Source of the DNA: Paenibacillaceae bacterium
GTDB lineage: Bacteria; Bacillota; Bacilli; Paenibacillales; CANHGK01
Assembly (NCBI GenBank): GCA_947460235.1
Contig: CANHGK010000003.1
Span: forward strand, 1 to 64,000
Direction of reading: 5' to 3'
Length of the DNA: 64,000 nt
Shown: one piece after another, positions 1 to 64,000 of the stretch
Layout of the letters: the number at the start of each line of letters is the position of its first letter
How positions within the stretch are numbered: position 1 is the stretch's first letter
Position numbers and translations under genes: made by a program
The notes under the pieces: generated by a model
What the model saw: only the letters and a program-made list of their open reading frames with translations
The model's database searches: none
Told to the model about the DNA's origin: nothing

Positions 1-125
1 ATTAGCTGACTCCATAAATTGTTGACCTTCTTTTGTGATATCACTCGTTGTAGTACGTTTACTTACTGCCATATCCTGTAACTGTAAACCAATTCAGTGA
101 GCATATCATATAAGGGAGGTCTTTT

Positions 126-923
126 TTATCGAAGTGAACCAATGATCGGTTCCCCGTAAATCGCCTGCACAAACAGAGCAATTGTGAATAAGCAATATAA
201 GATTACCCATCCGATTAAAGCAAATCGAGACCGCATTGCGAAACGCCCCCGTAAAAGCCATGCCAATATCGGGAGTAATTGCAATGCATGTAATCCGAAA
301 AAGTGAGCAATTCGGAGATCTCCGAATTCCGTTGACCATTTGAGTAGTGGCAAACCATTCGTATCATCCGTAATGTTCGTACCTACCAAATGCCCCAATT
401 GTGATGACATATACCCACCGAATCCTCCGCCGAGCACAAATGTAATAATCAACCCAAATACGACCGCTTCCTTCACACGATCATTACTTTTTAGCCACCC
501 CGCTTTGATTAGAACAATCGCCAAACCCAAAAACACAAAGATTCCAGCAACAATTGCGAATCCCATGATCGAATACATAATAATCGCAAACAGATTTTCA
601 TAGTTAAAATGTGACTTTTGACCGAGAGCCGCTCGCCAGGTAATATAAATCAACTCAAAACTCAAGGTGAACACAAGGGTATGTCTAAAAAGCGGATACA
701 ACCATTTAATATTCACCGATTGAATACTCATGATCCACGCCGCCGATAGCGAAAACATCCCCGCAGAAATAAAAAACTTGAGTGGTTTTAGCCAAACTGG
801 AGCACCCATCAAAAATCTCGAATCAACAGTCAAACCAAAGATACAACCAATCATTCCAAGCAAACACAACACCGAAAATAAAAGCAGTGTCTTTTCCCGC
901 TCGTATAATAATCGTAAATTCAT
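126..923 (-). CDS. Multi-pass integral membrane protein, hypothetical
   Basis: 265-aa ORF with many hydrophobic segments; divergent from a TetR regulator with palindromes between them. Confidence 0.8.
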   Translation of the reverse strand: MNLRLLYEREKTLLLFSVLCLLGMIGCIFGLTVDSRFLMGAPVWLKPLKFFISAGMFSLSAAWIMSIQSVNIKWLYPLFRHTLVFTLSFELIYITWRAALGQKSHFNYENLFAIIMYSIMGFAIVAGIFVFLGLAIVLIKAGWLKSNDRVKEAVVFGLIITFVLGGGFGGYMSSQLGHLVGTNITDDTNGLPLLKWSTEFGDLRIAHFFGLHALQLLPILAWLLRGRFAMRSRFALIGWVILYCLFTIALFVQAIYGEPIIGSLR

Positions 924-938
924 CGCCTATGCGCCTCC

Positions 939-955
939 CATCTTGACATTGTCAA
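939..955. promoter_or_regulatory. Putative TetR operator copy 1 (catcttgacattgtcaa; core TTGACATTGTCAA)
   Basis: Near-palindromic 13-mer in the divergent intergenic region; a second copy, inverted relative to this one, lies at 987-1003. Confidence 0.65.
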
Positions 956-986
956 CTTTTGACTAAATTAAATATATCGAAACATT

Positions 987-1003
987 TTGACAGTGTCAAG
1001 ATG
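987..1003. promoter_or_regulatory. Putative TetR operator copy 2 (ttgacagtgtcaagatg; core TTGACAGTGTCAA)
   Basis: Reverse complement of copy 1 with one mismatch over 17 nt. Confidence 0.65.
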
Positions 1004-1062
1004 TGATTGTTAAACTATAGAAATGAATCACAACTACATCTATACGAAAAGGACTTCTGCAT

Positions 1063-1710
1063 ATGACTTATTCTGAAAAAACAAATTATCATCATGGCGA
1101 TTTACGCGCCGCATTACTCGATGCAACCGACAAAATCATTAATCGAGACGGGCTTGAGCTTTTTTCGTTGCGCGCATGTGCAAGGGAAGCTGGTGTATCA
1201 CACAATGCACCTGCCCATCATTTCGCTGATTTACGCGGATTACTGACCGCATATGCAACAAATGCATTTGATTTGTTAATCGATTCGATGGAATACGCAA
1301 AAAAAAGTCGTTCAGCAGATCCCGCCGAACAACTTCTAGCAACTGGTGAAGGTTATATTCAATTTGCGTTAACTCATCCAGGAAAATTTCAAGTGATGTT
1401 TCGCAACGAAAAATTAGATGCGAAACATATGGAATTGCAAAATTCTTCTGCGAAGGCATTTGGAATTCTCGAACATGCAATGACGAATTGGTTAGAACTG
1501 TATCATCCAATTGCATTAACTGATGAAAAGAAGCTGAAATATATTCTCATGGCATGGAGCGTGTGCCACGGTTATGCCACACTTGCTGGTGAACGTAAAT
1601 TGGATTTTATATCAGGATTTAATCAAGGTACCAACCATCACATCGATTTCGGAAAACTGCTATTAAATACATTCATTCAGTCCATCACCTATTCGAACAC
1701 AACGATTTAA
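1063..1710 (+). CDS. TetR/AcrR family transcriptional regulator
   Basis: N-terminal HTH (HGDLRAALLDATDKIINRDGLELFSLRACAREAGVSHNAPAHHF). Confidence 0.9.
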   Translation: MTYSEKTNYHHGDLRAALLDATDKIINRDGLELFSLRACAREAGVSHNAPAHHFADLRGLLTAYATNAFDLLIDSMEYAKKSRSADPAEQLLATGEGYIQFALTHPGKFQVMFRNEKLDAKHMELQNSSAKAFGILEHAMTNWLELYHPIALTDEKKLKYILMAWSVCHGYATLAGERKLDFISGFNQGTNHHIDFGKLLLNTFIQSITYSNTTI

Positions 1711-2675
1711 TGATTTTTCAACAATTGACAACCATTCGCATATTCCCATGTGCGAATATTTTTGACGAGGGTCGTACGATTCAACCAATCAAGATCCACC
1801 GACGTTCGAAGAATCGTCTCGGCCCATGTTTGATCAAATGAACGATCTCGAAAATCAAGTGTGCTCCATCCATCGATTGGTGGTTTCACCAACGTTTCAT
1901 CCCACGCTTGCCGTAAAAACACGTTTACTAATGCGTTCATCCAATCGTGACCATTGACGATCACATGATTTGTTAATCGTTTCTGTCGCAGTTGATCTAC
2001 TGCATCATTCACCATTTTCTCTGTCAATTTTCGTTGTCCTGAATTTTCGATGAATACACGCGTCAAACGTTCCGTATCTATTGTTCGTCCATCCGATTGA
2101 ATGATGGCAATAAGATTGATCCGTCTCAAGCGAAAATTCCATTTATTCATTGCCGATACCGCGCGGTATAAGCCAAGCGTGTAACTCCATTCCCAAAGTA
2201 ACGTGATCGCTTCACTGATCGTCAAACGAAGCACCTGCTCCATCGCTGGTGAGCGGTACACTAACTCCCCTATTCCTACATCCTCTCGAACCCGTTCTAA
2301 CAACGCCGATGCCGCAGGAGACATCAGCAGCCATGTTTCTAGATTATGCGCATCATATAAGAATAACGTAGCATATTCCTCATCAATCGCAAATTGTATC
2401 ATTGGAACATCCGCATCGATCACCGCAAGTGTCGCACGGGCCGTTTGTTCATCCATCCATTGCAATACATCGAGCACATGATTGCGATTATTTACGCTGA
2501 TAACTAGCGCCTGTTCGGAAACAAGTGGTTGCCAAAACCATTTGTCATATGCACCTTCCACCAATAAAATTGGCCGTGGATACTTGGCATAAGCAATCTT
2601 GCGATGAAGACGCAATTCATTCAATCCGTCCAATTGTGTGACGTGCTGCATCAATATTTTTCCTCGTACGGTCAT
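1707..2675 (-). CDS. TOPRIM/DUF4435-like protein, putative effector nuclease partner of the adjacent ATPase
   Basis: TOPRIM-like motifs ILLVEGAYDKWFW, LAVIDAD, DAHNLETWLL; 4-nt ATGA overlap with the upstream ATPase gene. Confidence 0.7.
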   Translation of the reverse strand: MTVRGKILMQHVTQLDGLNELRLHRKIAYAKYPRPILLVEGAYDKWFWQPLVSEQALVISVNNRNHVLDVLQWMDEQTARATLAVIDADVPMIQFAIDEEYATLFLYDAHNLETWLLMSPAASALLERVREDVGIGELVYRSPAMEQVLRLTISEAITLLWEWSYTLGLYRAVSAMNKWNFRLRRINLIAIIQSDGRTIDTERLTRVFIENSGQRKLTEKMVNDAVDQLRQKRLTNHVIVNGHDWMNALVNVFLRQAWDETLVKPPIDGWSTLDFRDRSFDQTWAETILRTSVDLDWLNRTTLVKNIRTWEYANGCQLLKNH

Positions 2676-3216
2676 AACTTTGCTCCGCGAGTATCTTCGT
2701 CCAAACTAACGACCCATTCCCATGCATCATCAATCACCGCAGGCGCGTGTGTGCTCAAAATAACCCGAACATTTCGGCGCTTTGCAAGTCGCTCCAAATC
2801 CCATACTAAGCGACGTTGCCAACCAACATGCAGTGACTGTTCCGCCTCGTCGATGAGAACAATACCATTCTCCGAACAACCAACCGCAACGGACAAAAAC
2901 ATCCATAACATGCGAAGTTGTCCCGCCGAACAGTACGATGGTTGAATGATTGACCATGGTTTTCCGTCGGCATCTACCGCCCATCCACGAGCATTCAAAA
3001 GTTCCGCAACGAGCGCATCGTCTATTTCAGCACACTTTTTTAACCACATTTTCAAATGTCCTGTCAATGCTTGCCTTGGCATGTCCGCCCCTAGAAATAT
3101 CGAATTTACCGCAAATTCACGGTTCATCCGTTGCAACGCGTATGTTTTGCCGCTACCATTTGTACCGATCAATATCGAAACTCCGACATTTCTGAGCTGA
3201 TTTAATGTAATGTCCA
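2672..3216 (-). CDS. Compact ABC/AAA-type ATPase, OLD/AriA-like
   Basis: Walker A GTNGSGKT, signature-like YCSAGQLRML, Walker B GIVLIDEAEQSLH, H-loop STHAP. ATG at 3216 has an AGAGGG ribosome site; the ORF track extends to 3235. Confidence 0.8.
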
Positions 3217-3231
3217 TAAACGATATCCCTC

Positions 3232-3975
3232 TCATTTCAAACGTTTTTCTTGTAAAACGTGTTGATTTTCATCCCAAGCACGAAGCGTTAACGCTTCACT
3301 CAATCGTAAATCAGAGACAACTCCTGAAAAAACGCCTTCCCCTTGGTATAAAAGCGGCATTTCTATTTTGCCGCGAATCATCGTTACATCATATACATCC
3401 CCGCTTACCATAACCCGGATCCGATTCAATGAGTCAGATCGATTTAACTCTGCCGCCGTGAAATAATTATGCGGTGTTGGTGTGGGGGCAATTGAAACTG
3501 TTGGTGATGTTTGTGGTTTCGGTGTAACCGTAACCTTTGCCAAAGGTTTTGGTGACGATTTTAACTTAGGGGTGACAATTGATATCGTTAATTTTTTATC
3601 GCTAGGTGTAACTTTGAATTCAAGATTTTTGGCAATGGTAGCGACGCTTCCCAACACACCGGGGATACGCTCGGAAACAATCGGAACAAGTGTTGCACGT
3701 TTCCCGTTTCGCACGAATGTAACTCGATTCGTAAGCGCATCGGTAGTGAAATCTGCACGAATTGCCGTTGCAAAAGCAGTTAATGGTACAAGCCAATCTC
3801 CATCAATTTTTGAAGCCTTCATCCCTTGCAACTTAACTCCATTAAGTATGATCGTCGCTTGAGGAATGATAGGCTTTAGTGTTCCTTTCGCGTACAACAT
3901 TTCACACCAAAAACTATGTATAATCAATCCGGTGAACATGATACAAATCAATCGCCACTTCTGAACAAATTGCAA
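3232..3975 (-). CDS. Secreted protein with copper amine oxidase N-terminal-like domain and Pro/Thr linker
   Basis: Signal-peptide-like N-terminus; ATIILNGVKLQGMKASKIDGDWLVPLTAFATAIRADFTTDALTNRVTFVRNGKRATL; TTG start with GGGAGGTG ribosome site. Confidence 0.7.
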   Translation of the reverse strand: MQFVQKWRLICIMFTGLIIHSFWCEMLYAKGTLKPIIPQATIILNGVKLQGMKASKIDGDWLVPLTAFATAIRADFTTDALTNRVTFVRNGKRATLVPIVSERIPGVLGSVATIAKNLEFKVTPSDKKLTISIVTPKLKSSPKPLAKVTVTPKPQTSPTVSIAPTPTPHNYFTAAELNRSDSLNRIRVMVSGDVYDVTMIRGKIEMPLLYQGEGVFSGVVSDLRLSEALTLRAWDENQHVLQEKRLK

Positions 3976-4073
3976 TTCATGCCACCTCCCTATCGACTTA
4001 ATCCTTTTTTACAATTCATCTTATTACTCTACCATAACTACTACACTTCGAAAATTGAAAACATCCCCAATAA

Positions 4074-4118
4074 AAAAACATCCCGTCCATTCAACGAATT
4101 GAACGGTCCGGGATGCTA
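4074..4118 (-). terminator. Rho-independent terminator downstream of the YDG-repeat gene
   Basis: CATCCCG...CGGGATG stem followed by a T-run on the minus strand. Confidence 0.75.
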
Positions 4119-4150
4119 TGAAAGCTCAGCTTAATTCAAATAATCTTATA

Positions 4151-6571
4151 TTATTGTGTAATGTTCGCGGTTGTTGTATATGGTCGTAAGATATAGTTGG
4201 AAGCATCTGCTCCTGCCAACGACAAATTGTTTACACCCACAACTTTATTCGTACCAATTGCTAGACTATTGAATGTACCTTTTGCTTTAGCAAAATTCAA
4301 CGTGACCACTTCAACACCAAAAACATCGTTAATTTTTGCATTGGTAAAATTGAGTGATGCAATGTTATTTCCATCATACTTTTTATTCATTGCTGTGATT
4401 CCAGTTGCGTAGATTATTCGTTGTGTGATCGTTGCAGTTGTAGAATATGCCGCCAGTGTGTAGTTCGCTGCGTCTGCACCATTCAAAGTTAATCCGAGAA
4501 CTGGAATCACTTTTCCACTTCCAGCTGTTGCATTTGGGAATGCTGCAGTTGCTGCGGTCGTGTCAAGTGTCACGACATCATTTAGAACAACATCCAATAA
4601 TAATGCAGCGTTTGTTACTAATGTCGCTGACGTCGATTGGTCATATACTTTATTGGAAACCGATATATTCGAAGCAGAGACGGATTTTGGTGTAATGTTT
4701 GCCGTTGTTGTTGCATCGTTTACGCTGTAGTTTGCTGCATCTGCACCTGATAATGCAAAACCACTTATGGTAACTACTTTTGATGTTCCAACGTTTTTGT
4801 TGTTGAATACCCCAACGATTGCGGATTTATTCAAAGCAACGCTATCACCGTTTTCAACACCGCTAAGTGCTGCTGAAGCTGCATTTAACGTTGCAGCTGT
4901 TGTTGCGTTATAAACTTTGTTCGTTGCCGAAATCGAGATAACAGAAATGGCTTTTTTCGTGATGTTTGCAGTTGTCGTATATGCAGTTAAGGAATAGTTA
5001 CTTGCATCGATACCCGTTAACGCAAGACCTGTAACCGTTACTGTTTTTGCATTTGCAACATTTTTATTCGCGAATGTCCCAACTGCACTTGATGCATTCA
5101 AGGTAACGACATCACCGGGAACAACCCCAGACAATGCGCCAGAATCGCTATTTAATGTTGCTACTGTATTTCTATTATAAACTTTGTTTGAAGCCGTTAT
5201 ACCGCTAGCACTTATTGCTTTTTTTGTGATATTAGCTGATTTTGTATAGCTGTTCAACGAGTAATTTGCCGCGTCCGATCCTGTAATCGTCAATCCGGTA
5301 ACGGTAATTACTTTCGCGTTTCCAACGTTTTTATCCGCAAATGTCCCAACTGCTGCAGAAGTATCTACTGAAGCAACATCACCCAAAATCACACCGGACA
5401 ATGCACCAGATGCAACATTCAGCGTTGCAGATGTGTTCCCGTTGTAAACTTTATTGGAAACGGTAATACCAGTTGCAGAAATTGTTTTCGGCGTAATGTC
5501 TGCCGTTGCAAAATTATAAACTGCCACTTGATAATTGCCACCATCAATACCTGTTAATGCGGTTTGAATAGACACCGGTTTGCTCGTTCCAACATTTTTG
5601 TTATTAAACGTACCGACTGAATTTACTGTATCAATGCCAACAACATCTCCGCCGAGCACACCGAGCAAACTCGCTTGACTCATGTCAACCGTTGTTGTTG
5701 TCGTAGCATTATATGTTTTATTATTCGCTACTGGGGAAAGCACATGCAACGTCGCTTTATAAATATTTGCTGTTGTTGTGTATGCATTGAGTGCATAGTT
5801 TGATGCGTATGCCCCGTCGAGTGTCAATCCACCGATGGTCACCACTTTGGCAGTTCCCACATTTTTGTTTGAAAAGGCACCTGATTTACTACTTGTGTTT
5901 AAAGTAACGGTTTCGCCTCTTAATGCATTGGACAACGTAGCAAATGTTGTGTTCACTTCTGCAACCGTATTTGCGTTATACGTTTTATTAGAAGCTGTAA
6001 TACCATTAACGGTAAGTTTGTACGGTGTGATATCTGCTGTTGTGCTATAGGCATTCAACGTATAATTCCCTGCATCTGCACCGCCAAGCGATAACCCGCT
6101 AATTGCGATTGTTTTACCTGTTGCAACGTTTTTATCTGGGAAGGATCCTCCAATTGAACCCCGATTTAACGTTACGATATCTCCACTTTCAACCCCCGTC
6201 AACGTAGCTGAAGTTGATGTAATCACTGCTGTAGATGTTTGATCGTATATTTTATTAGCTACGGTAATACTTCCCGCGGTTACATTGATTGCTTTTGTAG
6301 TAATATTCGCAGAAACTGGAGCATATCCGTCTAAGGTGTAAAGATTAACATCAGAACCAACAAGTGCTAGACCTGTAATCGTTACAGCTTTTCCTGTTCC
6401 AACCGTTTTGCCTGCAAAAGTACCAGTGATCGTTGCGCTCGTGTCGAGTGAAACATCTTCTCCAGTAACCTTGCCTGCTAATGAATACCCACTAAGATCA
6501 AGCGTAGCTGAAGTTAACGCATTATACGTACGATTGTTTGCAACAATACCCGTTACCGTTACATGCGTTTT
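4151..6571 (-). repeat. Nine tandem ~80-aa YDG-like coding repeats
   Basis: Recurring motif NK-Y(N/D)-x-x-T counted nine times in the translation. Confidence 0.8.
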
Positions 6572-7384
6572 TCCGTCTACCTTTACTAAAGTAGTATTTC
6601 CTACGTTATTCAGCGTAGTGATTGCATCGTTGGTTACAGCATCTTTGATTGTGCCACTATTTAATGCAACTGAAGCTCCGACAGTTATGCCGTCTAAATC
6701 TGCGGTTCCGCGTGCAACAGGATAACGGAACAAAAGTGAAGACGAACCAGTGCCACTAACATACGTTGCGTTCACAATGCCGCCATCATTCAAAGTTACA
6801 GGGAACGATGGTGTACCCGAAACAAATACCGATTCACTAAAATTGACGGAAAAGTCTACGTTTTGACCTGCTGTGTATGTACCGTTACTTGGTGCAGTAA
6901 CAGAAGTAACGGTTGGATTAATCCCATCAACTTTCACAAATGTTGAATTACCAATACCATTTAATAACGTGTTTGAAGGCGTTCCACCGAGACCATCAAC
7001 ACTTCCGCCATTTAAATTTATTGTTGTAAGGATGTTGATTCCATCTGAATCTAGCTCACCTTGATTCACCGTATAGCGAAACGTAAGTGCTGAAGTGCCA
7101 CTTCCGTTAAAATAAATGGCATTTACCGTACCACCTGTGTTTAAATTAATTTGAACGATTGGAATACCCGTTACATATACGTCCTCACTGAAGTTAACCG
7201 TTAGATCCAACGTTTGTCCAAGTGAATACGTTTTATTTGCTGGCAAATTGACAGAGGTTGTTTGAGGTACAGAACTCGCACTTGCTGTAAACGAAATTGA
7301 GAAGAATACACTAAGTAGTAAAACTAAACTTAACACCCATTTAGATTTTGTAAAATTTGAATTTCCCTTACGATTTCCCATCAC
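4151..7384 (-). CDS. Large secreted YDG-type repeat surface protein
   Basis: Signal peptide; two Ig-like N-terminal repeats (NFSEDVYVTG / NFSESVFVSG) and nine ~80-aa repeats (NKxYNxxTxATL...GTFxNKNVGTxKxVTVxGLxLxGxDAxNYxLxxYTTTANIT). Confidence 0.85.
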   Translation of the reverse strand: MMGNRKGNSNFTKSKWVLSLVLLLSVFFSISFTASASSVPQTTSVNLPANKTYSLGQTLDLTVNFSEDVYVTGIPIVQINLNTGGTVNAIYFNGSGTSALTFRYTVNQGELDSDGINILTTINLNGGSVDGLGGTPSNTLLNGIGNSTFVKVDGINPTVTSVTAPSNGTYTAGQNVDFSVNFSESVFVSGTPSFPVTLNDGGIVNATYVSGTGSSSLLFRYPVARGTADLDGITVGASVALNSGTIKDAVTNDAITTLNNVGNTTLVKVDGKTHVTVTGIVANNRTYNALTSATLDLSGYSLAGKVTGEDVSLDTSATITGTFAGKTVGTGKAVTITGLALVGSDVNLYTLDGYAPVSANITTKAINVTAGSITVANKIYDQTSTAVITSTSATLTGVESGDIVTLNRGSIGGSFPDKNVATGKTIAISGLSLGGADAGNYTLNAYSTTADITPYKLTVNGITASNKTYNANTVAEVNTTFATLSNALRGETVTLNTSSKSGAFSNKNVGTAKVVTIGGLTLDGAYASNYALNAYTTTANIYKATLHVLSPVANNKTYNATTTTTVDMSQASLLGVLGGDVVGIDTVNSVGTFNNKNVGTSKPVSIQTALTGIDGGNYQVAVYNFATADITPKTISATGITVSNKVYNGNTSATLNVASGALSGVILGDVASVDTSAAVGTFADKNVGNAKVITVTGLTITGSDAANYSLNSYTKSANITKKAISASGITASNKVYNRNTVATLNSDSGALSGVVPGDVVTLNASSAVGTFANKNVANAKTVTVTGLALTGIDASNYSLTAYTTTANITKKAISVISISATNKVYNATTAATLNAASAALSGVENGDSVALNKSAIVGVFNNKNVGTSKVVTISGFALSGADAANYSVNDATTTANITPKSVSASNISVSNKVYDQSTSATLVTNAALLLDVVLNDVVTLDTTAATAAFPNATAGSGKVIPVLGLTLNGADAANYTLAAYSTTATITQRIIYATGITAMNKKYDGNNIASLNFTNAKINDVFGVEVVTLNFAKAKGTFNSLAIGTNKVVGVNNLSLAGADASNYILRPYTTTANITQ

Positions 7385-7426
7385 GTTTTCCCCCTTTTAA
7401 TAAATCATTACAAAACAACCACCTCG

Positions 7427-7440
7427 TGCGCAAACGTTTG
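7427..7440. promoter_or_regulatory. LacI-family-like operator copy 1 (tgcgcaaacgtttg)
   Basis: Contains perfect palindrome CAAACGTTTG; 13-nt core repeated at 7603. Confidence 0.5.
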
Positions 7441-7602
7441 TATTTCAGGACGAAATGTAACATCTCAAATACAAATTGACGAACAACCGCTGTCTAACCT
7501 TATCAAAATTTATTTTTCTCGTACCCCAACAAGCACCTCAATTCCACTCCTAAATTTTTATCTATATGTCGTACAAAATAAATATACTCAAAAGCCATAT
7601 TC

Positions 7603-7615
7603 TGCGCAAACGTTT
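7603..7615. promoter_or_regulatory. LacI-family-like operator copy 2 (tgcgcaaacgttt)
   Basis: Identical 13-mer 176 bp from copy 1, in the same upstream region. Confidence 0.5.
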
Positions 7616-7715
7616 CGTTTAAGTCGTTTTATTCTAAAAATTGTATGCAAAAAGATAATCATGTTTCCTTACGTTCAGTAAAAGTGAAGGGCTTTGCAAG
7701 AGAAATGTTGATCAA

Positions 7716-7756
7716 CAAATCAAAAAATCCCCAGATCCAATTGGACCTAGGGAATT
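7716..7756 (-). terminator. Rho-independent terminator after yebC-family gene
   Basis: CCCTAGGTCC-AATT-GGATCTGGGG stem followed by TTTTTT on the minus strand. Confidence 0.7.
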
Positions 7757-7771
7757 CATCTTGTCTTTAAC

Positions 7772-8497
7772 TTATTCTTCGTCCATCTCGAAGTTCGCAT
7801 ACACGTCTTGAACGTCGTCCAAGTCGCTGAATCCTTCCATCATGCGCTCAAGTGTTTTTGCGTTGTCACCGGCAACAGCGACGTAGTTTTGCGGTACCCA
7901 GCGAATGGATGCATTCCCAAGCGTAATTCCTGCTTTTTCGAGCGCATTTTTCACTTGTTCAAAATCATTTGGTGCCGTCAAAATTTCGAATTCATCTTCG
8001 CTCGCAAGCATTTCATCTGCGCCTGCTTCCAGTGCTTGCATGAGCATTTCATCTTCATCCTCATGGTCTTCACGGGAAACGATGATGACGCCTTTTTGGT
8101 CGAACATATAGGAAACGCAACCACTTTCACCCATATTTCCGCCTCGTTTATTAAAGGCAGAACGAACGTCAGCTGCGGTACGATTGCGATTATCTGTCAA
8201 ACACTTAACGAGAATTGCGACGCCACCTGGGCCGTAACCTTCGTACATGATTTCTTCATAAATAACATTCGCAGCATCCGCTCCGGACGCTTTCTTAATG
8301 GCGCGTTCGATGGAATCCATCGGCATTTGGATCGAGCGTCCATTGGCAATCGCTGTGCGAAGTGCGAAATTCGCGTCCGCACTTGGACCTCCTGCACGAA
8401 CCGCTGCATGAATTTCACGCGCGATTTTTACGAATTGATTATTTTTGGCTTGGTCGGCCTTTCCCTTCCGGCCTGCGAACAGTTTGAACTTTGCCAT
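7772..8497 (-). CDS. YebC/PmpR family DNA-binding regulatory protein
   Basis: Full-length YebC-like sequence (IYEEIMYEGYGPGGVAILVKCLTDNRNRTAADVRSAFNKRGGNMGESGCVSYMF). Confidence 0.95.
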   Translation of the reverse strand: MAKFKLFAGRKGKADQAKNNQFVKIAREIHAAVRAGGPSADANFALRTAIANGRSIQMPMDSIERAIKKASGADAANVIYEEIMYEGYGPGGVAILVKCLTDNRNRTAADVRSAFNKRGGNMGESGCVSYMFDQKGVIIVSREDHEDEDEMLMQALEAGADEMLASEDEFEILTAPNDFEQVKNALEKAGITLGNASIRWVPQNYVAVAGDNAKTLERMMEGFSDLDDVQDVYANFEMDEE

Positions 8498-9941
8498 TGT
8501 GACGATCGGCTCCTCTACGATTTGTTGGTTTATTTTGAATGGTTGGTTTATTTTCTTTTGTTTCTTTGTCTACAGGAGGTTTGTATTGCCCCGCTCTGTA
8601 AATTCTCGGCGAATTATTTGCCTTTTTGGCTGCAACAATCGCTTTTTGTGCGGCCGCTCTTGCCTTTGTTCCTTTGGTACCTTTGACAATATTTGCAGCG
8701 CTGCGTTTGGCCTTAATTTCTTCTGCGGACGGTCGTGTGCGACCTTCGATTAATTCACGTGTTTTCTTCGGTTGCACGATTCGATCAGCAATTTCTCCAG
8801 CGTGTAATTTTTTAGGATTCATTTTCATGCTTCCCTGTTTCTCAAACTCACGCAATTTTTCCCACTCATGTGCGGCAACAAGTGCAACGGCAATTCCGTC
8901 CATACCCGCACGAGCTGTACGACCATTCCGATGAGTGAACCATTCCATATTTTGCGGCAAATCATAGTGGAAAATATGGGAGATCCCTTCTACATCAATT
9001 CCACGTGCCGCCAAATCCGTAGCAACGAGCCATTGAATTTTACCGGTCCGGAATCGTTGAACAACTTGTTTGCGCTGTCTCGGGTGCAAATCACCGTGAA
9101 GCAATATACAATCAAAACCTGCACCAGCCATTGCTGAACCGAGTGCTTCTGCGCGAACACGCGTATTCGTAAACACGATCCCCAAGTATGGGTTGTACAT
9201 GCGCGCAAGTTCGAAGAAATTCGCTTCGCGTTCTGGATCGGTCACTTCAAATGCGTGTAATTCCAGGGTTGATACCGGTGTCCAACGGTCATCAACTTGA
9301 ACGTACAACGGTTCTTTCATAAACGGCAATACGATACGTTTAATTTTCTCCGGCATCGTCGCCGAGAACATGCCTTTTTGAGCGCGTGGTGATTTACGAA
9401 GCCACTCGCCTACTTGCTCGACGAAGCCCATTTTGACCATCGTATCCGCTTCATCTACAATGACCCAGCGCATACTATCTAATGAGATCAGTTTCCGTTT
9501 CAGTGCTTCTTCACAACGTCCGACCGTGGCCACGATGATGTGCGGTGCGTTTTTTAATTTATCAAATTGCCGCTCAGTGTCGACACCGCCGCTAAGCAAA
9601 ATGCTTCGTAATCGAATTTCATTACCTTCTGCATCTCGACCGACCGCATCATCTTGCGATGCGAACACTTGGATCGTCTGATGAATTTGCTGAGCAAGTT
9701 CACGGGATGGCGTCAAAATAAGCGCTTGCGACGCATCGCTATTTAATTTCACTTTTTGTAAGATCGGCAATAAAAACGCTAACGTTTTGCCTGTTCCCGT
9801 TTTCGATTGAACAATCACGTCATTACCTTCTAAAAACGCCGGAATCGTTTTTTCTTGCACGGGTGTTGGCGTATCAATCGCGAGTTCGCGCAGGCCTTGT
9901 TCGATAAATAAACGAAAGCCGTACGACTGCATAGTTTCCAT
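8439..9941 (-). CDS. DEAD/DEAH-box ATP-dependent RNA helicase
   Basis: Motifs QSKTGTGKT, DEAD, SAT, HRNGRTARAG; basic C-terminal extension. Confidence 0.95.
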   Translation of the reverse strand: METMQSYGFRLFIEQGLRELAIDTPTPVQEKTIPAFLEGNDVIVQSKTGTGKTLAFLLPILQKVKLNSDASQALILTPSRELAQQIHQTIQVFASQDDAVGRDAEGNEIRLRSILLSGGVDTERQFDKLKNAPHIIVATVGRCEEALKRKLISLDSMRWVIVDEADTMVKMGFVEQVGEWLRKSPRAQKGMFSATMPEKIKRIVLPFMKEPLYVQVDDRWTPVSTLELHAFEVTDPEREANFFELARMYNPYLGIVFTNTRVRAEALGSAMAGAGFDCILLHGDLHPRQRKQVVQRFRTGKIQWLVATDLAARGIDVEGISHIFHYDLPQNMEWFTHRNGRTARAGMDGIAVALVAAHEWEKLREFEKQGSMKMNPKKLHAGEIADRIVQPKKTRELIEGRTRPSAEEIKAKRSAANIVKGTKGTKARAAAQKAIVAAKKANNSPRIYRAGQYKPPVDKETKENKPTIQNKPTNRRGADRHNGKVQTVRRPEGKGRPSQK

Positions 9942-10081
9942 GATAGTGTTTCATCCTTTCAATGGCGGGCAAACGCCCGTCTCATTTGATATGATACGCT
10001 CTTGTATTGATATATGGCAAGGGATGGGCTAATCTTGAATCATACAACTTTGTGATTTTTAGCGAAAGGAGCCTCGTTTCC

Positions 10082-10267
10082 GTGGCAGATACTGGTTCAC
10101 TTACGACATTTATTATTGTTTCATTTTTACTTGGTGGCTATCTCGTCTGGAAAAAAGATACACTACCTTATGGTGCACGGCGTGGCTTGGCCTTGCTTGC
10201 GATCGTGATGATCACAATGTCTTTCGGCTTAATTGTTTACAGTTTTTTCGTTCCTGCGTTGCCATAG
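10082..10267 (+). CDS. Small membrane protein, hypothetical
   Basis: GTG start preceded by AAAGGAG; two predicted TM helices. The ORF track starts at 10007. Confidence 0.65.
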   Translation: MADTGSLTTFIIVSFLLGGYLVWKKDTLPYGARRGLALLAIVMITMSFGLIVYSFFVPALP

Positions 10268-10294
10268 CATACACACTTTTTGGAGGGATCACGA

Positions 10295-12100
10295 ATGACG
10301 ACATCCGTAAAGAACCGTTCTGAACAACTTGTAACTGACCAATGGAAGTTGAGCGATTTATTTCCTTCCATCGAAGCATGGGAAACTGAATTTACCATGG
10401 TCAAATCGAAACTTGCCGAAATGGCAAACTTTAAAGGCCGACTGCATGAAGTGGATGCATTGCATGCTTGTTTTACGTTAGAAGATGAAATCGGTTTAGC
10501 TGCTGAGCGCTTGTATGTGTTCGCAAATATGTGGCATCACGAAGATACTGCGCTTGCAGAGCCTCAAGGGTACGCGGATCGCACGAAAAAGTTGAGCACC
10601 GAAGTTGGCGAGGCCATGTCTTATATTTCCCCAGAACTGCTCGCACTAGACGATGTACAGCTTCAGGCACTGATCGACCACGAAAAACTTGCATTTTACA
10701 AACAAACGTTAGAAGATCTTTGCCGCATGAAACCACATGTACTTAGCGACGCTGAAGAATCATTACTAGCGCAAGTTGGCCAAGTATCGCAAGCTGCAGG
10801 TACTATTTTTGGCATGCTCAACAATGCCGATTTGCAATTTCCTGAAATCGAAGATGCAAATGGAAACAAAGTACGCCTCACGCACGGCAACTACATTCAA
10901 TTTCTCGAAAACGCGAATCGTGACGTCCGCGCGCGTGCATTCGAAGCAATGTACAGCACGTACAAATCGTTCCGCAACACGTTCGCATCAACGCTAAGTG
11001 CCAACACGTCGAAGAATGTGTTTTATTCGAAAGCACGAAAATACGAATCCGCGCTTCACCAAGCGTTATTCGTTTATGAAATCCCGAAAACGGTGTACAC
11101 GAATTTAATCGACACGATGCATGAGCATTTGCCATTGTTACATCGCTATTTTGCCATCCGCAAGCGCTTGTTAAAAGTAGATGAACTGCATATGTATGAT
11201 TTGTTCGTTCCGCTTGTCGACGCAGTCGATTGGAAAATCACCTATTCCGACGCGAAAGCGAAAGTACTCGATTCCCTCAAACCACTTGGTGAAAATTATT
11301 TACGCGTGCTAAACGAAGGATTTACGAATCGCTGGATTGACGTATATGAGAATTCTGGGAAACGAAGCGGCGCATACAGTTGGGGCGCATTCGGCACGCA
11401 TCCATATGTTCTGCTCAACCATAAAGAAAACTTGAACAGCATGTTTACACTCACACACGAGATGGGTCATGCGTTGCATTCCTATTTTTCAGATCAAACC
11501 CAAGCGTACCGGTACGCGCAGTACACCATTTTCAATGCCGAAGTCGCATCCACATTAAATGAAGCGCTATTGATGAGTCATTTGCTCAACAACGCGTCCG
11601 AGGACAAAGACTTACTATATTTATTGACGTATTACGCCGATCAGTTCCGTACGACCGTGTTCCGTCAAGTTATGTTCGCAGAGTTCGAAATGCGCACGCA
11701 CGATATGGCGCAACAAGGTGTTCCGCTCACCGCTCAGTCGATGAGTGAACTATATTATGAATTAGTTAAGCAGTTCCACGGTCCAGACATGGTTGTCGAT
11801 GAAGTGATCGAAATGGAATGGGCACGAATCCCGCACTTCTATTCCAGTTTCTACGTGTACCAATACGCAACTGGTTTCTCTGCTGCAACAAGCTTAGCAT
11901 CACAAATTTTGAACGAAGGCCAACCGGCCGTCGACCGCTATCTTGGATTCCTTCAAAGCGGAGGCAGTGCAGATTCCATAACGCTACTCAAACGTGCGGG
12001 TGTCGATATGTCATCGCCGGAACCAATCCGCCAAGCACTCTCGGTATTCAGCGATGTACTTGATCGCATGGAAGCTGTCGTTGCTCGTATGGGGCTGTAA
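10295..12100 (+). CDS. pepF: Oligoendopeptidase F (M3 family)
   Basis: HEMGHALHSYF zinc motif in a full-length M3B-type protein; ATG 10295 after TGGAGGGA. Confidence 0.95.
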   Translation: MTTSVKNRSEQLVTDQWKLSDLFPSIEAWETEFTMVKSKLAEMANFKGRLHEVDALHACFTLEDEIGLAAERLYVFANMWHHEDTALAEPQGYADRTKKLSTEVGEAMSYISPELLALDDVQLQALIDHEKLAFYKQTLEDLCRMKPHVLSDAEESLLAQVGQVSQAAGTIFGMLNNADLQFPEIEDANGNKVRLTHGNYIQFLENANRDVRARAFEAMYSTYKSFRNTFASTLSANTSKNVFYSKARKYESALHQALFVYEIPKTVYTNLIDTMHEHLPLLHRYFAIRKRLLKVDELHMYDLFVPLVDAVDWKITYSDAKAKVLDSLKPLGENYLRVLNEGFTNRWIDVYENSGKRSGAYSWGAFGTHPYVLLNHKENLNSMFTLTHEMGHALHSYFSDQTQAYRYAQYTIFNAEVASTLNEALLMSHLLNNASEDKDLLYLLTYYADQFRTTVFRQVMFAEFEMRTHDMAQQGVPLTAQSMSELYYELVKQFHGPDMVVDEVIEMEWARIPHFYSSFYVYQYATGFSAATSLASQILNEGQPAVDRYLGFLQSGGSADSITLLKRAGVDMSSPEPIRQALSVFSDVLDRMEAVVARMGL

Positions 12101-12107
12101 AGAAAAT

Positions 12108-12158
12108 CAAAAGACGCAGTTGTGCGGTGGAAATCACCGCGCGCTGCGTCTTTTTTCA
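12108..12158. terminator. Bidirectional terminator between convergent pepF and serpin genes
   Basis: aaaagacgcag...ctgcgtctttttt hairpin with A-run and T-run. Confidence 0.75.
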
Positions 12159-12169
12159 TGCAACTAATG

Positions 12170-13453
12170 TCAGTTTGTAGGCGGCACATTCATGACGCCC
12201 ATAAATAACATCGTGTCGGATTTCGAATCATAGATCGTGTAAAAAAACGGCCGATTGACGCTCATCGTTACAGGATCTCTCGACATGACAGCGGTAGCAA
12301 TCATCTCAATCGCAGTCGCAGCCGCCGCTTCCGTTCCCTCTTCATTGACATTTATTTTTGACTGTTGAATCACTTGACTAATCGCAAGCGGTACCTTTGA
12401 TGTCGTCAACTTACTGAAGTCCGCTTTTATAAACGCTTGTTTGACCCCGAGCAATTTAAGAATAGGAATGAAATCAACGCGATTTGCCATTGTGAATTTT
12501 GGCATAGACAAATCAAGATCAATCTGTCGAAACTGCCCTTTCCAGCGTTGCCAATTCGCATCGGTGATCTGTTTTATTACATCAGATAGATCACCATTTT
12601 CTTTCGGTAAAAATACATACATCGACAAATTTCCATTTCCATAAGGCAACGAAATCGCCTGAAACGTTGGTTTTTCCAAATAGTTAATGTAAGCGGATGA
12701 ATGCATAAACGGAATGTTCTTCTCTTTACCACGATAATAGAATGGTTGGTCGAATGTACTTTCCACCTTAAAGGGCAATTGCCATTTTGCTTTGAAATAA
12801 AGCGTATTGATGATCATCATGACCGCCGACGAGTCGAGTGAATCAAATAATTTTGGAACGAGTTTGTTGGTTTTGTCACTTACCCAGTGATTGATCAAAT
12901 CTTTTGTGTTCACATCTGTAAAATCAACGTTACGTATTTCCGCCGAATTGACCGTTTTGTTTTTCGTTAAAAACGTTGGAATGATCGGGAAACTTTTTTG
13001 CACCCACAACGAATTCGCCATTTTAACGCTGATGGAAGCATCGGATGTAAGCAATTTTCTCAGTGAAAGTGCATACGCCAATTGCAACTGCGACTCGTCC
13101 AATTCATGAAACTGAAATGCCTTCGCAAATTCTTTTTTAGTTTGTCCGGCCGATACAGGATAGAGAATCGTAAATGCCGAATAAATACTGACAGGTGAGA
13201 CGATCGCATTCCCCTTAGAGAACTGCTCGGCGGACAACATTTTTTGTAATAGGCTGAAACTAAACACTCGTTCACGCGATTGTACCTTATGCTGTTCCAC
13301 ATCTAATAAAAGAGGTGATGATTTCTCCGCAAATGCCGGAATCGGTCGATACGGCTTTGTCATCGCGAAACTAGTCTCAAACAACATTAAAAAGCTTGTG
13401 AAAAAAAGTGCCACGATCAAACTCATTTTAACAATGAAACGCTCCATCACCAT
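12170..13453 (-). CDS. Secreted serpin (serine protease inhibitor)
   Basis: Serpin body plus hinge/reactive loop NVNEEGTEAAAATAIEMIATAVMSRDPVTMSVNRPFFYTIYD; signal-peptide-like N-terminus. Confidence 0.93.
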   Translation of the reverse strand: MVMERFIVKMSLIVALFFTSFLMLFETSFAMTKPYRPIPAFAEKSSPLLLDVEQHKVQSRERVFSFSLLQKMLSAEQFSKGNAIVSPVSIYSAFTILYPVSAGQTKKEFAKAFQFHELDESQLQLAYALSLRKLLTSDASISVKMANSLWVQKSFPIIPTFLTKNKTVNSAEIRNVDFTDVNTKDLINHWVSDKTNKLVPKLFDSLDSSAVMMIINTLYFKAKWQLPFKVESTFDQPFYYRGKEKNIPFMHSSAYINYLEKPTFQAISLPYGNGNLSMYVFLPKENGDLSDVIKQITDANWQRWKGQFRQIDLDLSMPKFTMANRVDFIPILKLLGVKQAFIKADFSKLTTSKVPLAISQVIQQSKINVNEEGTEAAAATAIEMIATAVMSRDPVTMSVNRPFFYTIYDSKSDTMLFMGVMNVPPTN

Positions 13454-13714
13454 ATCAATTACACCTCCATGATCTTATTTTACTACAATTACTGACGTGC
13501 ATTACCTCCAATAAGTTGCGCATCAGCACAAAAACAACCCATTTTTAAAATTTAAAGGCACAGTTTACGTACATTATAAAATAGTTTAATTCTAAATATT
13601 CAGAATTCTATTAATTATCTTATTAAAACAAATCTAAAAAACATCTTTTTATACATGTTTTAAAACCTTTGCACAAATTTAAATAACAAGGGATCTTGAA
13701 ATTAGCATTTCTTT

Positions 13715-13786
13715 TTTCGGTCGCGTTTCGGTGTCATTTCGGTTTTATTTCGGTACCGAAAAAAAGTGCTGCTTAATTGTTTCGGT
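13715..13786 (+). promoter_or_regulatory. Phased direct-repeat array: five TTTCGGT copies plus one inverted copy
   Basis: TTTCGGT at 13715, 13726, 13737, 13748 (11-bp period) and 13780; ACCGAAA at 13755 forms palindrome TTTCGGTACCGAAA. Confidence 0.7.
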
Positions 13787-13850
13787 GTCATATTCCACTC
13801 ATTATGTTACTGTTTCCTTTGTTAAAATATATAAAAGGAGAGAAACTAAA

Positions 13851-16800
13851 ATGAAAAAAATTGTATCCAAATTACTTTCAATCCTCTTAATGTTGAACGT
13901 AATGATGCCGTTTTTGGTAGCAAACGCTGCTGCAACCAATCCAAACGTGACGTTTTATGTTGATCAGTGCAAAACCACAACTGGTCAATCATGCTGGGTC
14001 GTAGGAGACTTTAGCAATTGGAGCACAACCGGAGGGATTGGCGGATTAAAGCTATTCACCAATCAAAATGGAGTTACGTATCCGAAATGGATGATGTCTA
14101 AATCATTTACTACAACTGCCATTCAGTTTAAGTTTGCTGTGGTGAATGATTCCACAGGTGCAATTGTTTCTTACGAGTCTTTAACCGCGAATCGCAGTTT
14201 AACACCAGTGGATGGCTCAACATATACAGCAACTTATGGTGTCGCAGGCGGAACAGTGGTAACACCAAGTGTTACAGCTACACCAACAAAAACGCCTGTA
14301 CCTACGGCTACTCCAATTGTGACGAGTGTGCCAACAGCGACACCTACAAAAACACCGATTCCAACAGCGACACCAACACCTGATCCAAAAATACCTGCGA
14401 TTACGTACACCACGGACAGTTCAGGTGGATATTATGACATTCGAGTTAAAATTACGGATTCAGATACAGGTCCAAGCAGTTTAACGATGACGGTAACTTC
14501 AAGTAACCAATCAATTGTTGCAGATAATAAACTCTCGTATGACAAAGTAAGTTCATATTACGATCGAATTGTTCGAATTCTATCGTTTGCAGGTGGATAT
14601 GGTCAAACGAATATAACAATCATGGTTTCTGATGGATCTCATGTTGGGTATGCAACGATTCCAATTATCATGAACGCGCCAACACCAACGCCGATACCTA
14701 CGGCAACACCAGTGCCTACGAAGACACCAGTTCCTACTGCAACACCAACACCAACACCAAAACCAACTGCAACACCTGTTCCAACTGCAACACCATCACC
14801 AACGCCGACACCGGTGCCAACATATAGTGTGCACTTATTTTATAAACCAACAATCTGGACTGAGGATACCGCGTATGCTTATGTGCTTGCGCAAACCGGT
14901 TTTGCAACAGGCGGTATTGCTCAATTTAACAACACCCCTGCCGCATATAAGCGCATGATGAAATCCAATAGCAATCCCGGATTTTTTGAAACCACCGTTA
15001 CGTACCAAGGAATTTATGGTGCACGGGTTCAGTTTACAAATGGCGATGGCATTTGGGACAGCAGTGATCAATATGGAATTACAAAAGGCGACGTGACTGT
15101 ATTGGGTCAAAAGGTATATGGGGGAACCCCTGCGCCTGCATTAAAAACGCCATCTCCTTCGCCAACTATTGCACCAACCGATAAACCGGTTCCTCCTAAT
15201 ACCATCGTCGTTTATTATCGCAATAGTAACTGGTGGTATGATGGTGGTCAAAGTTTCCGCGATCCGTATAATCCAGGTATCAATAATGAAGCGGTATCCA
15301 TTATTTATGGATTTGCATCTACTCCGAATCCTGCAGCGCCATCGAGCACACCTAGCATTGCATGGAAACCAAGCGGAGCTGGAACGAGTACCATTGGAAT
15401 GATTCATACGGGATATGGAGGGGCAACACTTTCTAAATCAAAAAAATATGAAGGTTATTGGGAAGGTGAAATCACCATTCCTACTGGAGCAGACCCCCGC
15501 GTGAATTTGATGTTCCATAATTATTTTGGCATATTAGATGATGGTGGTAATAAGCAAACTCCTTATTATAACCAATGTTATCCGCCAGCTTGTACGTTTA
15601 CTGATGGTGTATGGAACGCAGGCCCTCCGTCCAATTCGCCTTCTCTTTCGCCAGCGCCAATGACTGCCATTCAGATGGTTTCTGGAAGTAAGCATCACTT
15701 AATTCTTCGTTCGGATGGAACAGTTTGGGCATGGGGAGATAACACGTACGGACAGCTTGGCATTGGCACGGATGTCTTTTGGGTACAAAAAGGCAAACCA
15801 ATTGCTACACCAGCACCAGTCACCTATGTCGATGAAGCACATGCAGTACGTATTGTTGGGCTTAAAAACATCAAACAATTGTTTGCAGGAGCGAACTCAT
15901 CGTTTGCACTACTCGGCGATGGCACACTCATGGCATGGGGACAAAATGATTGCGGTCAGCTTGGCGATTTAAACTTTAATCTAAATTATGGCGATTTTGA
16001 TGCCAGAGTATATTCCCCGATGATCAGTCGTTCGCCTAAAGACGCTTATGGAAAACCCATTTGGAATACGAATTCAGATTATGCAATTAAACAAGTTGCT
16101 TCAGAAGTTGAAAACACGCATGTGCTATTAAACAACGGACTTGTTTATTCGTTTGGAAAAGATGGTGGACGATACAAACTTGGAGGCGTTTATCCAAATA
16201 CCGTTCGTTTTGGGCCGCAATTACTCAAAGAAGTTCGTCCCGTTACAATGAAAGCGGTCGCGGTGCCTTATGATCTTGTACTTGATAAAGTACCTTCTCC
16301 ATTTAACATCGCAATGAAAGCTTTTGGTGTTATTTTGAAAACGGTGATCCCAGATTTATCATCTTGTAATGTATTTTGCGTGACCATTCCATATGCGATT
16401 GATGGACCTGTTGATATCATTCCGCAAAATAATGGGCATTGGAGCACGGGCTTTGTTCCAGATCCGAGAAAACCACTTGAGTTAAATGCGACAAATTCGA
16501 TTGCTGCGTTTGTAGCAAACGTCGCAAATCAAGGGCAATATAACATTCGGTTAAAAGATACTGGCATCAATGTGATTTCAAATGGAGATTTACCAGAGAT
16601 TGCACTTGGTTCAGCGGTCAACTCTCCTACGTCTTATTTATCACCAGATGGAATCTACACAATTACTGGATTTTCAACGAAGACGCTACTTCCAAACAAT
16701 AGCGCTTCAAGTCCGAACCCATCAAAAATTGTAGATATGCGTTCCGGTCTTCATCACACCATTTTACTTCGCGCGGATGGCCATGTTTCCGCATTGGGAG

Positions 16801-17399
16801 ATAACACACAAGGACAAGTCGGATCCAGTAAGTCATATGGTTCTAGTTTATTTTCAGAAATTAGCAATGTAATTGGCATGGACAATATCGTATGTAAGCA
16901 AATCGCAGCAAGTGATACAGGTTCCGCATGTTTGGATCAAAGCGGAAAACTGTATGCATGGGGAACGATTCCAAATGTAATTTCCAGAGATCAAGGGGTA
17001 CAACTCATTACCAACAATGTACAAAGTATTGGCTCAAAATCATTCAATGGACTTCTCATTGCGCAGTACATTGCGCAAGTGAATCAACGAACGTGGTATT
17101 ATGTCGGTGCAAACGAATCTGTTCTAAATGAGCGAATGAAACAAGCATTTGCAGATGGTGCCGCGCAGTGGAGCATGGACGCGGATGCACGGGTAAGCTA
17201 CATCCGATCAGATGGAACGGCTTGGGTGACGAGCGACAGCGACTACAAACCAGGCCCAATGAAAATTGGTGTTCCGTACCGAAATGATGTGATGACCTGG
17301 GTTAGTCAAATTGGAACCAGTGTTCGTCTCACAAATGCAGGGATTGATTGGTTCAATCATCCTACGGGTTGGCTTCCAACGGTAAACCCAACTCCTTAA
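13851..17399 (+). CDS. Large secreted starch-binding-module/RCC1-repeat protein
   Basis: ATG 13851 after AAAGGAGAG; signal peptide; CBM20-like N-terminus; TP-rich linkers; CBM26/CBM25-like modules (YSVHLFYKPTIW..., NTIVVYYRNSNWW...); RCC1 repeats (SGSKHHLILRSDGTVWAWGDNTYGQLGIG). The ORF track starts at 13731. Confidence 0.85.
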   Translation: MKKIVSKLLSILLMLNVMMPFLVANAAATNPNVTFYVDQCKTTTGQSCWVVGDFSNWSTTGGIGGLKLFTNQNGVTYPKWMMSKSFTTTAIQFKFAVVNDSTGAIVSYESLTANRSLTPVDGSTYTATYGVAGGTVVTPSVTATPTKTPVPTATPIVTSVPTATPTKTPIPTATPTPDPKIPAITYTTDSSGGYYDIRVKITDSDTGPSSLTMTVTSSNQSIVADNKLSYDKVSSYYDRIVRILSFAGGYGQTNITIMVSDGSHVGYATIPIIMNAPTPTPIPTATPVPTKTPVPTATPTPTPKPTATPVPTATPSPTPTPVPTYSVHLFYKPTIWTEDTAYAYVLAQTGFATGGIAQFNNTPAAYKRMMKSNSNPGFFETTVTYQGIYGARVQFTNGDGIWDSSDQYGITKGDVTVLGQKVYGGTPAPALKTPSPSPTIAPTDKPVPPNTIVVYYRNSNWWYDGGQSFRDPYNPGINNEAVSIIYGFASTPNPAAPSSTPSIAWKPSGAGTSTIGMIHTGYGGATLSKSKKYEGYWEGEITIPTGADPRVNLMFHNYFGILDDGGNKQTPYYNQCYPPACTFTDGVWNAGPPSNSPSLSPAPMTAIQMVSGSKHHLILRSDGTVWAWGDNTYGQLGIGTDVFWVQKGKPIATPAPVTYVDEAHAVRIVGLKNIKQLFAGANSSFALLGDGTLMAWGQNDCGQLGDLNFNLNYGDFDARVYSPMISRSPKDAYGKPIWNTNSDYAIKQVASEVENTHVLLNNGLVYSFGKDGGRYKLGGVYPNTVRFGPQLLKEVRPVTMKAVAVPYDLVLDKVPSPFNIAMKAFGVILKTVIPDLSSCNVFCVTIPYAIDGPVDIIPQNNGHWSTGFVPDPRKPLELNATNSIAAFVANVANQGQYNIRLKDTGINVISNGDLPEIALGSAVNSPTSYLSPDGIYTITGFSTKTLLPNNSASSPNPSKIVDMRSGLHHTILLRADGHVSALGDNTQGQVGSSKSYGSSLFSEISNVIGMDNIVCKQIAASDTGSACLDQSGKLYAWGTIPNVISRDQGVQLITNNVQSIGSKSFNGLLIAQYIAQVNQRTWYYVGANESVLNERMKQAFADGAAQWSMDADARVSYIRSDGTAWVTSDSDYKPGPMKIGVPYRNDVMTWVSQIGTSVRLTNAGIDWFNHPTGWLPTVNPTP

Positions 17400-17430
17400 T
17401 CACAAACAGAAATGATTCACCTTGTGATAA

Positions 17431-17562
17431 ATCAAAACATACGGCATCATTACCCGCGTGTTCCAGAAAAATGGCGTCGTATCCGTTAGCGATTGGTCCA
17501 CAGAATTCAGTGGTCACCCAACCGGATGGTTCGTACAACCAGTTGCAAATGTAATCCAGTAA
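17431..17562 (+). pseudogene. Remnant resembling the C-terminal unit of the preceding CBM/RCC1 protein
   Basis: Open 43-codon stretch IKTYGIITRVFQKNGVVSVSDWSTEFSGHPTGWFVQPVANVIQ* resembles NDVMTWVSQIGTSVRLTNAGIDWFNHPTGWLPTVNPTP*; no start codon or ribosome site. Confidence 0.45.
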
Positions 17563-17566
17563 CAAC

Positions 17567-17609
17567 AAAAGTCATCCTAAAGTGAATTTCACTTTTAGGA
17601 TGACTTTTT
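17567..17609 (+). terminator. Rho-independent terminator
   Basis: aaaagtcatcctaaagtgaa / ttcacttttaggatgacttttt hairpin. Confidence 0.8.
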
Positions 17610-17659
17610 ACGTTCCAAGCTTTGCATTCAAAAATAGGTTTCAGTAAGATAGTGTTGTA

Positions 17660-17854
17660 TTACACGCGCGTTTGACTTTCGAACTTCCCTTTATGAGCTC
17701 CGTCGCAAAATGGCTTTTTATCCGATAATCCACAGCGACATAAGTACACGGACTCTTTGGATTCATATGCATTGCCTTCTCCGTCCAACAATTGTACTGG
17801 ACCTTGAACAAGTAATGGACCATTGTCACGCGCTTGAATTTTTACATCTGACAT
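17660..17854 (-). CDS. CDGSH iron-sulfur domain protein
   Basis: YLCRCGLSDKKPFCDGAHKG. Confidence 0.93.
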   Translation of the reverse strand: MSDVKIQARDNGPLLVQGPVQLLDGEGNAYESKESVYLCRCGLSDKKPFCDGAHKGKFESQTRV

Positions 17855-17966
17855 AAGTGCATGCTCCTCTCGAATTTGGAATGCTATTAAATTGTAAACT
17901 GATCAATCAGTGACTGTCTACTCCCCTATTTTTCAATCATAACCATTTGGAACCGGAGGCATACCA

Positions 17967-18662
17967 ATGAACATCACGTATCTTGGACATTCTGCGATTT
18001 TACTTGAAAGTAGCTCAACAGCTGTGATCATCGACCCTTTTTTACGAGGCAATCCAAATTGCACGATTGATCCGGCACAACTTAAAGTTGATGCAGTAAT
18101 CGTTACGCATGGGCACGGTGATCATCTAGGTGATGCGCTTGAAATTGCGCTAAACAACAATTGTCCGATCATAGCGATTTTCGAAGTTGCCATGTATTGT
18201 GCGAAAAAGGGTGCAAACATTCGACCAATGAACATCGGAGGTCAAGTCACAGTGAACGATATCCATATCCGCATGACCATGGCATGGCACAGTTCATCCA
18301 TCGAAGAACATGGCGTGATTTTGGAAGGTGGCACAGCTGCTGGAGTCATTGTGACGATGGGTGATCAATCGTTCTATCACGCCGGCGATACTGCGCTTTT
18401 TGGAGATTTGAAATTGATTGGGGAATTATATCAACCAGACATCGTTGCACTCCCCATTGGCGACGCGTTCACGATGGGACCTGATGAAGCAGTCATCGCT
18501 GCACAGTGGCTCGGTGCGAAACATGTCATCCCGATCCATTACAATACTTTTTCTCAAATTTCCCAAGACGGAGAAGGGTTTGCGGCGAAGATTCGCGAAA
18601 AAGGTATGTCAGCATACGTATTAACGATCGAAGAATCCATCGAAATTTCAAAAGGAGATTAA
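17967..18662 (+). CDS. UPF0173-like metal-dependent hydrolase (metallo-beta-lactamase fold)
   Basis: THGHGDHLGD, GHS and GDT motifs; IPIHYNTF. Confidence 0.93.
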   Translation: MNITYLGHSAILLESSSTAVIIDPFLRGNPNCTIDPAQLKVDAVIVTHGHGDHLGDALEIALNNNCPIIAIFEVAMYCAKKGANIRPMNIGGQVTVNDIHIRMTMAWHSSSIEEHGVILEGGTAAGVIVTMGDQSFYHAGDTALFGDLKLIGELYQPDIVALPIGDAFTMGPDEAVIAAQWLGAKHVIPIHYNTFSQISQDGEGFAAKIREKGMSAYVLTIEESIEISKGD

Positions 18663-18664
18663 CG

Positions 18665-19009
18665 ATGCCACAACTATGGGTGCGCGGAATCCCACTTCAA
18701 AAATTAAAAGCATGCCACAAACCGTTGTTCAGCGAATTGGCGGAAATTTGCGAGTGCGAAACCGACAATTTTTCCATTGAATTTTGGGAAGGTATTACGT
18801 TGCAATTTGACGATCATGCGCCGAGTTTTCCATTTGTTGAAGTCAAGTGGTTTGATCGCGGTCGGGAAGTTCGTGATCGTTTTGCACAGTCTGTAAGTCG
18901 TTATTTGTTCGATGTCGGCGTGCACAATGTAGAAATTGCCTTTATTTGTTATGAAAAAGATGCATATTATGCGGACGGCGTTTCCTTTGCTGAAGATCTG
19001 GAGCAATAA
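18665..19009 (+). CDS. DUF1904-like protein
   Basis: ATG 18665 after AAAGGAG; MPQLWVRGIPLQKLKACHKPLFSELAEICEC. The ORF track starts at 18506. Confidence 0.75.
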   Translation: MPQLWVRGIPLQKLKACHKPLFSELAEICECETDNFSIEFWEGITLQFDDHAPSFPFVEVKWFDRGREVRDRFAQSVSRYLFDVGVHNVEIAFICYEKDAYYADGVSFAEDLEQ

Positions 19010-19062
19010 AAATCGCCCGTCCATATCCGTTCAGTCGGAGATGTTCGGGCGATTTTTATTTA
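19010..19062. terminator. Terminator between convergent genes
   Basis: aaaatcgcccg...cgggcgatttttat hairpin. Confidence 0.75.
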
Positions 19063-19427
19063 TTTACTCCACCATTTCGAGGCAAAACTGAAGCGAAATC
19101 ACATAATGCAACTGCATCATAGTTTTCCGCCCAACATTGTTGTAATAGCTTTGAGACTGCAGCAATATATAAGTTTTGGTCAGCAATCACTTGCGGTTCA
19201 ATCTCCAAATAAAAACGTGAATACAAATAACCGTCATCCTCCGTTTTGCGTAGGGATGCGTCAAAGTCTTCGTTTTTATTAATGTTTAAGCTCATCAGAT
19301 GATTGTAAATATTCCACCGCTCAACATTGCCATACGTACATTCAGCGACGAATGTCGTCAATCGAAATCGGTCTTCATCCGTATCAATGAATAATTTACA
19401 ATATAAATCGAAGCGATTTTCGTCCAT
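19056..19427 (-). CDS. Hypothetical protein, no family recognised
   Basis: 123-aa ORF in its own intergenic setting. Confidence 0.6.
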   Translation of the reverse strand: MDENRFDLYCKLFIDTDEDRFRLTTFVAECTYGNVERWNIYNHLMSLNINKNEDFDASLRKTEDDGYLYSRFYLEIEPQVIADQNLYIAAVSKLLQQCWAENYDAVALCDFASVLPRNGGVNK

Positions 19428-19632
19428 TTCGTCACCTCATTTTAAGTCTATATTTAGAAATTTAAAAAGTTATCATTAAATTTAGCGAGTAATCTAAGAA
19501 TTCCATACAAACTCAATTTTTCCTGCAAATTCGCGATACAAGTTGTTACGTTTCATATAATTGTATTTGCAGTAGGTGAAATTTCATAAATCCATGCTAT
19601 ACTAGCAAAATATAATTAAAGGAGATGACAAT

Positions 19633-20367
19633 GTGAAGGGCAGAATTTTCACGTGCAATCCACTCGTTCAAACCGTTGGACCAGGTCTGCGTTTTCATAT
19701 TGTTTTGCAAGGTTGTACATTAACATGTCATCATTGCACCATACCTGGCTCATGGAACTATTTTGGCGGTACAGAAGTTACGATTGATGAACTGTTATCT
19801 CAAATCGAACCACATCTTGAATCGTACCGTTCTAGTGGCGGAGGAATTACGATCAGCGGAGGGGAGCCCATGCTACAGGCACCTTTTGTTATTGAACTTT
19901 TCAAACAATGCCATAGCCGGTGGTCATTACATACCGTTCTAGATACTGCAGGATTTAGTTTACTCGATTTTACTAAGCCACTACTTACCGTTACTGATCT
20001 ATTAATCTTTAATCTCAAAACATTTGATGAACAAAAACATATCGAATTAACTGGTCACTCAAATCAATCGATGCTTTATTTTGCAGAGACTGCCGCTGAA
20101 ATAGGGGTTCCCATTCATGTCAAACATGTGATTATTCCTGGACTTACCGATGATGAAAATGAGCTGCGCTCAATCGGTCAGTGGATCGCACAGATACGAA
20201 CGTTTGAGAAACTGATCATTGAATCCTATGACCCTAATTGTGTCATGCGTTGGAATGAACTTGGACTTATCTCTCCTCTTCATGCGCATCATCCATCTTC
20301 GCCCAAACAAAATGCATTAGCAGAACAAATCATTCAAGATGCGATTAACCAATCTTTACAGACATAA
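19633..20367 (+). CDS. Radical SAM protein, glycyl-radical-enzyme-activase (PflA)-like
   Basis: GTG start after AAAGGAGATG; CX3CX2C (CTLTCHHC), GGGITISGGEPMLQ. Confidence 0.85.
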   Translation: MKGRIFTCNPLVQTVGPGLRFHIVLQGCTLTCHHCTIPGSWNYFGGTEVTIDELLSQIEPHLESYRSSGGGITISGGEPMLQAPFVIELFKQCHSRWSLHTVLDTAGFSLLDFTKPLLTVTDLLIFNLKTFDEQKHIELTGHSNQSMLYFAETAAEIGVPIHVKHVIIPGLTDDENELRSIGQWIAQIRTFEKLIIESYDPNCVMRWNELGLISPLHAHHPSSPKQNALAEQIIQDAINQSLQT

Positions 20368-20414
20368 CAAACATTTCACGATGTTTGAATTCTGATAGGA
20401 AGTCGTTGTGCCAA

Positions 20415-20862
20415 CTAACCGTTGCTTTCCACATCCAACGAACGGGCAGCCATATAGTTGAAATTTTCATGCGTCGTACAAATAAATAATTGATTTGTTG
20501 CACGAGAACAGGCGTGATATAAGATCCGGCATGTTACATGTTTTTGAGGATCCGAACCAATACAAAGAATCGCATATGCATGTTCAAGAAACTTTGCCTC
20601 TTCATCACAAAACACGAATGTATTTCCATTCCCGAAATCCACACAAAGCGTATGGTCTGTTCCAGACATTACGATCCTGCAGGCATATGTCACAATCGAT
20701 ATCATCGGATGTTCACAAGTGTAAATAACCCGATCCCCCTGCCGAAACAATCTTGTATGAACTCTTCATTCCCACTTTCCCGTCATTGGCGGATTGAACA
20801 ATTCACCAATCCAATCATTCAAGTTTAATGATCGCTTCTTCCACTCGACCGATAATGTCCAT
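20415..20862 (-). pseudogene. Degenerate C-terminal fragment of a RecD2/UvrD_C_2-type helicase
   Basis: Minus-strand LNDWIGELFNPPMTGKWE*RVHTRLFRQGDRVIYT...GNGNTFVFCDEEAKFLEHAYAI...RILYHACSRATNQLFIC resembles the RecD-type C-terminus; in-frame TGA and a frameshift upstream. Confidence 0.5.
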
Positions 20863-20882
20863 GATAAACCCTCCCATTCGTG

Positions 20883-21770
20883 TTAATGTTTTAACTCATT
20901 CAAAATAAAATTTCTAAACGTTTCTGCTAACGTAGGTAATTTTACTTTTCGGTTATAAATTACACCAATGGAACGCGTCACTTTTTTCCCAACGATTGGA
21001 ATGCGTACTGGTTGCAATTCCGAAGTCGTCTGTAGCGCCATCTCTGGCAGCAAACTGACACCCATTCCCGCAGCAACCAATCCGCGAATCGTATCGGTTT
21101 CTTCGCCTTCAAAACTAATATCAGGTACGAAACCGGCATTCAAACATGCCTCCCATACGATAGGACGAAGTGAATATCCTTCACTAAACAACACAAATGA
21201 TTCATCCTTTAATTGATGCAAAGCAAGTTCACGCTCGTTCGCAAAACGATGATTTGGAGGCAGAACGACGAAAAGTTCTTCATTCTTTAGCAAATCACCA
21301 GTAATTTGTTCACTTGGTTCCGGTATCGGTGAAATGAGCGCCAAATCAACCGTCCCTTCCTGAACATCGTTCAATAAACTTGCATACGTTCCCTGATGTA
21401 GACGAAACTTTGCATTCGGGTAAAATTTTCGAAACTTTGATACAACACTGGGTACCATATGCACACCAAAACTATGAGGAAAACCAATTCGGATATAGCC
21501 CGACTCAGGTTCTGCCATATCTTTAATTTCCTGCACGGCGCGTTCGAGTTCGAGGACGATGGATTCGGCACGTTTCAAAAATAACGATCCTTCCGGCGTT
21601 AATTGCAGATTACGACCTTTTTGAATGAATAAAGCAATGCCAAGTTCATTTTCGAGCAAATGAATTTGCCTGCTGACCGCAGATTGTGCAACATGTAATT
21701 CCTCTGCCGCTTTTGTGACGTGCTGCCTTCTGGCAACACGAATAAAATAATTCAATTGCCGTAATTCCAT
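20883..21770 (-). CDS. LysR family transcriptional regulator
   Basis: MELRQLNYFIRVARRQHVTKAAEELHVAQSAVSRQIHLLENELG; start placed at the internal ATG 21770. Confidence 0.93.
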   Translation of the reverse strand: MELRQLNYFIRVARRQHVTKAAEELHVAQSAVSRQIHLLENELGIALFIQKGRNLQLTPEGSLFLKRAESIVLELERAVQEIKDMAEPESGYIRIGFPHSFGVHMVPSVVSKFRKFYPNAKFRLHQGTYASLLNDVQEGTVDLALISPIPEPSEQITGDLLKNEELFVVLPPNHRFANERELALHQLKDESFVLFSEGYSLRPIVWEACLNAGFVPDISFEGEETDTIRGLVAAGMGVSLLPEMALQTTSELQPVRIPIVGKKVTRSIGVIYNRKVKLPTLAETFRNFILNELKH

Positions 21771-21889
21771 AATTAAAATTCTCCTTTCACAGAAAGCGAC
21801 GTTGGACAATATTGCTTCTAAACTATTATAATAATCAATAGTGGTCGTGCATAGGTGACCAACGTTAATCATGAACAGGAGTGGAACAC

Positions 21890-22423
21890 ATGGCATTGCA
21901 AACTGCACCTGAGCGGAACGGTGTTGCAACATTTAAAGGCAACCCGATTACACTTTTGGGTCAAGAAGTTAAAGTGGGCGATCAAGCTCCAGATTTTTCA
22001 GTTCAAAAGAACTTGCTAGAAGAAGTTACGCTTGCTTCTTATGAAGGCAAAATTAAATTGATTAGCGTAGTTCCTTCCTTGGACACTGGCGTTTGTGATG
22101 CTCAAACACGCCGTTTCAACGAAGAAGCAACGAACCTTGGCGATAACGTTGTTGTTTTGACCGTTAGTATGGACCTTCCTTTTGCACAATCTCGTTGGTG
22201 TGGGGCTGCAGGTGTTGAACGCGTGATTACGCTTTCCGACTACAAAAACCGCAATTTTGGCGAAACGTATGGCGTATACATTAAAGAATTCGGTTTGTTA
22301 ATGCGTTCCGTGTTTGTCGTCGATTCATCCAATAAAGTGACATACGCAGACGTTTTAACAGAAATGACTGAACACCCGAACTACGAAGCAGCGATTGCGG
22401 CTGTTAAAGAATTAATCGGTTAA
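21890..22423 (+). CDS. tpx: Thiol peroxidase (Tpx, peroxiredoxin family)
   Basis: [34 protein letters not shown]. Confidence 0.93.
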
Positions 22424-22458
22424 TCTGACATCCTCGAATAACATAGGAGGTCCAACCA

Positions 22459-23538
22459 ATGGGCTCATCTCTACGAAACAGATTTCGTTACCTTCGAATC
22501 GGTCGATGGACACTGTTGGGAGGGATGAGTCTGTTGTTGTTTTTTTCAGCGGCCATACCTTTGCATGCAGATGATCGAGTAAATGAAGGCGCACTTGTAT
22601 TCAAAAATTCCTGTCAAATATGTCATGGAGTTAGCGGAAAAAATGGCCCTTTCTCGATTGACCTTGTCGGACAAGAATTTGTAAGTACTTTTCACACAAA
22701 TGCAGATCTATTTAATTTTGTATCAAAAAACATGCCAAGATCAAATCCAGGAAGTTTATCTAATGAAGATTATTTAAATGTAGTTTCATACATCCAAAAC
22801 TTAAACGGCATTACCGTGTCAGATGATCAATTGCTTGCTTCAGCAACGCCACGTCAGTCGGTTATAACGAAAGCAACGCCAAATTTAACCTCGACAGTCA
22901 CGCCGTCATCGATGTTCACTTTTCAAGCAACAGTCACACCTAACGTAACAACACCGGTTTTTATTGTGACCACAACACCCAGTCCACATGTAATCACAGA
23001 CATCATTGAACCCGTTCATACACCATCAGATATCGATGGGTTAGTACAATCGGATGCGATCCGCAAGTCCATTACAAACGGTTGGATACCTGTGCTGTCC
23101 GAAAAAGGAAAAACGTTATTTCAACCATCGCAACCAATCACACGTGGCCAGTTTATTGCTGCAGTCATTGCCGCAAATGGGATTATTCCTCCTGTTCTTG
23201 CCAAATCATTAGCCTACGATATTGCATCAAACCCCGCGCGCGATGCAATCAACTATGCAATTTCAAAAAAATGGATTGTGCCGACGAAATCACAAACCAT
23301 ATTACCTAAACAACCGATAACTCGTGCTGATGCTGCAGTTTTCGCCCAAAAAGTGTGGAAACTTAAATCAATCATTTCGAAAACATTGAAAGACGTCCCA
23401 AAAACCGACCCTCGCGCTGGTGCAGTTGGTGCGCTCGTAAAACAAGGTGGACTTCGAATTAGCTCGAATCGAGCGAAACCATTAGATTCACTGTCTCGTG
23501 CAGATGCTGCATGGATGTTATCAAAACTTGTGAAGTAG
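22459..23538 (+). CDS. Secreted cytochrome c domain fused to S-layer homology (SLH) domains
   Basis: Signal peptide; CQICH heme motif and candidate axial Met (NMPRSNPGSLS); TP-rich linker; three SLH-like segments with ITRGQFIA, ITRADAAVFAQ, LSRADAAWML. Confidence 0.85.
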   Translation: MGSSLRNRFRYLRIGRWTLLGGMSLLLFFSAAIPLHADDRVNEGALVFKNSCQICHGVSGKNGPFSIDLVGQEFVSTFHTNADLFNFVSKNMPRSNPGSLSNEDYLNVVSYIQNLNGITVSDDQLLASATPRQSVITKATPNLTSTVTPSSMFTFQATVTPNVTTPVFIVTTTPSPHVITDIIEPVHTPSDIDGLVQSDAIRKSITNGWIPVLSEKGKTLFQPSQPITRGQFIAAVIAANGIIPPVLAKSLAYDIASNPARDAINYAISKKWIVPTKSQTILPKQPITRADAAVFAQKVWKLKSIISKTLKDVPKTDPRAGAVGALVKQGGLRISSNRAKPLDSLSRADAAWMLSKLVK

Positions 23539-23546
23539 TATCATCA

Positions 23547-23604
23547 AAAAAGGCTGTCTGATCTGTAGATCATGTTGATCTACAAGTCAGATAGCCTTTT
23601 GTTC
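23547..23604. terminator. Bidirectional terminator
   Basis: aaaaaaggctgtctgatctgtagatca / tgatctacaagtcagatagccttttgtt hairpin. Confidence 0.75.
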
Positions 23605-23606
23605 TG

Positions 23607-24368
23607 CTAGTTCTGATTTATTTCCATGAGTACTCTACCACTCAACCAAAATAACCCATTAACTACTCCGCCTGTTTTTGGTACACCTTGCACCAAATCC
23701 GGATCAGCGACCACATCAATTTCACCGCCATACGTAGATATACATAAATGCCAATACGCTTGTCCAGTAAACGGATTGATTTTCATTTTGCACGTTTTAA
23801 TCCAACCAGAAAAAACCGCTTCCGCCGTTTCTTCGGTTATATGTTCATCAATCATTAACAGTCCACTTGGAATAAATGACTCCACTGCCCGCTTTGCGCC
23901 AGGTGGTTGATCATCGTAAAAATCTTTTTCCGACGCATAACAGGTAACTTGATGCGCAAATCCAACCAATTGAACATAAACTTCAGGATTTGAGATCAAT
24001 TTGTCACTCATCAGCGCAAAATCCGGCATTTCGAACAACATCGGATATGCTCCAGGTAATTCCTGATTTTCTTCAGGTAAAGCCCAAGCCTTCACTGATC
24101 CATCCAGTGAGTGATTATCTGCTGGATATGTGTTTGACACGCGTAATCGAAAAACACTTTGTCCCTTAAAATGTGGATTCAACCCGATCAACTGATGCGA
24201 ATGATCAGATTGTACACTAAGTACAAAACCAGATTCGTCCTCATAAATAATATAAAGGCCTTTGTCCGCGTGGTGAACTTTCCCCATTTTTGAGAACGTA
24301 ATTGCCAATTCAACAAACTCGTCCGGCTTGGTTACCGGAAAACCGATATCAGTGAAATGATTTGCCAC
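23607..24368 (-). CDS. Hypothetical cytosolic protein
   Basis: 253-aa ORF, no recognised motif. Confidence 0.7.
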   Translation of the reverse strand: MANHFTDIGFPVTKPDEFVELAITFSKMGKVHHADKGLYIIYEDESGFVLSVQSDHSHQLIGLNPHFKGQSVFRLRVSNTYPADNHSLDGSVKAWALPEENQELPGAYPMLFEMPDFALMSDKLISNPEVYVQLVGFAHQVTCYASEKDFYDDQPPGAKRAVESFIPSGLLMIDEHITEETAEAVFSGWIKTCKMKINPFTGQAYWHLCISTYGGEIDVVADPDLVQGVPKTGGVVNGLFWLSGRVLMEINQN

Positions 24369-24460
24369 GCGTTCACCACCTTACCTTAGATTCACAATAA
24401 ATAATCAATTCGCCGTAAATGAGTGCCAATCCTCTAATTGAAACATTGAATCGCACAGAA

Positions 24461-24499
24461 AAAGCATCCTGCACGTAATTTTACAGGATGCTTTTTGAT
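24461..24499. terminator. Terminator downstream of polC
   Basis: aaaaagcatcctg...caggatgctttttg hairpin. Confidence 0.75.
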
Positions 24500-24520
24500 T
24501 TACAAATTCATTATCGTTTA

Positions 24521-27500
24521 CTAAAACAAAGCAAGTTGATTGCTCTCCGGCAAGCCACGGAACACACCCATTCCAGTCAGCGTCTCAACAACAGTTTTAG
24601 AAATTTTGCTGCGGGATTGAAAATCTTCGATGGACAAGAATGGTCCGTTTTCACGCGCTGCTACTACATTTCGCGCTGCATTTTCCCCTAGCCCGCCAAG
24701 AGCTGCAAACGGAGCAATCAAACTATCTCCATCAATGATAAAACGCGTTGCTTGCGAGCGATTCAAATCAATATTCTTAAACTTAAAACCACGCGACGTC
24801 ATTTCAAGTGCCATTTCGAAAATTGGAACGGATGCTTTTTCTTTCGGTTGCGCGTTGAACCCTTTTTCCTCGATCTCGATTAATTTTTTCATGATTGTTT
24901 CATATCCAGCACTTAATGTTTGTAGATCAAACTCGTCTGCGCGTACGGAATAATACGTACAGTAATATGCCAGCGGGTGGTAAACCTTGAAGTATGCTGT
25001 CCGTACTGCAGAAATAACATACGCAGATGCATGTGCTTTCGGGAACATATATTCAATCCGTAGACAAGAGTCAATGTACCATTCCGGAATTTTGTGCTCC
25101 TTCATTGACTCGATCCATTCCGGCTTCAAACCCTTCCCTTTACGCACACTTTCGGTAATCGTGAACGCTAGTGCGGCATCCATATTCCCTTTATAAATTA
25201 AATAAAGCATGATGTCATCACGACAACCAATTACTGTTTTAATCGTGCATGTTCCATTGCGAATCAATTCCTGAGCATTGTTTAGCCATACGCCTGTACC
25301 ATGAGACAATCCGGAAATTTGCAACAAGTCCGAGAATGTTTTCGGCTGCGTTTCTTGCAACATTTGGCGAACGAATTTCGTGCCCATCTCAGGAACACCA
25401 TACGTCGCAACAGACGTACGGATTTGTTCTGGGGTTACTCCGAGCGCTTCCACACTACTAAAAATACTCATCGTTTTCGGATCACTCATCGGAATTGTTT
25501 GCGGATCAATACCGGTCAAATCTTGTAACATTCGCATCATCGTCGGATCATCGTGTCCGAGAATATCGAGTTTGAGCAAATTAGAATCGAAGGCGTGGTA
25601 GTCAAAATGTGTTGTCATCCAATCCGCATTCGTATCATCTGCGGGGAATTGAACAGGCGTAATGTCGTTTACGTTGATATAATCGGGGACAACTACGATT
25701 CCGCCGGGATGTTGGCCCGTACTTCGTTTCACACCAGTACATCCCATTGCAAGCCGTTGATACTCTGCTTGGCGGAGTGAGCGTCCTTTATCCTCCATAT
25801 ATTTTCGAACGTATCCATACGCTGTTTTTTCTGCCACCGTTCCGATGGTTCCGGCACGGAATACATGCTTTTCACCGAACAATACTTTCGTATAATTATG
25901 TGCAATCGGCTGGTATTCACCGCTGAAGTTCAAATCAATATCGGGAACTTTGTCGCCTTTGAAACCAAGAAACGTTTCAAACGGAATATCATGACCTTCA
26001 CCTTTCATCTGTTTTCCACACGATGGACATTTTCGTAGTGGCAAATCAAATCCACTCGGAACTCGTCCATCCGTGTAAAATTCACTGTACTGACAAGATG
26101 CACACCAATGATGTGGTGGAAGTGGATTGACCTCGGAAATTCCGAGCATCATCGCAACAACTGATGAACCGACGGAACCCCTAGACCCTACCAAATATCC
26201 GTCATCATTTGATTTTTTTACGAGACGCTGAGAAATCAAATAGTTGGCTGAAAATCCAAATTGAATAATTGGTTTTAATTCTTTCTCAAGTCGTGCCACA
26301 ACAACGTCCGGTATTGGTGATCCATACATCCGCTCTGCAGTCGCGTAACATGTTTCTCGAATTTCTGTGTCTGCCCCATCAATGATTGGTGAGAAAAGTT
26401 CATCCGGAAACATTTTATAGGATTCAAAACGATCTGCAAGTTCGTTACTGTTTTTGACAACGACCTCATATGCTTTATCTTTACCGAGAAACGCGAATTC
26501 CTCTAACATTTCTGTTGTCGTACGCAAATGAGCATCAGGCTTCTTGATGTCTTTCAGAGGACTAAAACCGGTGATGCCATGAATCGTAATGTCTCGTAAA
26601 ATTTTATCGCGAGGATTCAAGTAGTGGACGTTGCCCGTTGCGAGTACCGGTTTACCGAGTTTTTGTCCTAGCGCTACGATCCGCTTGATCGCATCAACGA
26701 TTTGATCGCGAGAATTAACGAGTTGTTTTTCTAGTAAATGTTCATACATACAAATCGGTTGAATTTCGAGCACATCATAAAATTCTGCGATTTGTTCAGC
26801 TTCTTCAATTGATTTGAACATGACTGCGTCGAATAATTCGCCTTTTTCACACCCAGATAAAATCAATAGATCATCGCGTTGCGCGGCAAGTTCACTGCGC
26901 GGAATGTTTGCACTCTTGTTAAAAAATTTGGTGTGTGACATCGAGACAAGCTCAAATAAACGCTTTTTCCCCTTCGCATTCAGCGCATACACGCCGGAGT
27001 GAAAAGGACGCACTGTCGATAAATCTTTCCCGACATCTTGGTTCAAATCACTTACGGTAATCACATTTTTTGACTCAACTGCTTCTTTGAACAATCCAAT
27101 CATAATGCCGGCAAGTGCAATCGAGTCATCGATCGCACGGTGATGATTTTCGAGTTTGATTTTGTATTTGTCCGCAAGCGTGTTCAATCGATGATTCTTC
27201 ATGCTCGGATATAACCATCGCGCCACTTCAAGTGTATCAATGACTGGATTCATTAACGGTTTTTCACCAATCGACTTCAAATTCGATTGCAAAAAGCCCA
27301 TATCAAATCGAGCGTTATGTGCAACGAGCACACCATTTCCTGCAAATGCGAGAAACTCTTTTAGTACGACATCTAGTTCTGGTGCATCTTTAACCATATC
27401 GTCAGTAATGTTTGTAAGTTGTGTAATATTGTGCGGAATCGGTTCATGCGGATTAATAAATCGCTGAAATTCCTCACCAACTTGTCCATTTTTGACGCGC

Positions 27501-28840
27501 ACCGCTGCGATCTCGATGATCTTGTTGCTACGCACGGATAAACCAGTGGTCTCGGTATCAAAAACGATATATTCCGATTCTTGTAACAAACGATCGTCAG
27601 CCATATGCACGATCGGTATCCCGTTTGGAAGTACATTCGCTTCCACTCCAAATAACACTTTCATCGAGTGCTTCTTAGCCATTTTTGCCGCATCAGGATA
27701 CGCCTGAATGTTAGCATGATCACTAATTGCAATCGCTTTATGTCCCCACTTCACCGCTTGCTTCACATACATTTCGAAGGACGCAACGGCATCCATTGTA
27801 CTCATTGTTGTATGCAAATGGAATTCAACGCGTTTTTCTTCTGCGTCATCTTTTCGTTCTGGCGGTGCGTTCACTTCATTGACGTCGTTCGGAATCATAC
27901 TTAATTCTGGAGGATTCATAAAACGGTCATATTCCACTTTCCCGCGCAGACGTACCCACATGCCTTCGCGGAATCGTTCCCACGTACGCTGATCATCTTT
28001 CGTTTTCGCAAAAACTTTACATTGAATTGAATCAGAATAATCCGATAACGAAAAGGAATGGAGCACCATCCCATTTTTGAGTGCCTTCGACTCATAGCCA
28101 AATACGAATCCTTGAACTGTAATTTTCTTTTCTTCTTCGATAATTTGACTGATCGCTACCGGCGGATCTTTAATCTCGTAACCGACCATAAATGGTCCTT
28201 CTGCGTCATCTGAAGATGCAACTTTGGCAGCAGCTGCCGCTTCTTTCATTTGTTGATCAATCATTGAACGCTCAAACACCTGTTGTTGTTGCATGAATTG
28301 ATCAACTTTTTCTTTACGCTCTTCCGCAGACAATTGTTGATCAACGACAACTTTTATGCGCGCGTCAAAATAAGTTTGGAAAAATTCAGGCACAAGCAAC
28401 TCTAGTTGCTTCTTTTTTGCCATTTCCAAACTGACCGTATCCCAAAATAATAATTTTAAGGTGCCGCCGTCAGCGATCGCCTCTGCTTTATTTAACCAGC
28501 CACTCCCAGATGATTTCTCGGTTTGTAGCCATTCTTGTGCCGCAGGCCAATAATCCGTTAACCACGGCGCAGAATCCCCTGGAAACCGCAACATCATCGT
28601 AATTTTATCCGGAGCAGCACCGGAAGCACCTGCCGCCTTCTGAACTTCGTTCCAAACAGAAAGGTCCGGCACCACTTTCCCGGTCCGGACCTCCATACGA
28701 AGCCAGCCGCCCTTACGTCCGCAAACGACACGCTCCAACTGCCAATCAGCAGTATGCGTAGTCACCCAAGCAGACGACAATCCGATTTGCTCCAACCATG
28801 CGCGAAAGCGCTCTGTTGTTGTCATCAAATTCATGGACAT
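24521..28840 (-). CDS. polC: DNA polymerase III alpha subunit, PolC type
   Basis: PHP domain with inserted DEDD exonuclease (YIVFDTETTGLSVRSNKIIEIAAVRV), PolC-type zinc motif and polymerase motifs. Confidence 0.97.
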   Translation of the reverse strand: MSMNLMTTTERFRAWLEQIGLSSAWVTTHTADWQLERVVCGRKGGWLRMEVRTGKVVPDLSVWNEVQKAAGASGAAPDKITMMLRFPGDSAPWLTDYWPAAQEWLQTEKSSGSGWLNKAEAIADGGTLKLLFWDTVSLEMAKKKQLELLVPEFFQTYFDARIKVVVDQQLSAEERKEKVDQFMQQQQVFERSMIDQQMKEAAAAAKVASSDDAEGPFMVGYEIKDPPVAISQIIEEEKKITVQGFVFGYESKALKNGMVLHSFSLSDYSDSIQCKVFAKTKDDQRTWERFREGMWVRLRGKVEYDRFMNPPELSMIPNDVNEVNAPPERKDDAEEKRVEFHLHTTMSTMDAVASFEMYVKQAVKWGHKAIAISDHANIQAYPDAAKMAKKHSMKVLFGVEANVLPNGIPIVHMADDRLLQESEYIVFDTETTGLSVRSNKIIEIAAVRVKNGQVGEEFQRFINPHEPIPHNITQLTNITDDMVKDAPELDVVLKEFLAFAGNGVLVAHNARFDMGFLQSNLKSIGEKPLMNPVIDTLEVARWLYPSMKNHRLNTLADKYKIKLENHHRAIDDSIALAGIMIGLFKEAVESKNVITVSDLNQDVGKDLSTVRPFHSGVYALNAKGKKRLFELVSMSHTKFFNKSANIPRSELAAQRDDLLILSGCEKGELFDAVMFKSIEEAEQIAEFYDVLEIQPICMYEHLLEKQLVNSRDQIVDAIKRIVALGQKLGKPVLATGNVHYLNPRDKILRDITIHGITGFSPLKDIKKPDAHLRTTTEMLEEFAFLGKDKAYEVVVKNSNELADRFESYKMFPDELFSPIIDGADTEIRETCYATAERMYGSPIPDVVVARLEKELKPIIQFGFSANYLISQRLVKKSNDDGYLVGSRGSVGSSVVAMMLGISEVNPLPPHHWCASCQYSEFYTDGRVPSGFDLPLRKCPSCGKQMKGEGHDIPFETFLGFKGDKVPDIDLNFSGEYQPIAHNYTKVLFGEKHVFRAGTIGTVAEKTAYGYVRKYMEDKGRSLRQAEYQRLAMGCTGVKRSTGQHPGGIVVVPDYINVNDITPVQFPADDTNADWMTTHFDYHAFDSNLLKLDILGHDDPTMMRMLQDLTGIDPQTIPMSDPKTMSIFSSVEALGVTPEQIRTSVATYGVPEMGTKFVRQMLQETQPKTFSDLLQISGLSHGTGVWLNNAQELIRNGTCTIKTVIGCRDDIMLYLIYKGNMDAALAFTITESVRKGKGLKPEWIESMKEHKIPEWYIDSCLRIEYMFPKAHASAYVISAVRTAYFKVYHPLAYYCTYYSVRADEFDLQTLSAGYETIMKKLIEIEEKGFNAQPKEKASVPIFEMALEMTSRGFKFKNIDLNRSQATRFIIDGDSLIAPFAALGGLGENAARNVVAARENGPFLSIEDFQSRSKISKTVVETLTGMGVFRGLPESNQLALF

Positions 28841-28867
28841 TGCATCGACCTCATTTATTATGCATTT

Positions 28868-29584
28868 CTATGATATCCAAACTTTCAACGTTTTTTCGAT
28901 CGTTAGGATGATTTCAGTCGCTTGGCAATCTTGTAACATTTCATGTCCACTGCGAAAAAACTTTACGAAATGTTTTTGATCTGTCGCCAATTGACGTCTT
29001 AAAATATCAATAATTTGCTTTGAAACAATCGTGTCTTTTGCGGTATACAATGTTACAACTGGAACATTTACCTCATGTAATTGCCTAACCGTTCGCTTTG
29101 CATACTGGCGTAGTTCATCAAATGCAGCCGTCGGAAAATATGGATAGTTGGTGCAAACTTCTCGTTCCAATTTTTTATCTTTAAAGCTACTCGGAGACTT
29201 CCAATAAGTAAATATTTTTTTGAGCAGAGGTGAAAACATTGTTAGCGGATCACGAAACCGAAGTGCTGGTGCAAGTAATACCAAACCTTTGATTTTGTTA
29301 GCATGTTGGATCGCCAAATTTAGCGCCAGCACACCGCCCATCGATAAACCAATAATAATGACCTCATCAACCTCACTAAGTAAATCAAACATGGCATGTT
29401 CCGCATCATCATACCAATCTTGCGCTTTGACATCCGCAAGATCCATATATTGCGTACCGTGTCCACGCAAAACTGGCATTCGATAAGGAAGACCAAGCTT
29501 TTCTGCCAGAGGCACGAGTGCCCGAACGGTATCCAAACTACCTGTAAAACCATGCAATATTAATAATCCGACCATACAATTCAA
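28868..29584 (-). CDS. Alpha/beta hydrolase (carboxylesterase/lipase-like)
   Basis: LLILHGFTGS, GLSMGG nucleophile elbow, FFRSGHEM catalytic His; start near the proS stop. Confidence 0.9.
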   Translation of the reverse strand: MNCMVGLLILHGFTGSLDTVRALVPLAEKLGLPYRMPVLRGHGTQYMDLADVKAQDWYDDAEHAMFDLLSEVDEVIIIGLSMGGVLALNLAIQHANKIKGLVLLAPALRFRDPLTMFSPLLKKIFTYWKSPSSFKDKKLEREVCTNYPYFPTAAFDELRQYAKRTVRQLHEVNVPVVTLYTAKDTIVSKQIIDILRRQLATDQKHFVKFFRSGHEMLQDCQATEIILTIEKTLKVWIS

Positions 29585-31033
29585 TTAGTACGCGCGAGCA
29601 AATACAACTGTTTGCTCACCATGTTCTCCGCATACTAAACATTTATTTTTCTTTACTTTTGGTTCAAATGGAATGTTCCGACTCGTCGCGCCAGTTTCTT
29701 CTTTAACTTGCTTTTCACAATCAGCAGATCCACACCATCCAGCATAAACAAATCCGCGTTTTTGCTCGAACAATGATTTCATCTGATCTAATGAATCCAC
29801 ATCATATGTTTGTTCTTGTTGGAACGCTAACGCCTTGTTAAACATTTCAGTGTGTACATTGGCAATCATTGATTGAACTTGATCAACAAAATCATCCAAT
29901 GGTACAGATACTTTAGCACCTGTAATTCGAGAAACGACAATCGCTTGTCCATTCTCGATGTCACGAGGCCCGATTTCGATTCGAACCGGTACGCCGCGCA
30001 TTTCGTACTCATTGAATTTCCATCCAGGCGTAATTCCTTCACGGTCGTCTAATTTTACTCGAACTCCTGCTTTACGCAATTCATTGTAAAGTTCTTCCGC
30101 TTTAGCATTTACTGTTTCACGCAATTTTGCAGGTCCAATTGGAATGATAACCGCTTGTGTAGGCGCAAGTTTCGGTGGCAACACGAGGCCACGGTCATCA
30201 CCGTGAACCATAATTAACGCACCGATCAACCGAGTGCTAACACCCCATGACGTTGTATGGCAAAATTGTAATTGATTTTCACGATCCGTAAATTGAATCT
30301 CGAATGCTTTGGCAAAATTCGTGCCAAGATAATGCGATGTCCCTGCTTGAACTGCGCGACCATCTTGCATCATTGCTTCGATCGAGAATGTATCTACCGC
30401 ACCAGCAAACTTTTCAGAAGGCGTTTTTTGCCCAGTAATGACCGGAATTGCCAATACATTTTCAGAAAACTCACGATAAATTTCAAGCATTTGCATCGTT
30501 TCTTTACGTGCATCCACTTCGTCTTCGTGTGCTGTGTGACCTTCTTGCCACAAAAACTCACTCGTCCGCAAAAAAGGTAACGTGCGTTTTTCCCAGCGTA
30601 CGACATTCGCCCATTGGTTGATTAACATTGGTAAATCACGGTACGACTGTATCCACTTCGCATACATATGTCCAAACATCGTCTCTGATGTCGGACGAAT
30701 CGCCAATTTTTCTTCTAATTGTTCTCCGCCAGCTTCGGTGACAAACGGCAATTCTGGGTTAAAACCCTCGACATGTTCTTTTTCTTTTTGGAAAAAGCTC
30801 TCCGGAATAAACAGTGGGAAATATGCGTTGCGATGTCCCGTCTCTTTGAATCGGCGGTCAAGTTCTTGTTGAATTCCTTCCCATAACGCGTAACCATCTG
30901 GCTTAAATACAATGCAACCGCGAACAGGCGCATAATCCATTAAATCTGCTTTTTTGATCACGTCTAAGTACCAACGCGAAAAATCTTCCGATTGTGGTGT
31001 AATTTCTTTGCTCACTGTTTTTTCCTGTGCCAT
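29585..31033 (-). CDS. proS: Prolyl-tRNA synthetase, eukaryote/archaeal type
   Basis: DFSRWYLDVIKKADLMDYAPVRGCIVFKPDGYALWE; 482 aa; zinc-type C-terminus ending ARAY. Confidence 0.95.
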   Translation of the reverse strand: MAQEKTVSKEITPQSEDFSRWYLDVIKKADLMDYAPVRGCIVFKPDGYALWEGIQQELDRRFKETGHRNAYFPLFIPESFFQKEKEHVEGFNPELPFVTEAGGEQLEEKLAIRPTSETMFGHMYAKWIQSYRDLPMLINQWANVVRWEKRTLPFLRTSEFLWQEGHTAHEDEVDARKETMQMLEIYREFSENVLAIPVITGQKTPSEKFAGAVDTFSIEAMMQDGRAVQAGTSHYLGTNFAKAFEIQFTDRENQLQFCHTTSWGVSTRLIGALIMVHGDDRGLVLPPKLAPTQAVIIPIGPAKLRETVNAKAEELYNELRKAGVRVKLDDREGITPGWKFNEYEMRGVPVRIEIGPRDIENGQAIVVSRITGAKVSVPLDDFVDQVQSMIANVHTEMFNKALAFQQEQTYDVDSLDQMKSLFEQKRGFVYAGWCGSADCEKQVKEETGATSRNIPFEPKVKKNKCLVCGEHGEQTVVFARAY

Positions 31034-31058
31034 AAGTACCTCCTGATGCTTCGATCAA

Positions 31059-32351
31059 CTATCTAAACAGCATTGAAATATCGTTAAAGGTAATGACCAC
31101 CATAAAGGCCATCATCATTGCAAAACCGATCAAATGTACCATGCTTTCACGATTCGGTGGGACTGGACGTCCGCGAATCGCTTCAATGAACAAGAATACA
31201 ATTCGACTGCCATCGAGCGCCGGAATTGGCAATAAATTGAATAACCCCAGATATAAACTAAGAATTCCCGCCCAATAGACTAAAGAATCAAATCCTTTGG
31301 CCGCAAATTGCGCAGTCACATTAACCGTTTTTACTGGCCCACCGAGTTCATCAAGTTTGACGTTCCCCGTAAATAATTTCTTAAAACCTTCAAGTATATT
31401 TTCAGTGAAAAACGACATCATTAGCCAACCGCCTTGAATCGATTCACCAAGCGTTGCATTTCTACGATGCGGTCGAACACCAACCATGATACGTTTTTGA
31501 CCATTATATTCGCGCATTTTTGGTGTTATTACAAGTGCAATTTTCTCACCATTGCGGTCTACAATCCAGTTCATCGGTTTGTCTGCAGACGCACCAATCC
31601 AATCGCTTAATTTAACCCAATCATCTCCAGGTGACACACCATTAATCGTGAGTACTTCGTCACCTTTTTGGAGTCCAGCCAACTCGGCTTGTGTTCCTGG
31701 ATCGATATCACCAATCTTAATGTGCGCGGATTCTGTAGGCATCCCACTTAAAAACACAAACAACATAAACAATACAAACGCCAAAATTCCATTCATTAAT
31801 GGACCTGCAAAAATCGTAAGGAACCGTTGCCATATTGATTTATTATTAAACAAACGATTATTTGGTGCAATTTGCCACCATGTTCCTGGTTTACCGATCA
31901 TTGCCTGGGGGCTTACCTGATATTCCGAAACGGTCAAATCATTGGACGATGTTAAACGAATCCAAAGCTTTTCCTCCAAATCAAAGGAATCAATGGTACC
32001 GATTTTTTGGTTTGGCGACAAGACATATGAAGTCGTTTCATTCTCATCTTGAAGCGGTTCAATACGAATAACGTGATCATCGGTGATCGTTAAACGGGAA
32101 TGCATACCAACTTCTAATTGATTGCGTTCTGGTTCTTCACCTGCCATCCTCACAAATCCGCCAATGGGCAATAACCGAAGCGTGTATGTAGTTTCGTTGC
32201 GACGCCAAGAGTAAATAAGCGGTCCAAATCCAATCGCAAATTCACGCACAAGAATTCCAGCGCGTTTCGCGAAAATAAAATGACCAAATTCGTGAATTCC
32301 AACGAGCACAAAAAATAACATTACGACGGAAAAAACTACTTGAAAGGACAT
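31059..32351 (-). CDS. rseP: Site-2 protease RseP/RasP
   Basis: HEFGH, PDZ region, LLPIPALDGSRI. Confidence 0.95.
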   Translation of the reverse strand: MSFQVVFSVVMLFFVLVGIHEFGHFIFAKRAGILVREFAIGFGPLIYSWRRNETTYTLRLLPIGGFVRMAGEEPERNQLEVGMHSRLTITDDHVIRIEPLQDENETTSYVLSPNQKIGTIDSFDLEEKLWIRLTSSNDLTVSEYQVSPQAMIGKPGTWWQIAPNNRLFNNKSIWQRFLTIFAGPLMNGILAFVLFMLFVFLSGMPTESAHIKIGDIDPGTQAELAGLQKGDEVLTINGVSPGDDWVKLSDWIGASADKPMNWIVDRNGEKIALVITPKMREYNGQKRIMVGVRPHRRNATLGESIQGGWLMMSFFTENILEGFKKLFTGNVKLDELGGPVKTVNVTAQFAAKGFDSLVYWAGILSLYLGLFNLLPIPALDGSRIVFLFIEAIRGRPVPPNRESMVHLIGFAMMMAFMVVITFNDISMLFR

Positions 32352-32391
32352 GGACCAACCTCCTTAAGTCTTCATAACTATTTTATAACAC

Positions 32392-33564
32392 TTACAGGTT
32401 CTCCGTCCAAGAACGCGCCCATGCGTCCGTCGTTAAAATTTCTTCCAAATTAGGTTCTCGAATTAAATCATGTTTCATCATTGTTTGTTCAATAAAACGT
32501 TCGATCGACAAAAATGGTATTTCTCCTTTTAAAAACTTTGAAACGGCCACTTCATTGACCGCATTAAAAACCGTGGGCATCGTCCCGCCAATTTTCCCCG
32601 CTTCATACGCATATTTCAAACACGGAAAACGTACGACATCAACTGCGCGGAAATCAAGACGTCCAATGGTAAGTAAATCGAGCGGTGTTGTTGGATTATG
32701 TTGCCTTTGCGGGTACGTCATTGCATATTGAATCGGTACGCGCATATCCGGACAACCAAGTTGTGCCATAACAGACGTATCCCGAAATTCTACCATCGAA
32801 TGGACAATACTTTGCGGATGCATGATCACATCGATTTGGTCATATGGCAAATCAAATAACCAATGCGCCTCAATTACTTCCAAGCCTTTGTTCACAAGCG
32901 TTGCGGAATCAATTGTGATTTTGGCACCCATTGACCAATTAGGATGAGCAAGCGCCTGCTTTGCAGTCACATGCTCCAATTCATCACGGGATAAATCTCG
33001 CAGTGCTCCCCCAGATGCCGTTAAAACGATCCGTTTCACATCATCACGATTTTCCCCATTCAGACATTGAAAGATCGCTGAATGCTCACTGTCGATCGGA
33101 ATCATTTTCACATTGTGCAGCTTCGCCAATTGCGTAACCAAGTGTCCCGCTGTGACAAGTGTTTCTTTATTGGCAAGTCCGATCATTTTCCCAGATCGTA
33201 TGGCAGCTAACGTAGAAGGCAGACCAGCACTACCAACCATTGCACAAATTACCATATCACAATCACGGTGCGTAGCAACGGAACGTCGTCCATCTTCTCC
33301 ATACATCACTTCGATCGGTTGACCTTCTGCAGCACGTATGCGTTTACTTCGGAGTTGTATATCTAAATCAATAGCAACTGCTTCTTCACTTACCGTTACG
33401 AGCGAAGGACGAAATTCCATCACCTGTTCCAATAATAATTTGGCATTTGATCCTGCCGCAAGCGCAACCACTTCAAATCGGTCCGGATGATGACGGACGA
33501 TATCTAATGTTTGAGTTCCAATCGAACCTGTCGACCCCAAAATCGAAATTCGCTTTCTCGTCAT
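32392..33564 (-). CDS. dxr: 1-deoxy-D-xylulose 5-phosphate reductoisomerase
   Basis: ISILGSTGSIGTQTLDI; ATG 33564 after GGAGGG. Confidence 0.97.
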   Translation of the reverse strand: MTRKRISILGSTGSIGTQTLDIVRHHPDRFEVVALAAGSNAKLLLEQVMEFRPSLVTVSEEAVAIDLDIQLRSKRIRAAEGQPIEVMYGEDGRRSVATHRDCDMVICAMVGSAGLPSTLAAIRSGKMIGLANKETLVTAGHLVTQLAKLHNVKMIPIDSEHSAIFQCLNGENRDDVKRIVLTASGGALRDLSRDELEHVTAKQALAHPNWSMGAKITIDSATLVNKGLEVIEAHWLFDLPYDQIDVIMHPQSIVHSMVEFRDTSVMAQLGCPDMRVPIQYAMTYPQRQHNPTTPLDLLTIGRLDFRAVDVVRFPCLKYAYEAGKIGGTMPTVFNAVNEVAVSKFLKGEIPFLSIERFIEQTMMKHDLIREPNLEEILTTDAWARSWTENL

Positions 33565-33586
33565 GCGACCCTCCAACAGCAACTTA

Positions 33587-34381
33587 TTAATGAACAAACC
33601 CTAAAATGATCACAATCGGAAAAACAATTAACCAACTATCTACCCGATCGAGCACTCCTCCGTGACCCGGCATAAAATTACCGGAATCTTTCACACCGAT
33701 TACTCGTTTGTATGCTGATTGAATTAAATCACCTAGTTCGGCAAAAATTCCGATCACAGCACCTAACACGATTGCTTGCGCAATTGGCATCGTCTCTGGA
33801 GCAACTCGTGACAAAAGCAAAGCGACAACAATGGCGACGACGATTCCGCCGACCGCACCCTCAATTGTTTTATTTGGACTGATCGATGGAATAAGTTTGT
33901 TTTTCCCCATCGCACTCCCGATAAAATATGCTCCACTATCGGTCGACCAAATGATCAAATAAATCATAAGCGCGTAATACATACCATGCTCATTCATAAA
34001 GGCGGTATAAATCATATAATGAAATCCGAATCCAATATATACGATCCCCATAAAAAGATTTGCCACCCGAGTATACGGAATGCGATTATTACTTAGTACT
34101 GTTAACGCCAATAAAATTAACATTAACAACCATACTAGCAATTCTGGTTTTAACCAAACGAATACACCTAGTGTTGACCACGGCAAGACTAACAATGCCA
34201 ACCCACAAATACTAATCACTTGCATCAATAAAGAATCATTTAGTGCGTTTATTTTGTTCCATTCCAACATACCGATAATCGCAAGAATGAATAGTAATCC
34301 GCTATACCACCAAGGTCCTAACCACATGCAACCCAAAAAAATACATGCCGCTATTATTCCAAATATTAATCGCGTCCGCAC
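33587..34381 (-). CDS. cdsA: Phosphatidate cytidylyltransferase
   Basis: C-terminal CdsA signature region (DSGNFMPGHGGVLDRVDS). Confidence 0.95.
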   Translation of the reverse strand: MRTRLIFGIIAACIFLGCMWLGPWWYSGLLFILAIIGMLEWNKINALNDSLLMQVISICGLALLVLPWSTLGVFVWLKPELLVWLLMLILLALTVLSNNRIPYTRVANLFMGIVYIGFGFHYMIYTAFMNEHGMYYALMIYLIIWSTDSGAYFIGSAMGKNKLIPSISPNKTIEGAVGGIVVAIVVALLLSRVAPETMPIAQAIVLGAVIGIFAELGDLIQSAYKRVIGVKDSGNFMPGHGGVLDRVDSWLIVFPIVIILGFVH

Positions 34382-34398
34382 AATAAACCTCCAGCATG

Positions 34399-35220
34399 TT
34401 ACGCATCTTTAGATTCATTTATTGCCAAACCACCGTATCTTCGATTCCGATTACAGTAATCATCGATTGCTTGGATAAAATCCTGATCACGAAAATCAGG
34501 CCATAATTGCTCTGTAAACCAAAACTCTGCATAAGCTAATTGCCATAGCATAAAATTACTTAACCGAATTTCACCGCTTGTACGAATTAACAAATCTGGA
34601 TGCACTAAACCTGATGTTTGTAAATGCTCATCAATCCACGCTTCGTCGATGGTAGTAGGTACAAGTCCATCATGTATTGCTGCATGTGCCGCTTGTTGCA
34701 TCGCTAATACAAGTTCACGACGACCACCGTAATTGAGTGCAAAATTCAAAATCAATCCCGTATTGGTAGACGTACGTTTTACAGCCTCTTCAACCGCTCG
34801 TAGCGTATGAGCAGGCAATTGATCTGTTTCACCCATAAAACGGACTTGTACGTTGTTTTGGATGAGTTCATCCAATTCGCTCACGATAAATTCTTCTGGT
34901 AATTTCATTAAAAAAGCAACTTCATCCTTTGGACGCTTCCAATTTTCAGTAGAAAAAGCGTACATGGTTAGCACTTGCACACCAAGCGCATCTGCAACTT
35001 TGGTAATCCGCTTAACCGCCTTCATCCCAGCACGATGCCCTGCAATTCGCGGTAACCCTCGTTTTTGAGCCCAACGACCATTGCCATCCATGATCACAGC
35101 GACATGTTTCGGTACAGGTCTTTGGAGCGTTTCTGTTTTCGGACCTGAAAAGCTTCCAAAAGGTGAAACGAACCATTTCCGAAGTGCACGGAACATCATA
35201 AACATCGCGAAATCCACCAC
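34399..35220 (-). CDS. uppS: Undecaprenyl diphosphate synthase
   Basis: VAVIMDGNGRWAQKRGLPRIAGHRAG. Confidence 0.97.
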   Translation of the reverse strand: MVDFAMFMMFRALRKWFVSPFGSFSGPKTETLQRPVPKHVAVIMDGNGRWAQKRGLPRIAGHRAGMKAVKRITKVADALGVQVLTMYAFSTENWKRPKDEVAFLMKLPEEFIVSELDELIQNNVQVRFMGETDQLPAHTLRAVEEAVKRTSTNTGLILNFALNYGGRRELVLAMQQAAHAAIHDGLVPTTIDEAWIDEHLQTSGLVHPDLLIRTSGEIRLSNFMLWQLAYAEFWFTEQLWPDFRDQDFIQAIDDYCNRNRRYGGLAINESKDA

Positions 35221-35245
35221 ACTTCCAATAGGTTCCGATAGAACA

Positions 35246-35272
35246 GAAAAGCCCCGTACATACGGGGAATAT
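35246..35272 (-). terminator. Intergenic hairpin between frr and uppS, terminator-like
   Basis: CCCCGTA-TG-TACGGGG followed by CTTTTCTG on the minus strand. Confidence 0.5.
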
Positions 35273-35278
35273 GGAATA

Positions 35279-35836
35279 TTAAAATTCCATCAATTCTTTT
35301 TCTTTTGTTTGAACTGCTTTATCTACTTCCGCAACATAGCGGTCGGTTACTTTTTGAATATCCTCTTGCAATCGACGTGCTTCATCTTCTGAAATGCCAT
35401 TTTTCTCTGCTTTTTTAATTTCTTCGTTCGAATCCCGGCGGATATTTCGCAAGATTACTTTTGCCTCTTCGCCAGTTTTCTTAACTAATTTAACGATTTC
35501 TGCACGGCGTTGCTCTGTCATAATCGGCATTACAATACGAATCGTGACACCATCATTGGATGGTGTTAACCCTAAGTCAGATTTCATAATCGCTTTTTCG
35601 ATTGGAGCAAGTACGGCTTTATCCCACGGTTGAATTGACAACGTACGAGAATCAGGTGTCGTAATTGATCCCAATTGATTTACTGCTGTCATTGTTCCAT
35701 AATATTCAACTTGAATTTTATCTAAAAGATTAACTGAAGCACGACCTGCACGCATTGAAGCGAGATCACGCTTCAAACCAGTTAACGCTTTTTCCATTTT
35801 TTCTTCTGATTGTTGCTTAATTGATGCGGACATCAA
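35279..35836 (-). CDS. frr: Ribosome recycling factor
   Basis: Full-length RRF with ALTGLKRDLASMRAGRASVNLLDKIQVEYYG. Confidence 0.97.
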   Translation of the reverse strand: MMSASIKQQSEEKMEKALTGLKRDLASMRAGRASVNLLDKIQVEYYGTMTAVNQLGSITTPDSRTLSIQPWDKAVLAPIEKAIMKSDLGLTPSNDGVTIRIVMPIMTEQRRAEIVKLVKKTGEEAKVILRNIRRDSNEEIKKAEKNGISEDEARRLQEDIQKVTDRYVAEVDKAVQTKEKELMEF

Positions 35837-35839
35837 TAA

Positions 35840-36652
<813 letters not shown>

Positions 36653-36689
36653 TTTATCTAATCTATAGACACGAAATGAATCAATAAAA

Positions 36690-37343
36690 TTATTGGTTCA
36701 CTTGTGCCATGACTTCTGCAACGAAGTCATCTTGTTTTTTCTCTAAACCTTCTCCAAGTTCAAAACGCACAAATCGACGAACGGAGATGTTTTCACCGAT
36801 AGTACCAATTTTTTCGTTAAGCAATGTTTGAACGGTTTTGTCGGAATCTTTCACATAGGATTGCTCCAACAAGCAATTCTCTTCGTAGAATTTGCTAATG
36901 CGTCCTTCAACCATACGCTCAATAATTTTCTCTGGTTTACCTTCGTTTAATGCTTGAGCACGAAGGATTTCTTTTTCTTTTTCAAGTTCATCAGTAGGAA
37001 CTTCTTCACGGCGGATATATTTCGGAGCAGCCGCAGCGATGTGCATTGCAATATCTTTTACCAATTCGCGGAATTGATCTGTTTTACCAACAAAGTCCGT
37101 TTCGCAATTGATTTCTACAAGAACGCCGATTTTTCCACCAGCATGAATGTAAGATTCAACAGCACCTTCAGTTGCTACGCGACCAGCTTTTTTAGCTGCT
37201 GCAGCAAGACCTTTTTCACGCAAAATTTCTTTTGCTTTTTCCATTTCGCCATTTGCTTCTTCAAGCGCTTTTTTGCAATCCAACATTCCTGCGCCAGTCA
37301 ATTCACGAATTTCTTTTACCATTGCAGCGGTAACTTGTGCCAT
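36690..37343 (-). CDS. tsf: Elongation factor Ts
   Basis: [27 protein letters not shown]. Confidence 0.97.
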
Positions 37344-37441
37344 GAGAAGTAATCCTCCTTAAAGTTAAAGGGTGGGGTAGGTCGAGCGCCTACACACCAC
37401 CCTAATCATTATAAATGAAAGTTTATTTTTCGCTTAACGAA

Positions 37442-38140
37442 TTAAGCGTTCACTTGCTCGCCTTGGTTTGTTTCGATAATCGCGTCAGCAATTTTCGCAG
37501 TAAGCAATTTCACAGCGCGAATTGCATCATCGTTACCTGGGATAACATAGTCAATTTCGTCTGGATCACAGTTCGTATCCACGATACCAACGATTGGGAT
37601 ACCCAATTTGCGTGCTTCTGCAACTGCGATGCGCTCTTTACGCGGATCAATGATGAACAATGCAGCAGGTAAGCCCTTCATGTTCTTGATACCGCCCAAG
37701 AATTTCTCTAAACGCTCTTGCTCTTTGCGAAGCAAGATAACTTCTTTCTTTGGCAATACTTCAAACGTACCATTTTGCTCCATACGCTCTAATTCTTTCA
37801 AACGATCAATACGTTTTTGGATTGTGGAGAAGTTAGTCAACGTTCCACCCAACCAACGTTGGTTGATGTAATACTGACCTGAACGTTCTGCTTCTTCTTT
37901 AACGGAATCTTGAGCTTGTTTTTTAGTTCCAACGAACAAGATTTTGCCGTTGTTTTCAGCAACTGAACGAACGAAATAGTAAGCTTCTTCTACTTTTTTC
38001 ACTGTTTTTTGAAGATCGATAATATAGATCCCGTTACGTTCAGTGAAAATAAATTTCGCCATTTTTGGGTTCCAACGGCGTGTTTGGTGACCGAAGTGCA
38101 CCCCTGCTTCGAGCAGTTGTTTCATTGAGATGACTGCCAT
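37442..38140 (-). CDS. rpsB: 30S ribosomal protein S2
   Basis: [41 protein letters not shown]. Confidence 0.98.
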
Positions 38141-38177
38141 GGTAAATCCTCCTATAATGTGTGGTTTTTGTTTTCTC

Positions 38178-38240
38178 CGTTGCTCGCATTTTCCTGCAGA
38201 TCACCAGAAACTGATGCACCGCTGCAGAAATTGAACAACG
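38178..38240 (-). promoter_or_regulatory. Candidate structured rpsB 5' leader
   Basis: Nested complementary arms cgttg/caacg (38178/38236), ctgcag/ctgcag (38194/38222), atca/tgat (38200/38212). Confidence 0.4.
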
Positions 38241-38316
38241 TACGTGATTGACACCTAAAAAAATATATCACATCGCCGATTGCTTATGCAACTAAATATA
38301 CTGATTTTGTATATCT

Positions 38317-38844
38317 TTATGGCTTTGCTGACGTTTGAACCGTCAAAGGGGTAGCCGTGACCACAGGCACGCCTAATTTGAAAAGAACTTCTGTTGCATC
38401 CGCATTTTGCTTGAATTGATAAACTCCTGATTTTGGAACAAATCCACTCGGGTATAGATCTTCAAATGGCTTTTGAATTTTCAAAATACCGGAACCTTTA
38501 AGTAATGAAATCAATTGCCAATTTGTCACAAGTTCAGGTATGTATATACGAATTTCCTGTTGTTTTGCAATTTGAGACTGCAATCGCTCAACACGTAATC
38601 GTAACAAGGTCATTTGTTGTACATCTTCTGATTTACCTACTGTTTTGGAAGGTGTAACATTAGGTGCTACTTTTGGTGATGTAATAGGTTCCTGCAAGTT
38701 CATCGTCAAATCTCCTGGAGAAGCTGAGGGAATTGGTAATTGCAATCCAGTAACATTTGAAATCCAAACCGATACTTGTACAACAATTGTTGCAACAATA
38801 ATACCAATCCCCAGTCCCATTAAAAATGGTTTCGTTCGATTCAA
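38317..38844 (-). CDS. Membrane-anchored hypothetical protein with Pro/Thr linker
   Basis: Single N-terminal TM helix; C-terminal FVPKSGVYQFKQNADATEVLFKLG. Confidence 0.7.
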   Translation of the reverse strand: MNRTKPFLMGLGIGIIVATIVVQVSVWISNVTGLQLPIPSASPGDLTMNLQEPITSPKVAPNVTPSKTVGKSEDVQQMTLLRLRVERLQSQIAKQQEIRIYIPELVTNWQLISLLKGSGILKIQKPFEDLYPSGFVPKSGVYQFKQNADATEVLFKLGVPVVTATPLTVQTSAKP

Positions 38845-39464
38845 CGTGATCCCCCCTCTTGTTGGGATAACTGAATGATTAATTGAACTTCTCCTTTGTT
38901 CATTCCAAGTTTACGGGAGATTTGTTCAATGGATTTCCCACTGGAATATAGCGCAAAAACATCTTCGAATCTTCCTTGAAATGAATCTTGTTTTTGTAAT
39001 TGTGGTTCAGTTTGCAGAACAACTTGAGCTTCAAATTGTACTGGTTCTGGCAACGTATCTTCCATTACCACCTTTTTTCTGCGACCACGTGGGCTTGTCC
39101 CATTCGATGAAGGCATTTCAATAACTGGATACGTTTGCATCGACATATCCAAAAGTTTTTGAGAAAGTTCATGATTTTGTCTTTCAACAAAATCAATCCG
39201 ATCATATAACTTATTTAATTGGTGTCCTTGCTCTCTGATCATTAATTCCTGATCGCGTATTTGTTCATCTTGCTCTCGTTTAATTTGCTTGACCATTTCA
39301 AGCAGTTCGGAATTATCTTCTTCCATTTCAGTGACAAAATGGTCCAAGCTATCCATTACGGCCTGCATTTCATTCTCTACCTGTTCTTTTTTCTTCGTAC
39401 CTGGCAAAAGAGCGGCGATTGTAAACAATACGCCGCCCAGTACGATCATATAGATCCAAGTCAT
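38841..39464 (-). CDS. Membrane-anchored coiled-coil protein at the swrB position (DUF6115-like)
   Basis: N-terminal TM, coiled coil, C-terminal HTH-like SSGKSIEQISRKLGMNKGEVQLI. Confidence 0.7.
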   Translation of the reverse strand: MTWIYMIVLGGVLFTIAALLPGTKKKEQVENEMQAVMDSLDHFVTEMEEDNSELLEMVKQIKREQDEQIRDQELMIREQGHQLNKLYDRIDFVERQNHELSQKLLDMSMQTYPVIEMPSSNGTSPRGRRKKVVMEDTLPEPVQFEAQVVLQTEPQLQKQDSFQGRFEDVFALYSSGKSIEQISRKLGMNKGEVQLIIQLSQQEGGSR

Positions 39465-39486
39465 TGGTTCACCCTCATCACGTGGA

Positions 39487-39819
39487 TTATGCTTTGAAAT
39501 CGATGTGCTGTCCTATATATGGATGCGATTTATCTTCGTTTTTTATTTTTATTTCATCCGTATCATTTTTTTTCTTCTTCTTTTTTCGTTGACCGGTATA
39601 TTGATTTTTTTCTTGTCCATCACGAATTAATTCACCTTGGGTATTTTCAACACCGGTACTTTTATGCATCATCTGATCATTGGTTTCGATAACATTATTC
39701 ACCATTTGTTCTTGATCTTGATTTGTTTTTTGGACGGACTGTTGTAGTGACTGATTTGCATGAAAATCCATAATCCGTGGTATAGCAACGTGCATATCGC
39801 TAGGTTTGATGTTCATCAC
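39487..39819 (-). CDS. Small charged hypothetical protein in the flagellar/sigD locus
   Basis: 110-aa ORF in operon context; low complexity with Lys tract. Confidence 0.6.
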   Translation of the reverse strand: MMNIKPSDMHVAIPRIMDFHANQSLQQSVQKTNQDQEQMVNNVIETNDQMMHKSTGVENTQGELIRDGQEKNQYTGQRKKKKKKNDTDEIKIKNEDKSHPYIGQHIDFKA

Positions 39820-39851
39820 ATCCGCCCCCTTCCTACAATTGCTTGCAGCAA

Positions 39852-41285
39852 TCAGCGTGCCGTCGTGATCGTGATTTCTCCTTCTTTTAAACGGAACGAA
39901 GGTTTCGATGTCGTATCTGAAATATTTCTTGTATAACGACCAATTCCGACTTTCGTACCTCCAAATACCGTTTGCATCACATCAACTTTTGCAGATTCTG
40001 CCGCATCTAGGATTAACTCGATTTCCGCTTTTCTTTCATCAAGCATATTCATTTCTTCAATCACTTGTTTTCTTGAAAGCGTCAATTTCGAATACATATC
40101 CAATTTATCTGCAGGAAGTTTACCGAGAGTTGCCATTCGGTCTAATAAGATTAGCGCCTTCATCGTATTTTCTAGTTTGGTATGATTGTTTTTAAATTCA
40201 TTTTTTATGTTATTTAATTCATTGCGCAACTCCGGATGTACACCGACTTCAATCATCGTTGGTGTGTTGTTTTGATTGCCCACGACACGACACACAATCC
40301 GGTCACCCGCTTGGACCATACCGCCGACAATCAATCCTTTTTGACCATTGCAAATGATCCGTTTTCCCGATCGCACTTGTGAATGCATAATTGATTGTTT
40401 AATTACGATATCTTCTGCGGCATAAATATTAGCATCTTGTACAAAGTTCGCACGGATGTCGGTGCCTGCTTTAACCATGCCTTTGTTTGACATGATCACA
40501 CCACCACTAACTTCAACAGCACCACCAGCTTCGATCTCACAACCCTCTACATTTCCTTGGACGCGCACATCGCCAGCAGCTTTCACTTTGAATCCTGCTA
40601 AAACATTTCCTTGAATAACAACAGTTCCGACGAAATCAATGTTTCCGGAACGATAATCGATATTCCCTTTTACTTCATATATTGGAAATACATTAATTTT
40701 ATCTTTTTCAGTTCTCGTCATGACACCGTCAATGACTGAATATAATTTCATTTGTTCAGCATCTTGCACTACATTTTTACCGAGCTTAAACTTTACTTCT
40801 TTACCCGGTTTAGTTTGAACAGGATCACTATGAACGTTCTTACCATCCATACCTTGCGTAGCAAGCACACGAGTAGCAAGTAATTCACCTTTACGAACGT
40901 TATTGATTTGAGTTAATTCCTTATAGTTAACGGATCCATCGTCCAATTCTAATGGACGTTGTTCGACCCCAGTGCTTTCACTCTTAAATTTAATATATCC
41001 GTCTTCACCCATAATAACGGGTAATCCCTCAGCAATTATTAACGAATTGTTCTTAAGTGCTTGGGGTTTTTCGGAAATTAATTGTAGCGCTTCCATTTTG
41101 ACTCCGAAACGAATTTGGGTCTTATCTAAAAAATCTTTCAAAGATTGAACTGACAAGGCATAGAATTCATCACAATCTCCAATGTGAATGGTTGCGGTCA
41201 TCTTGTCTTCAGAAATACCCAAACTTAAATATTTATCTGTATCGTGTTTGATCATAAATGCTTGGGTACTGGCGACCATGTCCAT
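39852..41285 (-). CDS. FapA (DUF342) family protein
   Basis: Repetitive beta-helix-like middle (IQGNVLAGFKVKAAGDVRVQGNVEGCEIEAGGAVEVSGGV). Confidence 0.88.
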   Translation of the reverse strand: MDMVASTQAFMIKHDTDKYLSLGISEDKMTATIHIGDCDEFYALSVQSLKDFLDKTQIRFGVKMEALQLISEKPQALKNNSLIIAEGLPVIMGEDGYIKFKSESTGVEQRPLELDDGSVNYKELTQINNVRKGELLATRVLATQGMDGKNVHSDPVQTKPGKEVKFKLGKNVVQDAEQMKLYSVIDGVMTRTEKDKINVFPIYEVKGNIDYRSGNIDFVGTVVIQGNVLAGFKVKAAGDVRVQGNVEGCEIEAGGAVEVSGGVIMSNKGMVKAGTDIRANFVQDANIYAAEDIVIKQSIMHSQVRSGKRIICNGQKGLIVGGMVQAGDRIVCRVVGNQNNTPTMIEVGVHPELRNELNNIKNEFKNNHTKLENTMKALILLDRMATLGKLPADKLDMYSKLTLSRKQVIEEMNMLDERKAEIELILDAAESAKVDVMQTVFGGTKVGIGRYTRNISDTTSKPSFRLKEGEITITTAR

Positions 41286-41323
41286 TCACCACCTTTTTGA
41301 ATGATTATGAGATTCATATGCCA

Positions 41324-42109
41324 TTAGTCGTTCATAAGTTGACCTTTGAAACGCCCGAGTGCTCCGCGCATACGAAGAATGGCTTTTGAATGTAATTGAG
41401 ATATTCGTGATGGGGATAAATTCATAACTTCAGCGATCTCACTTAATGATAATTCCTCAAAATAAAATAATGATACAACAATTCTTTCCTTTTCTGTTAA
41501 ACGTTCAATCGCTTTTGCTAATGTTTCTTTTTGATGAATCTCATTCACCTTATAAATGGGGTTTTTGGCGTGATCATCAACGATCAAAGAAAGTTTTGTA
41601 TCTGTTTCTTCGTCTTTAATCGGATCATCGAAAGAAGTAATGGTTGTTACAGCGGTATCATGTAACAACTGTTGAAATTCTTTTTCACTTATGTTTAAGT
41701 ATTCACAAACTTCTGTGTCACTAACTGAGCGCAAATATTTTTGTTCTAGTACATGATAAGCCTCTTCAACTCTTTTGGACTTTTCACGTACTGACCTTGG
41801 CACCCAATCTCCAGATCGTAGCGCATCAATGATTGCGCCGCGTATTCTCCATGATGCATAGGTTTCAAACTGCAGGCCTCTACTCAAATCAAACTTCGCG
41901 ACTGCATCGATCAAACCCATGACGCCGTGACTATGTAAGTCTTCACGAGAAACATTGCGTGGCAAACCAATTGCCAAGCGATTCACAACAAAATCAACCA
42001 AAGGAACATACAGTTCAATTAGTTTCTTTTTTGCTTCTAGTGAACCATCTTCTTTCCATTGTTTCCACAACTCATAGTTTGATAAATGAGAAGATGTTTG
42101 TTCACTCAT
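41324..42109 (-). CDS. sigD: RNA polymerase sigma-28 factor, FliA/SigD family
   Basis: Sigma region 2 and region 4 motifs; location at the end of the che genes. Confidence 0.95.
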   Translation of the reverse strand: MSEQTSSHLSNYELWKQWKEDGSLEAKKKLIELYVPLVDFVVNRLAIGLPRNVSREDLHSHGVMGLIDAVAKFDLSRGLQFETYASWRIRGAIIDALRSGDWVPRSVREKSKRVEEAYHVLEQKYLRSVSDTEVCEYLNISEKEFQQLLHDTAVTTITSFDDPIKDEETDTKLSLIVDDHAKNPIYKVNEIHQKETLAKAIERLTEKERIVVSLFYFEELSLSEIAEVMNLSPSRISQLHSKAILRMRGALGRFKGQLMND

Positions 42110-42120
42110 GATCCACCATC

Positions 42121-42687
42121 CTAGTCATCCATAAACGATGTCCGAATAACACTCGCCAAATCTTCTGCCGAAAAATCGGTTTTCGTTGCCAATTTGGGTG
42201 GTTCCATCGGCGAAAATTCATTAGAATCTTGCTTATCGTGTAATAATTGTTCGAAATTAATTGTTGTTTCAGGTTCTGATGGTTTAGGTCTTGATGTACT
42301 AGGTTGATTATACGTCTGTTGCTGTTGCCCTTGCCCCTGTGTAGGTAGCGGAGCATCTCCAATGATATTATCTCGAATCAATGCTCTTAGTGCATCCATA
42401 CCATCGGCAGGTTGCTGATGCTCGGCACTAGAGGATGTATAATCTGTAGGTGATGATGGAGAATTATTTGAGAACTCAAATGTTTCTCCACCATCTAACA
42501 TACGGATTATTCCCAAAAAAGAACCAATAAACCATCGAACGACAAACATTAAACTAAACGCAACCGCAAAGCCATAAATGGATCGCTCAAACGATGTAAT
42601 TAACGGATTATTCATGACGGCTGCAACGAATGCGAATAGCATACCAACCACGCCGGAAACGGCATTCCAGATCCACGAACCAATCAT
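42121..42687 (-). CDS. Hypothetical membrane protein between cheD and sigD
   Basis: Two TM helices and low-complexity cytoplasmic tail. Confidence 0.7.
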   Translation of the reverse strand: MIGSWIWNAVSGVVGMLFAFVAAVMNNPLITSFERSIYGFAVAFSLMFVVRWFIGSFLGIIRMLDGGETFEFSNNSPSSPTDYTSSSAEHQQPADGMDALRALIRDNIIGDAPLPTQGQGQQQQTYNQPSTSRPKPSEPETTINFEQLLHDKQDSNEFSPMEPPKLATKTDFSAEDLASVIRTSFMDD

Positions 42688-42690
42688 ATG

Positions 42691-43185
42691 CTACAACTCC
42701 TTGGTCGGACGATTTACTGAGCGGATCACCAAAATTCCGGTTTCAACCTGTAACTCAATTGTGCGTCCGTAATTCTCACCAGTGTCTTCCGATAATACCG
42801 GTATCCCAAATTGTTGCAACATTTCTTTCGTGGCATCCACATTGCGCTTACCGATCCGCATCGCATCCAACGAACTTCCTACAGCAAACATCTGGGCACC
42901 GCCTGCCATTTTTGCAACAAGCCTGTTGCTTTTGGCACCCAAACGTTCCATTCGTCGAATTAATTCCGGAACTGAGGTATCAGCATACTTAGCTACGTTG
43001 ATTACTCCGTCCCTCGCAATCGATGAGGTTGGGAGCATTATATGAGCCAAACCTGCGACCCGTTCTTTTTCATCGTAAAGTGTGAGGCCAACACAGGATC
43101 CCAAACCGGTTGTCTTAATTATACCATTTAGTTTGGTCACGTTTAAGTCTGCCATCCCAACTTTAACAATATTTTCTTGCATCAT
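42691..43185 (-). CDS. cheD: Chemoreceptor glutamine deamidase CheD
   Basis: TTGLGSCVGLTLYD; AHIMLP. Confidence 0.95.
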   Translation of the reverse strand: MMQENIVKVGMADLNVTKLNGIIKTTGLGSCVGLTLYDEKERVAGLAHIMLPTSSIARDGVINVAKYADTSVPELIRRMERLGAKSNRLVAKMAGGAQMFAVGSSLDAMRIGKRNVDATKEMLQQFGIPVLSEDTGENYGRTIELQVETGILVIRSVNRPTKEL

Positions 43186-43808
43186 TCCGACGGCACACCA
43201 AGTGCTGCGAAAATTTTGTCAAACGAACCGGGATCCGGAATGAGGAAGAAATGACCTTCCACTTCCTCTTTCGCTTGAACATCGAAAAATTTGGTATCGA
43301 TTAATAAAGCGTGATCGCCAAGTTGACTCATTTCGAACAATCCATAACTCATGATTGCACCAACCATATCAATTGCAAGTGAAGGTACCGTTGGATACAT
43401 AAATAAATGTGTGAAATCAGCAAGTGAAGACAAAAATGAGCCTGCCATAATATTTCCCATTTCTTGCATCGCAGATTGTTCCATTTCGGAAAAACCAGAT
43501 TCCTTTGTCGCTTTAAACTCCATGATGCTAGCCAAAAGCATACGCGCAGAGCGATGAGTCAAGATGAAAAATATATTACCACTGATTGCGCCTTCAATCG
43601 CTAAAAATACCGCAATGACTTCCTGTTCGGAATCACCTGTAATATTGGATATTTGATCAAATGGCATCACCTTTACTTTTGGCACGCCAATATCAATTGG
43701 TTTATCCAACAAAATGGATAAAGCAGTTGCTGCATTCCCTGCTCCAATATTACCGATTTCTTTCAAAATATCCAACTTAAATTCTGGAAAATTGAGTAAT
43801 GGATCCAT
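43182..43808 (-). CDS. cheC: CheY-P phosphatase CheC
   Basis: LDILKEIGNIGAGNAATALS. Confidence 0.95.
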   Translation of the reverse strand: MDPLLNFPEFKLDILKEIGNIGAGNAATALSILLDKPIDIGVPKVKVMPFDQISNITGDSEQEVIAVFLAIEGAISGNIFFILTHRSARMLLASIMEFKATKESGFSEMEQSAMQEMGNIMAGSFLSSLADFTHLFMYPTVPSLAIDMVGAIMSYGLFEMSQLGDHALLIDTKFFDVQAKEEVEGHFFLIPDPGSFDKIFAALGVPSE

Positions 43809-43813
43809 ATCGA

Positions 43814-44272
43814 TTACTCCTCTTCATTTTCAAGTTGGACAATTTCTTGCTTGTTAAGTACTTCTTCAAGATGTAACAAAACTAGTAAACGATTACCCAG
43901 TTTTGCAACCCCGCGTAGATACTTAGCTTTGATGCCACCAACAAGTTCAGGTGGTTTTTCAACAATATCTTCATTTACGTCAACGACGTCATTGGCAGAA
44001 TCAACGATGAATCCAACCTCAATATTCTTCACGTTAACGATAATAATACGTGTATGATCGGTATATTCGGTTTCCGGCAATCCAAATCGACCTCGTAAGT
44101 CAATGATCGGAATGACGACACCACGAAGATTAATTACACCTTTCACAAAGGAAGGGGTTTTCGGCACACGCGTAATATGCTGGTTACGTTCAATCGTACG
44201 TACACGTTCAACTTCTACACCGTATTCCTCTTTTCCAAGGTTGAATACGATGACCTTTACATCTTCTGCCAT
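43814..44272 (-). CDS. cheW: Chemotaxis coupling protein CheW
   Basis: GVINLRGVVIPIIDLRGRFG. Confidence 0.96.
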   Translation of the reverse strand: MAEDVKVIVFNLGKEEYGVEVERVRTIERNQHITRVPKTPSFVKGVINLRGVVIPIIDLRGRFGLPETEYTDHTRIIIVNVKNIEVGFIVDSANDVVDVNEDIVEKPPELVGGIKAKYLRGVAKLGNRLLVLLHLEEVLNKQEIVQLENEEE

Positions 44273-44286
44273 GTCTGAAAACCTCC

Positions 44287-46374
44287 TTATTTTATTAAAG
44301 CGTTCGTATCAATAATCAATGCCGTTTGACCATTACCGAGAATGGTTGCTCCCATGATTGCAAATGTATCGCCTTCAAGGTATTCACCAAGTGTTTTAAT
44401 AACGATTTCTTGTTGGGCAATAAAGTCATCGACCGATAACGCAACCAATTTATCACCTTTTCGAATTACTGCCAATTCCGTTTCATCTTCGTCTTCTTCA
44501 TTGAAATCCGGAAGATCAAATAGTTTTGATAAGAAGATAATCGGAATTACAGATTTACGATAGTCAACCATCGGTGTTCCGTGAACGGTACGAATATTTT
44601 TCTTCTCAACAACAAATGTTTCAACAATCGAAGAGAGTGGAATCGCATAAGTTTCACTACCCGCTTTTATTAACATTGCAGGAATAATTGACAACGTAAG
44701 CGGCAATCGAATGATAAATTTCGTTCCTTTGCCCATCACGGAATCAACGATAACGTCTCCGCCAATTCCTGTAATTTTACTTTTTACAACATCTAAACCT
44801 ACGCCTCGACCAGAAACGTCTGTAATTGCTTCGGCAGTACTGAAACCCGATGCGAAAATCAATTGGTGAATTTCGTCTTTCGTCATTTTCTTTGCCTGAT
44901 CTGGCGAAACCAAACCTTTTTGAACTGCTTTACTTAAAACACGCTCTGGATTAATCCCGCGGCCATCTTCCTCAATTTCGATAAAAACATCGTTACCGGC
45001 ATTAAAGGCACGCAAGTGAATAATCCCTGTTTCGGATTTTCCGACTTTTTTACGTTCACTAAGTGTTTCTAACCCGTGGTCAACTGCGTTACGCAACATA
45101 TGAACCAAAGGATCACCTAATTCCTCAACAACCGTTTTATCTACTTCTGTATCTGCACCAGATACAATGAGGTCAACTTTTTTATCCAATGATTTCGCAA
45201 GATCACGAACCATCCGCGGGAACCGCTGGAATACAGTGTCAACAGGTACCATCCGAAGTTTCATAACAACGTTTTGTAGGTCGGATGTAATCCGAGTCAT
45301 ATGTTCGACAGTTTCGTTCAAATCATTGTTGCCAATTTTTTGTGCCAACTGTTCTAACCGAACACGGTCAATCAGTAACTCTGAAAATAAGTTCATCAGT
45401 GCATCCAAACGTTCAACATCGACACGAATCGTCCGCGATTGAACCGCTTGTCCACCGCCACCTGCAGCTGCTTTAGGTGTTACAACTTCAGCAATTTTTG
45501 GTGATTCTGAGTTTGTTGCAGTCTGTAATGCAACTTCTTCAGCTTTCTTACCTCCACCGCGAACAATGGCACTATAATCTCCCGTTTCGAGTGTGCCTAA
45601 TCCATTCGTATCGAGTGTTACAACACGAGCAGCATCAATTTCTGAAATGCTCATAATCATTTTCTCGACGCCTGCAGCATCTGATTTTGTTAAGTAATAC
45701 ACTGAGAAATATTTCTCGAATTTCTCTGCTTCAATATCTTGAACGGTCGGATGGGAATGAATAATTTCACCATTGCGCTCCAACTCATTAAAGACCATAT
45801 AGGCACGTGCAGCTTTAAGCATACAATTGTCACGGACTGCAACTTCAGCAAAAAATACAGCATAGCCTGCTTCAATCGAGTTTTTCATGACGCCAATTTC
45901 GAACTCATTGACTTTCACTTCATCCAACGATTGATCAGCCGCTGCAGCTTTTACCGGTTCTGCCGATGCGGCAGAAGCACCTGGACCGTTAATATTTCCT
46001 GCCAATATCCCCTTCAAGCTTTTCAAAACTTCGCGAACGTCTGCTTTACCTGTACCACCGCCGACGATATCTTGAACCATCTTTTCCAAGGAGTCTACAC
46101 CTTTGAACATAACATCAAAAATATAGTTATTCATGGATAATTTTCGGTCACGAACGAGGTACAACACGTTCTCCATTTCATGGGTCAACGAAGCAAGATC
46201 CTCGAACCCCATCGTCGCAGACATCCCTTTGAGGGTGTGCGCCGATCGGAAAATGTCATTAACAATGTTAATGTTACTCGGGTCCTGCTCGAGTTTCATG
46301 AAGTTATCATTGATGGCTTGCAGATGCTCTTGCGATTCATCGATAAACATACTTAGATACTGATTGTTTTCCAT
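44287..46374 (-). CDS. cheA: Chemotaxis histidine kinase CheA
   Basis: HPt AHTLKG, H-box-type LGDPLVHMLRNAVDHGLE, C-terminal CheW-like domain. Confidence 0.97.
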   Translation of the reverse strand: MENNQYLSMFIDESQEHLQAINDNFMKLEQDPSNINIVNDIFRSAHTLKGMSATMGFEDLASLTHEMENVLYLVRDRKLSMNNYIFDVMFKGVDSLEKMVQDIVGGGTGKADVREVLKSLKGILAGNINGPGASAASAEPVKAAAADQSLDEVKVNEFEIGVMKNSIEAGYAVFFAEVAVRDNCMLKAARAYMVFNELERNGEIIHSHPTVQDIEAEKFEKYFSVYYLTKSDAAGVEKMIMSISEIDAARVVTLDTNGLGTLETGDYSAIVRGGGKKAEEVALQTATNSESPKIAEVVTPKAAAGGGGQAVQSRTIRVDVERLDALMNLFSELLIDRVRLEQLAQKIGNNDLNETVEHMTRITSDLQNVVMKLRMVPVDTVFQRFPRMVRDLAKSLDKKVDLIVSGADTEVDKTVVEELGDPLVHMLRNAVDHGLETLSERKKVGKSETGIIHLRAFNAGNDVFIEIEEDGRGINPERVLSKAVQKGLVSPDQAKKMTKDEIHQLIFASGFSTAEAITDVSGRGVGLDVVKSKITGIGGDVIVDSVMGKGTKFIIRLPLTLSIIPAMLIKAGSETYAIPLSSIVETFVVEKKNIRTVHGTPMVDYRKSVIPIIFLSKLFDLPDFNEEDEDETELAVIRKGDKLVALSVDDFIAQQEIVIKTLGEYLEGDTFAIMGATILGNGQTALIIDTNALIK

Positions 46375-46391
46375 TCTGAATCGGCACCTCC

Positions 46392-47492
46392 TCAGTTATC
46401 AACTTTCTCGATCAGTTTCTTAGCGATATCATATAGTGGTAACACATAGTCCGCACATTTCAATTCAACAGCTGCACGCGGCATACCATATACGATACAC
46501 GTTTCTTGCGATTCGGCAATGGTCGTTATCGCTCCAGATGATTTCAGCATTTGCATACCTTTTGCTCCGTCGCTTCCCATGCCAGTCATAATAACAACAT
46601 GTTGTTTTAATTCAGTAGCATTTATTAACGATTCGAACATGACATCAACGGACGGGCGGTGACCGTTGCGTGGTTCTTCTTCCGTCAACTTAATTCTGTA
46701 TTGTCCACCTTCACGGCGGATTTTCATTTGATATCCCCCAGGAGCCAAGTAGGCCATTCCTGTCTGTAAAATCATTCCTTCTTCCGCTTCAACCACACCG
46801 ATTTGGCAAGCACCGTCTAGGCGAAGTGCCAATGATTTTGTGAATTTAGGCGGCATATGTTGGACGATGACAATGGGTGCATTAAAGTCACCGGGGATAT
46901 CTTTAAGTACTTCGAGTAGCGCTTTCGGACCACCAGTCGATGTTCCAATGGCTACAATCTGTTTTAATACAGATGATCCACCTTTGGACTGTTCAGCTAG
47001 TTTAGATGGTATTCTCGATTGAACAATGGTGTTTGTTTGTTTTTTTGAATCATTCGACAACCCTGAACTTGGAGATGCCGGTTTTTGCATTTTCATGTTT
47101 ACACGAACTGCTACATGTAACTTCTCCAAAAGTTCCTCTTTTACCTTGCTAATCTCAAATGCGAATTGACCTGTCGGTTTACCAATAAAATCAATCGCAC
47201 CAAGCGCGAGTGCTCTCATCGTCTCTTTCGAACCTTCATGGGTCAAACTACTCAACATTAGTACTGGAGTTGGTTGCATTTCCATGATTAAACGCAATGC
47301 TTCGACACCGTCCATGATCGGCATTGTCACATCCATGGTAATTGCATCCGGATTTAACAACTTCGTTTTTTCAATCGCCTCTTGACCATTTTTTGCGGTG
47401 TCAACAACCTTAAAGGATGGATCACTATTAATAAAATCGCTAATCATCCTGCGCATTAACGCGGAATCGTCTACTACTAATATTTTGTACAT
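46392..47492 (-). CDS. cheB: Protein-glutamate methylesterase CheB
   Basis: Receiver domain plus GTSTGGPKAL methylesterase motif. Confidence 0.97.
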   Translation of the reverse strand: MYKILVVDDSALMRRMISDFINSDPSFKVVDTAKNGQEAIEKTKLLNPDAITMDVTMPIMDGVEALRLIMEMQPTPVLMLSSLTHEGSKETMRALALGAIDFIGKPTGQFAFEISKVKEELLEKLHVAVRVNMKMQKPASPSSGLSNDSKKQTNTIVQSRIPSKLAEQSKGGSSVLKQIVAIGTSTGGPKALLEVLKDIPGDFNAPIVIVQHMPPKFTKSLALRLDGACQIGVVEAEEGMILQTGMAYLAPGGYQMKIRREGGQYRIKLTEEEPRNGHRPSVDVMFESLINATELKQHVVIMTGMGSDGAKGMQMLKSSGAITTIAESQETCIVYGMPRAAVELKCADYVLPLYDIAKKLIEKVDN

Positions 47493-47525
47493 TTCCCACC
47501 ATCCTCCGTACCGCGAATTTTTAGA

Positions 47526-48413
47526 TCAAGAAGGATTTTGAATTAATCTTATCATCCGGTTCAAAAAGCCTTTCATCCCCGAATTCATATGTTCTTTTTC
47601 AGGAACTGAAACAACCGTGCGAATATATTGGTCTGCAATGCGCCCCATTTGTTTTGCTGCTGCGGTATTAGGAAAAGCAACCGCAAAAGGCACTTGTTTT
47701 TTCACAGCTTTTTGTACATTTGGATCTTCTGGCAAATAACCGAGAATCGGAATTTCCATTTTCAAAAACTGTTTCGCAACCAACGTAATTTTGTCAGCTG
47801 TATACTTCCCTTCAAAATCATCACCCGAACGGTTTACAACAAGATGGAACTCTACATCATGTTTCATCGATTGAACCATTTTGATTATTGCATAAGCATC
47901 TGTAATCGATGTTGGTTCAGGAGTCGTAACAAGCACCGTTTCATGTGCTGATATAATAAATTTCAACGACTCTTTCGATAAACCTGCACCCAAATCAAAA
48001 AGGACGAAATGATATTTTCCGTTCAGTTGCATAACTTGATCCGAAAAGTACTGTGCATCCGCTTCTGTCCAAAATGCAAGTTCACGAAATCCCGAACCAC
48101 CGGCGATAAAATCAAGTTCTTGGTATCCGGTATGTATAATTTCATGAATTGTTTTTTGCCGTTTCAACAAGTGATATAAATTAAACTTTGGCGTTAGACC
48201 CATCAATACATCAATATTTGCGAAGCCGTTATCTGCGTCGAACACAAGCACCTTAAATCCTCTTGTCCGAAGTTGTAGTGCAAAATTAAGCGTAAAATTT
48301 GATTTCCCTACGCCGCCTTTTCCACTTGTAACCGCAATTACGCGAGTTTGAATCGCTGCGGGATCTGCCTGATTCGATATCAACTGTCTTAATTGTTGGG
48401 CTTGGTCACTCAT
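47526..48413 (-). CDS. flhG: MinD/ParA-type ATPase FlhG
   Basis: SGKGGVGKSNFTLN; adjacent to flhF. Confidence 0.95.
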   Translation of the reverse strand: MSDQAQQLRQLISNQADPAAIQTRVIAVTSGKGGVGKSNFTLNFALQLRTRGFKVLVFDADNGFANIDVLMGLTPKFNLYHLLKRQKTIHEIIHTGYQELDFIAGGSGFRELAFWTEADAQYFSDQVMQLNGKYHFVLFDLGAGLSKESLKFIISAHETVLVTTPEPTSITDAYAIIKMVQSMKHDVEFHLVVNRSGDDFEGKYTADKITLVAKQFLKMEIPILGYLPEDPNVQKAVKKQVPFAVAFPNTAAAKQMGRIADQYIRTVVSVPEKEHMNSGMKGFLNRMIRLIQNPS

Positions 48414-49828
48414 TCGGATCTCTCTCCTAAAATCAATTCCACGATTTTGTGTTTATCAAACGGATAAATATCATTTGGTACATTTTGTCCGTTTGCAATG
48501 TACGACGGCGGCAGGTCGAATTCGCGGATGATGTTTACAATTGAACCGTATGATTCGGTTTCGTCAATTTTTGTAAAAAGAACTCGATCGATTTTGAAGG
48601 CCGAAAAATTAGAAGCAATTGCTTTCATGTCCTTGTACTTTGTCGTAAGGCTGAGCACAAGAAACGTCAAACTGTTTTGCGATTGCTTTAATAAATTATT
48701 CAATTCAGAAACATATAATGAATTCCTAAAATTCCGACCTGCAGTATCCATAAAAACTAGGTCACAATCTTCAAGATTTTTCATTGCTTTTGGTAAATCT
48801 GTCGGTGAATTCACGACCTCTATTGGTACATTCAAAATTGAAGCGTATGTTTTTAGTTGATCAACTGCAGAAATTCGGTACGTATCTGATGTGATAAAAC
48901 CGACTTTTTTCTTATTTTTCAATACTTGTTCAGCAGCGAGCTTAGCAAGTGTTGTTGTTTTACCAACACCCGTCGGACCAACAAAGTGAATCACTCGATA
49001 ATCCGTCAACGTTACCGCAGGTTCTACACTTGTTTGCAAAAGTGCTGTAAGTCTTTGTTTCATAGACTTCAAGATCGATACAGCAGAAGATTCGTCTTTC
49101 AAATTGATTGATGCATCTTCCATCATTGCACGTGTCAATTCATTAACGATCTGTTCATCAATTTCTTGATCAACGAGTCTGTCACGAATACTCATAAGTG
49201 CAGGAGGCAACTCTTCTAATTGACGTTCTTGCTTCATTGTTTTCAACATTTCGCGCATTTGACGAATTTCCTGAAGCAAATTCGGATCTGTTACATTATC
49301 CGGCTTCTTAGATTGGTCCGTCGATTCTACAACCTTCTCTACTGCCACATTTGAAGTTTGTTTCATCGGTTGTTGAGACATAACAGCTTGTGCTGACATC
49401 TGCCCACTCTTGGATTGATTATAAAATTGTGCAGCAACATTAACAGGTGCTGTTGGAATTTGTGAAATTATTGGCGATGCACTACCACCGACTGCCATTT
49501 GATTATATGGATCAACTGCAGCAGGTTGTGGCATCGAAGAACCCAAAATACGAGCTGCATCAAACGCTGCAATACTGCCATTGTTTGCCGCTTGTTGTAG
49601 CACGCTAGAAAGCATGTCGCGCGCTGCATTTTGAGCAGATTGCGCATTTTGCGCTGGTTGTGGATCACGCGCTGCAATGACTTCAAATTTCCTCTTGCGG
49701 AACATCCCTAAAAATCCACCAACAAATATTTCTTTTTGATTTAAAATGACTGCATCTTTGCCAAGTTCACGCGTAATTTGTTTCATTGCGTCAGGCATTG
49801 AATCCGCAAGAAATTTTTTAATCTTCAT
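48410..49828 (-). CDS. flhF: Flagellar SRP-like GTPase FlhF
   Basis: MKIKKFLADSMPDAMKQI; GPTGVGKTTTLAKLAA. Confidence 0.96.
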   Translation of the reverse strand: MKIKKFLADSMPDAMKQITRELGKDAVILNQKEIFVGGFLGMFRKRKFEVIAARDPQPAQNAQSAQNAARDMLSSVLQQAANNGSIAAFDAARILGSSMPQPAAVDPYNQMAVGGSASPIISQIPTAPVNVAAQFYNQSKSGQMSAQAVMSQQPMKQTSNVAVEKVVESTDQSKKPDNVTDPNLLQEIRQMREMLKTMKQERQLEELPPALMSIRDRLVDQEIDEQIVNELTRAMMEDASINLKDESSAVSILKSMKQRLTALLQTSVEPAVTLTDYRVIHFVGPTGVGKTTTLAKLAAEQVLKNKKKVGFITSDTYRISAVDQLKTYASILNVPIEVVNSPTDLPKAMKNLEDCDLVFMDTAGRNFRNSLYVSELNNLLKQSQNSLTFLVLSLTTKYKDMKAIASNFSAFKIDRVLFTKIDETESYGSIVNIIREFDLPPSYIANGQNVPNDIYPFDKHKIVELILGERSE

Positions 49829-51858
49829 AAATTAACCACTCCAACACTCTGAATTTCCACCGTCGGTTCAAGCTCGCTATATGAAAGAATGGGGAGGTCC
49901 GGAATGGTGCGTTCCAACAATTGACGTATATACATACGAATTGTCGGTGAGGCTAACAAGATCGGTTGTTGACCTTCTTGTATCATACGACTCATCTGCT
50001 CGTTAATTTTCTGGAAAAATTGCTGCGATGTTACTGGATCTAATGCGACGTAACTTCCTTGCTCTGTTTGTTGAACACTTTCAGCGACTTTCTTTTCTAA
50101 CTTTGGTCCAATAGTCATCACTTGCAAGAAGTTTGAACCATTCGTATATTGTTGCGTCAATTGTCTCGAAAGCGACTGACGAACATATTCTGTTAAAATT
50201 TCTGGATCTTTCGTGTAATTCCCGTAATCGGCAAGCGACTCCATAATCATCGAAAGATTTCTGATCGATACTTTTTCACGCAACAACTTCGCCAAAATCT
50301 TCTGAATATCACCAACAGTCAAAATACTTGGGACAACTTCTTCAACAACAGCAGGTACTTGTTCTTTCAAGTTATCTACTAATTGTTTTGTTTCTTGTCT
50401 ACCAAGAAGCTCATGAGCGTGTTTTTTTATGATTTCAGTCAAATGTGTTGCGACGACTGAAGGTGGATCAACGACCGTATATCCAGATAATTCTGCACGT
50501 TCTTTCATATCCTCGTCAACCCATAAAGCTGGCAAACCAAATGCAGGTTCTGTCGTTGGAATTCCATGGATTGAATCATCATCATAACCAGGACTCATTG
50601 CCAAGTAATGATTAAGTAGTAATTCTCCGCGCGTAACGATATTTCCTTTTATTTTGATGATATATTCGTTTGGCCGCAACTGGATATTGTCTCGAATTCG
50701 TATAACTGGAACAATTAAACCCATCTCTAGTGCGCATTGCCTTCGAATCATAATGACCCGATCTAGCAAATCTCCACCTTGATTTGTATCTGCTAATGGA
50801 ATTAACCCATAACCAAATTCAAACTCAATCGGATCAACCTGTAGTAAGTTTACTACACTTTCTGGATTTCGTACCTCTTCAATTTCTTTTTCTTCTTGAA
50901 TTTGATTAACATCTACTTGTTGTCGATCCAAGTTTTGTTGCAAACGGTATCCTGCATATGCCAAAAGTCCTGCCATCGGCATGGTTGCATATATTTGAAT
51001 CGGAGTGAAAATTCCAAGCGCTAAAATTGTTCCAGCTACGATATAAAGCATTTGGGGGTACTTCAAAATCTGTTCTGTCAAATCGCTCGCCAGATTACCC
51101 TCAGTGGATGACCTTGTCACGATTAAACCAGAAGCCACTGAAATGAGCAATGCTGGAACTTGGCTAACCAATCCATCGCCGATCGTTAAAATCGAAAATG
51201 TTTTGGCTGCTTCTGCAAAAGCCATATCATGCATCACAATGCCAACGATAAATCCGCCAACAAGGTTGATGATCAAAATGATGATACTGGCAATTGCATC
51301 ACCTTTTACGAACTTCGTTGCTCCGTCCATTGCCCCGTAAAAATCTGCTTCACGCGTAATTTTTGAGCGTCGTTCCTTTGCTTGTTGTTCATTGATTAAG
51401 CCTGCGTTCATATCCGCATCAATTGCCATTTGTTTTCCTGGCATCGCATCAAGTGTGAACCGTGCTGCAACTTCAGCCACGCGTTCCGAACCTTTCGTAA
51501 TAACGATGAATTGCACGACAACAAGAATCAAGAACACGATAAATCCAACTACAATATTACCTCCTGCCACGAACTCACCGAAGGTTTGCACAACACTTCC
51601 CGCTTCCGCTTTCAACAAAATATTTTTAGTTGTCGAAATATTTAAAGCTAACCTAAACAATGTCGTAATAAGAAGCAAAGATGGAAAAATTGAGAATTCT
51701 AACGCTTCACTCGTATTCATGGAAATCAAGATAATCATCAAAGACAAAGAGATATTAATGATCAATAAAAAGTCAATTAAAATGATGGGCATTGGCAACA
51801 CGAGCATCAACACGATTCCGATTACACCTATTAAAACGACAAAATCGCGTATTTTCAT
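49825..51858 (-). CDS. flhA: Flagellar export protein FlhA
   Basis: Full-length FlhA. Confidence 0.97.
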   Translation of the reverse strand: MKIRDFVVLIGVIGIVLMLVLPMPIILIDFLLIINISLSLMIILISMNTSEALEFSIFPSLLLITTLFRLALNISTTKNILLKAEAGSVVQTFGEFVAGGNIVVGFIVFLILVVVQFIVITKGSERVAEVAARFTLDAMPGKQMAIDADMNAGLINEQQAKERRSKITREADFYGAMDGATKFVKGDAIASIIILIINLVGGFIVGIVMHDMAFAEAAKTFSILTIGDGLVSQVPALLISVASGLIVTRSSTEGNLASDLTEQILKYPQMLYIVAGTILALGIFTPIQIYATMPMAGLLAYAGYRLQQNLDRQQVDVNQIQEEKEIEEVRNPESVVNLLQVDPIEFEFGYGLIPLADTNQGGDLLDRVIMIRRQCALEMGLIVPVIRIRDNIQLRPNEYIIKIKGNIVTRGELLLNHYLAMSPGYDDDSIHGIPTTEPAFGLPALWVDEDMKERAELSGYTVVDPPSVVATHLTEIIKKHAHELLGRQETKQLVDNLKEQVPAVVEEVVPSILTVGDIQKILAKLLREKVSIRNLSMIMESLADYGNYTKDPEILTEYVRQSLSRQLTQQYTNGSNFLQVMTIGPKLEKKVAESVQQTEQGSYVALDPVTSQQFFQKINEQMSRMIQEGQQPILLASPTIRMYIRQLLERTIPDLPILSYSELEPTVEIQSVGVVNL

Positions 51859-51881
51859 GACCTCAACCCCTTTTTAACCTT

Positions 51882-52982
51882 TTAGATGATATTGCGTTTT
51901 AACTTAATGACATAAGCTAACACTTCCGCTACCGCTTGGAACAATTCAGGAGGGATGCTGTCTCCAATTTCAACTTGATTATATATAGCTCTAGCAAGTG
52001 GTTTATTCTCCATCAGCATAATTCCGTGTTGCGCAGCAACCTCGCGAATTTTGAGTGCAACAAAATCAACACCTTTAGCTAAAACTATCGGAGCACTCAT
52101 TCCAGCGTCATATTTTAACGCTACAGCATAATGCGTTGGATTCGTTATAATTACGTCTGCTTTCGGCACCTCTTGCATCATTCGGCGCATTGCAATTCGA
52201 CGTTGAATTTCACGGATTTTCGCCTTAACCTGAGGGTCCCCTTCAGCGTTTTTATACTCTTGCTTAATGTCATCTTTAGACATCTTTAATTCTTTGTTCA
52301 GTTCATACCGCTGATAAATGAAATCAAAAAACGCAAGAATCAACAGCAACGCAGCGATCTTAAATACGATCCAAAACGTAAGGTTAGCGACATATCCTAA
52401 CATTCCCGCAACGGGCAATTGTGCAAGTTGCAGTAAATTAAGTTTTTCATTCCAAACAGATGAAAACGCAACATATCCAACAACGATCAGTTTTATGAGT
52501 GATTTCATCAATTCAACCAATGAACGTAATGAAAACATTTTTTTAAGCCCATTTAATGGATTTAATTTTCCGAAACTCGGAATTAGCGGTTCACCCGTAA
52601 ATAAAAATCCAATCTGCATATAATTCGCTAAAATGCCGATAACAAATGTAGTTCCGAGAATCGGGGCGATCAAAATAGCCGAGTGATACAACACTTGCAT
52701 AAAAATCGTATTTAAATTACTCATTGTTGCATCCATTAAGAAAAATTCTTGAAAACAACCTACGAATAATTGTTTGATATGTCCATAAAAATAATCCGAA
52801 AACCAATAAAAAACAAGAAAAGATGACATTAAGATCAACGCTGCTGGCAATTCCTGACTTTTGGCAACTTGACCTTTCTTACGGGCGTCCTGTCTTCGCT
52901 TCGGTGTTGCTTCTTCCGTCTTTTCACCTGCGAATTGTTGCAAATTCAGTTGATAACGAAGCGGTAACGATGCGTAATTCAA
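51882..52982 (-). CDS. flhB: Flagellar export protein FlhB
   Basis: FAGEKTEEATPKRRQDARKKGQVAKS; NPTHYAVAL autocleavage site. Confidence 0.97.
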   Translation of the reverse strand: MNYASLPLRYQLNLQQFAGEKTEEATPKRRQDARKKGQVAKSQELPAALILMSSFLVFYWFSDYFYGHIKQLFVGCFQEFFLMDATMSNLNTIFMQVLYHSAILIAPILGTTFVIGILANYMQIGFLFTGEPLIPSFGKLNPLNGLKKMFSLRSLVELMKSLIKLIVVGYVAFSSVWNEKLNLLQLAQLPVAGMLGYVANLTFWIVFKIAALLLILAFFDFIYQRYELNKELKMSKDDIKQEYKNAEGDPQVKAKIREIQRRIAMRRMMQEVPKADVIITNPTHYAVALKYDAGMSAPIVLAKGVDFVALKIREVAAQHGIMLMENKPLARAIYNQVEIGDSIPPELFQAVAEVLAYVIKLKRNII

Positions 52983-52984
52983 TG

Positions 52985-53758
52985 TTACACCCCCACGATT
53001 CGCATTAAATCATCCAATGAACCAAGCATTCGCTGAAAAAGCATCTCGAACAAATATAGAAATCCAGGAATTAATACAATAAACATCATAAATCCAACTA
53101 AAATTTTAATCGGTACGCCGATCACAAAAATATTCATCTGCGGCGCTGTTTTGGTAAGAATCCCTAACGATAAATCAATCAGAAACATTACAGCGACAAA
53201 TGGTGACGCCAATTGAAATGATAACATGAATACAATCCCAAGTGACTGCAATAAAAAATTAGATACTTGTCCATCCACCATATGTATTAATCCTTGGCCT
53301 GAAAGCGGTATCCATTTATAACTTAAAATCAATCCGCGCATGAGCAAATGATGACCATTAATACTAAAGAACACCATGAGTGCCATCAAATATTTGAAAT
53401 TACCCATTAACGGCGCTTGAATTCCACTTACTGGGTCAAGCACACTTGCGATCCCGAGTCCCATCTGCATATCTATAAATGATCCTGAAATTTGAAATAC
53501 TGCAAAAAACAACGATGTTATGTATCCGAGCACAAGCCCAACAATAATTTCGCGAATAATCATCGCAATATATATCGTATCAAAATGTACAGAACTTGTA
53601 TCCGGTAAAGTCATCCATGTCACAATGCTCAAAAATGCAGAAAAACCTATTTTCACTTGCGATGGTACATTCCGACCAAATATCGGTGTTGAAATAAAAA
53701 AAGCAGTGATCCGGCAAAACAACAACAACAATGCTGGTAACCAATCCATTATCTCCAT
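52985..53758 (-). CDS. fliR: Flagellar export protein FliR
   Basis: Hydrophobic FliR family protein in canonical order. Confidence 0.95.
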   Translation of the reverse strand: MEIMDWLPALLLLFCRITAFFISTPIFGRNVPSQVKIGFSAFLSIVTWMTLPDTSSVHFDTIYIAMIIREIIVGLVLGYITSLFFAVFQISGSFIDMQMGLGIASVLDPVSGIQAPLMGNFKYLMALMVFFSINGHHLLMRGLILSYKWIPLSGQGLIHMVDGQVSNFLLQSLGIVFMLSFQLASPFVAVMFLIDLSLGILTKTAPQMNIFVIGVPIKILVGFMMFIVLIPGFLYLFEMLFQRMLGSLDDLMRIVGV

Positions 53759-53771
53759 CTGCTACACACCT

Positions 53772-54041
53772 CTAACTGATGTATTCAGATAATCGACTGA
53801 ACAAATTAAATGTAAAGTCATATAACGTATGAATTATCCATGGACCAAAGAATACGATCGCTAACAACACCGCTACGATTTTAGGGACAAACGCTAATGT
53901 CTGTTCTTGAATTTGCGTTGCCGCCTGAAATATACTGACAATCAACCCTACGACCAATCCAACTAATAACATCGGTGCACTAGCTTTCATAACAACGACA
54001 ATTGCTTGTCCCGCTAATCGCATAATAAAATCCGGTGTCAA
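53772..54041 (-). CDS. fliQ: Flagellar export protein FliQ
   Basis: TTG start at 54041 preceded by GAGGAGG gives an 89-aa FliQ; the ORF track starts at 54104. Confidence 0.93.
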   Translation of the reverse strand: MTPDFIMRLAGQAIVVVMKASAPMLLVGLVVGLIVSIFQAATQIQEQTLAFVPKIVAVLLAIVFFGPWIIHTLYDFTFNLFSRLSEYIS

Positions 54042-54064
54042 CGCATTACCTCCTCGTAACCGGG

Positions 54065-54844
54065 TTAAAAACTTTGCAATAATGATTTCACCAATAAGAA
54101 CCAACCATCCACCAATACGAACAGCAAAATTTTGAATGGTAGTGAAATCACAACCGGCGGAAGCATCATCATCCCCATCGCCATCAACGTACTAGCTACG
54201 ACCATATCAATCACAAGGAACGGAATGAAAATCATAAAACCCATCTGAAAAGCCGTCTTCAATTCACTAATTATGTATGCTGGAATCAATGCCGAAATGG
54301 GTACATCTTGAATATCTTTCGGCTTTGCTGATTTTGTAAACTCTAAAAACAACAACAAATCTTTCTCCCTAGTCTGTTTCCCCATAAACACTTTCATCGG
54401 TTTAGACGCCTCAGCAAGTGCCTCTGTTTGCGTCAATTTGCCCGCCAAATATGGTTGCAACGCCTGATCGTTTATTTTATCGAGAGTTGGCGACATAATA
54501 AAAAAGGTCATAAACAACGCCAAGCCAATCAATACTTGTGTTGGAGGCATTTGTTGCGTCCCTAAGGATGTCCTAACAAACCCAAGCACAATCACGATCC
54601 TCGTAAAACTAGTCATCATCAGCAAAATTGCAGGAGCCAAACTCAAGATTGTAATAAACGCAAGAATCGTTAGCGTATTTGATACATTATCTGGATTTGC
54701 GCCTGCAGCATTGATATTCAAGTTCACACCTGGAATCGGATCAGCAGCAAACACCATGGAATCAGAAAACACAAAAAACAATATCAAAAAAGAGAGTAGC
54801 AACAATGAAACAAAACCGTTAAAAGGTATGTGTTTTGTTTTCAT
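54065..54844 (-). CDS. fliP: Flagellar export protein FliP
   Basis: MMTSFTRIVIVLGFVRTSLGTQQMPPTQVLIGLALF. Confidence 0.97.
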   Translation of the reverse strand: MKTKHIPFNGFVSLLLLSFLILFFVFSDSMVFAADPIPGVNLNINAAGANPDNVSNTLTILAFITILSLAPAILLMMTSFTRIVIVLGFVRTSLGTQQMPPTQVLIGLALFMTFFIMSPTLDKINDQALQPYLAGKLTQTEALAEASKPMKVFMGKQTREKDLLLFLEFTKSAKPKDIQDVPISALIPAYIISELKTAFQMGFMIFIPFLVIDMVVASTLMAMGMMMLPPVVISLPFKILLFVLVDGWFLLVKSLLQSF

Positions 54845-55539
54845 CGCGGATTTTTCCGTTCTTTGGATTCTGCCTCTTCTTCCAACCACTTTTCCATTGC
54901 TTCTTTACGACGCGGCAATTGTTGCATCCGATCCATCATCATACGTTGAAAAGGCGTTTGTTTCGCGTCTTCTTGATCAAAAGATCGAATGATTTTTTCC
55001 CCTTTAACACGTTCTGAACCTTGTTTGTTAGCATCACGCCATTTAGAAAACCATTGTTTCGCCGCGTTTACAACTGGCGATTCTAATTCAGGTTCCATTT
55101 CGCTAAGCAATTGTTCAACACGTTCTGGGTCAGACCATTTATCAATCAATTGAACATTTTCGCCAACACCTAATACATAGAGTAAATCGCCCACTTTAAC
55201 GACTTGAATTGACTTCGCCGGTCCAAATGATGCACCGCCAAGAATATGTATACGCTTACCGCTTTGCGCAGACCAGCGTTTTTTGGCCATCCATTTCATC
55301 AGCAAATAAATCAAACCGACAATTAGCGCCAAATACCCGAAGACTTCAAGCATTAAAAAAAACGGATTCGGCGTGTCAACTGTTTGAACCATCGCTGGCC
55401 CATCCGTCGTCCCCTGCCGCAATCCGTCTTTGAGCGTATCACTCACTGCATTGGTACCTTCTGCAAACACCATTTGATTAAATAGTGTAGCAAGAAGATG
55501 ATGTACGGTAACAAAAGCCGCGATATATTTTATTTTCAT
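54841..55539 (-). CDS. fliO: Flagellar biosynthetic protein FliO/FliZ
   Basis: TM helix plus FliO-like domain between cheY and fliP. Confidence 0.85.
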   Translation of the reverse strand: MKIKYIAAFVTVHHLLATLFNQMVFAEGTNAVSDTLKDGLRQGTTDGPAMVQTVDTPNPFFLMLEVFGYLALIVGLIYLLMKWMAKKRWSAQSGKRIHILGGASFGPAKSIQVVKVGDLLYVLGVGENVQLIDKWSDPERVEQLLSEMEPELESPVVNAAKQWFSKWRDANKQGSERVKGEKIIRSFDQEDAKQTPFQRMMMDRMQQLPRRKEAMEKWLEEEAESKERKNPR

Positions 55540-55567
55540 CGCGTCTCTTCCTCACTTTAGATATAGG

Positions 55568-55596
55568 AAAAACACTCGATTAACCGAGTGTTTTTC
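55568..55596 (-). terminator. Hairpin overlapping the cheY 3' end
   Basis: aaaaacactcg-gttaat-cgagtgttttt; the 5' arm encodes the last CheY codons. Confidence 0.55.
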
Positions 55597-55942
55597 GAAT
55601 CGCTTCAATTACACGATCAGCCTGAAATGGCTTCACGATAAAGTCTTTTGCGCCAGCTTGAATGGCATCAATAACCATGGCTTGTTGCCCCATTGCAGAA
55701 CACATAATGACTTTAGCCGCCGCGTCATATTTTTTAATTTCACGCAACGCTGTGATACCATCCATCTCCGGCATCGTGATATCCATGGTAACAAGATCTG
55801 GATTAAGATCTTTGTATTTTTCTACGGCTTGAGCGCCATCATTAGCTTCGCCAACCACTTCAAAACCGTTTTTTGTCAGGATATCTTTGATCATCATGCG
55901 CATAAATGCTGCATCGTCTACAATGAGAATTCTGTGACCCAT
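55580..55942 (-). CDS. cheY: Response regulator CheY
   Basis: Single 120-aa receiver domain. Confidence 0.96.
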   Translation of the reverse strand: MGHRILIVDDAAFMRMMIKDILTKNGFEVVGEANDGAQAVEKYKDLNPDLVTMDITMPEMDGITALREIKKYDAAAKVIMCSAMGQQAMVIDAIQAGAKDFIVKPFQADRVIEAIRKTLG

Positions 55943-55962
55943 GATTGTACCTCCTAGTATTT

Positions 55963-57492
55963 TTATCTAAGTTTTTGAATGCGGTCCCACTGGCTTACAA
56001 TGTCTGTTACACGTACACCGAAGTTTTCGTCAATGACGACAACTTCTCCTTTCGCGATCAGCTTATTATTCACCAAAATATCTACAGGTTCGCCTGCAAG
56101 TTTGTCTAGCTCGATAACAGAACCTTGAGAGAACTCTAAAATCTCTTTAACGAGTTTTTTCGTACGTCCCAATTCTACTGTCACTTTCAGAGGTATGTCT
56201 AGTAATAAGTTTAAGTTATTATCGTCACCGTGTATAGGGGGTCCCGCATTAAAATTCGAAAATTGTACCGGTTGTACGTTAACATTTCGGTTGATGTTAC
56301 CGCCACCCATAGGCATACCGCCCATTTGACCGCCCATCATTGGGTTGCCGAAACCACCCATTTGACCACCCATCATTGGATTGCCCATGCCGCCCATTTG
56401 GCCACCCATCATCGGGTTACCCATGCCGCCCATTTGACCGCCCATCATTGGATTGCCCATACCACCCATACCGCCCATTTGGCCACCCATCATTTGGTTG
56501 CCCATACCGCCGTAAGGATCCATGCCTCCGAAACCGCCCATACCATTCATTGGCATTCCGCTCATACCCTGACCCATACCCGCGTTGCCACTAAAAGGTT
56601 CCATCGAACCAAAACCGCCGCCACCGCCCATGCCGCCGGATCCACCAAATGAATCCATCGAACCAAAACCGCCGCCACCGCCCATGCTGCCCATTCCACC
56701 CATGCCGCCCATAGATGATCCTGCATTGACAGGTGCTTTGCTTTTGTTTGCATTTGCCGTTTCTTCAGCTTGCTTCGAAATTTCCTCTGCGCCACCCATA
56801 AGCATTTGGACCATTTCTTTCGCGAAACCCAATGAGATGATCTGGTAAATTTTAGAATTAATCAGATCTCCCACTAACAAATTGAACGAAATTCGAACGA
56901 GTTTTTCTTCGTCCTTAAAATCATTCTTTACGTGATCGTTTTCTTCCTGCACCAATTTGGTCGATGGAGGAGAAATATTTACAAAACGATTAAAAAGTGT
57001 CGACATTGAGGTCGCAGAAGCACCCATCATTTGGTTCATTGCTTCTTGAACGGCACTTAATTGAATTTCGTCTACTTCGCCAAACGTATTAGACCCGTCA
57101 CCGCCAAGCATCAAATCAGCAATAATCTGGGCATCTGTTTTTTTGATGATCAAAACGTTGGATCCTTCAAATCCATCGCAATAGTCAACTTTTACTGAAA
57201 CTGCTGGTACTTGATTGGTAGACGCCGCTTCCTCTTTTGAGATTGCTTCTACGGTCGGAGTTGTAATATCCACCTTTTTACCAAGTAACGTCGAAAGAGA
57301 AGTAGCAGCACTTCCAAATGTAATATTTCCAATTTCGCCGAGCGCATCTTTCTCGATCGCGGTTAAATCATCGCCACCAGCATCTGAAGTCATCATTGTC
57401 GAAAAATTGGACGGCTCTTCGTCCGCCATACGCAGAAGGGCATCAATTTCATCTTGTGATAGAAAATTACCGTCAGAACTCAATTTCTTCAA
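55963..57492 (-). CDS. fliY: Flagellar motor switch phosphatase FliY
   Basis: CheC-like N-terminus, FliN-like C-terminus, Gly/Met-rich linker. Confidence 0.95.
56317..56500 (-). repeat. In-frame 36-bp tandem repeats encoding [12 protein letters not shown] in FliY
   Basis: Four to five near-identical 12-aa units. Confidence 0.85.
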
Positions 57493-58468
57493 CCTCCTCG
57501 CTTAAAACTTCCGTTAACCGCACCGCCGTTTTCCCGTGGGAAGTTCCCGGAAGACCTTTGTATTTGATCTTCTCTCCAATGCGAACGTTTAAATCATCGC
57601 CTGAGAGTGTATTTAATCCAATTACGTCCCCAATATTTAAATCCAAAAACTCACGGACGCTAATTGAAGAATGTCCTAATTCGCAACTAATCGGCAAGTA
57701 AGCTCGCCCAACCCGATTACGGAGTGCATCGATTTCTTCTGGTTGACGCGTTTTCTTTTGAGCAAACCACTGGTGAATCGACAATCTCGGCATAATCGGT
57801 TCGATGACAACGTGCGGAATACAAAGATTCAACATACCCGTTGTATCGCCAATTTTGGTACTTAACGAAATGAGTGCGATTGTTTCATTTGGTGATACAA
57901 CCTGCATAAACTGAGGATTTGTCTCTAACGCTTCCAACTTTGGTGAAATATCAATAATCGTTTTCCAAGCTTCTTGCAAACTTTCTAACGCACGACTGAA
58001 AATTCGTTCCATAATTGTTGTTTCAATTTCAGTCAAAGAAGCAACTTTATTTGGTGTGAGCCCTTGTCCACCCAATAAACGGTCCAACATTGCATAAGCG
58101 ACGTTCGGATGCACTTCGAGTACCATGCGTCCTTCCAACGGTTCTGCTTCAAAAACGTTCAGAATCGTCATTTTGGGAATCGAACGAATAAACTCGTCGT
58201 AAGGCAATTGCTCAACCTGTACAACGTTAATTTGCACGAACGTACGCAACTGAGCCGAAAAATAGGTGGTGAGGAAACGGGCAAAGTTTTCGTGAATCCG
58301 TGTTAAGCTTCGGATGTGGTCCTTAGAAAAACGAACCGCACGCTTAAAGTCATATGCCCTTACTTTCTTCGCGCTCTGCTCTTTTTTGAGCTCCTCGGCG
58401 TCCATTTCCCCCGATGATAGCGCGGCCAGCAAGGCGTCAATCTCATTCTGTGAGAGTACGTCAGCCAC
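57473..58468 (-). CDS. fliM: Flagellar motor switch protein FliM
   Basis: [14 protein letters not shown]-terminal CheY-binding motif; full length. Confidence 0.97.
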
Positions 58469-58529
58469 GGTTCCTCACCTCCCTCTTTGATTTGACATCT
58501 ATATATCTATTATCGGACAAAACGAGAAA

Positions 58530-59006
58530 TTATTGAATCATAATACTCGTAACATATACCTTCACAACTTTAGCATCTTCTAACTCATTGTTTACTTTTA
58601 CCATTAGTTTTGAAGCTAGTTCCCCAATTCCCTTTTCTCCGCGAATTTCATCCGCATCCGTATCTGCCAACGTCCGCATGATAATATCTTGAGCAAGAAA
58701 TTGTGTTTTCTTGAACGTCTCTTTTTGTGCAGGATCTTCAATTTGCATTGCAATCTTTAGTTTAATGAAATTACCTGATTTTAGCGTTGTTGTAATTTCT
58801 TCGAATTCAACGGTTGCCAATTCTAGTTCTTCTAGCGTTAATTTTTTAGGTTCTTCAGATGCAACGGATTCTTCAACCTGTTTACTCGGGTCAGCAGGCA
58901 CATCTTGGCGATAAAGCATATACCATAATACAAATGCCGTGCCACCAATTAACGTAATGCCAACTAGTAGGATGACGGTTAGCATGACGATTTTATTTTT
59001 AAACAT
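58530..59006 (-). CDS. fliL: Flagellar basal body protein FliL
   Basis: N-terminal TM and FliL-like domain. Confidence 0.88.
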   Translation of the reverse strand: MFKNKIVMLTVILLVGITLIGGTAFVLWYMLYRQDVPADPSKQVEESVASEEPKKLTLEELELATVEFEEITTTLKSGNFIKLKIAMQIEDPAQKETFKKTQFLAQDIIMRTLADTDADEIRGEKGIGELASKLMVKVNNELEDAKVVKVYVTSIMIQ

Positions 59007-59227
59007 TAGGTTTCATCGTCCTTTTCGTTTGAATTTACAGTAGCCAACAACCCGATTGACCTTAAGTATAATTTCATGTCTTCCACAACTTCTTTTGCTG
59101 GTTCGATTACGATAAATTTCTTGCCATTCGTCATCGTAATGATCGTGTCTGGTGTTTCCTCTATGGTCTCGATAAACAAGACATTCAAATAATAAGTTTT
59201 ACCGTTAATTCTAGTAACCGGGATCAA
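59006..59227 (-). CDS. flbD: FlbD family flagellar protein
   Basis: MIPVTRINGKTYYLNVLFIETIEETPDTIITMTNGKKFIV. Confidence 0.93.
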   Translation of the reverse strand: MIPVTRINGKTYYLNVLFIETIEETPDTIITMTNGKKFIVIEPAKEVVEDMKLYLRSIGLLATVNSNEKDDET

Positions 59228-59246
59228 ATTAGTTTACCCCCGCAGA

Positions 59247-60059
59247 TTAATGTTTCAAGTTTACAACTTCTTGCATAATTTCATCAGACGTTGTGATAAT
59301 ACGAGAATTTGCCTGGAATCCACGCTGTGCAATGATCATTTCCGCAAATTCGGCCGTCAAGTCTACGTTGGACATTTCAAGTTGACCAGCAATGATCGTA
59401 CCAGTTCCTAATGCAGCATCATTTGCCGCGGAATACGCCAAATTTGTTTCAGCATTTGGGCTGTTCCGAAACAACGTTCCGCCCATTTTTTCCAAACCAC
59501 TGGGATTGGTGATTTTTACAACCCCAATTTTTAGACCTGTCGCTTCCATCGTTCCGTCTGATTTAACAGAAATAATTTCACCATCACGAGAAATACTAAA
59601 CGATGTAATCCCTTCAGGCAATTTCATTGGTTGGCCTGTACTATCTAACACCAACATCCCATCACCATTTGTAAGATTACGCTCAACGTCAACTTGGAAT
59701 GTACCCGCGCGTGTCAAAAATGGTTGCTCTTGGTCCGGATTACCTTTGACTGCAAAAAAACCATCGCCATCAATCCGTAAATCGGTTGAAATATTTGTAT
59801 TCATCGAGCTACCTTGCGTATGAATCGTATCAATCGCGCCGAGAGACGAACCCAAACCGATTTGTTTTGAGTTCGTACCGCCACCACCATTTTGCGGTGC
59901 AGTACCACCCGAAATTGCTTGATTCAAAATATCCTTAAAGAGTACTCGACTAGATTTAAAACCAATTGTATTTACGTTCGCAATGTTGTTTCCGATGACA
60001 TCCAATTTCGTTTGGAAGCCTTTCATTCCGGACACACCTGCATATAAAGATCGCAACAT
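59247..60059 (-). CDS. flgG: Flagellar hook/basal-body rod protein FlgG-type
   Basis: MLRSLYAGVSGMKGFQTKLDVIGNNIANVNTIGFKSSR. Confidence 0.92.
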   Translation of the reverse strand: MLRSLYAGVSGMKGFQTKLDVIGNNIANVNTIGFKSSRVLFKDILNQAISGGTAPQNGGGGTNSKQIGLGSSLGAIDTIHTQGSSMNTNISTDLRIDGDGFFAVKGNPDQEQPFLTRAGTFQVDVERNLTNGDGMLVLDSTGQPMKLPEGITSFSISRDGEIISVKSDGTMEATGLKIGVVKITNPSGLEKMGGTLFRNSPNAETNLAYSAANDAALGTGTIIAGQLEMSNVDLTAEFAEMIIAQRGFQANSRIITTSDEIMQEVVNLKH

Positions 60060-60147
60060 ATTGTTCCCTCCGTCTCATATCGCTGCTTCACTCAATCCGC
60101 AGCAGAGGGCCCCCGGTTAGGTCCAGCCCTATAAATTAAAATGTTCG

Positions 60148-60582
60148 TCAGTTCTTTCTTGGAGCAATTACCGCACTGTCAATTTGTGTGATCACATGGT
60201 TTTTTAAGTCCGCGGAATCCATCGCTGTAACAACTGTCCGGTTTTTTACACTAACAATATATGCCTGATCATCCATCATTACCAATGCATCTTTTGAGCC
60301 CTTTGACGCAGCTTGTTGAACCGCTTGATTCAAACGACCCATGTCATCATCCGAAAGTTCAATCCCGCGTTGTTTCATTCGAATCGCAGCATGATTACTA
60401 ACTTTTAATGATGAATCCGCAGCACCATGATCATTAATTTGTTGTCTTAATAATTCTTGGAAAGATGGTTGATTTGCTTGATTCGTGACATTCCGCAACC
60501 GATTCGGTACGTTGATTGCGGATCCCGCTTGAACTGAAGCCGCCGGTTTATTTGTCATGATTCGCTGGTTCGAGTACATCAT
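60148..60582 (-). CDS. TIGR02530-like flagellar operon protein
   Basis: VSNHAAIRMKQRGIELSDDDMGRLNQAVQQAASKGSKDALVMMDDQAYIVSVKNRTVVTAMD. Confidence 0.88.
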   Translation of the reverse strand: MMYSNQRIMTNKPAASVQAGSAINVPNRLRNVTNQANQPSFQELLRQQINDHGAADSSLKVSNHAAIRMKQRGIELSDDDMGRLNQAVQQAASKGSKDALVMMDDQAYIVSVKNRTVVTAMDSADLKNHVITQIDSAVIAPRKN

Positions 60583-61055
60583 TTGCTTCCAAGCCCTTCC
60601 GACTGCGCGATCATTTCGACCTTTTCAATCGGTACATTTTGACCATTAACAACAACTTTGGTTTGATTATCTTTCGTTGATACCGCACTTACAACACCAT
60701 GTTGCATTTGCGAAGCATCATCCAACCAATACACTTGTTTTCCGATCATCGAAGACATCGAACCGAGCGATTGACGCATCATTTTCATTTCCGACAACAT
60801 CGAAGCTTGACTTGTTGCCATGTTTGTCATTTGTTCAACCGATGAAAACTGCGCCATCTGAGCAATGAATTCTTTATCTTGCATCGGTTGCATTGGATCT
60901 TGATTTCCCATCTGTGCAATAAGAATTTTGAGGAAATCATCTTTCCCTAAATTACTTTTACCCGTTTGAGGTTTGGATTGTTCTTTTACAACAGCTGATC
61001 TCTGAATTGCGTCATTTACATTTGTTGAAATTGGTGCCGCAGCACTTACTGCCAT
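60579..61055 (-). CDS. flgD: Flagellar hook assembly protein FlgD
   Basis: LGKDDFLKILIAQMGNQDPMQPMQDKEFIAQMAQFSSVEQM. Confidence 0.95.
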   Translation of the reverse strand: MAVSAAAPISTNVNDAIQRSAVVKEQSKPQTGKSNLGKDDFLKILIAQMGNQDPMQPMQDKEFIAQMAQFSSVEQMTNMATSQASMLSEMKMMRQSLGSMSSMIGKQVYWLDDASQMQHGVVSAVSTKDNQTKVVVNGQNVPIEKVEMIAQSEGLGSK

Positions 61056-61067
61056 ACTAACGCCTCC

Positions 61068-62624
61068 TTATGCTTGGACGTTAACCGCAGCACCATATGA
61101 CGCTCGCCTCATCCAATTCATATGATTTAATTGCAATTGCCCTGCGGTCATTCCACGATCTGTTGGAATCGGACCGTCAATCACATCTTTCTCATTCAAA
61201 TCATGTCTTGCCTTGCGACCTTGATGATTCGAGCCCGAGTGAGAATGACGTTGTTCTTTATTAAATCCATCATGAGATAAATTTTGTTGGGATACTTCTA
61301 GTTTTTCGACATTTATGCCCTGTTGTTGAAGAGCTCCGCGCAATTGTGTTAACTGATTTTCAATTAAATCTTTTCCTTGTGCAGTATCCGCAACAAACGT
61401 CGCAACAATTTGACCATTTTGAAACTTAACACTCACATCTACTTGCCCGAGTTGATCTGGGAAAAGTTTGAATTTCGCTTCATGCATGCCATTTGATTTG
61501 ATTACCTGCATGTTTTTCATAATCCAACTACCCATGTCCGAAACAAATTGTTGTGAATTCATCGGTTGAGCAGGAACTTGAGTTAACTGCAGTGCCTGAG
61601 CAGGCGGTTGAAGATGCATTAACGGGTGGTACAAAGGCATCATTACCGACTTATCTGAACCATTATTTAATGGAGCATTGATCGTCCCTGACTTTGTTGC
61701 ATCCGCATCTTGTCGTCCACTAAGAGCTGCCGATTGTGCATTTTGAGAGAGCAATGTGTATGCCATCGGAATCTTTTGATCGCCCAATTTACCGTTTTGC
61801 TGATCGTTAATTTTCGCTTGTTGCTCCAGTACTTCCGATGGTTTTGTGACATCGATGATATGTAGCAATGGTTGAGCCGCTTGCAAAAAACCTTTACGGG
61901 CACTATCCGTAATTCCAGAGGAGTCGCTATTTTCAAGTTTTTTAATTAAATTTCGCAGCGACTGCTTTAATTCTTCAACTGGAATTTCTCCAGAACCTCC
62001 AACACCTGTCGAATTCATGGCTTGCATTAGTTCCTGCAGCGGTTTCGCTTGCGTTTGAAGTTGATTGTTCGTTGCTTGTTGAAGCTTTGCGAGCATTTGC
62101 TTAAGTTCATCATCACCCGCAATCATTTGTTGAATAATCGGTGATCCTTGTTCAAGACCTTTTAATAATTGTTTGGCAGAATCCAACAACAACTTATTAG
62201 GATCAACTGATTTGCTCGTTCCTATTTTTGTTGTTGCATCTGTCTGTAATTGCATTGGCGCCATCGTATTTATCGAAGCTAGCAATGCTTGTAAATCACT
62301 CTGACCTGACAGTGGATCATTTGGATTCGTTGGATCATTTGGTTGACTAATTTGCAGTTCTGCAAATAATGCAGCTAATGGGTCCGTCCCATCACTTGCA
62401 TTTCCCGCCATCAATGACTGTAGCCACGAACCGCCTTCTCCTACCTGACCTGTCGCTTGTGTTCCGTCCGTTCCGATCTGTTGTTGCAAAATCGCCCCGA
62501 AGGCTCCAGCATCCCCGTTTTTACCGGTTGTTTGCTGTAACCCATCATTGCCACCTGCAACGGCACCGGTTGAACCCGTAATTCCGTTTTGGATTGACAC
62601 AGAAGATGGAAACACCCACTTCAC
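61068..62624 (-). CDS. fliK: Flagellar hook-length control protein FliK
   Basis: C-terminal KFKLFPDQLGQVDVSVKFQNGQIVATFVADTAQGKDLIE. Confidence 0.9.
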   Translation of the reverse strand: MKWVFPSSVSIQNGITGSTGAVAGGNDGLQQTTGKNGDAGAFGAILQQQIGTDGTQATGQVGEGGSWLQSLMAGNASDGTDPLAALFAELQISQPNDPTNPNDPLSGQSDLQALLASINTMAPMQLQTDATTKIGTSKSVDPNKLLLDSAKQLLKGLEQGSPIIQQMIAGDDELKQMLAKLQQATNNQLQTQAKPLQELMQAMNSTGVGGSGEIPVEELKQSLRNLIKKLENSDSSGITDSARKGFLQAAQPLLHIIDVTKPSEVLEQQAKINDQQNGKLGDQKIPMAYTLLSQNAQSAALSGRQDADATKSGTINAPLNNGSDKSVMMPLYHPLMHLQPPAQALQLTQVPAQPMNSQQFVSDMGSWIMKNMQVIKSNGMHEAKFKLFPDQLGQVDVSVKFQNGQIVATFVADTAQGKDLIENQLTQLRGALQQQGINVEKLEVSQQNLSHDGFNKEQRHSHSGSNHQGRKARHDLNEKDVIDGPIPTDRGMTAGQLQLNHMNWMRRASYGAAVNVQA

Positions 62625-62690
62625 CTCCTCATTAGGTATAATCTAATATCGGAGAAAAAGTGGGTGATGATTAGCACTATTCGATTTTAT

Positions 62691-63581
62691 TTACTTCAGT
62701 TTTCCTGCTAATGATGCTGCAGTTTCAACAGGCATTTGCGCAAGGATTTTGGAACGTGATGCATTGTCCATCGAAATCAAAATACTGATGACTTGTTTTT
62801 CATCCGTAATTAACATCGTTTGTAAAATATCCGACGCTGTTTTTGGAGGCATCGTTGTAAAAGTAGTTGCAATATCGGCTTGCGTCAATTTTGAAGCAAC
62901 CGTCCCTTTGCTCGGTAACGGATTGATTGCATTGATTCTTGATTGCAAGGCTGCAATTTGTTGGTCTTTAGCAGGTGTTTGGTCCTTTAACAAAATAGAT
63001 GATTCCGCAGCCTTCTTAGGATCCATTTTTTCTAAAATGGCAGTTCGTTGCATTTCGGACATGTTTCCAAGCATTAATACAATTTCAGGTAACGTCAAAT
63101 TTTCGATAATCGGCGCTACCTTTCCGGCAGGCATATTGCCGTACATGTTCGCAACACCTTTAATTTGCGCCAAGTACTCGTCATCGGTCAATGTTTTCTT
63201 TTTTAATTTCTCCCCCAAATCTGTAATTTGGGTGTTCAATTGATCAATCTTTGAATTTTTTTCATCAATCGTACGATTCGCAATCGACAAATCACTCAAG
63301 CGAGATGACAACGCAGACCGTAGTTTCGTGATCATTTCTTCTGTTAATTGTTCTTTCGTCTTAGGCGCATCTGGTTCAGGCACATATTGAGCAACATATG
63401 GAATTTGTTTGCCGATCTTTAATAACGTATTTTTGACATCATAACCATTCATGTATAAAACAAGAACAACTAATGCTGACGTAAAGATAATTGCAAAAAT
63501 TGTTGGGATCAATAATAGAAAAAAGAAACGTTCAAAAACGTTATAATTTCGATCCTCTTTTTGCACCTTTTCTTTTGCCAT
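62691..63581 (-). CDS. MotE/YlxF-like protein with MgtE-N-like domain
   Basis: N-terminal TM, coiled coil, MPAGKVAPIIENL / MDPKKAAESSILLKD. Confidence 0.82.
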   Translation of the reverse strand: MAKEKVQKEDRNYNVFERFFFLLLIPTIFAIIFTSALVVLVLYMNGYDVKNTLLKIGKQIPYVAQYVPEPDAPKTKEQLTEEMITKLRSALSSRLSDLSIANRTIDEKNSKIDQLNTQITDLGEKLKKKTLTDDEYLAQIKGVANMYGNMPAGKVAPIIENLTLPEIVLMLGNMSEMQRTAILEKMDPKKAAESSILLKDQTPAKDQQIAALQSRINAINPLPSKGTVASKLTQADIATTFTTMPPKTASDILQTMLITDEKQVISILISMDNASRSKILAQMPVETAASLAGKLK

Positions 63582-63614
63582 ATCATGCGCCCCCCATCTC
63601 CGGTTTTTGTAGGA

Positions 63615-64000
63615 TTAGTCGGATTCATTCCGGTGACGAAAAGCAATAGTTTGTGCCATCTCGTCTAAAAGGTTTTGTTCAATATGCAATTGCTCTGAAA
63701 GGTACTCTTTTATTCTATTTTCTTTATCTTTTTCAAACATACTTTCGGCTTGCATCGCTTTTTGAAGGTTTAACTTCGCTACCTTTACAAGTTCATCCGC
63801 TTTCGTCACACGACGTCTTTGGAAACTAATTTGGTTTTTTAATGCATCAAAAAAATGTTGGGTTTGCATAAATTGTTCAGCCCGAACACTTTGGCGTTGT
63901 GAATTTCGTATCAGTTCTTCATGACTTTGTTCATCCGTCAACAGTAATCCATTCAGCGTTTGGACTTCTTCCGATTGACGGCGCATGGCATCTGCAAGAT
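63615..64000 (-). CDS. fliJ: Flagellar protein FliJ, 5' part truncated by window edge
   Basis: Coiled-coil protein downstream of the fliI slot; reading frame open to 64000. Confidence 0.75.
   Translation of the reverse strand, partial: LADAMRRQSEEVQTLNGLLLTDEQSHEELIRNSQRQSVRAEQFMQTQHFFDALKNQISFQRRRVTKADELVKVAKLNLQKAMQAESMFEKDKENRIKEYLSEQLHIEQNLLDEMAQTIAFRHRNESD

Follow-up and report, generated by a model that had tools for sequence, protein, structure and literature searches.

A monohaem cytochrome c joined to three SLH repeats in a Paenibacillaceae bacterium: a candidate electron carrier tethered in the cell envelope

Introduction

What would a Gram-positive bacterium do with a single haem c joined to a wall-binding module in one exported protein? 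The question is raised by a gene at 22459..23538 on the forward strand of the window, by which we mean the whole 64,000-nucleotide stretch of DNA analysed here. The window lies on contig C3, in a genome of 2.72 Mb that is 99.2% complete. Of the genomes sampled, the host is the sole member of its family; Paenibacillus belongs to the same order. Bacillus subtilis offers familiar examples of small class I carriers that stay outside the membrane, its cytochromes c-550 (CccA) and c-551 (CccB), found beside a caa3 oxidase. Those two proteins are retained by a transmembrane helix or a lipid anchor, in contrast to the wall-binding module of the window protein, and to our knowledge lipids or membrane helices are what retains every small cytochrome c described from Gram-positive bacteria.

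An initial annotation made from the sequence proposed that the window protein is anchored at the S-layer, that it serves extracellular or trans-wall electron transfer or peroxide chemistry, and that it may be co-transcribed with the thiol peroxidase gene tpx just upstream. Here we combine domain searches, structural models, comparison with relatives and the respiratory gene content of the host, and arrive at a different reading of its probable function.

The gene and its transcription

The reading frame is intact, with 359 codons followed by a stop, and encodes a protein of 359 aa in which the Pfam profiles for SLH and for cytochrome c both score above cut-off, so that neither domain is a chance match. 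A ribosome-binding site read from the sequence, AGGAGG (22445..22450, +), lies 8 nt 5' of the ATG. The gene starts 35 nt past the stop of tpx (21890..22423, +), and the assignment of the latter as a thiol peroxidase is borne out by Pfam Redoxin (93.6 bits) and NCBIfam PRK00522 (223 bits against a cut-off of 123). Tpx has no apparent signal peptide.

The suggested co-transcription with tpx is a possibility. A consensus scan gave one weak sigma-70-type promoter-like site 5' of tpx (TGGACA-18-TATAAT, 21803..21832, +; 11/12 positions) and no promoter-like site in the gap between the two genes. Beyond the second gene, RNA folding of positions 23535-23620 (-36.7 kcal/mol, z -7.5) revealed a strong 53-base hairpin with a 5' A-tract and a 3' T-tract (23548..23600, +), which the consensus scan had overlooked; it is probably a terminator common to the cytochrome c-SLH gene and the convergent gene at 23607-24368 (-). 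Because promoter-like sites in the region are fewer than shuffled expectation, the site before tpx adds little, and the two genes possibly form a two-gene transcription unit.

Other genes of the window are of interest in their own right. The product of one at 13731-17399 (+), 1222 aa long, combines RCC1 repeats and a stretch rich in Pro and Thr with a CBM20 starch-binding domain, which is unusual for a bacterial protein. The gene at 4151-7384 (-) encodes 1077 aa in which the YDG domain (PF18657, 409 bits) is matched in nine stretches, and there is a Serpin-family protein (330 bits), uncommon in bacteria, at 12170-13453 (-). CheA, FlhA and FliK belong to one run of flagellar and chemotaxis genes (44287-51858 and 61068-62624, both -), by which the host is probably motile.

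Export signal and haem domain

Residues 1-38 (22459..22572, +) have the appearance of a signal peptide, with an Arg-rich start, a hydrophobic core and a candidate cleavage site after LHA38; the peptide might also stay uncleaved and act as an anchor. It is followed by a class I monohaem cytochrome c domain (residues 40-119; 22576..22815, +), recognised by Cytochrome_CBB3 (PF13442, 29.8 bits against a cut-off of 27) and by Cytochrom_C (PF00034, 22.9 bits against 21.3). The sole CXXCH of the protein, C52QICH56, falls in invariant columns of a 15-row alignment, as does Met92 within NMPRSNPGSL, a loop of the form NMPxxxPGSL, where it is the candidate sixth, distal ligand. Haem would be attached covalently at the CXXCH motif. 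Against a profile of relatives, which itself includes the window sequence, the domain scores 113.5 bits. In Foldseek the modelled domain gave a tentative match to cytochrome c6, with a TM of 0.63 at an E value of about 0.1, parts of it being modelled with pLDDT below 50.

Linker and SLH module

The haem domain is connected to the rest of the protein by a Thr/Pro-rich flexible linker (about residues 122-189; 22822..23025, +); the 69 residues 122-190 include 16 Thr and 9 Pro. AlphaFold2 models this linker, some 60 residues, as largely disordered, with pLDDT below 50 for residues 131-185. The C-terminal part (residues 190-359; 23026..23535, +) is a three-repeat SLH module that scores 48.6 bits against the Pfam cut-off of 20.8, and 26.8 bits for a single repeat. 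Pfam recognises two of the repeats. Alignment and AlphaFold2 model both show the third, and in the model the module forms a three-repeat spindle of high confidence. Its best PDB matches in Foldseek are Sap-SLH of Bacillus anthracis (3pyw, TM 0.82) and SpaA-SLH of Paenibacillus alvei (TM 0.77-0.82). The architecture first proposed is thus confirmed, coordinates included, namely a signal peptide, a single CXXCH with its candidate Met, a TP-rich spacer and three SLH repeats in a module that passes the profile threshold.

The residues of the module that are known to bind ligand tell another story than its fold. Like SpaA and Sap, the window protein has the spindle, in its case from a model, and keeps the arginines of the TR motif (TRAE) in all three repeats (R229, R289 and R347), but Gly29 and Trp13, which help SpaA and Sap to bind the pyruvylated polymer, are missing from every repeat. 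The place of Gly29 is taken by V212, P275 and a gap or I, and that of Trp13 by V196, P259 and P318; a direct alignment to Sap also puts P275 at the glycine of repeat 2. Repeat 3, the alignment of which is less sure, has a GG sitting 2-3 residues off the expected Gly29 place. By comparison, Gly29 is found in 31 of the 40 aligned repeats of the genome's other SLH proteins, three of the repeats that lack it being gaps, and together with Arg43 in all 66 SLH repeats of the 22 relatives described below, which retain every SLH ligand residue but Trp13 of repeat 2.

SpaA shows no detectable binding once its two working grooves both lack Gly29, and anchoring of Paenibacillus alvei SlhA likewise requires Gly29 (PMC6081394). 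Because Gly29 and Trp13 are absent from all three repeats of the window protein, canonical anchoring of the module to pyruvylated wall polymer is doubtful, and firm anchoring at the S-layer is not supported. The module appears to have kept its fold and its arginines and to have lost the ligand signature known from other SLH proteins. It may bind weakly or bind a different ligand, or else the protein is held otherwise, for example by an uncleaved signal peptide.

Relatives of the cytochrome c-SLH protein

The architecture is not unique to the window genome. Among 399 genomes of the order, 22 further genomes, all of one family, encode a monohaem cytochrome c-SLH protein, each with three SLH repeats. 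Carriers include Paenibacillus piri, P. rigui, P. thalictri, P. agricola and P. mesophilus as well as one Paenibacillaceae metagenome assembly. In a set of 400 genomes from the class, 26 others gave weaker matches, and SLH repeats are missing from those of their loci that were inspected (L207-L225). On plasmid sequences the related proteins are short cytochromes only, none of which spans the whole query.

The window protein has the domain order of the Paenibacillus family, whose members carry, behind a signal peptide, a single class I haem domain containing NMPxxxPGSL and then three SLH repeats, and share with it 30-41% identity in the haem domain. It differs from them in its linker of about 60 aa, which in the alignment is absent or almost so in the relatives, in the lost Gly29 and Trp13, and in its gene neighbours. 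In 19 fusion loci compared over 16 kb each, a DUF1054 gene is found in 15 and a gene for a small secreted protein in 15, mostly just upstream of the fusion gene; at the window locus neither DUF1054 nor the secreted helical protein stands beside the gene, and tpx is upstream instead. As tpx occurs in none of the 19 compared loci, these show no conserved link of the fusion to tpx. On these comparisons the window copy seems best described as a divergent form of a cytochrome c-SLH architecture common in one group.

The secreted neighbour in Paenibacillus is an exported, charged and probably helical protein of about 250 aa (L058 6874-7632, with equivalents in 15 loci), with two repeats resembling IAxxKGISxxxLI and no match to a Pfam or NCBIfam family above cut-off. 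In another member of the order (G002:C3:23520-23720; loci L014 and L077), the same haem domain is joined to Cu_amine_oxidN1 (105 bits), another envelope-type module, in place of SLH.

The window and Paenibacillus fusions may have arisen once or independently: in a tree of 87 haem domains over 86 columns a single SLH clade is not rejected (AU p 0.55), and the window row, a short domain on a long branch, is not firmly placed. The NMPxxxPGSL loop also extends beyond the fusion proteins, to lipoprotein cytochromes c of Neobacillus and Sulfobacillus with 35-46% identity in the haem domain over about 70-90 aa. These differ in having a lipobox, by which they would be held by lipid at the membrane, and no SLH module.

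An architecture already widespread and characterised was one outcome that, by the initial annotation, would refute it. Widespread it is, within one family of the order, but no characterisation was found: the literature covered, with subscription papers mostly outside its scope, yielded no description of a monohaem cytochrome c with SLH repeats. The component domains are known, and their combination, common in one group, is apparently unstudied.

Respiration, haem c and wall display in the host

The CsaB pyruvyl transferase is encoded in the genome, above the equivalog cut-off of TIGR03609 (229.8 against 213.1 bits), from which it follows that SLH-based display exists in the host cell; there are 37 SLH matches in about 18 genes, that is, in about 17 besides the window gene. 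System II haem c maturation is represented by ResB; its neighbours are a cytochrome c assembly protein and a thioredoxin resembling ResA. One gene cluster encodes a Rieske protein, cytochrome b, QcrC, CtaC, COX1, COX3, COX4 and CtaG.

In searches with PF13442 and PF00034, class I cytochrome c domains above cut-off were found in QcrC, CtaC and the window protein only. Judged from these profiles, the window protein appears to be the genome's only free small class I cytochrome c carrier. This is unusual among the order genomes surveyed. We counted short cytochromes, defined as open frames of less than 200 aa with a class I domain, in 48 genomes of the order, all counts being lower bounds. Two of the 48 had no class I match at all; at least one short cytochrome frame was present in at least 22 of the 24 order-mates that have some match and no fusion, and in all 22 genomes with the fusion. 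That the fusion replaces other small cytochromes as a general rule is thereby refuted, as all 22 Paenibacillus-group carriers show short cytochrome frames too. In Paenibacillus, where the fusion coexists with other small cytochromes, it would not be the default carrier.

The genome also has a single LPMO10 protein. Its gene, an AA10 LPMO gene at G000:C4 (L179:3401-5656, -), encodes 751 aa with T/P linkers and a chitinase-like C-terminal part, and the gene adjoining it encodes long TPVVTS repeats.

Discussion

Our preferred explanation, to which we give close to an even chance, is that the window gene encodes an exported protein with one haem c supplied by System II, which stays in the cell envelope and carries single electrons as an attachment to the bc/caa3 chain. 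The protein would be exported and receive its haem from the System II machinery; the C-terminal SLH fold, its ligand binding altered or weak, would keep the protein in the zone of the wall, and the haem domain would be mobile on its long disordered linker. It probably exchanges electrons with the haem c domains of QcrC in the bc-type complex and of CtaC in the caa3 oxidase, or with another redox protein outside the membrane, and its role may be to transfer electrons from QcrC to CtaC or from an outside donor to CtaC. We infer haem attachment, location, partners and direction of electron flow.

The fusion would fill the slot of a free carrier because the genome, unlike most of the order-mates examined, shows no other small class I cytochrome c, and a carrier role towards CtaC is the most economical reading for the same reason. 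The linker may matter here, since a single haem fixed at the outer wall cannot alone span the wall. Several points count against such a carrier: the cytochrome c-SLH gene has no genetic linkage to the respiratory genes, retention of the window protein in the wall is uncertain on its residues, QcrC and CtaC, each with a haem c of its own, may pass electrons directly, and the fusion of Paenibacillus occurs beside other small cytochromes. A more specific form of the proposal is that an aerobic monoderm has its one free cytochrome c tethered to the wall, with an SLH spindle of changed glycan specificity and a linker long enough to reach the membrane complexes, the carrier being kept by the wall rather than by a lipid or a helix. 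This we regard as a rather unlikely extension.

The rival that survives best, although we think it too rather unlikely, is that the SLH module no longer binds wall polymer. The cytochrome c would then be secreted, or anchored in the membrane by its N-terminus, with an SLH fold that is passive or repurposed, for example for another glycan. It draws on the loss of Gly29 and Trp13 from all three repeats, set against the retention of Gly29 in most repeats of the genome's other SLH proteins and in every repeat of the relatives, and on the need for Gly29 in SlhA anchoring in P. alvei. Plain decay is hard to reconcile with the three kept arginines and the fold modelled with high confidence, and the GG near the expected place in repeat 3 tempers the case further.

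The extracellular or trans-wall electron transfer of the initial annotation, in which membrane electrons would reach minerals or electrodes via S-layer haems, gained no independent support and appears improbable. It has in its favour that cytochrome c and SLH are joined in one exported protein, that CsaB and the other SLH genes are present, and that the Paenibacillus relatives keep nearly all SLH ligand residues. Yet the window copy has lost ligand residues and has one haem, and the class I profile searches, with three domains in the genome, reveal nothing like a series of haems leading through the wall. Such transfer would call for several haems and further components, which did not appear in this analysis of class I domains. 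The surface cytochromes of Thermincola, the Gram-positive precedent as cited in PMC4137172, are likewise haem proteins at a Gram-positive wall but carry many haems per protein.

More remote still is a defensive role in the envelope, against peroxide or nitric oxide, in which the haem protein would work together with thiol peroxidase from a common operon. The short spacing, the lack of a promoter-like site between the genes in the scan and the hairpin after the second gene would suit such an operon, and peroxide chemistry has no support beyond this adjacency. Tpx, however, lacks an export signal while the cytochrome is exported, and tpx is missing from the 16-kb surroundings of the relatives' genes. 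A haem with an axial Met is six-coordinate and closed, and poorly suited to peroxidase chemistry, and the Met is conserved here.

Donation of electrons to secreted copper enzymes such as AA10 LPMOs is the least probable of all: the nearest single-domain solved relatives are X183 cytochromes, which come from extracellular redox proteins linked to polysaccharides (8q1w from Teredinibacter, E 6e-4; Cbp2D 7b21 with a profile), and the host's LPMO10 protein has a chitinase-like part and a similar T/P linker style, but LPMO10 is found in 0/22 genomes of the fusion-bearing relatives against 137/399 genomes of the order, which contradicts an LPMO partner. X183-bearing proteins were once thought to feed LPMOs; a Cellvibrio X183 domain can reduce an LPMO slowly, and those of Teredinibacter failed to reduce their cognate LPMO in a published test (PMC10916295). 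X183 domains (Cellvibrio Cbp2D, Teredinibacter) do resemble the window protein as single-haem His/Met domains within modular extracellular proteins, and differ in being joined to carbohydrate-binding and other redox domains and in belonging to Gram-negative bacteria.

An envelope-tethered carrier remains our preferred reading of the window protein. In the copy described here nature appears to have kept the SLH fold and arginines while the other residues for the pyruvylated polymer are gone, and it tests the reach of the published SLH anchoring rules. If electron carriers of a whole family were retained by a wall-binding module, this would be a third means beside lipids and membrane helices, and would bear on how redox proteins work inside a thick wall.
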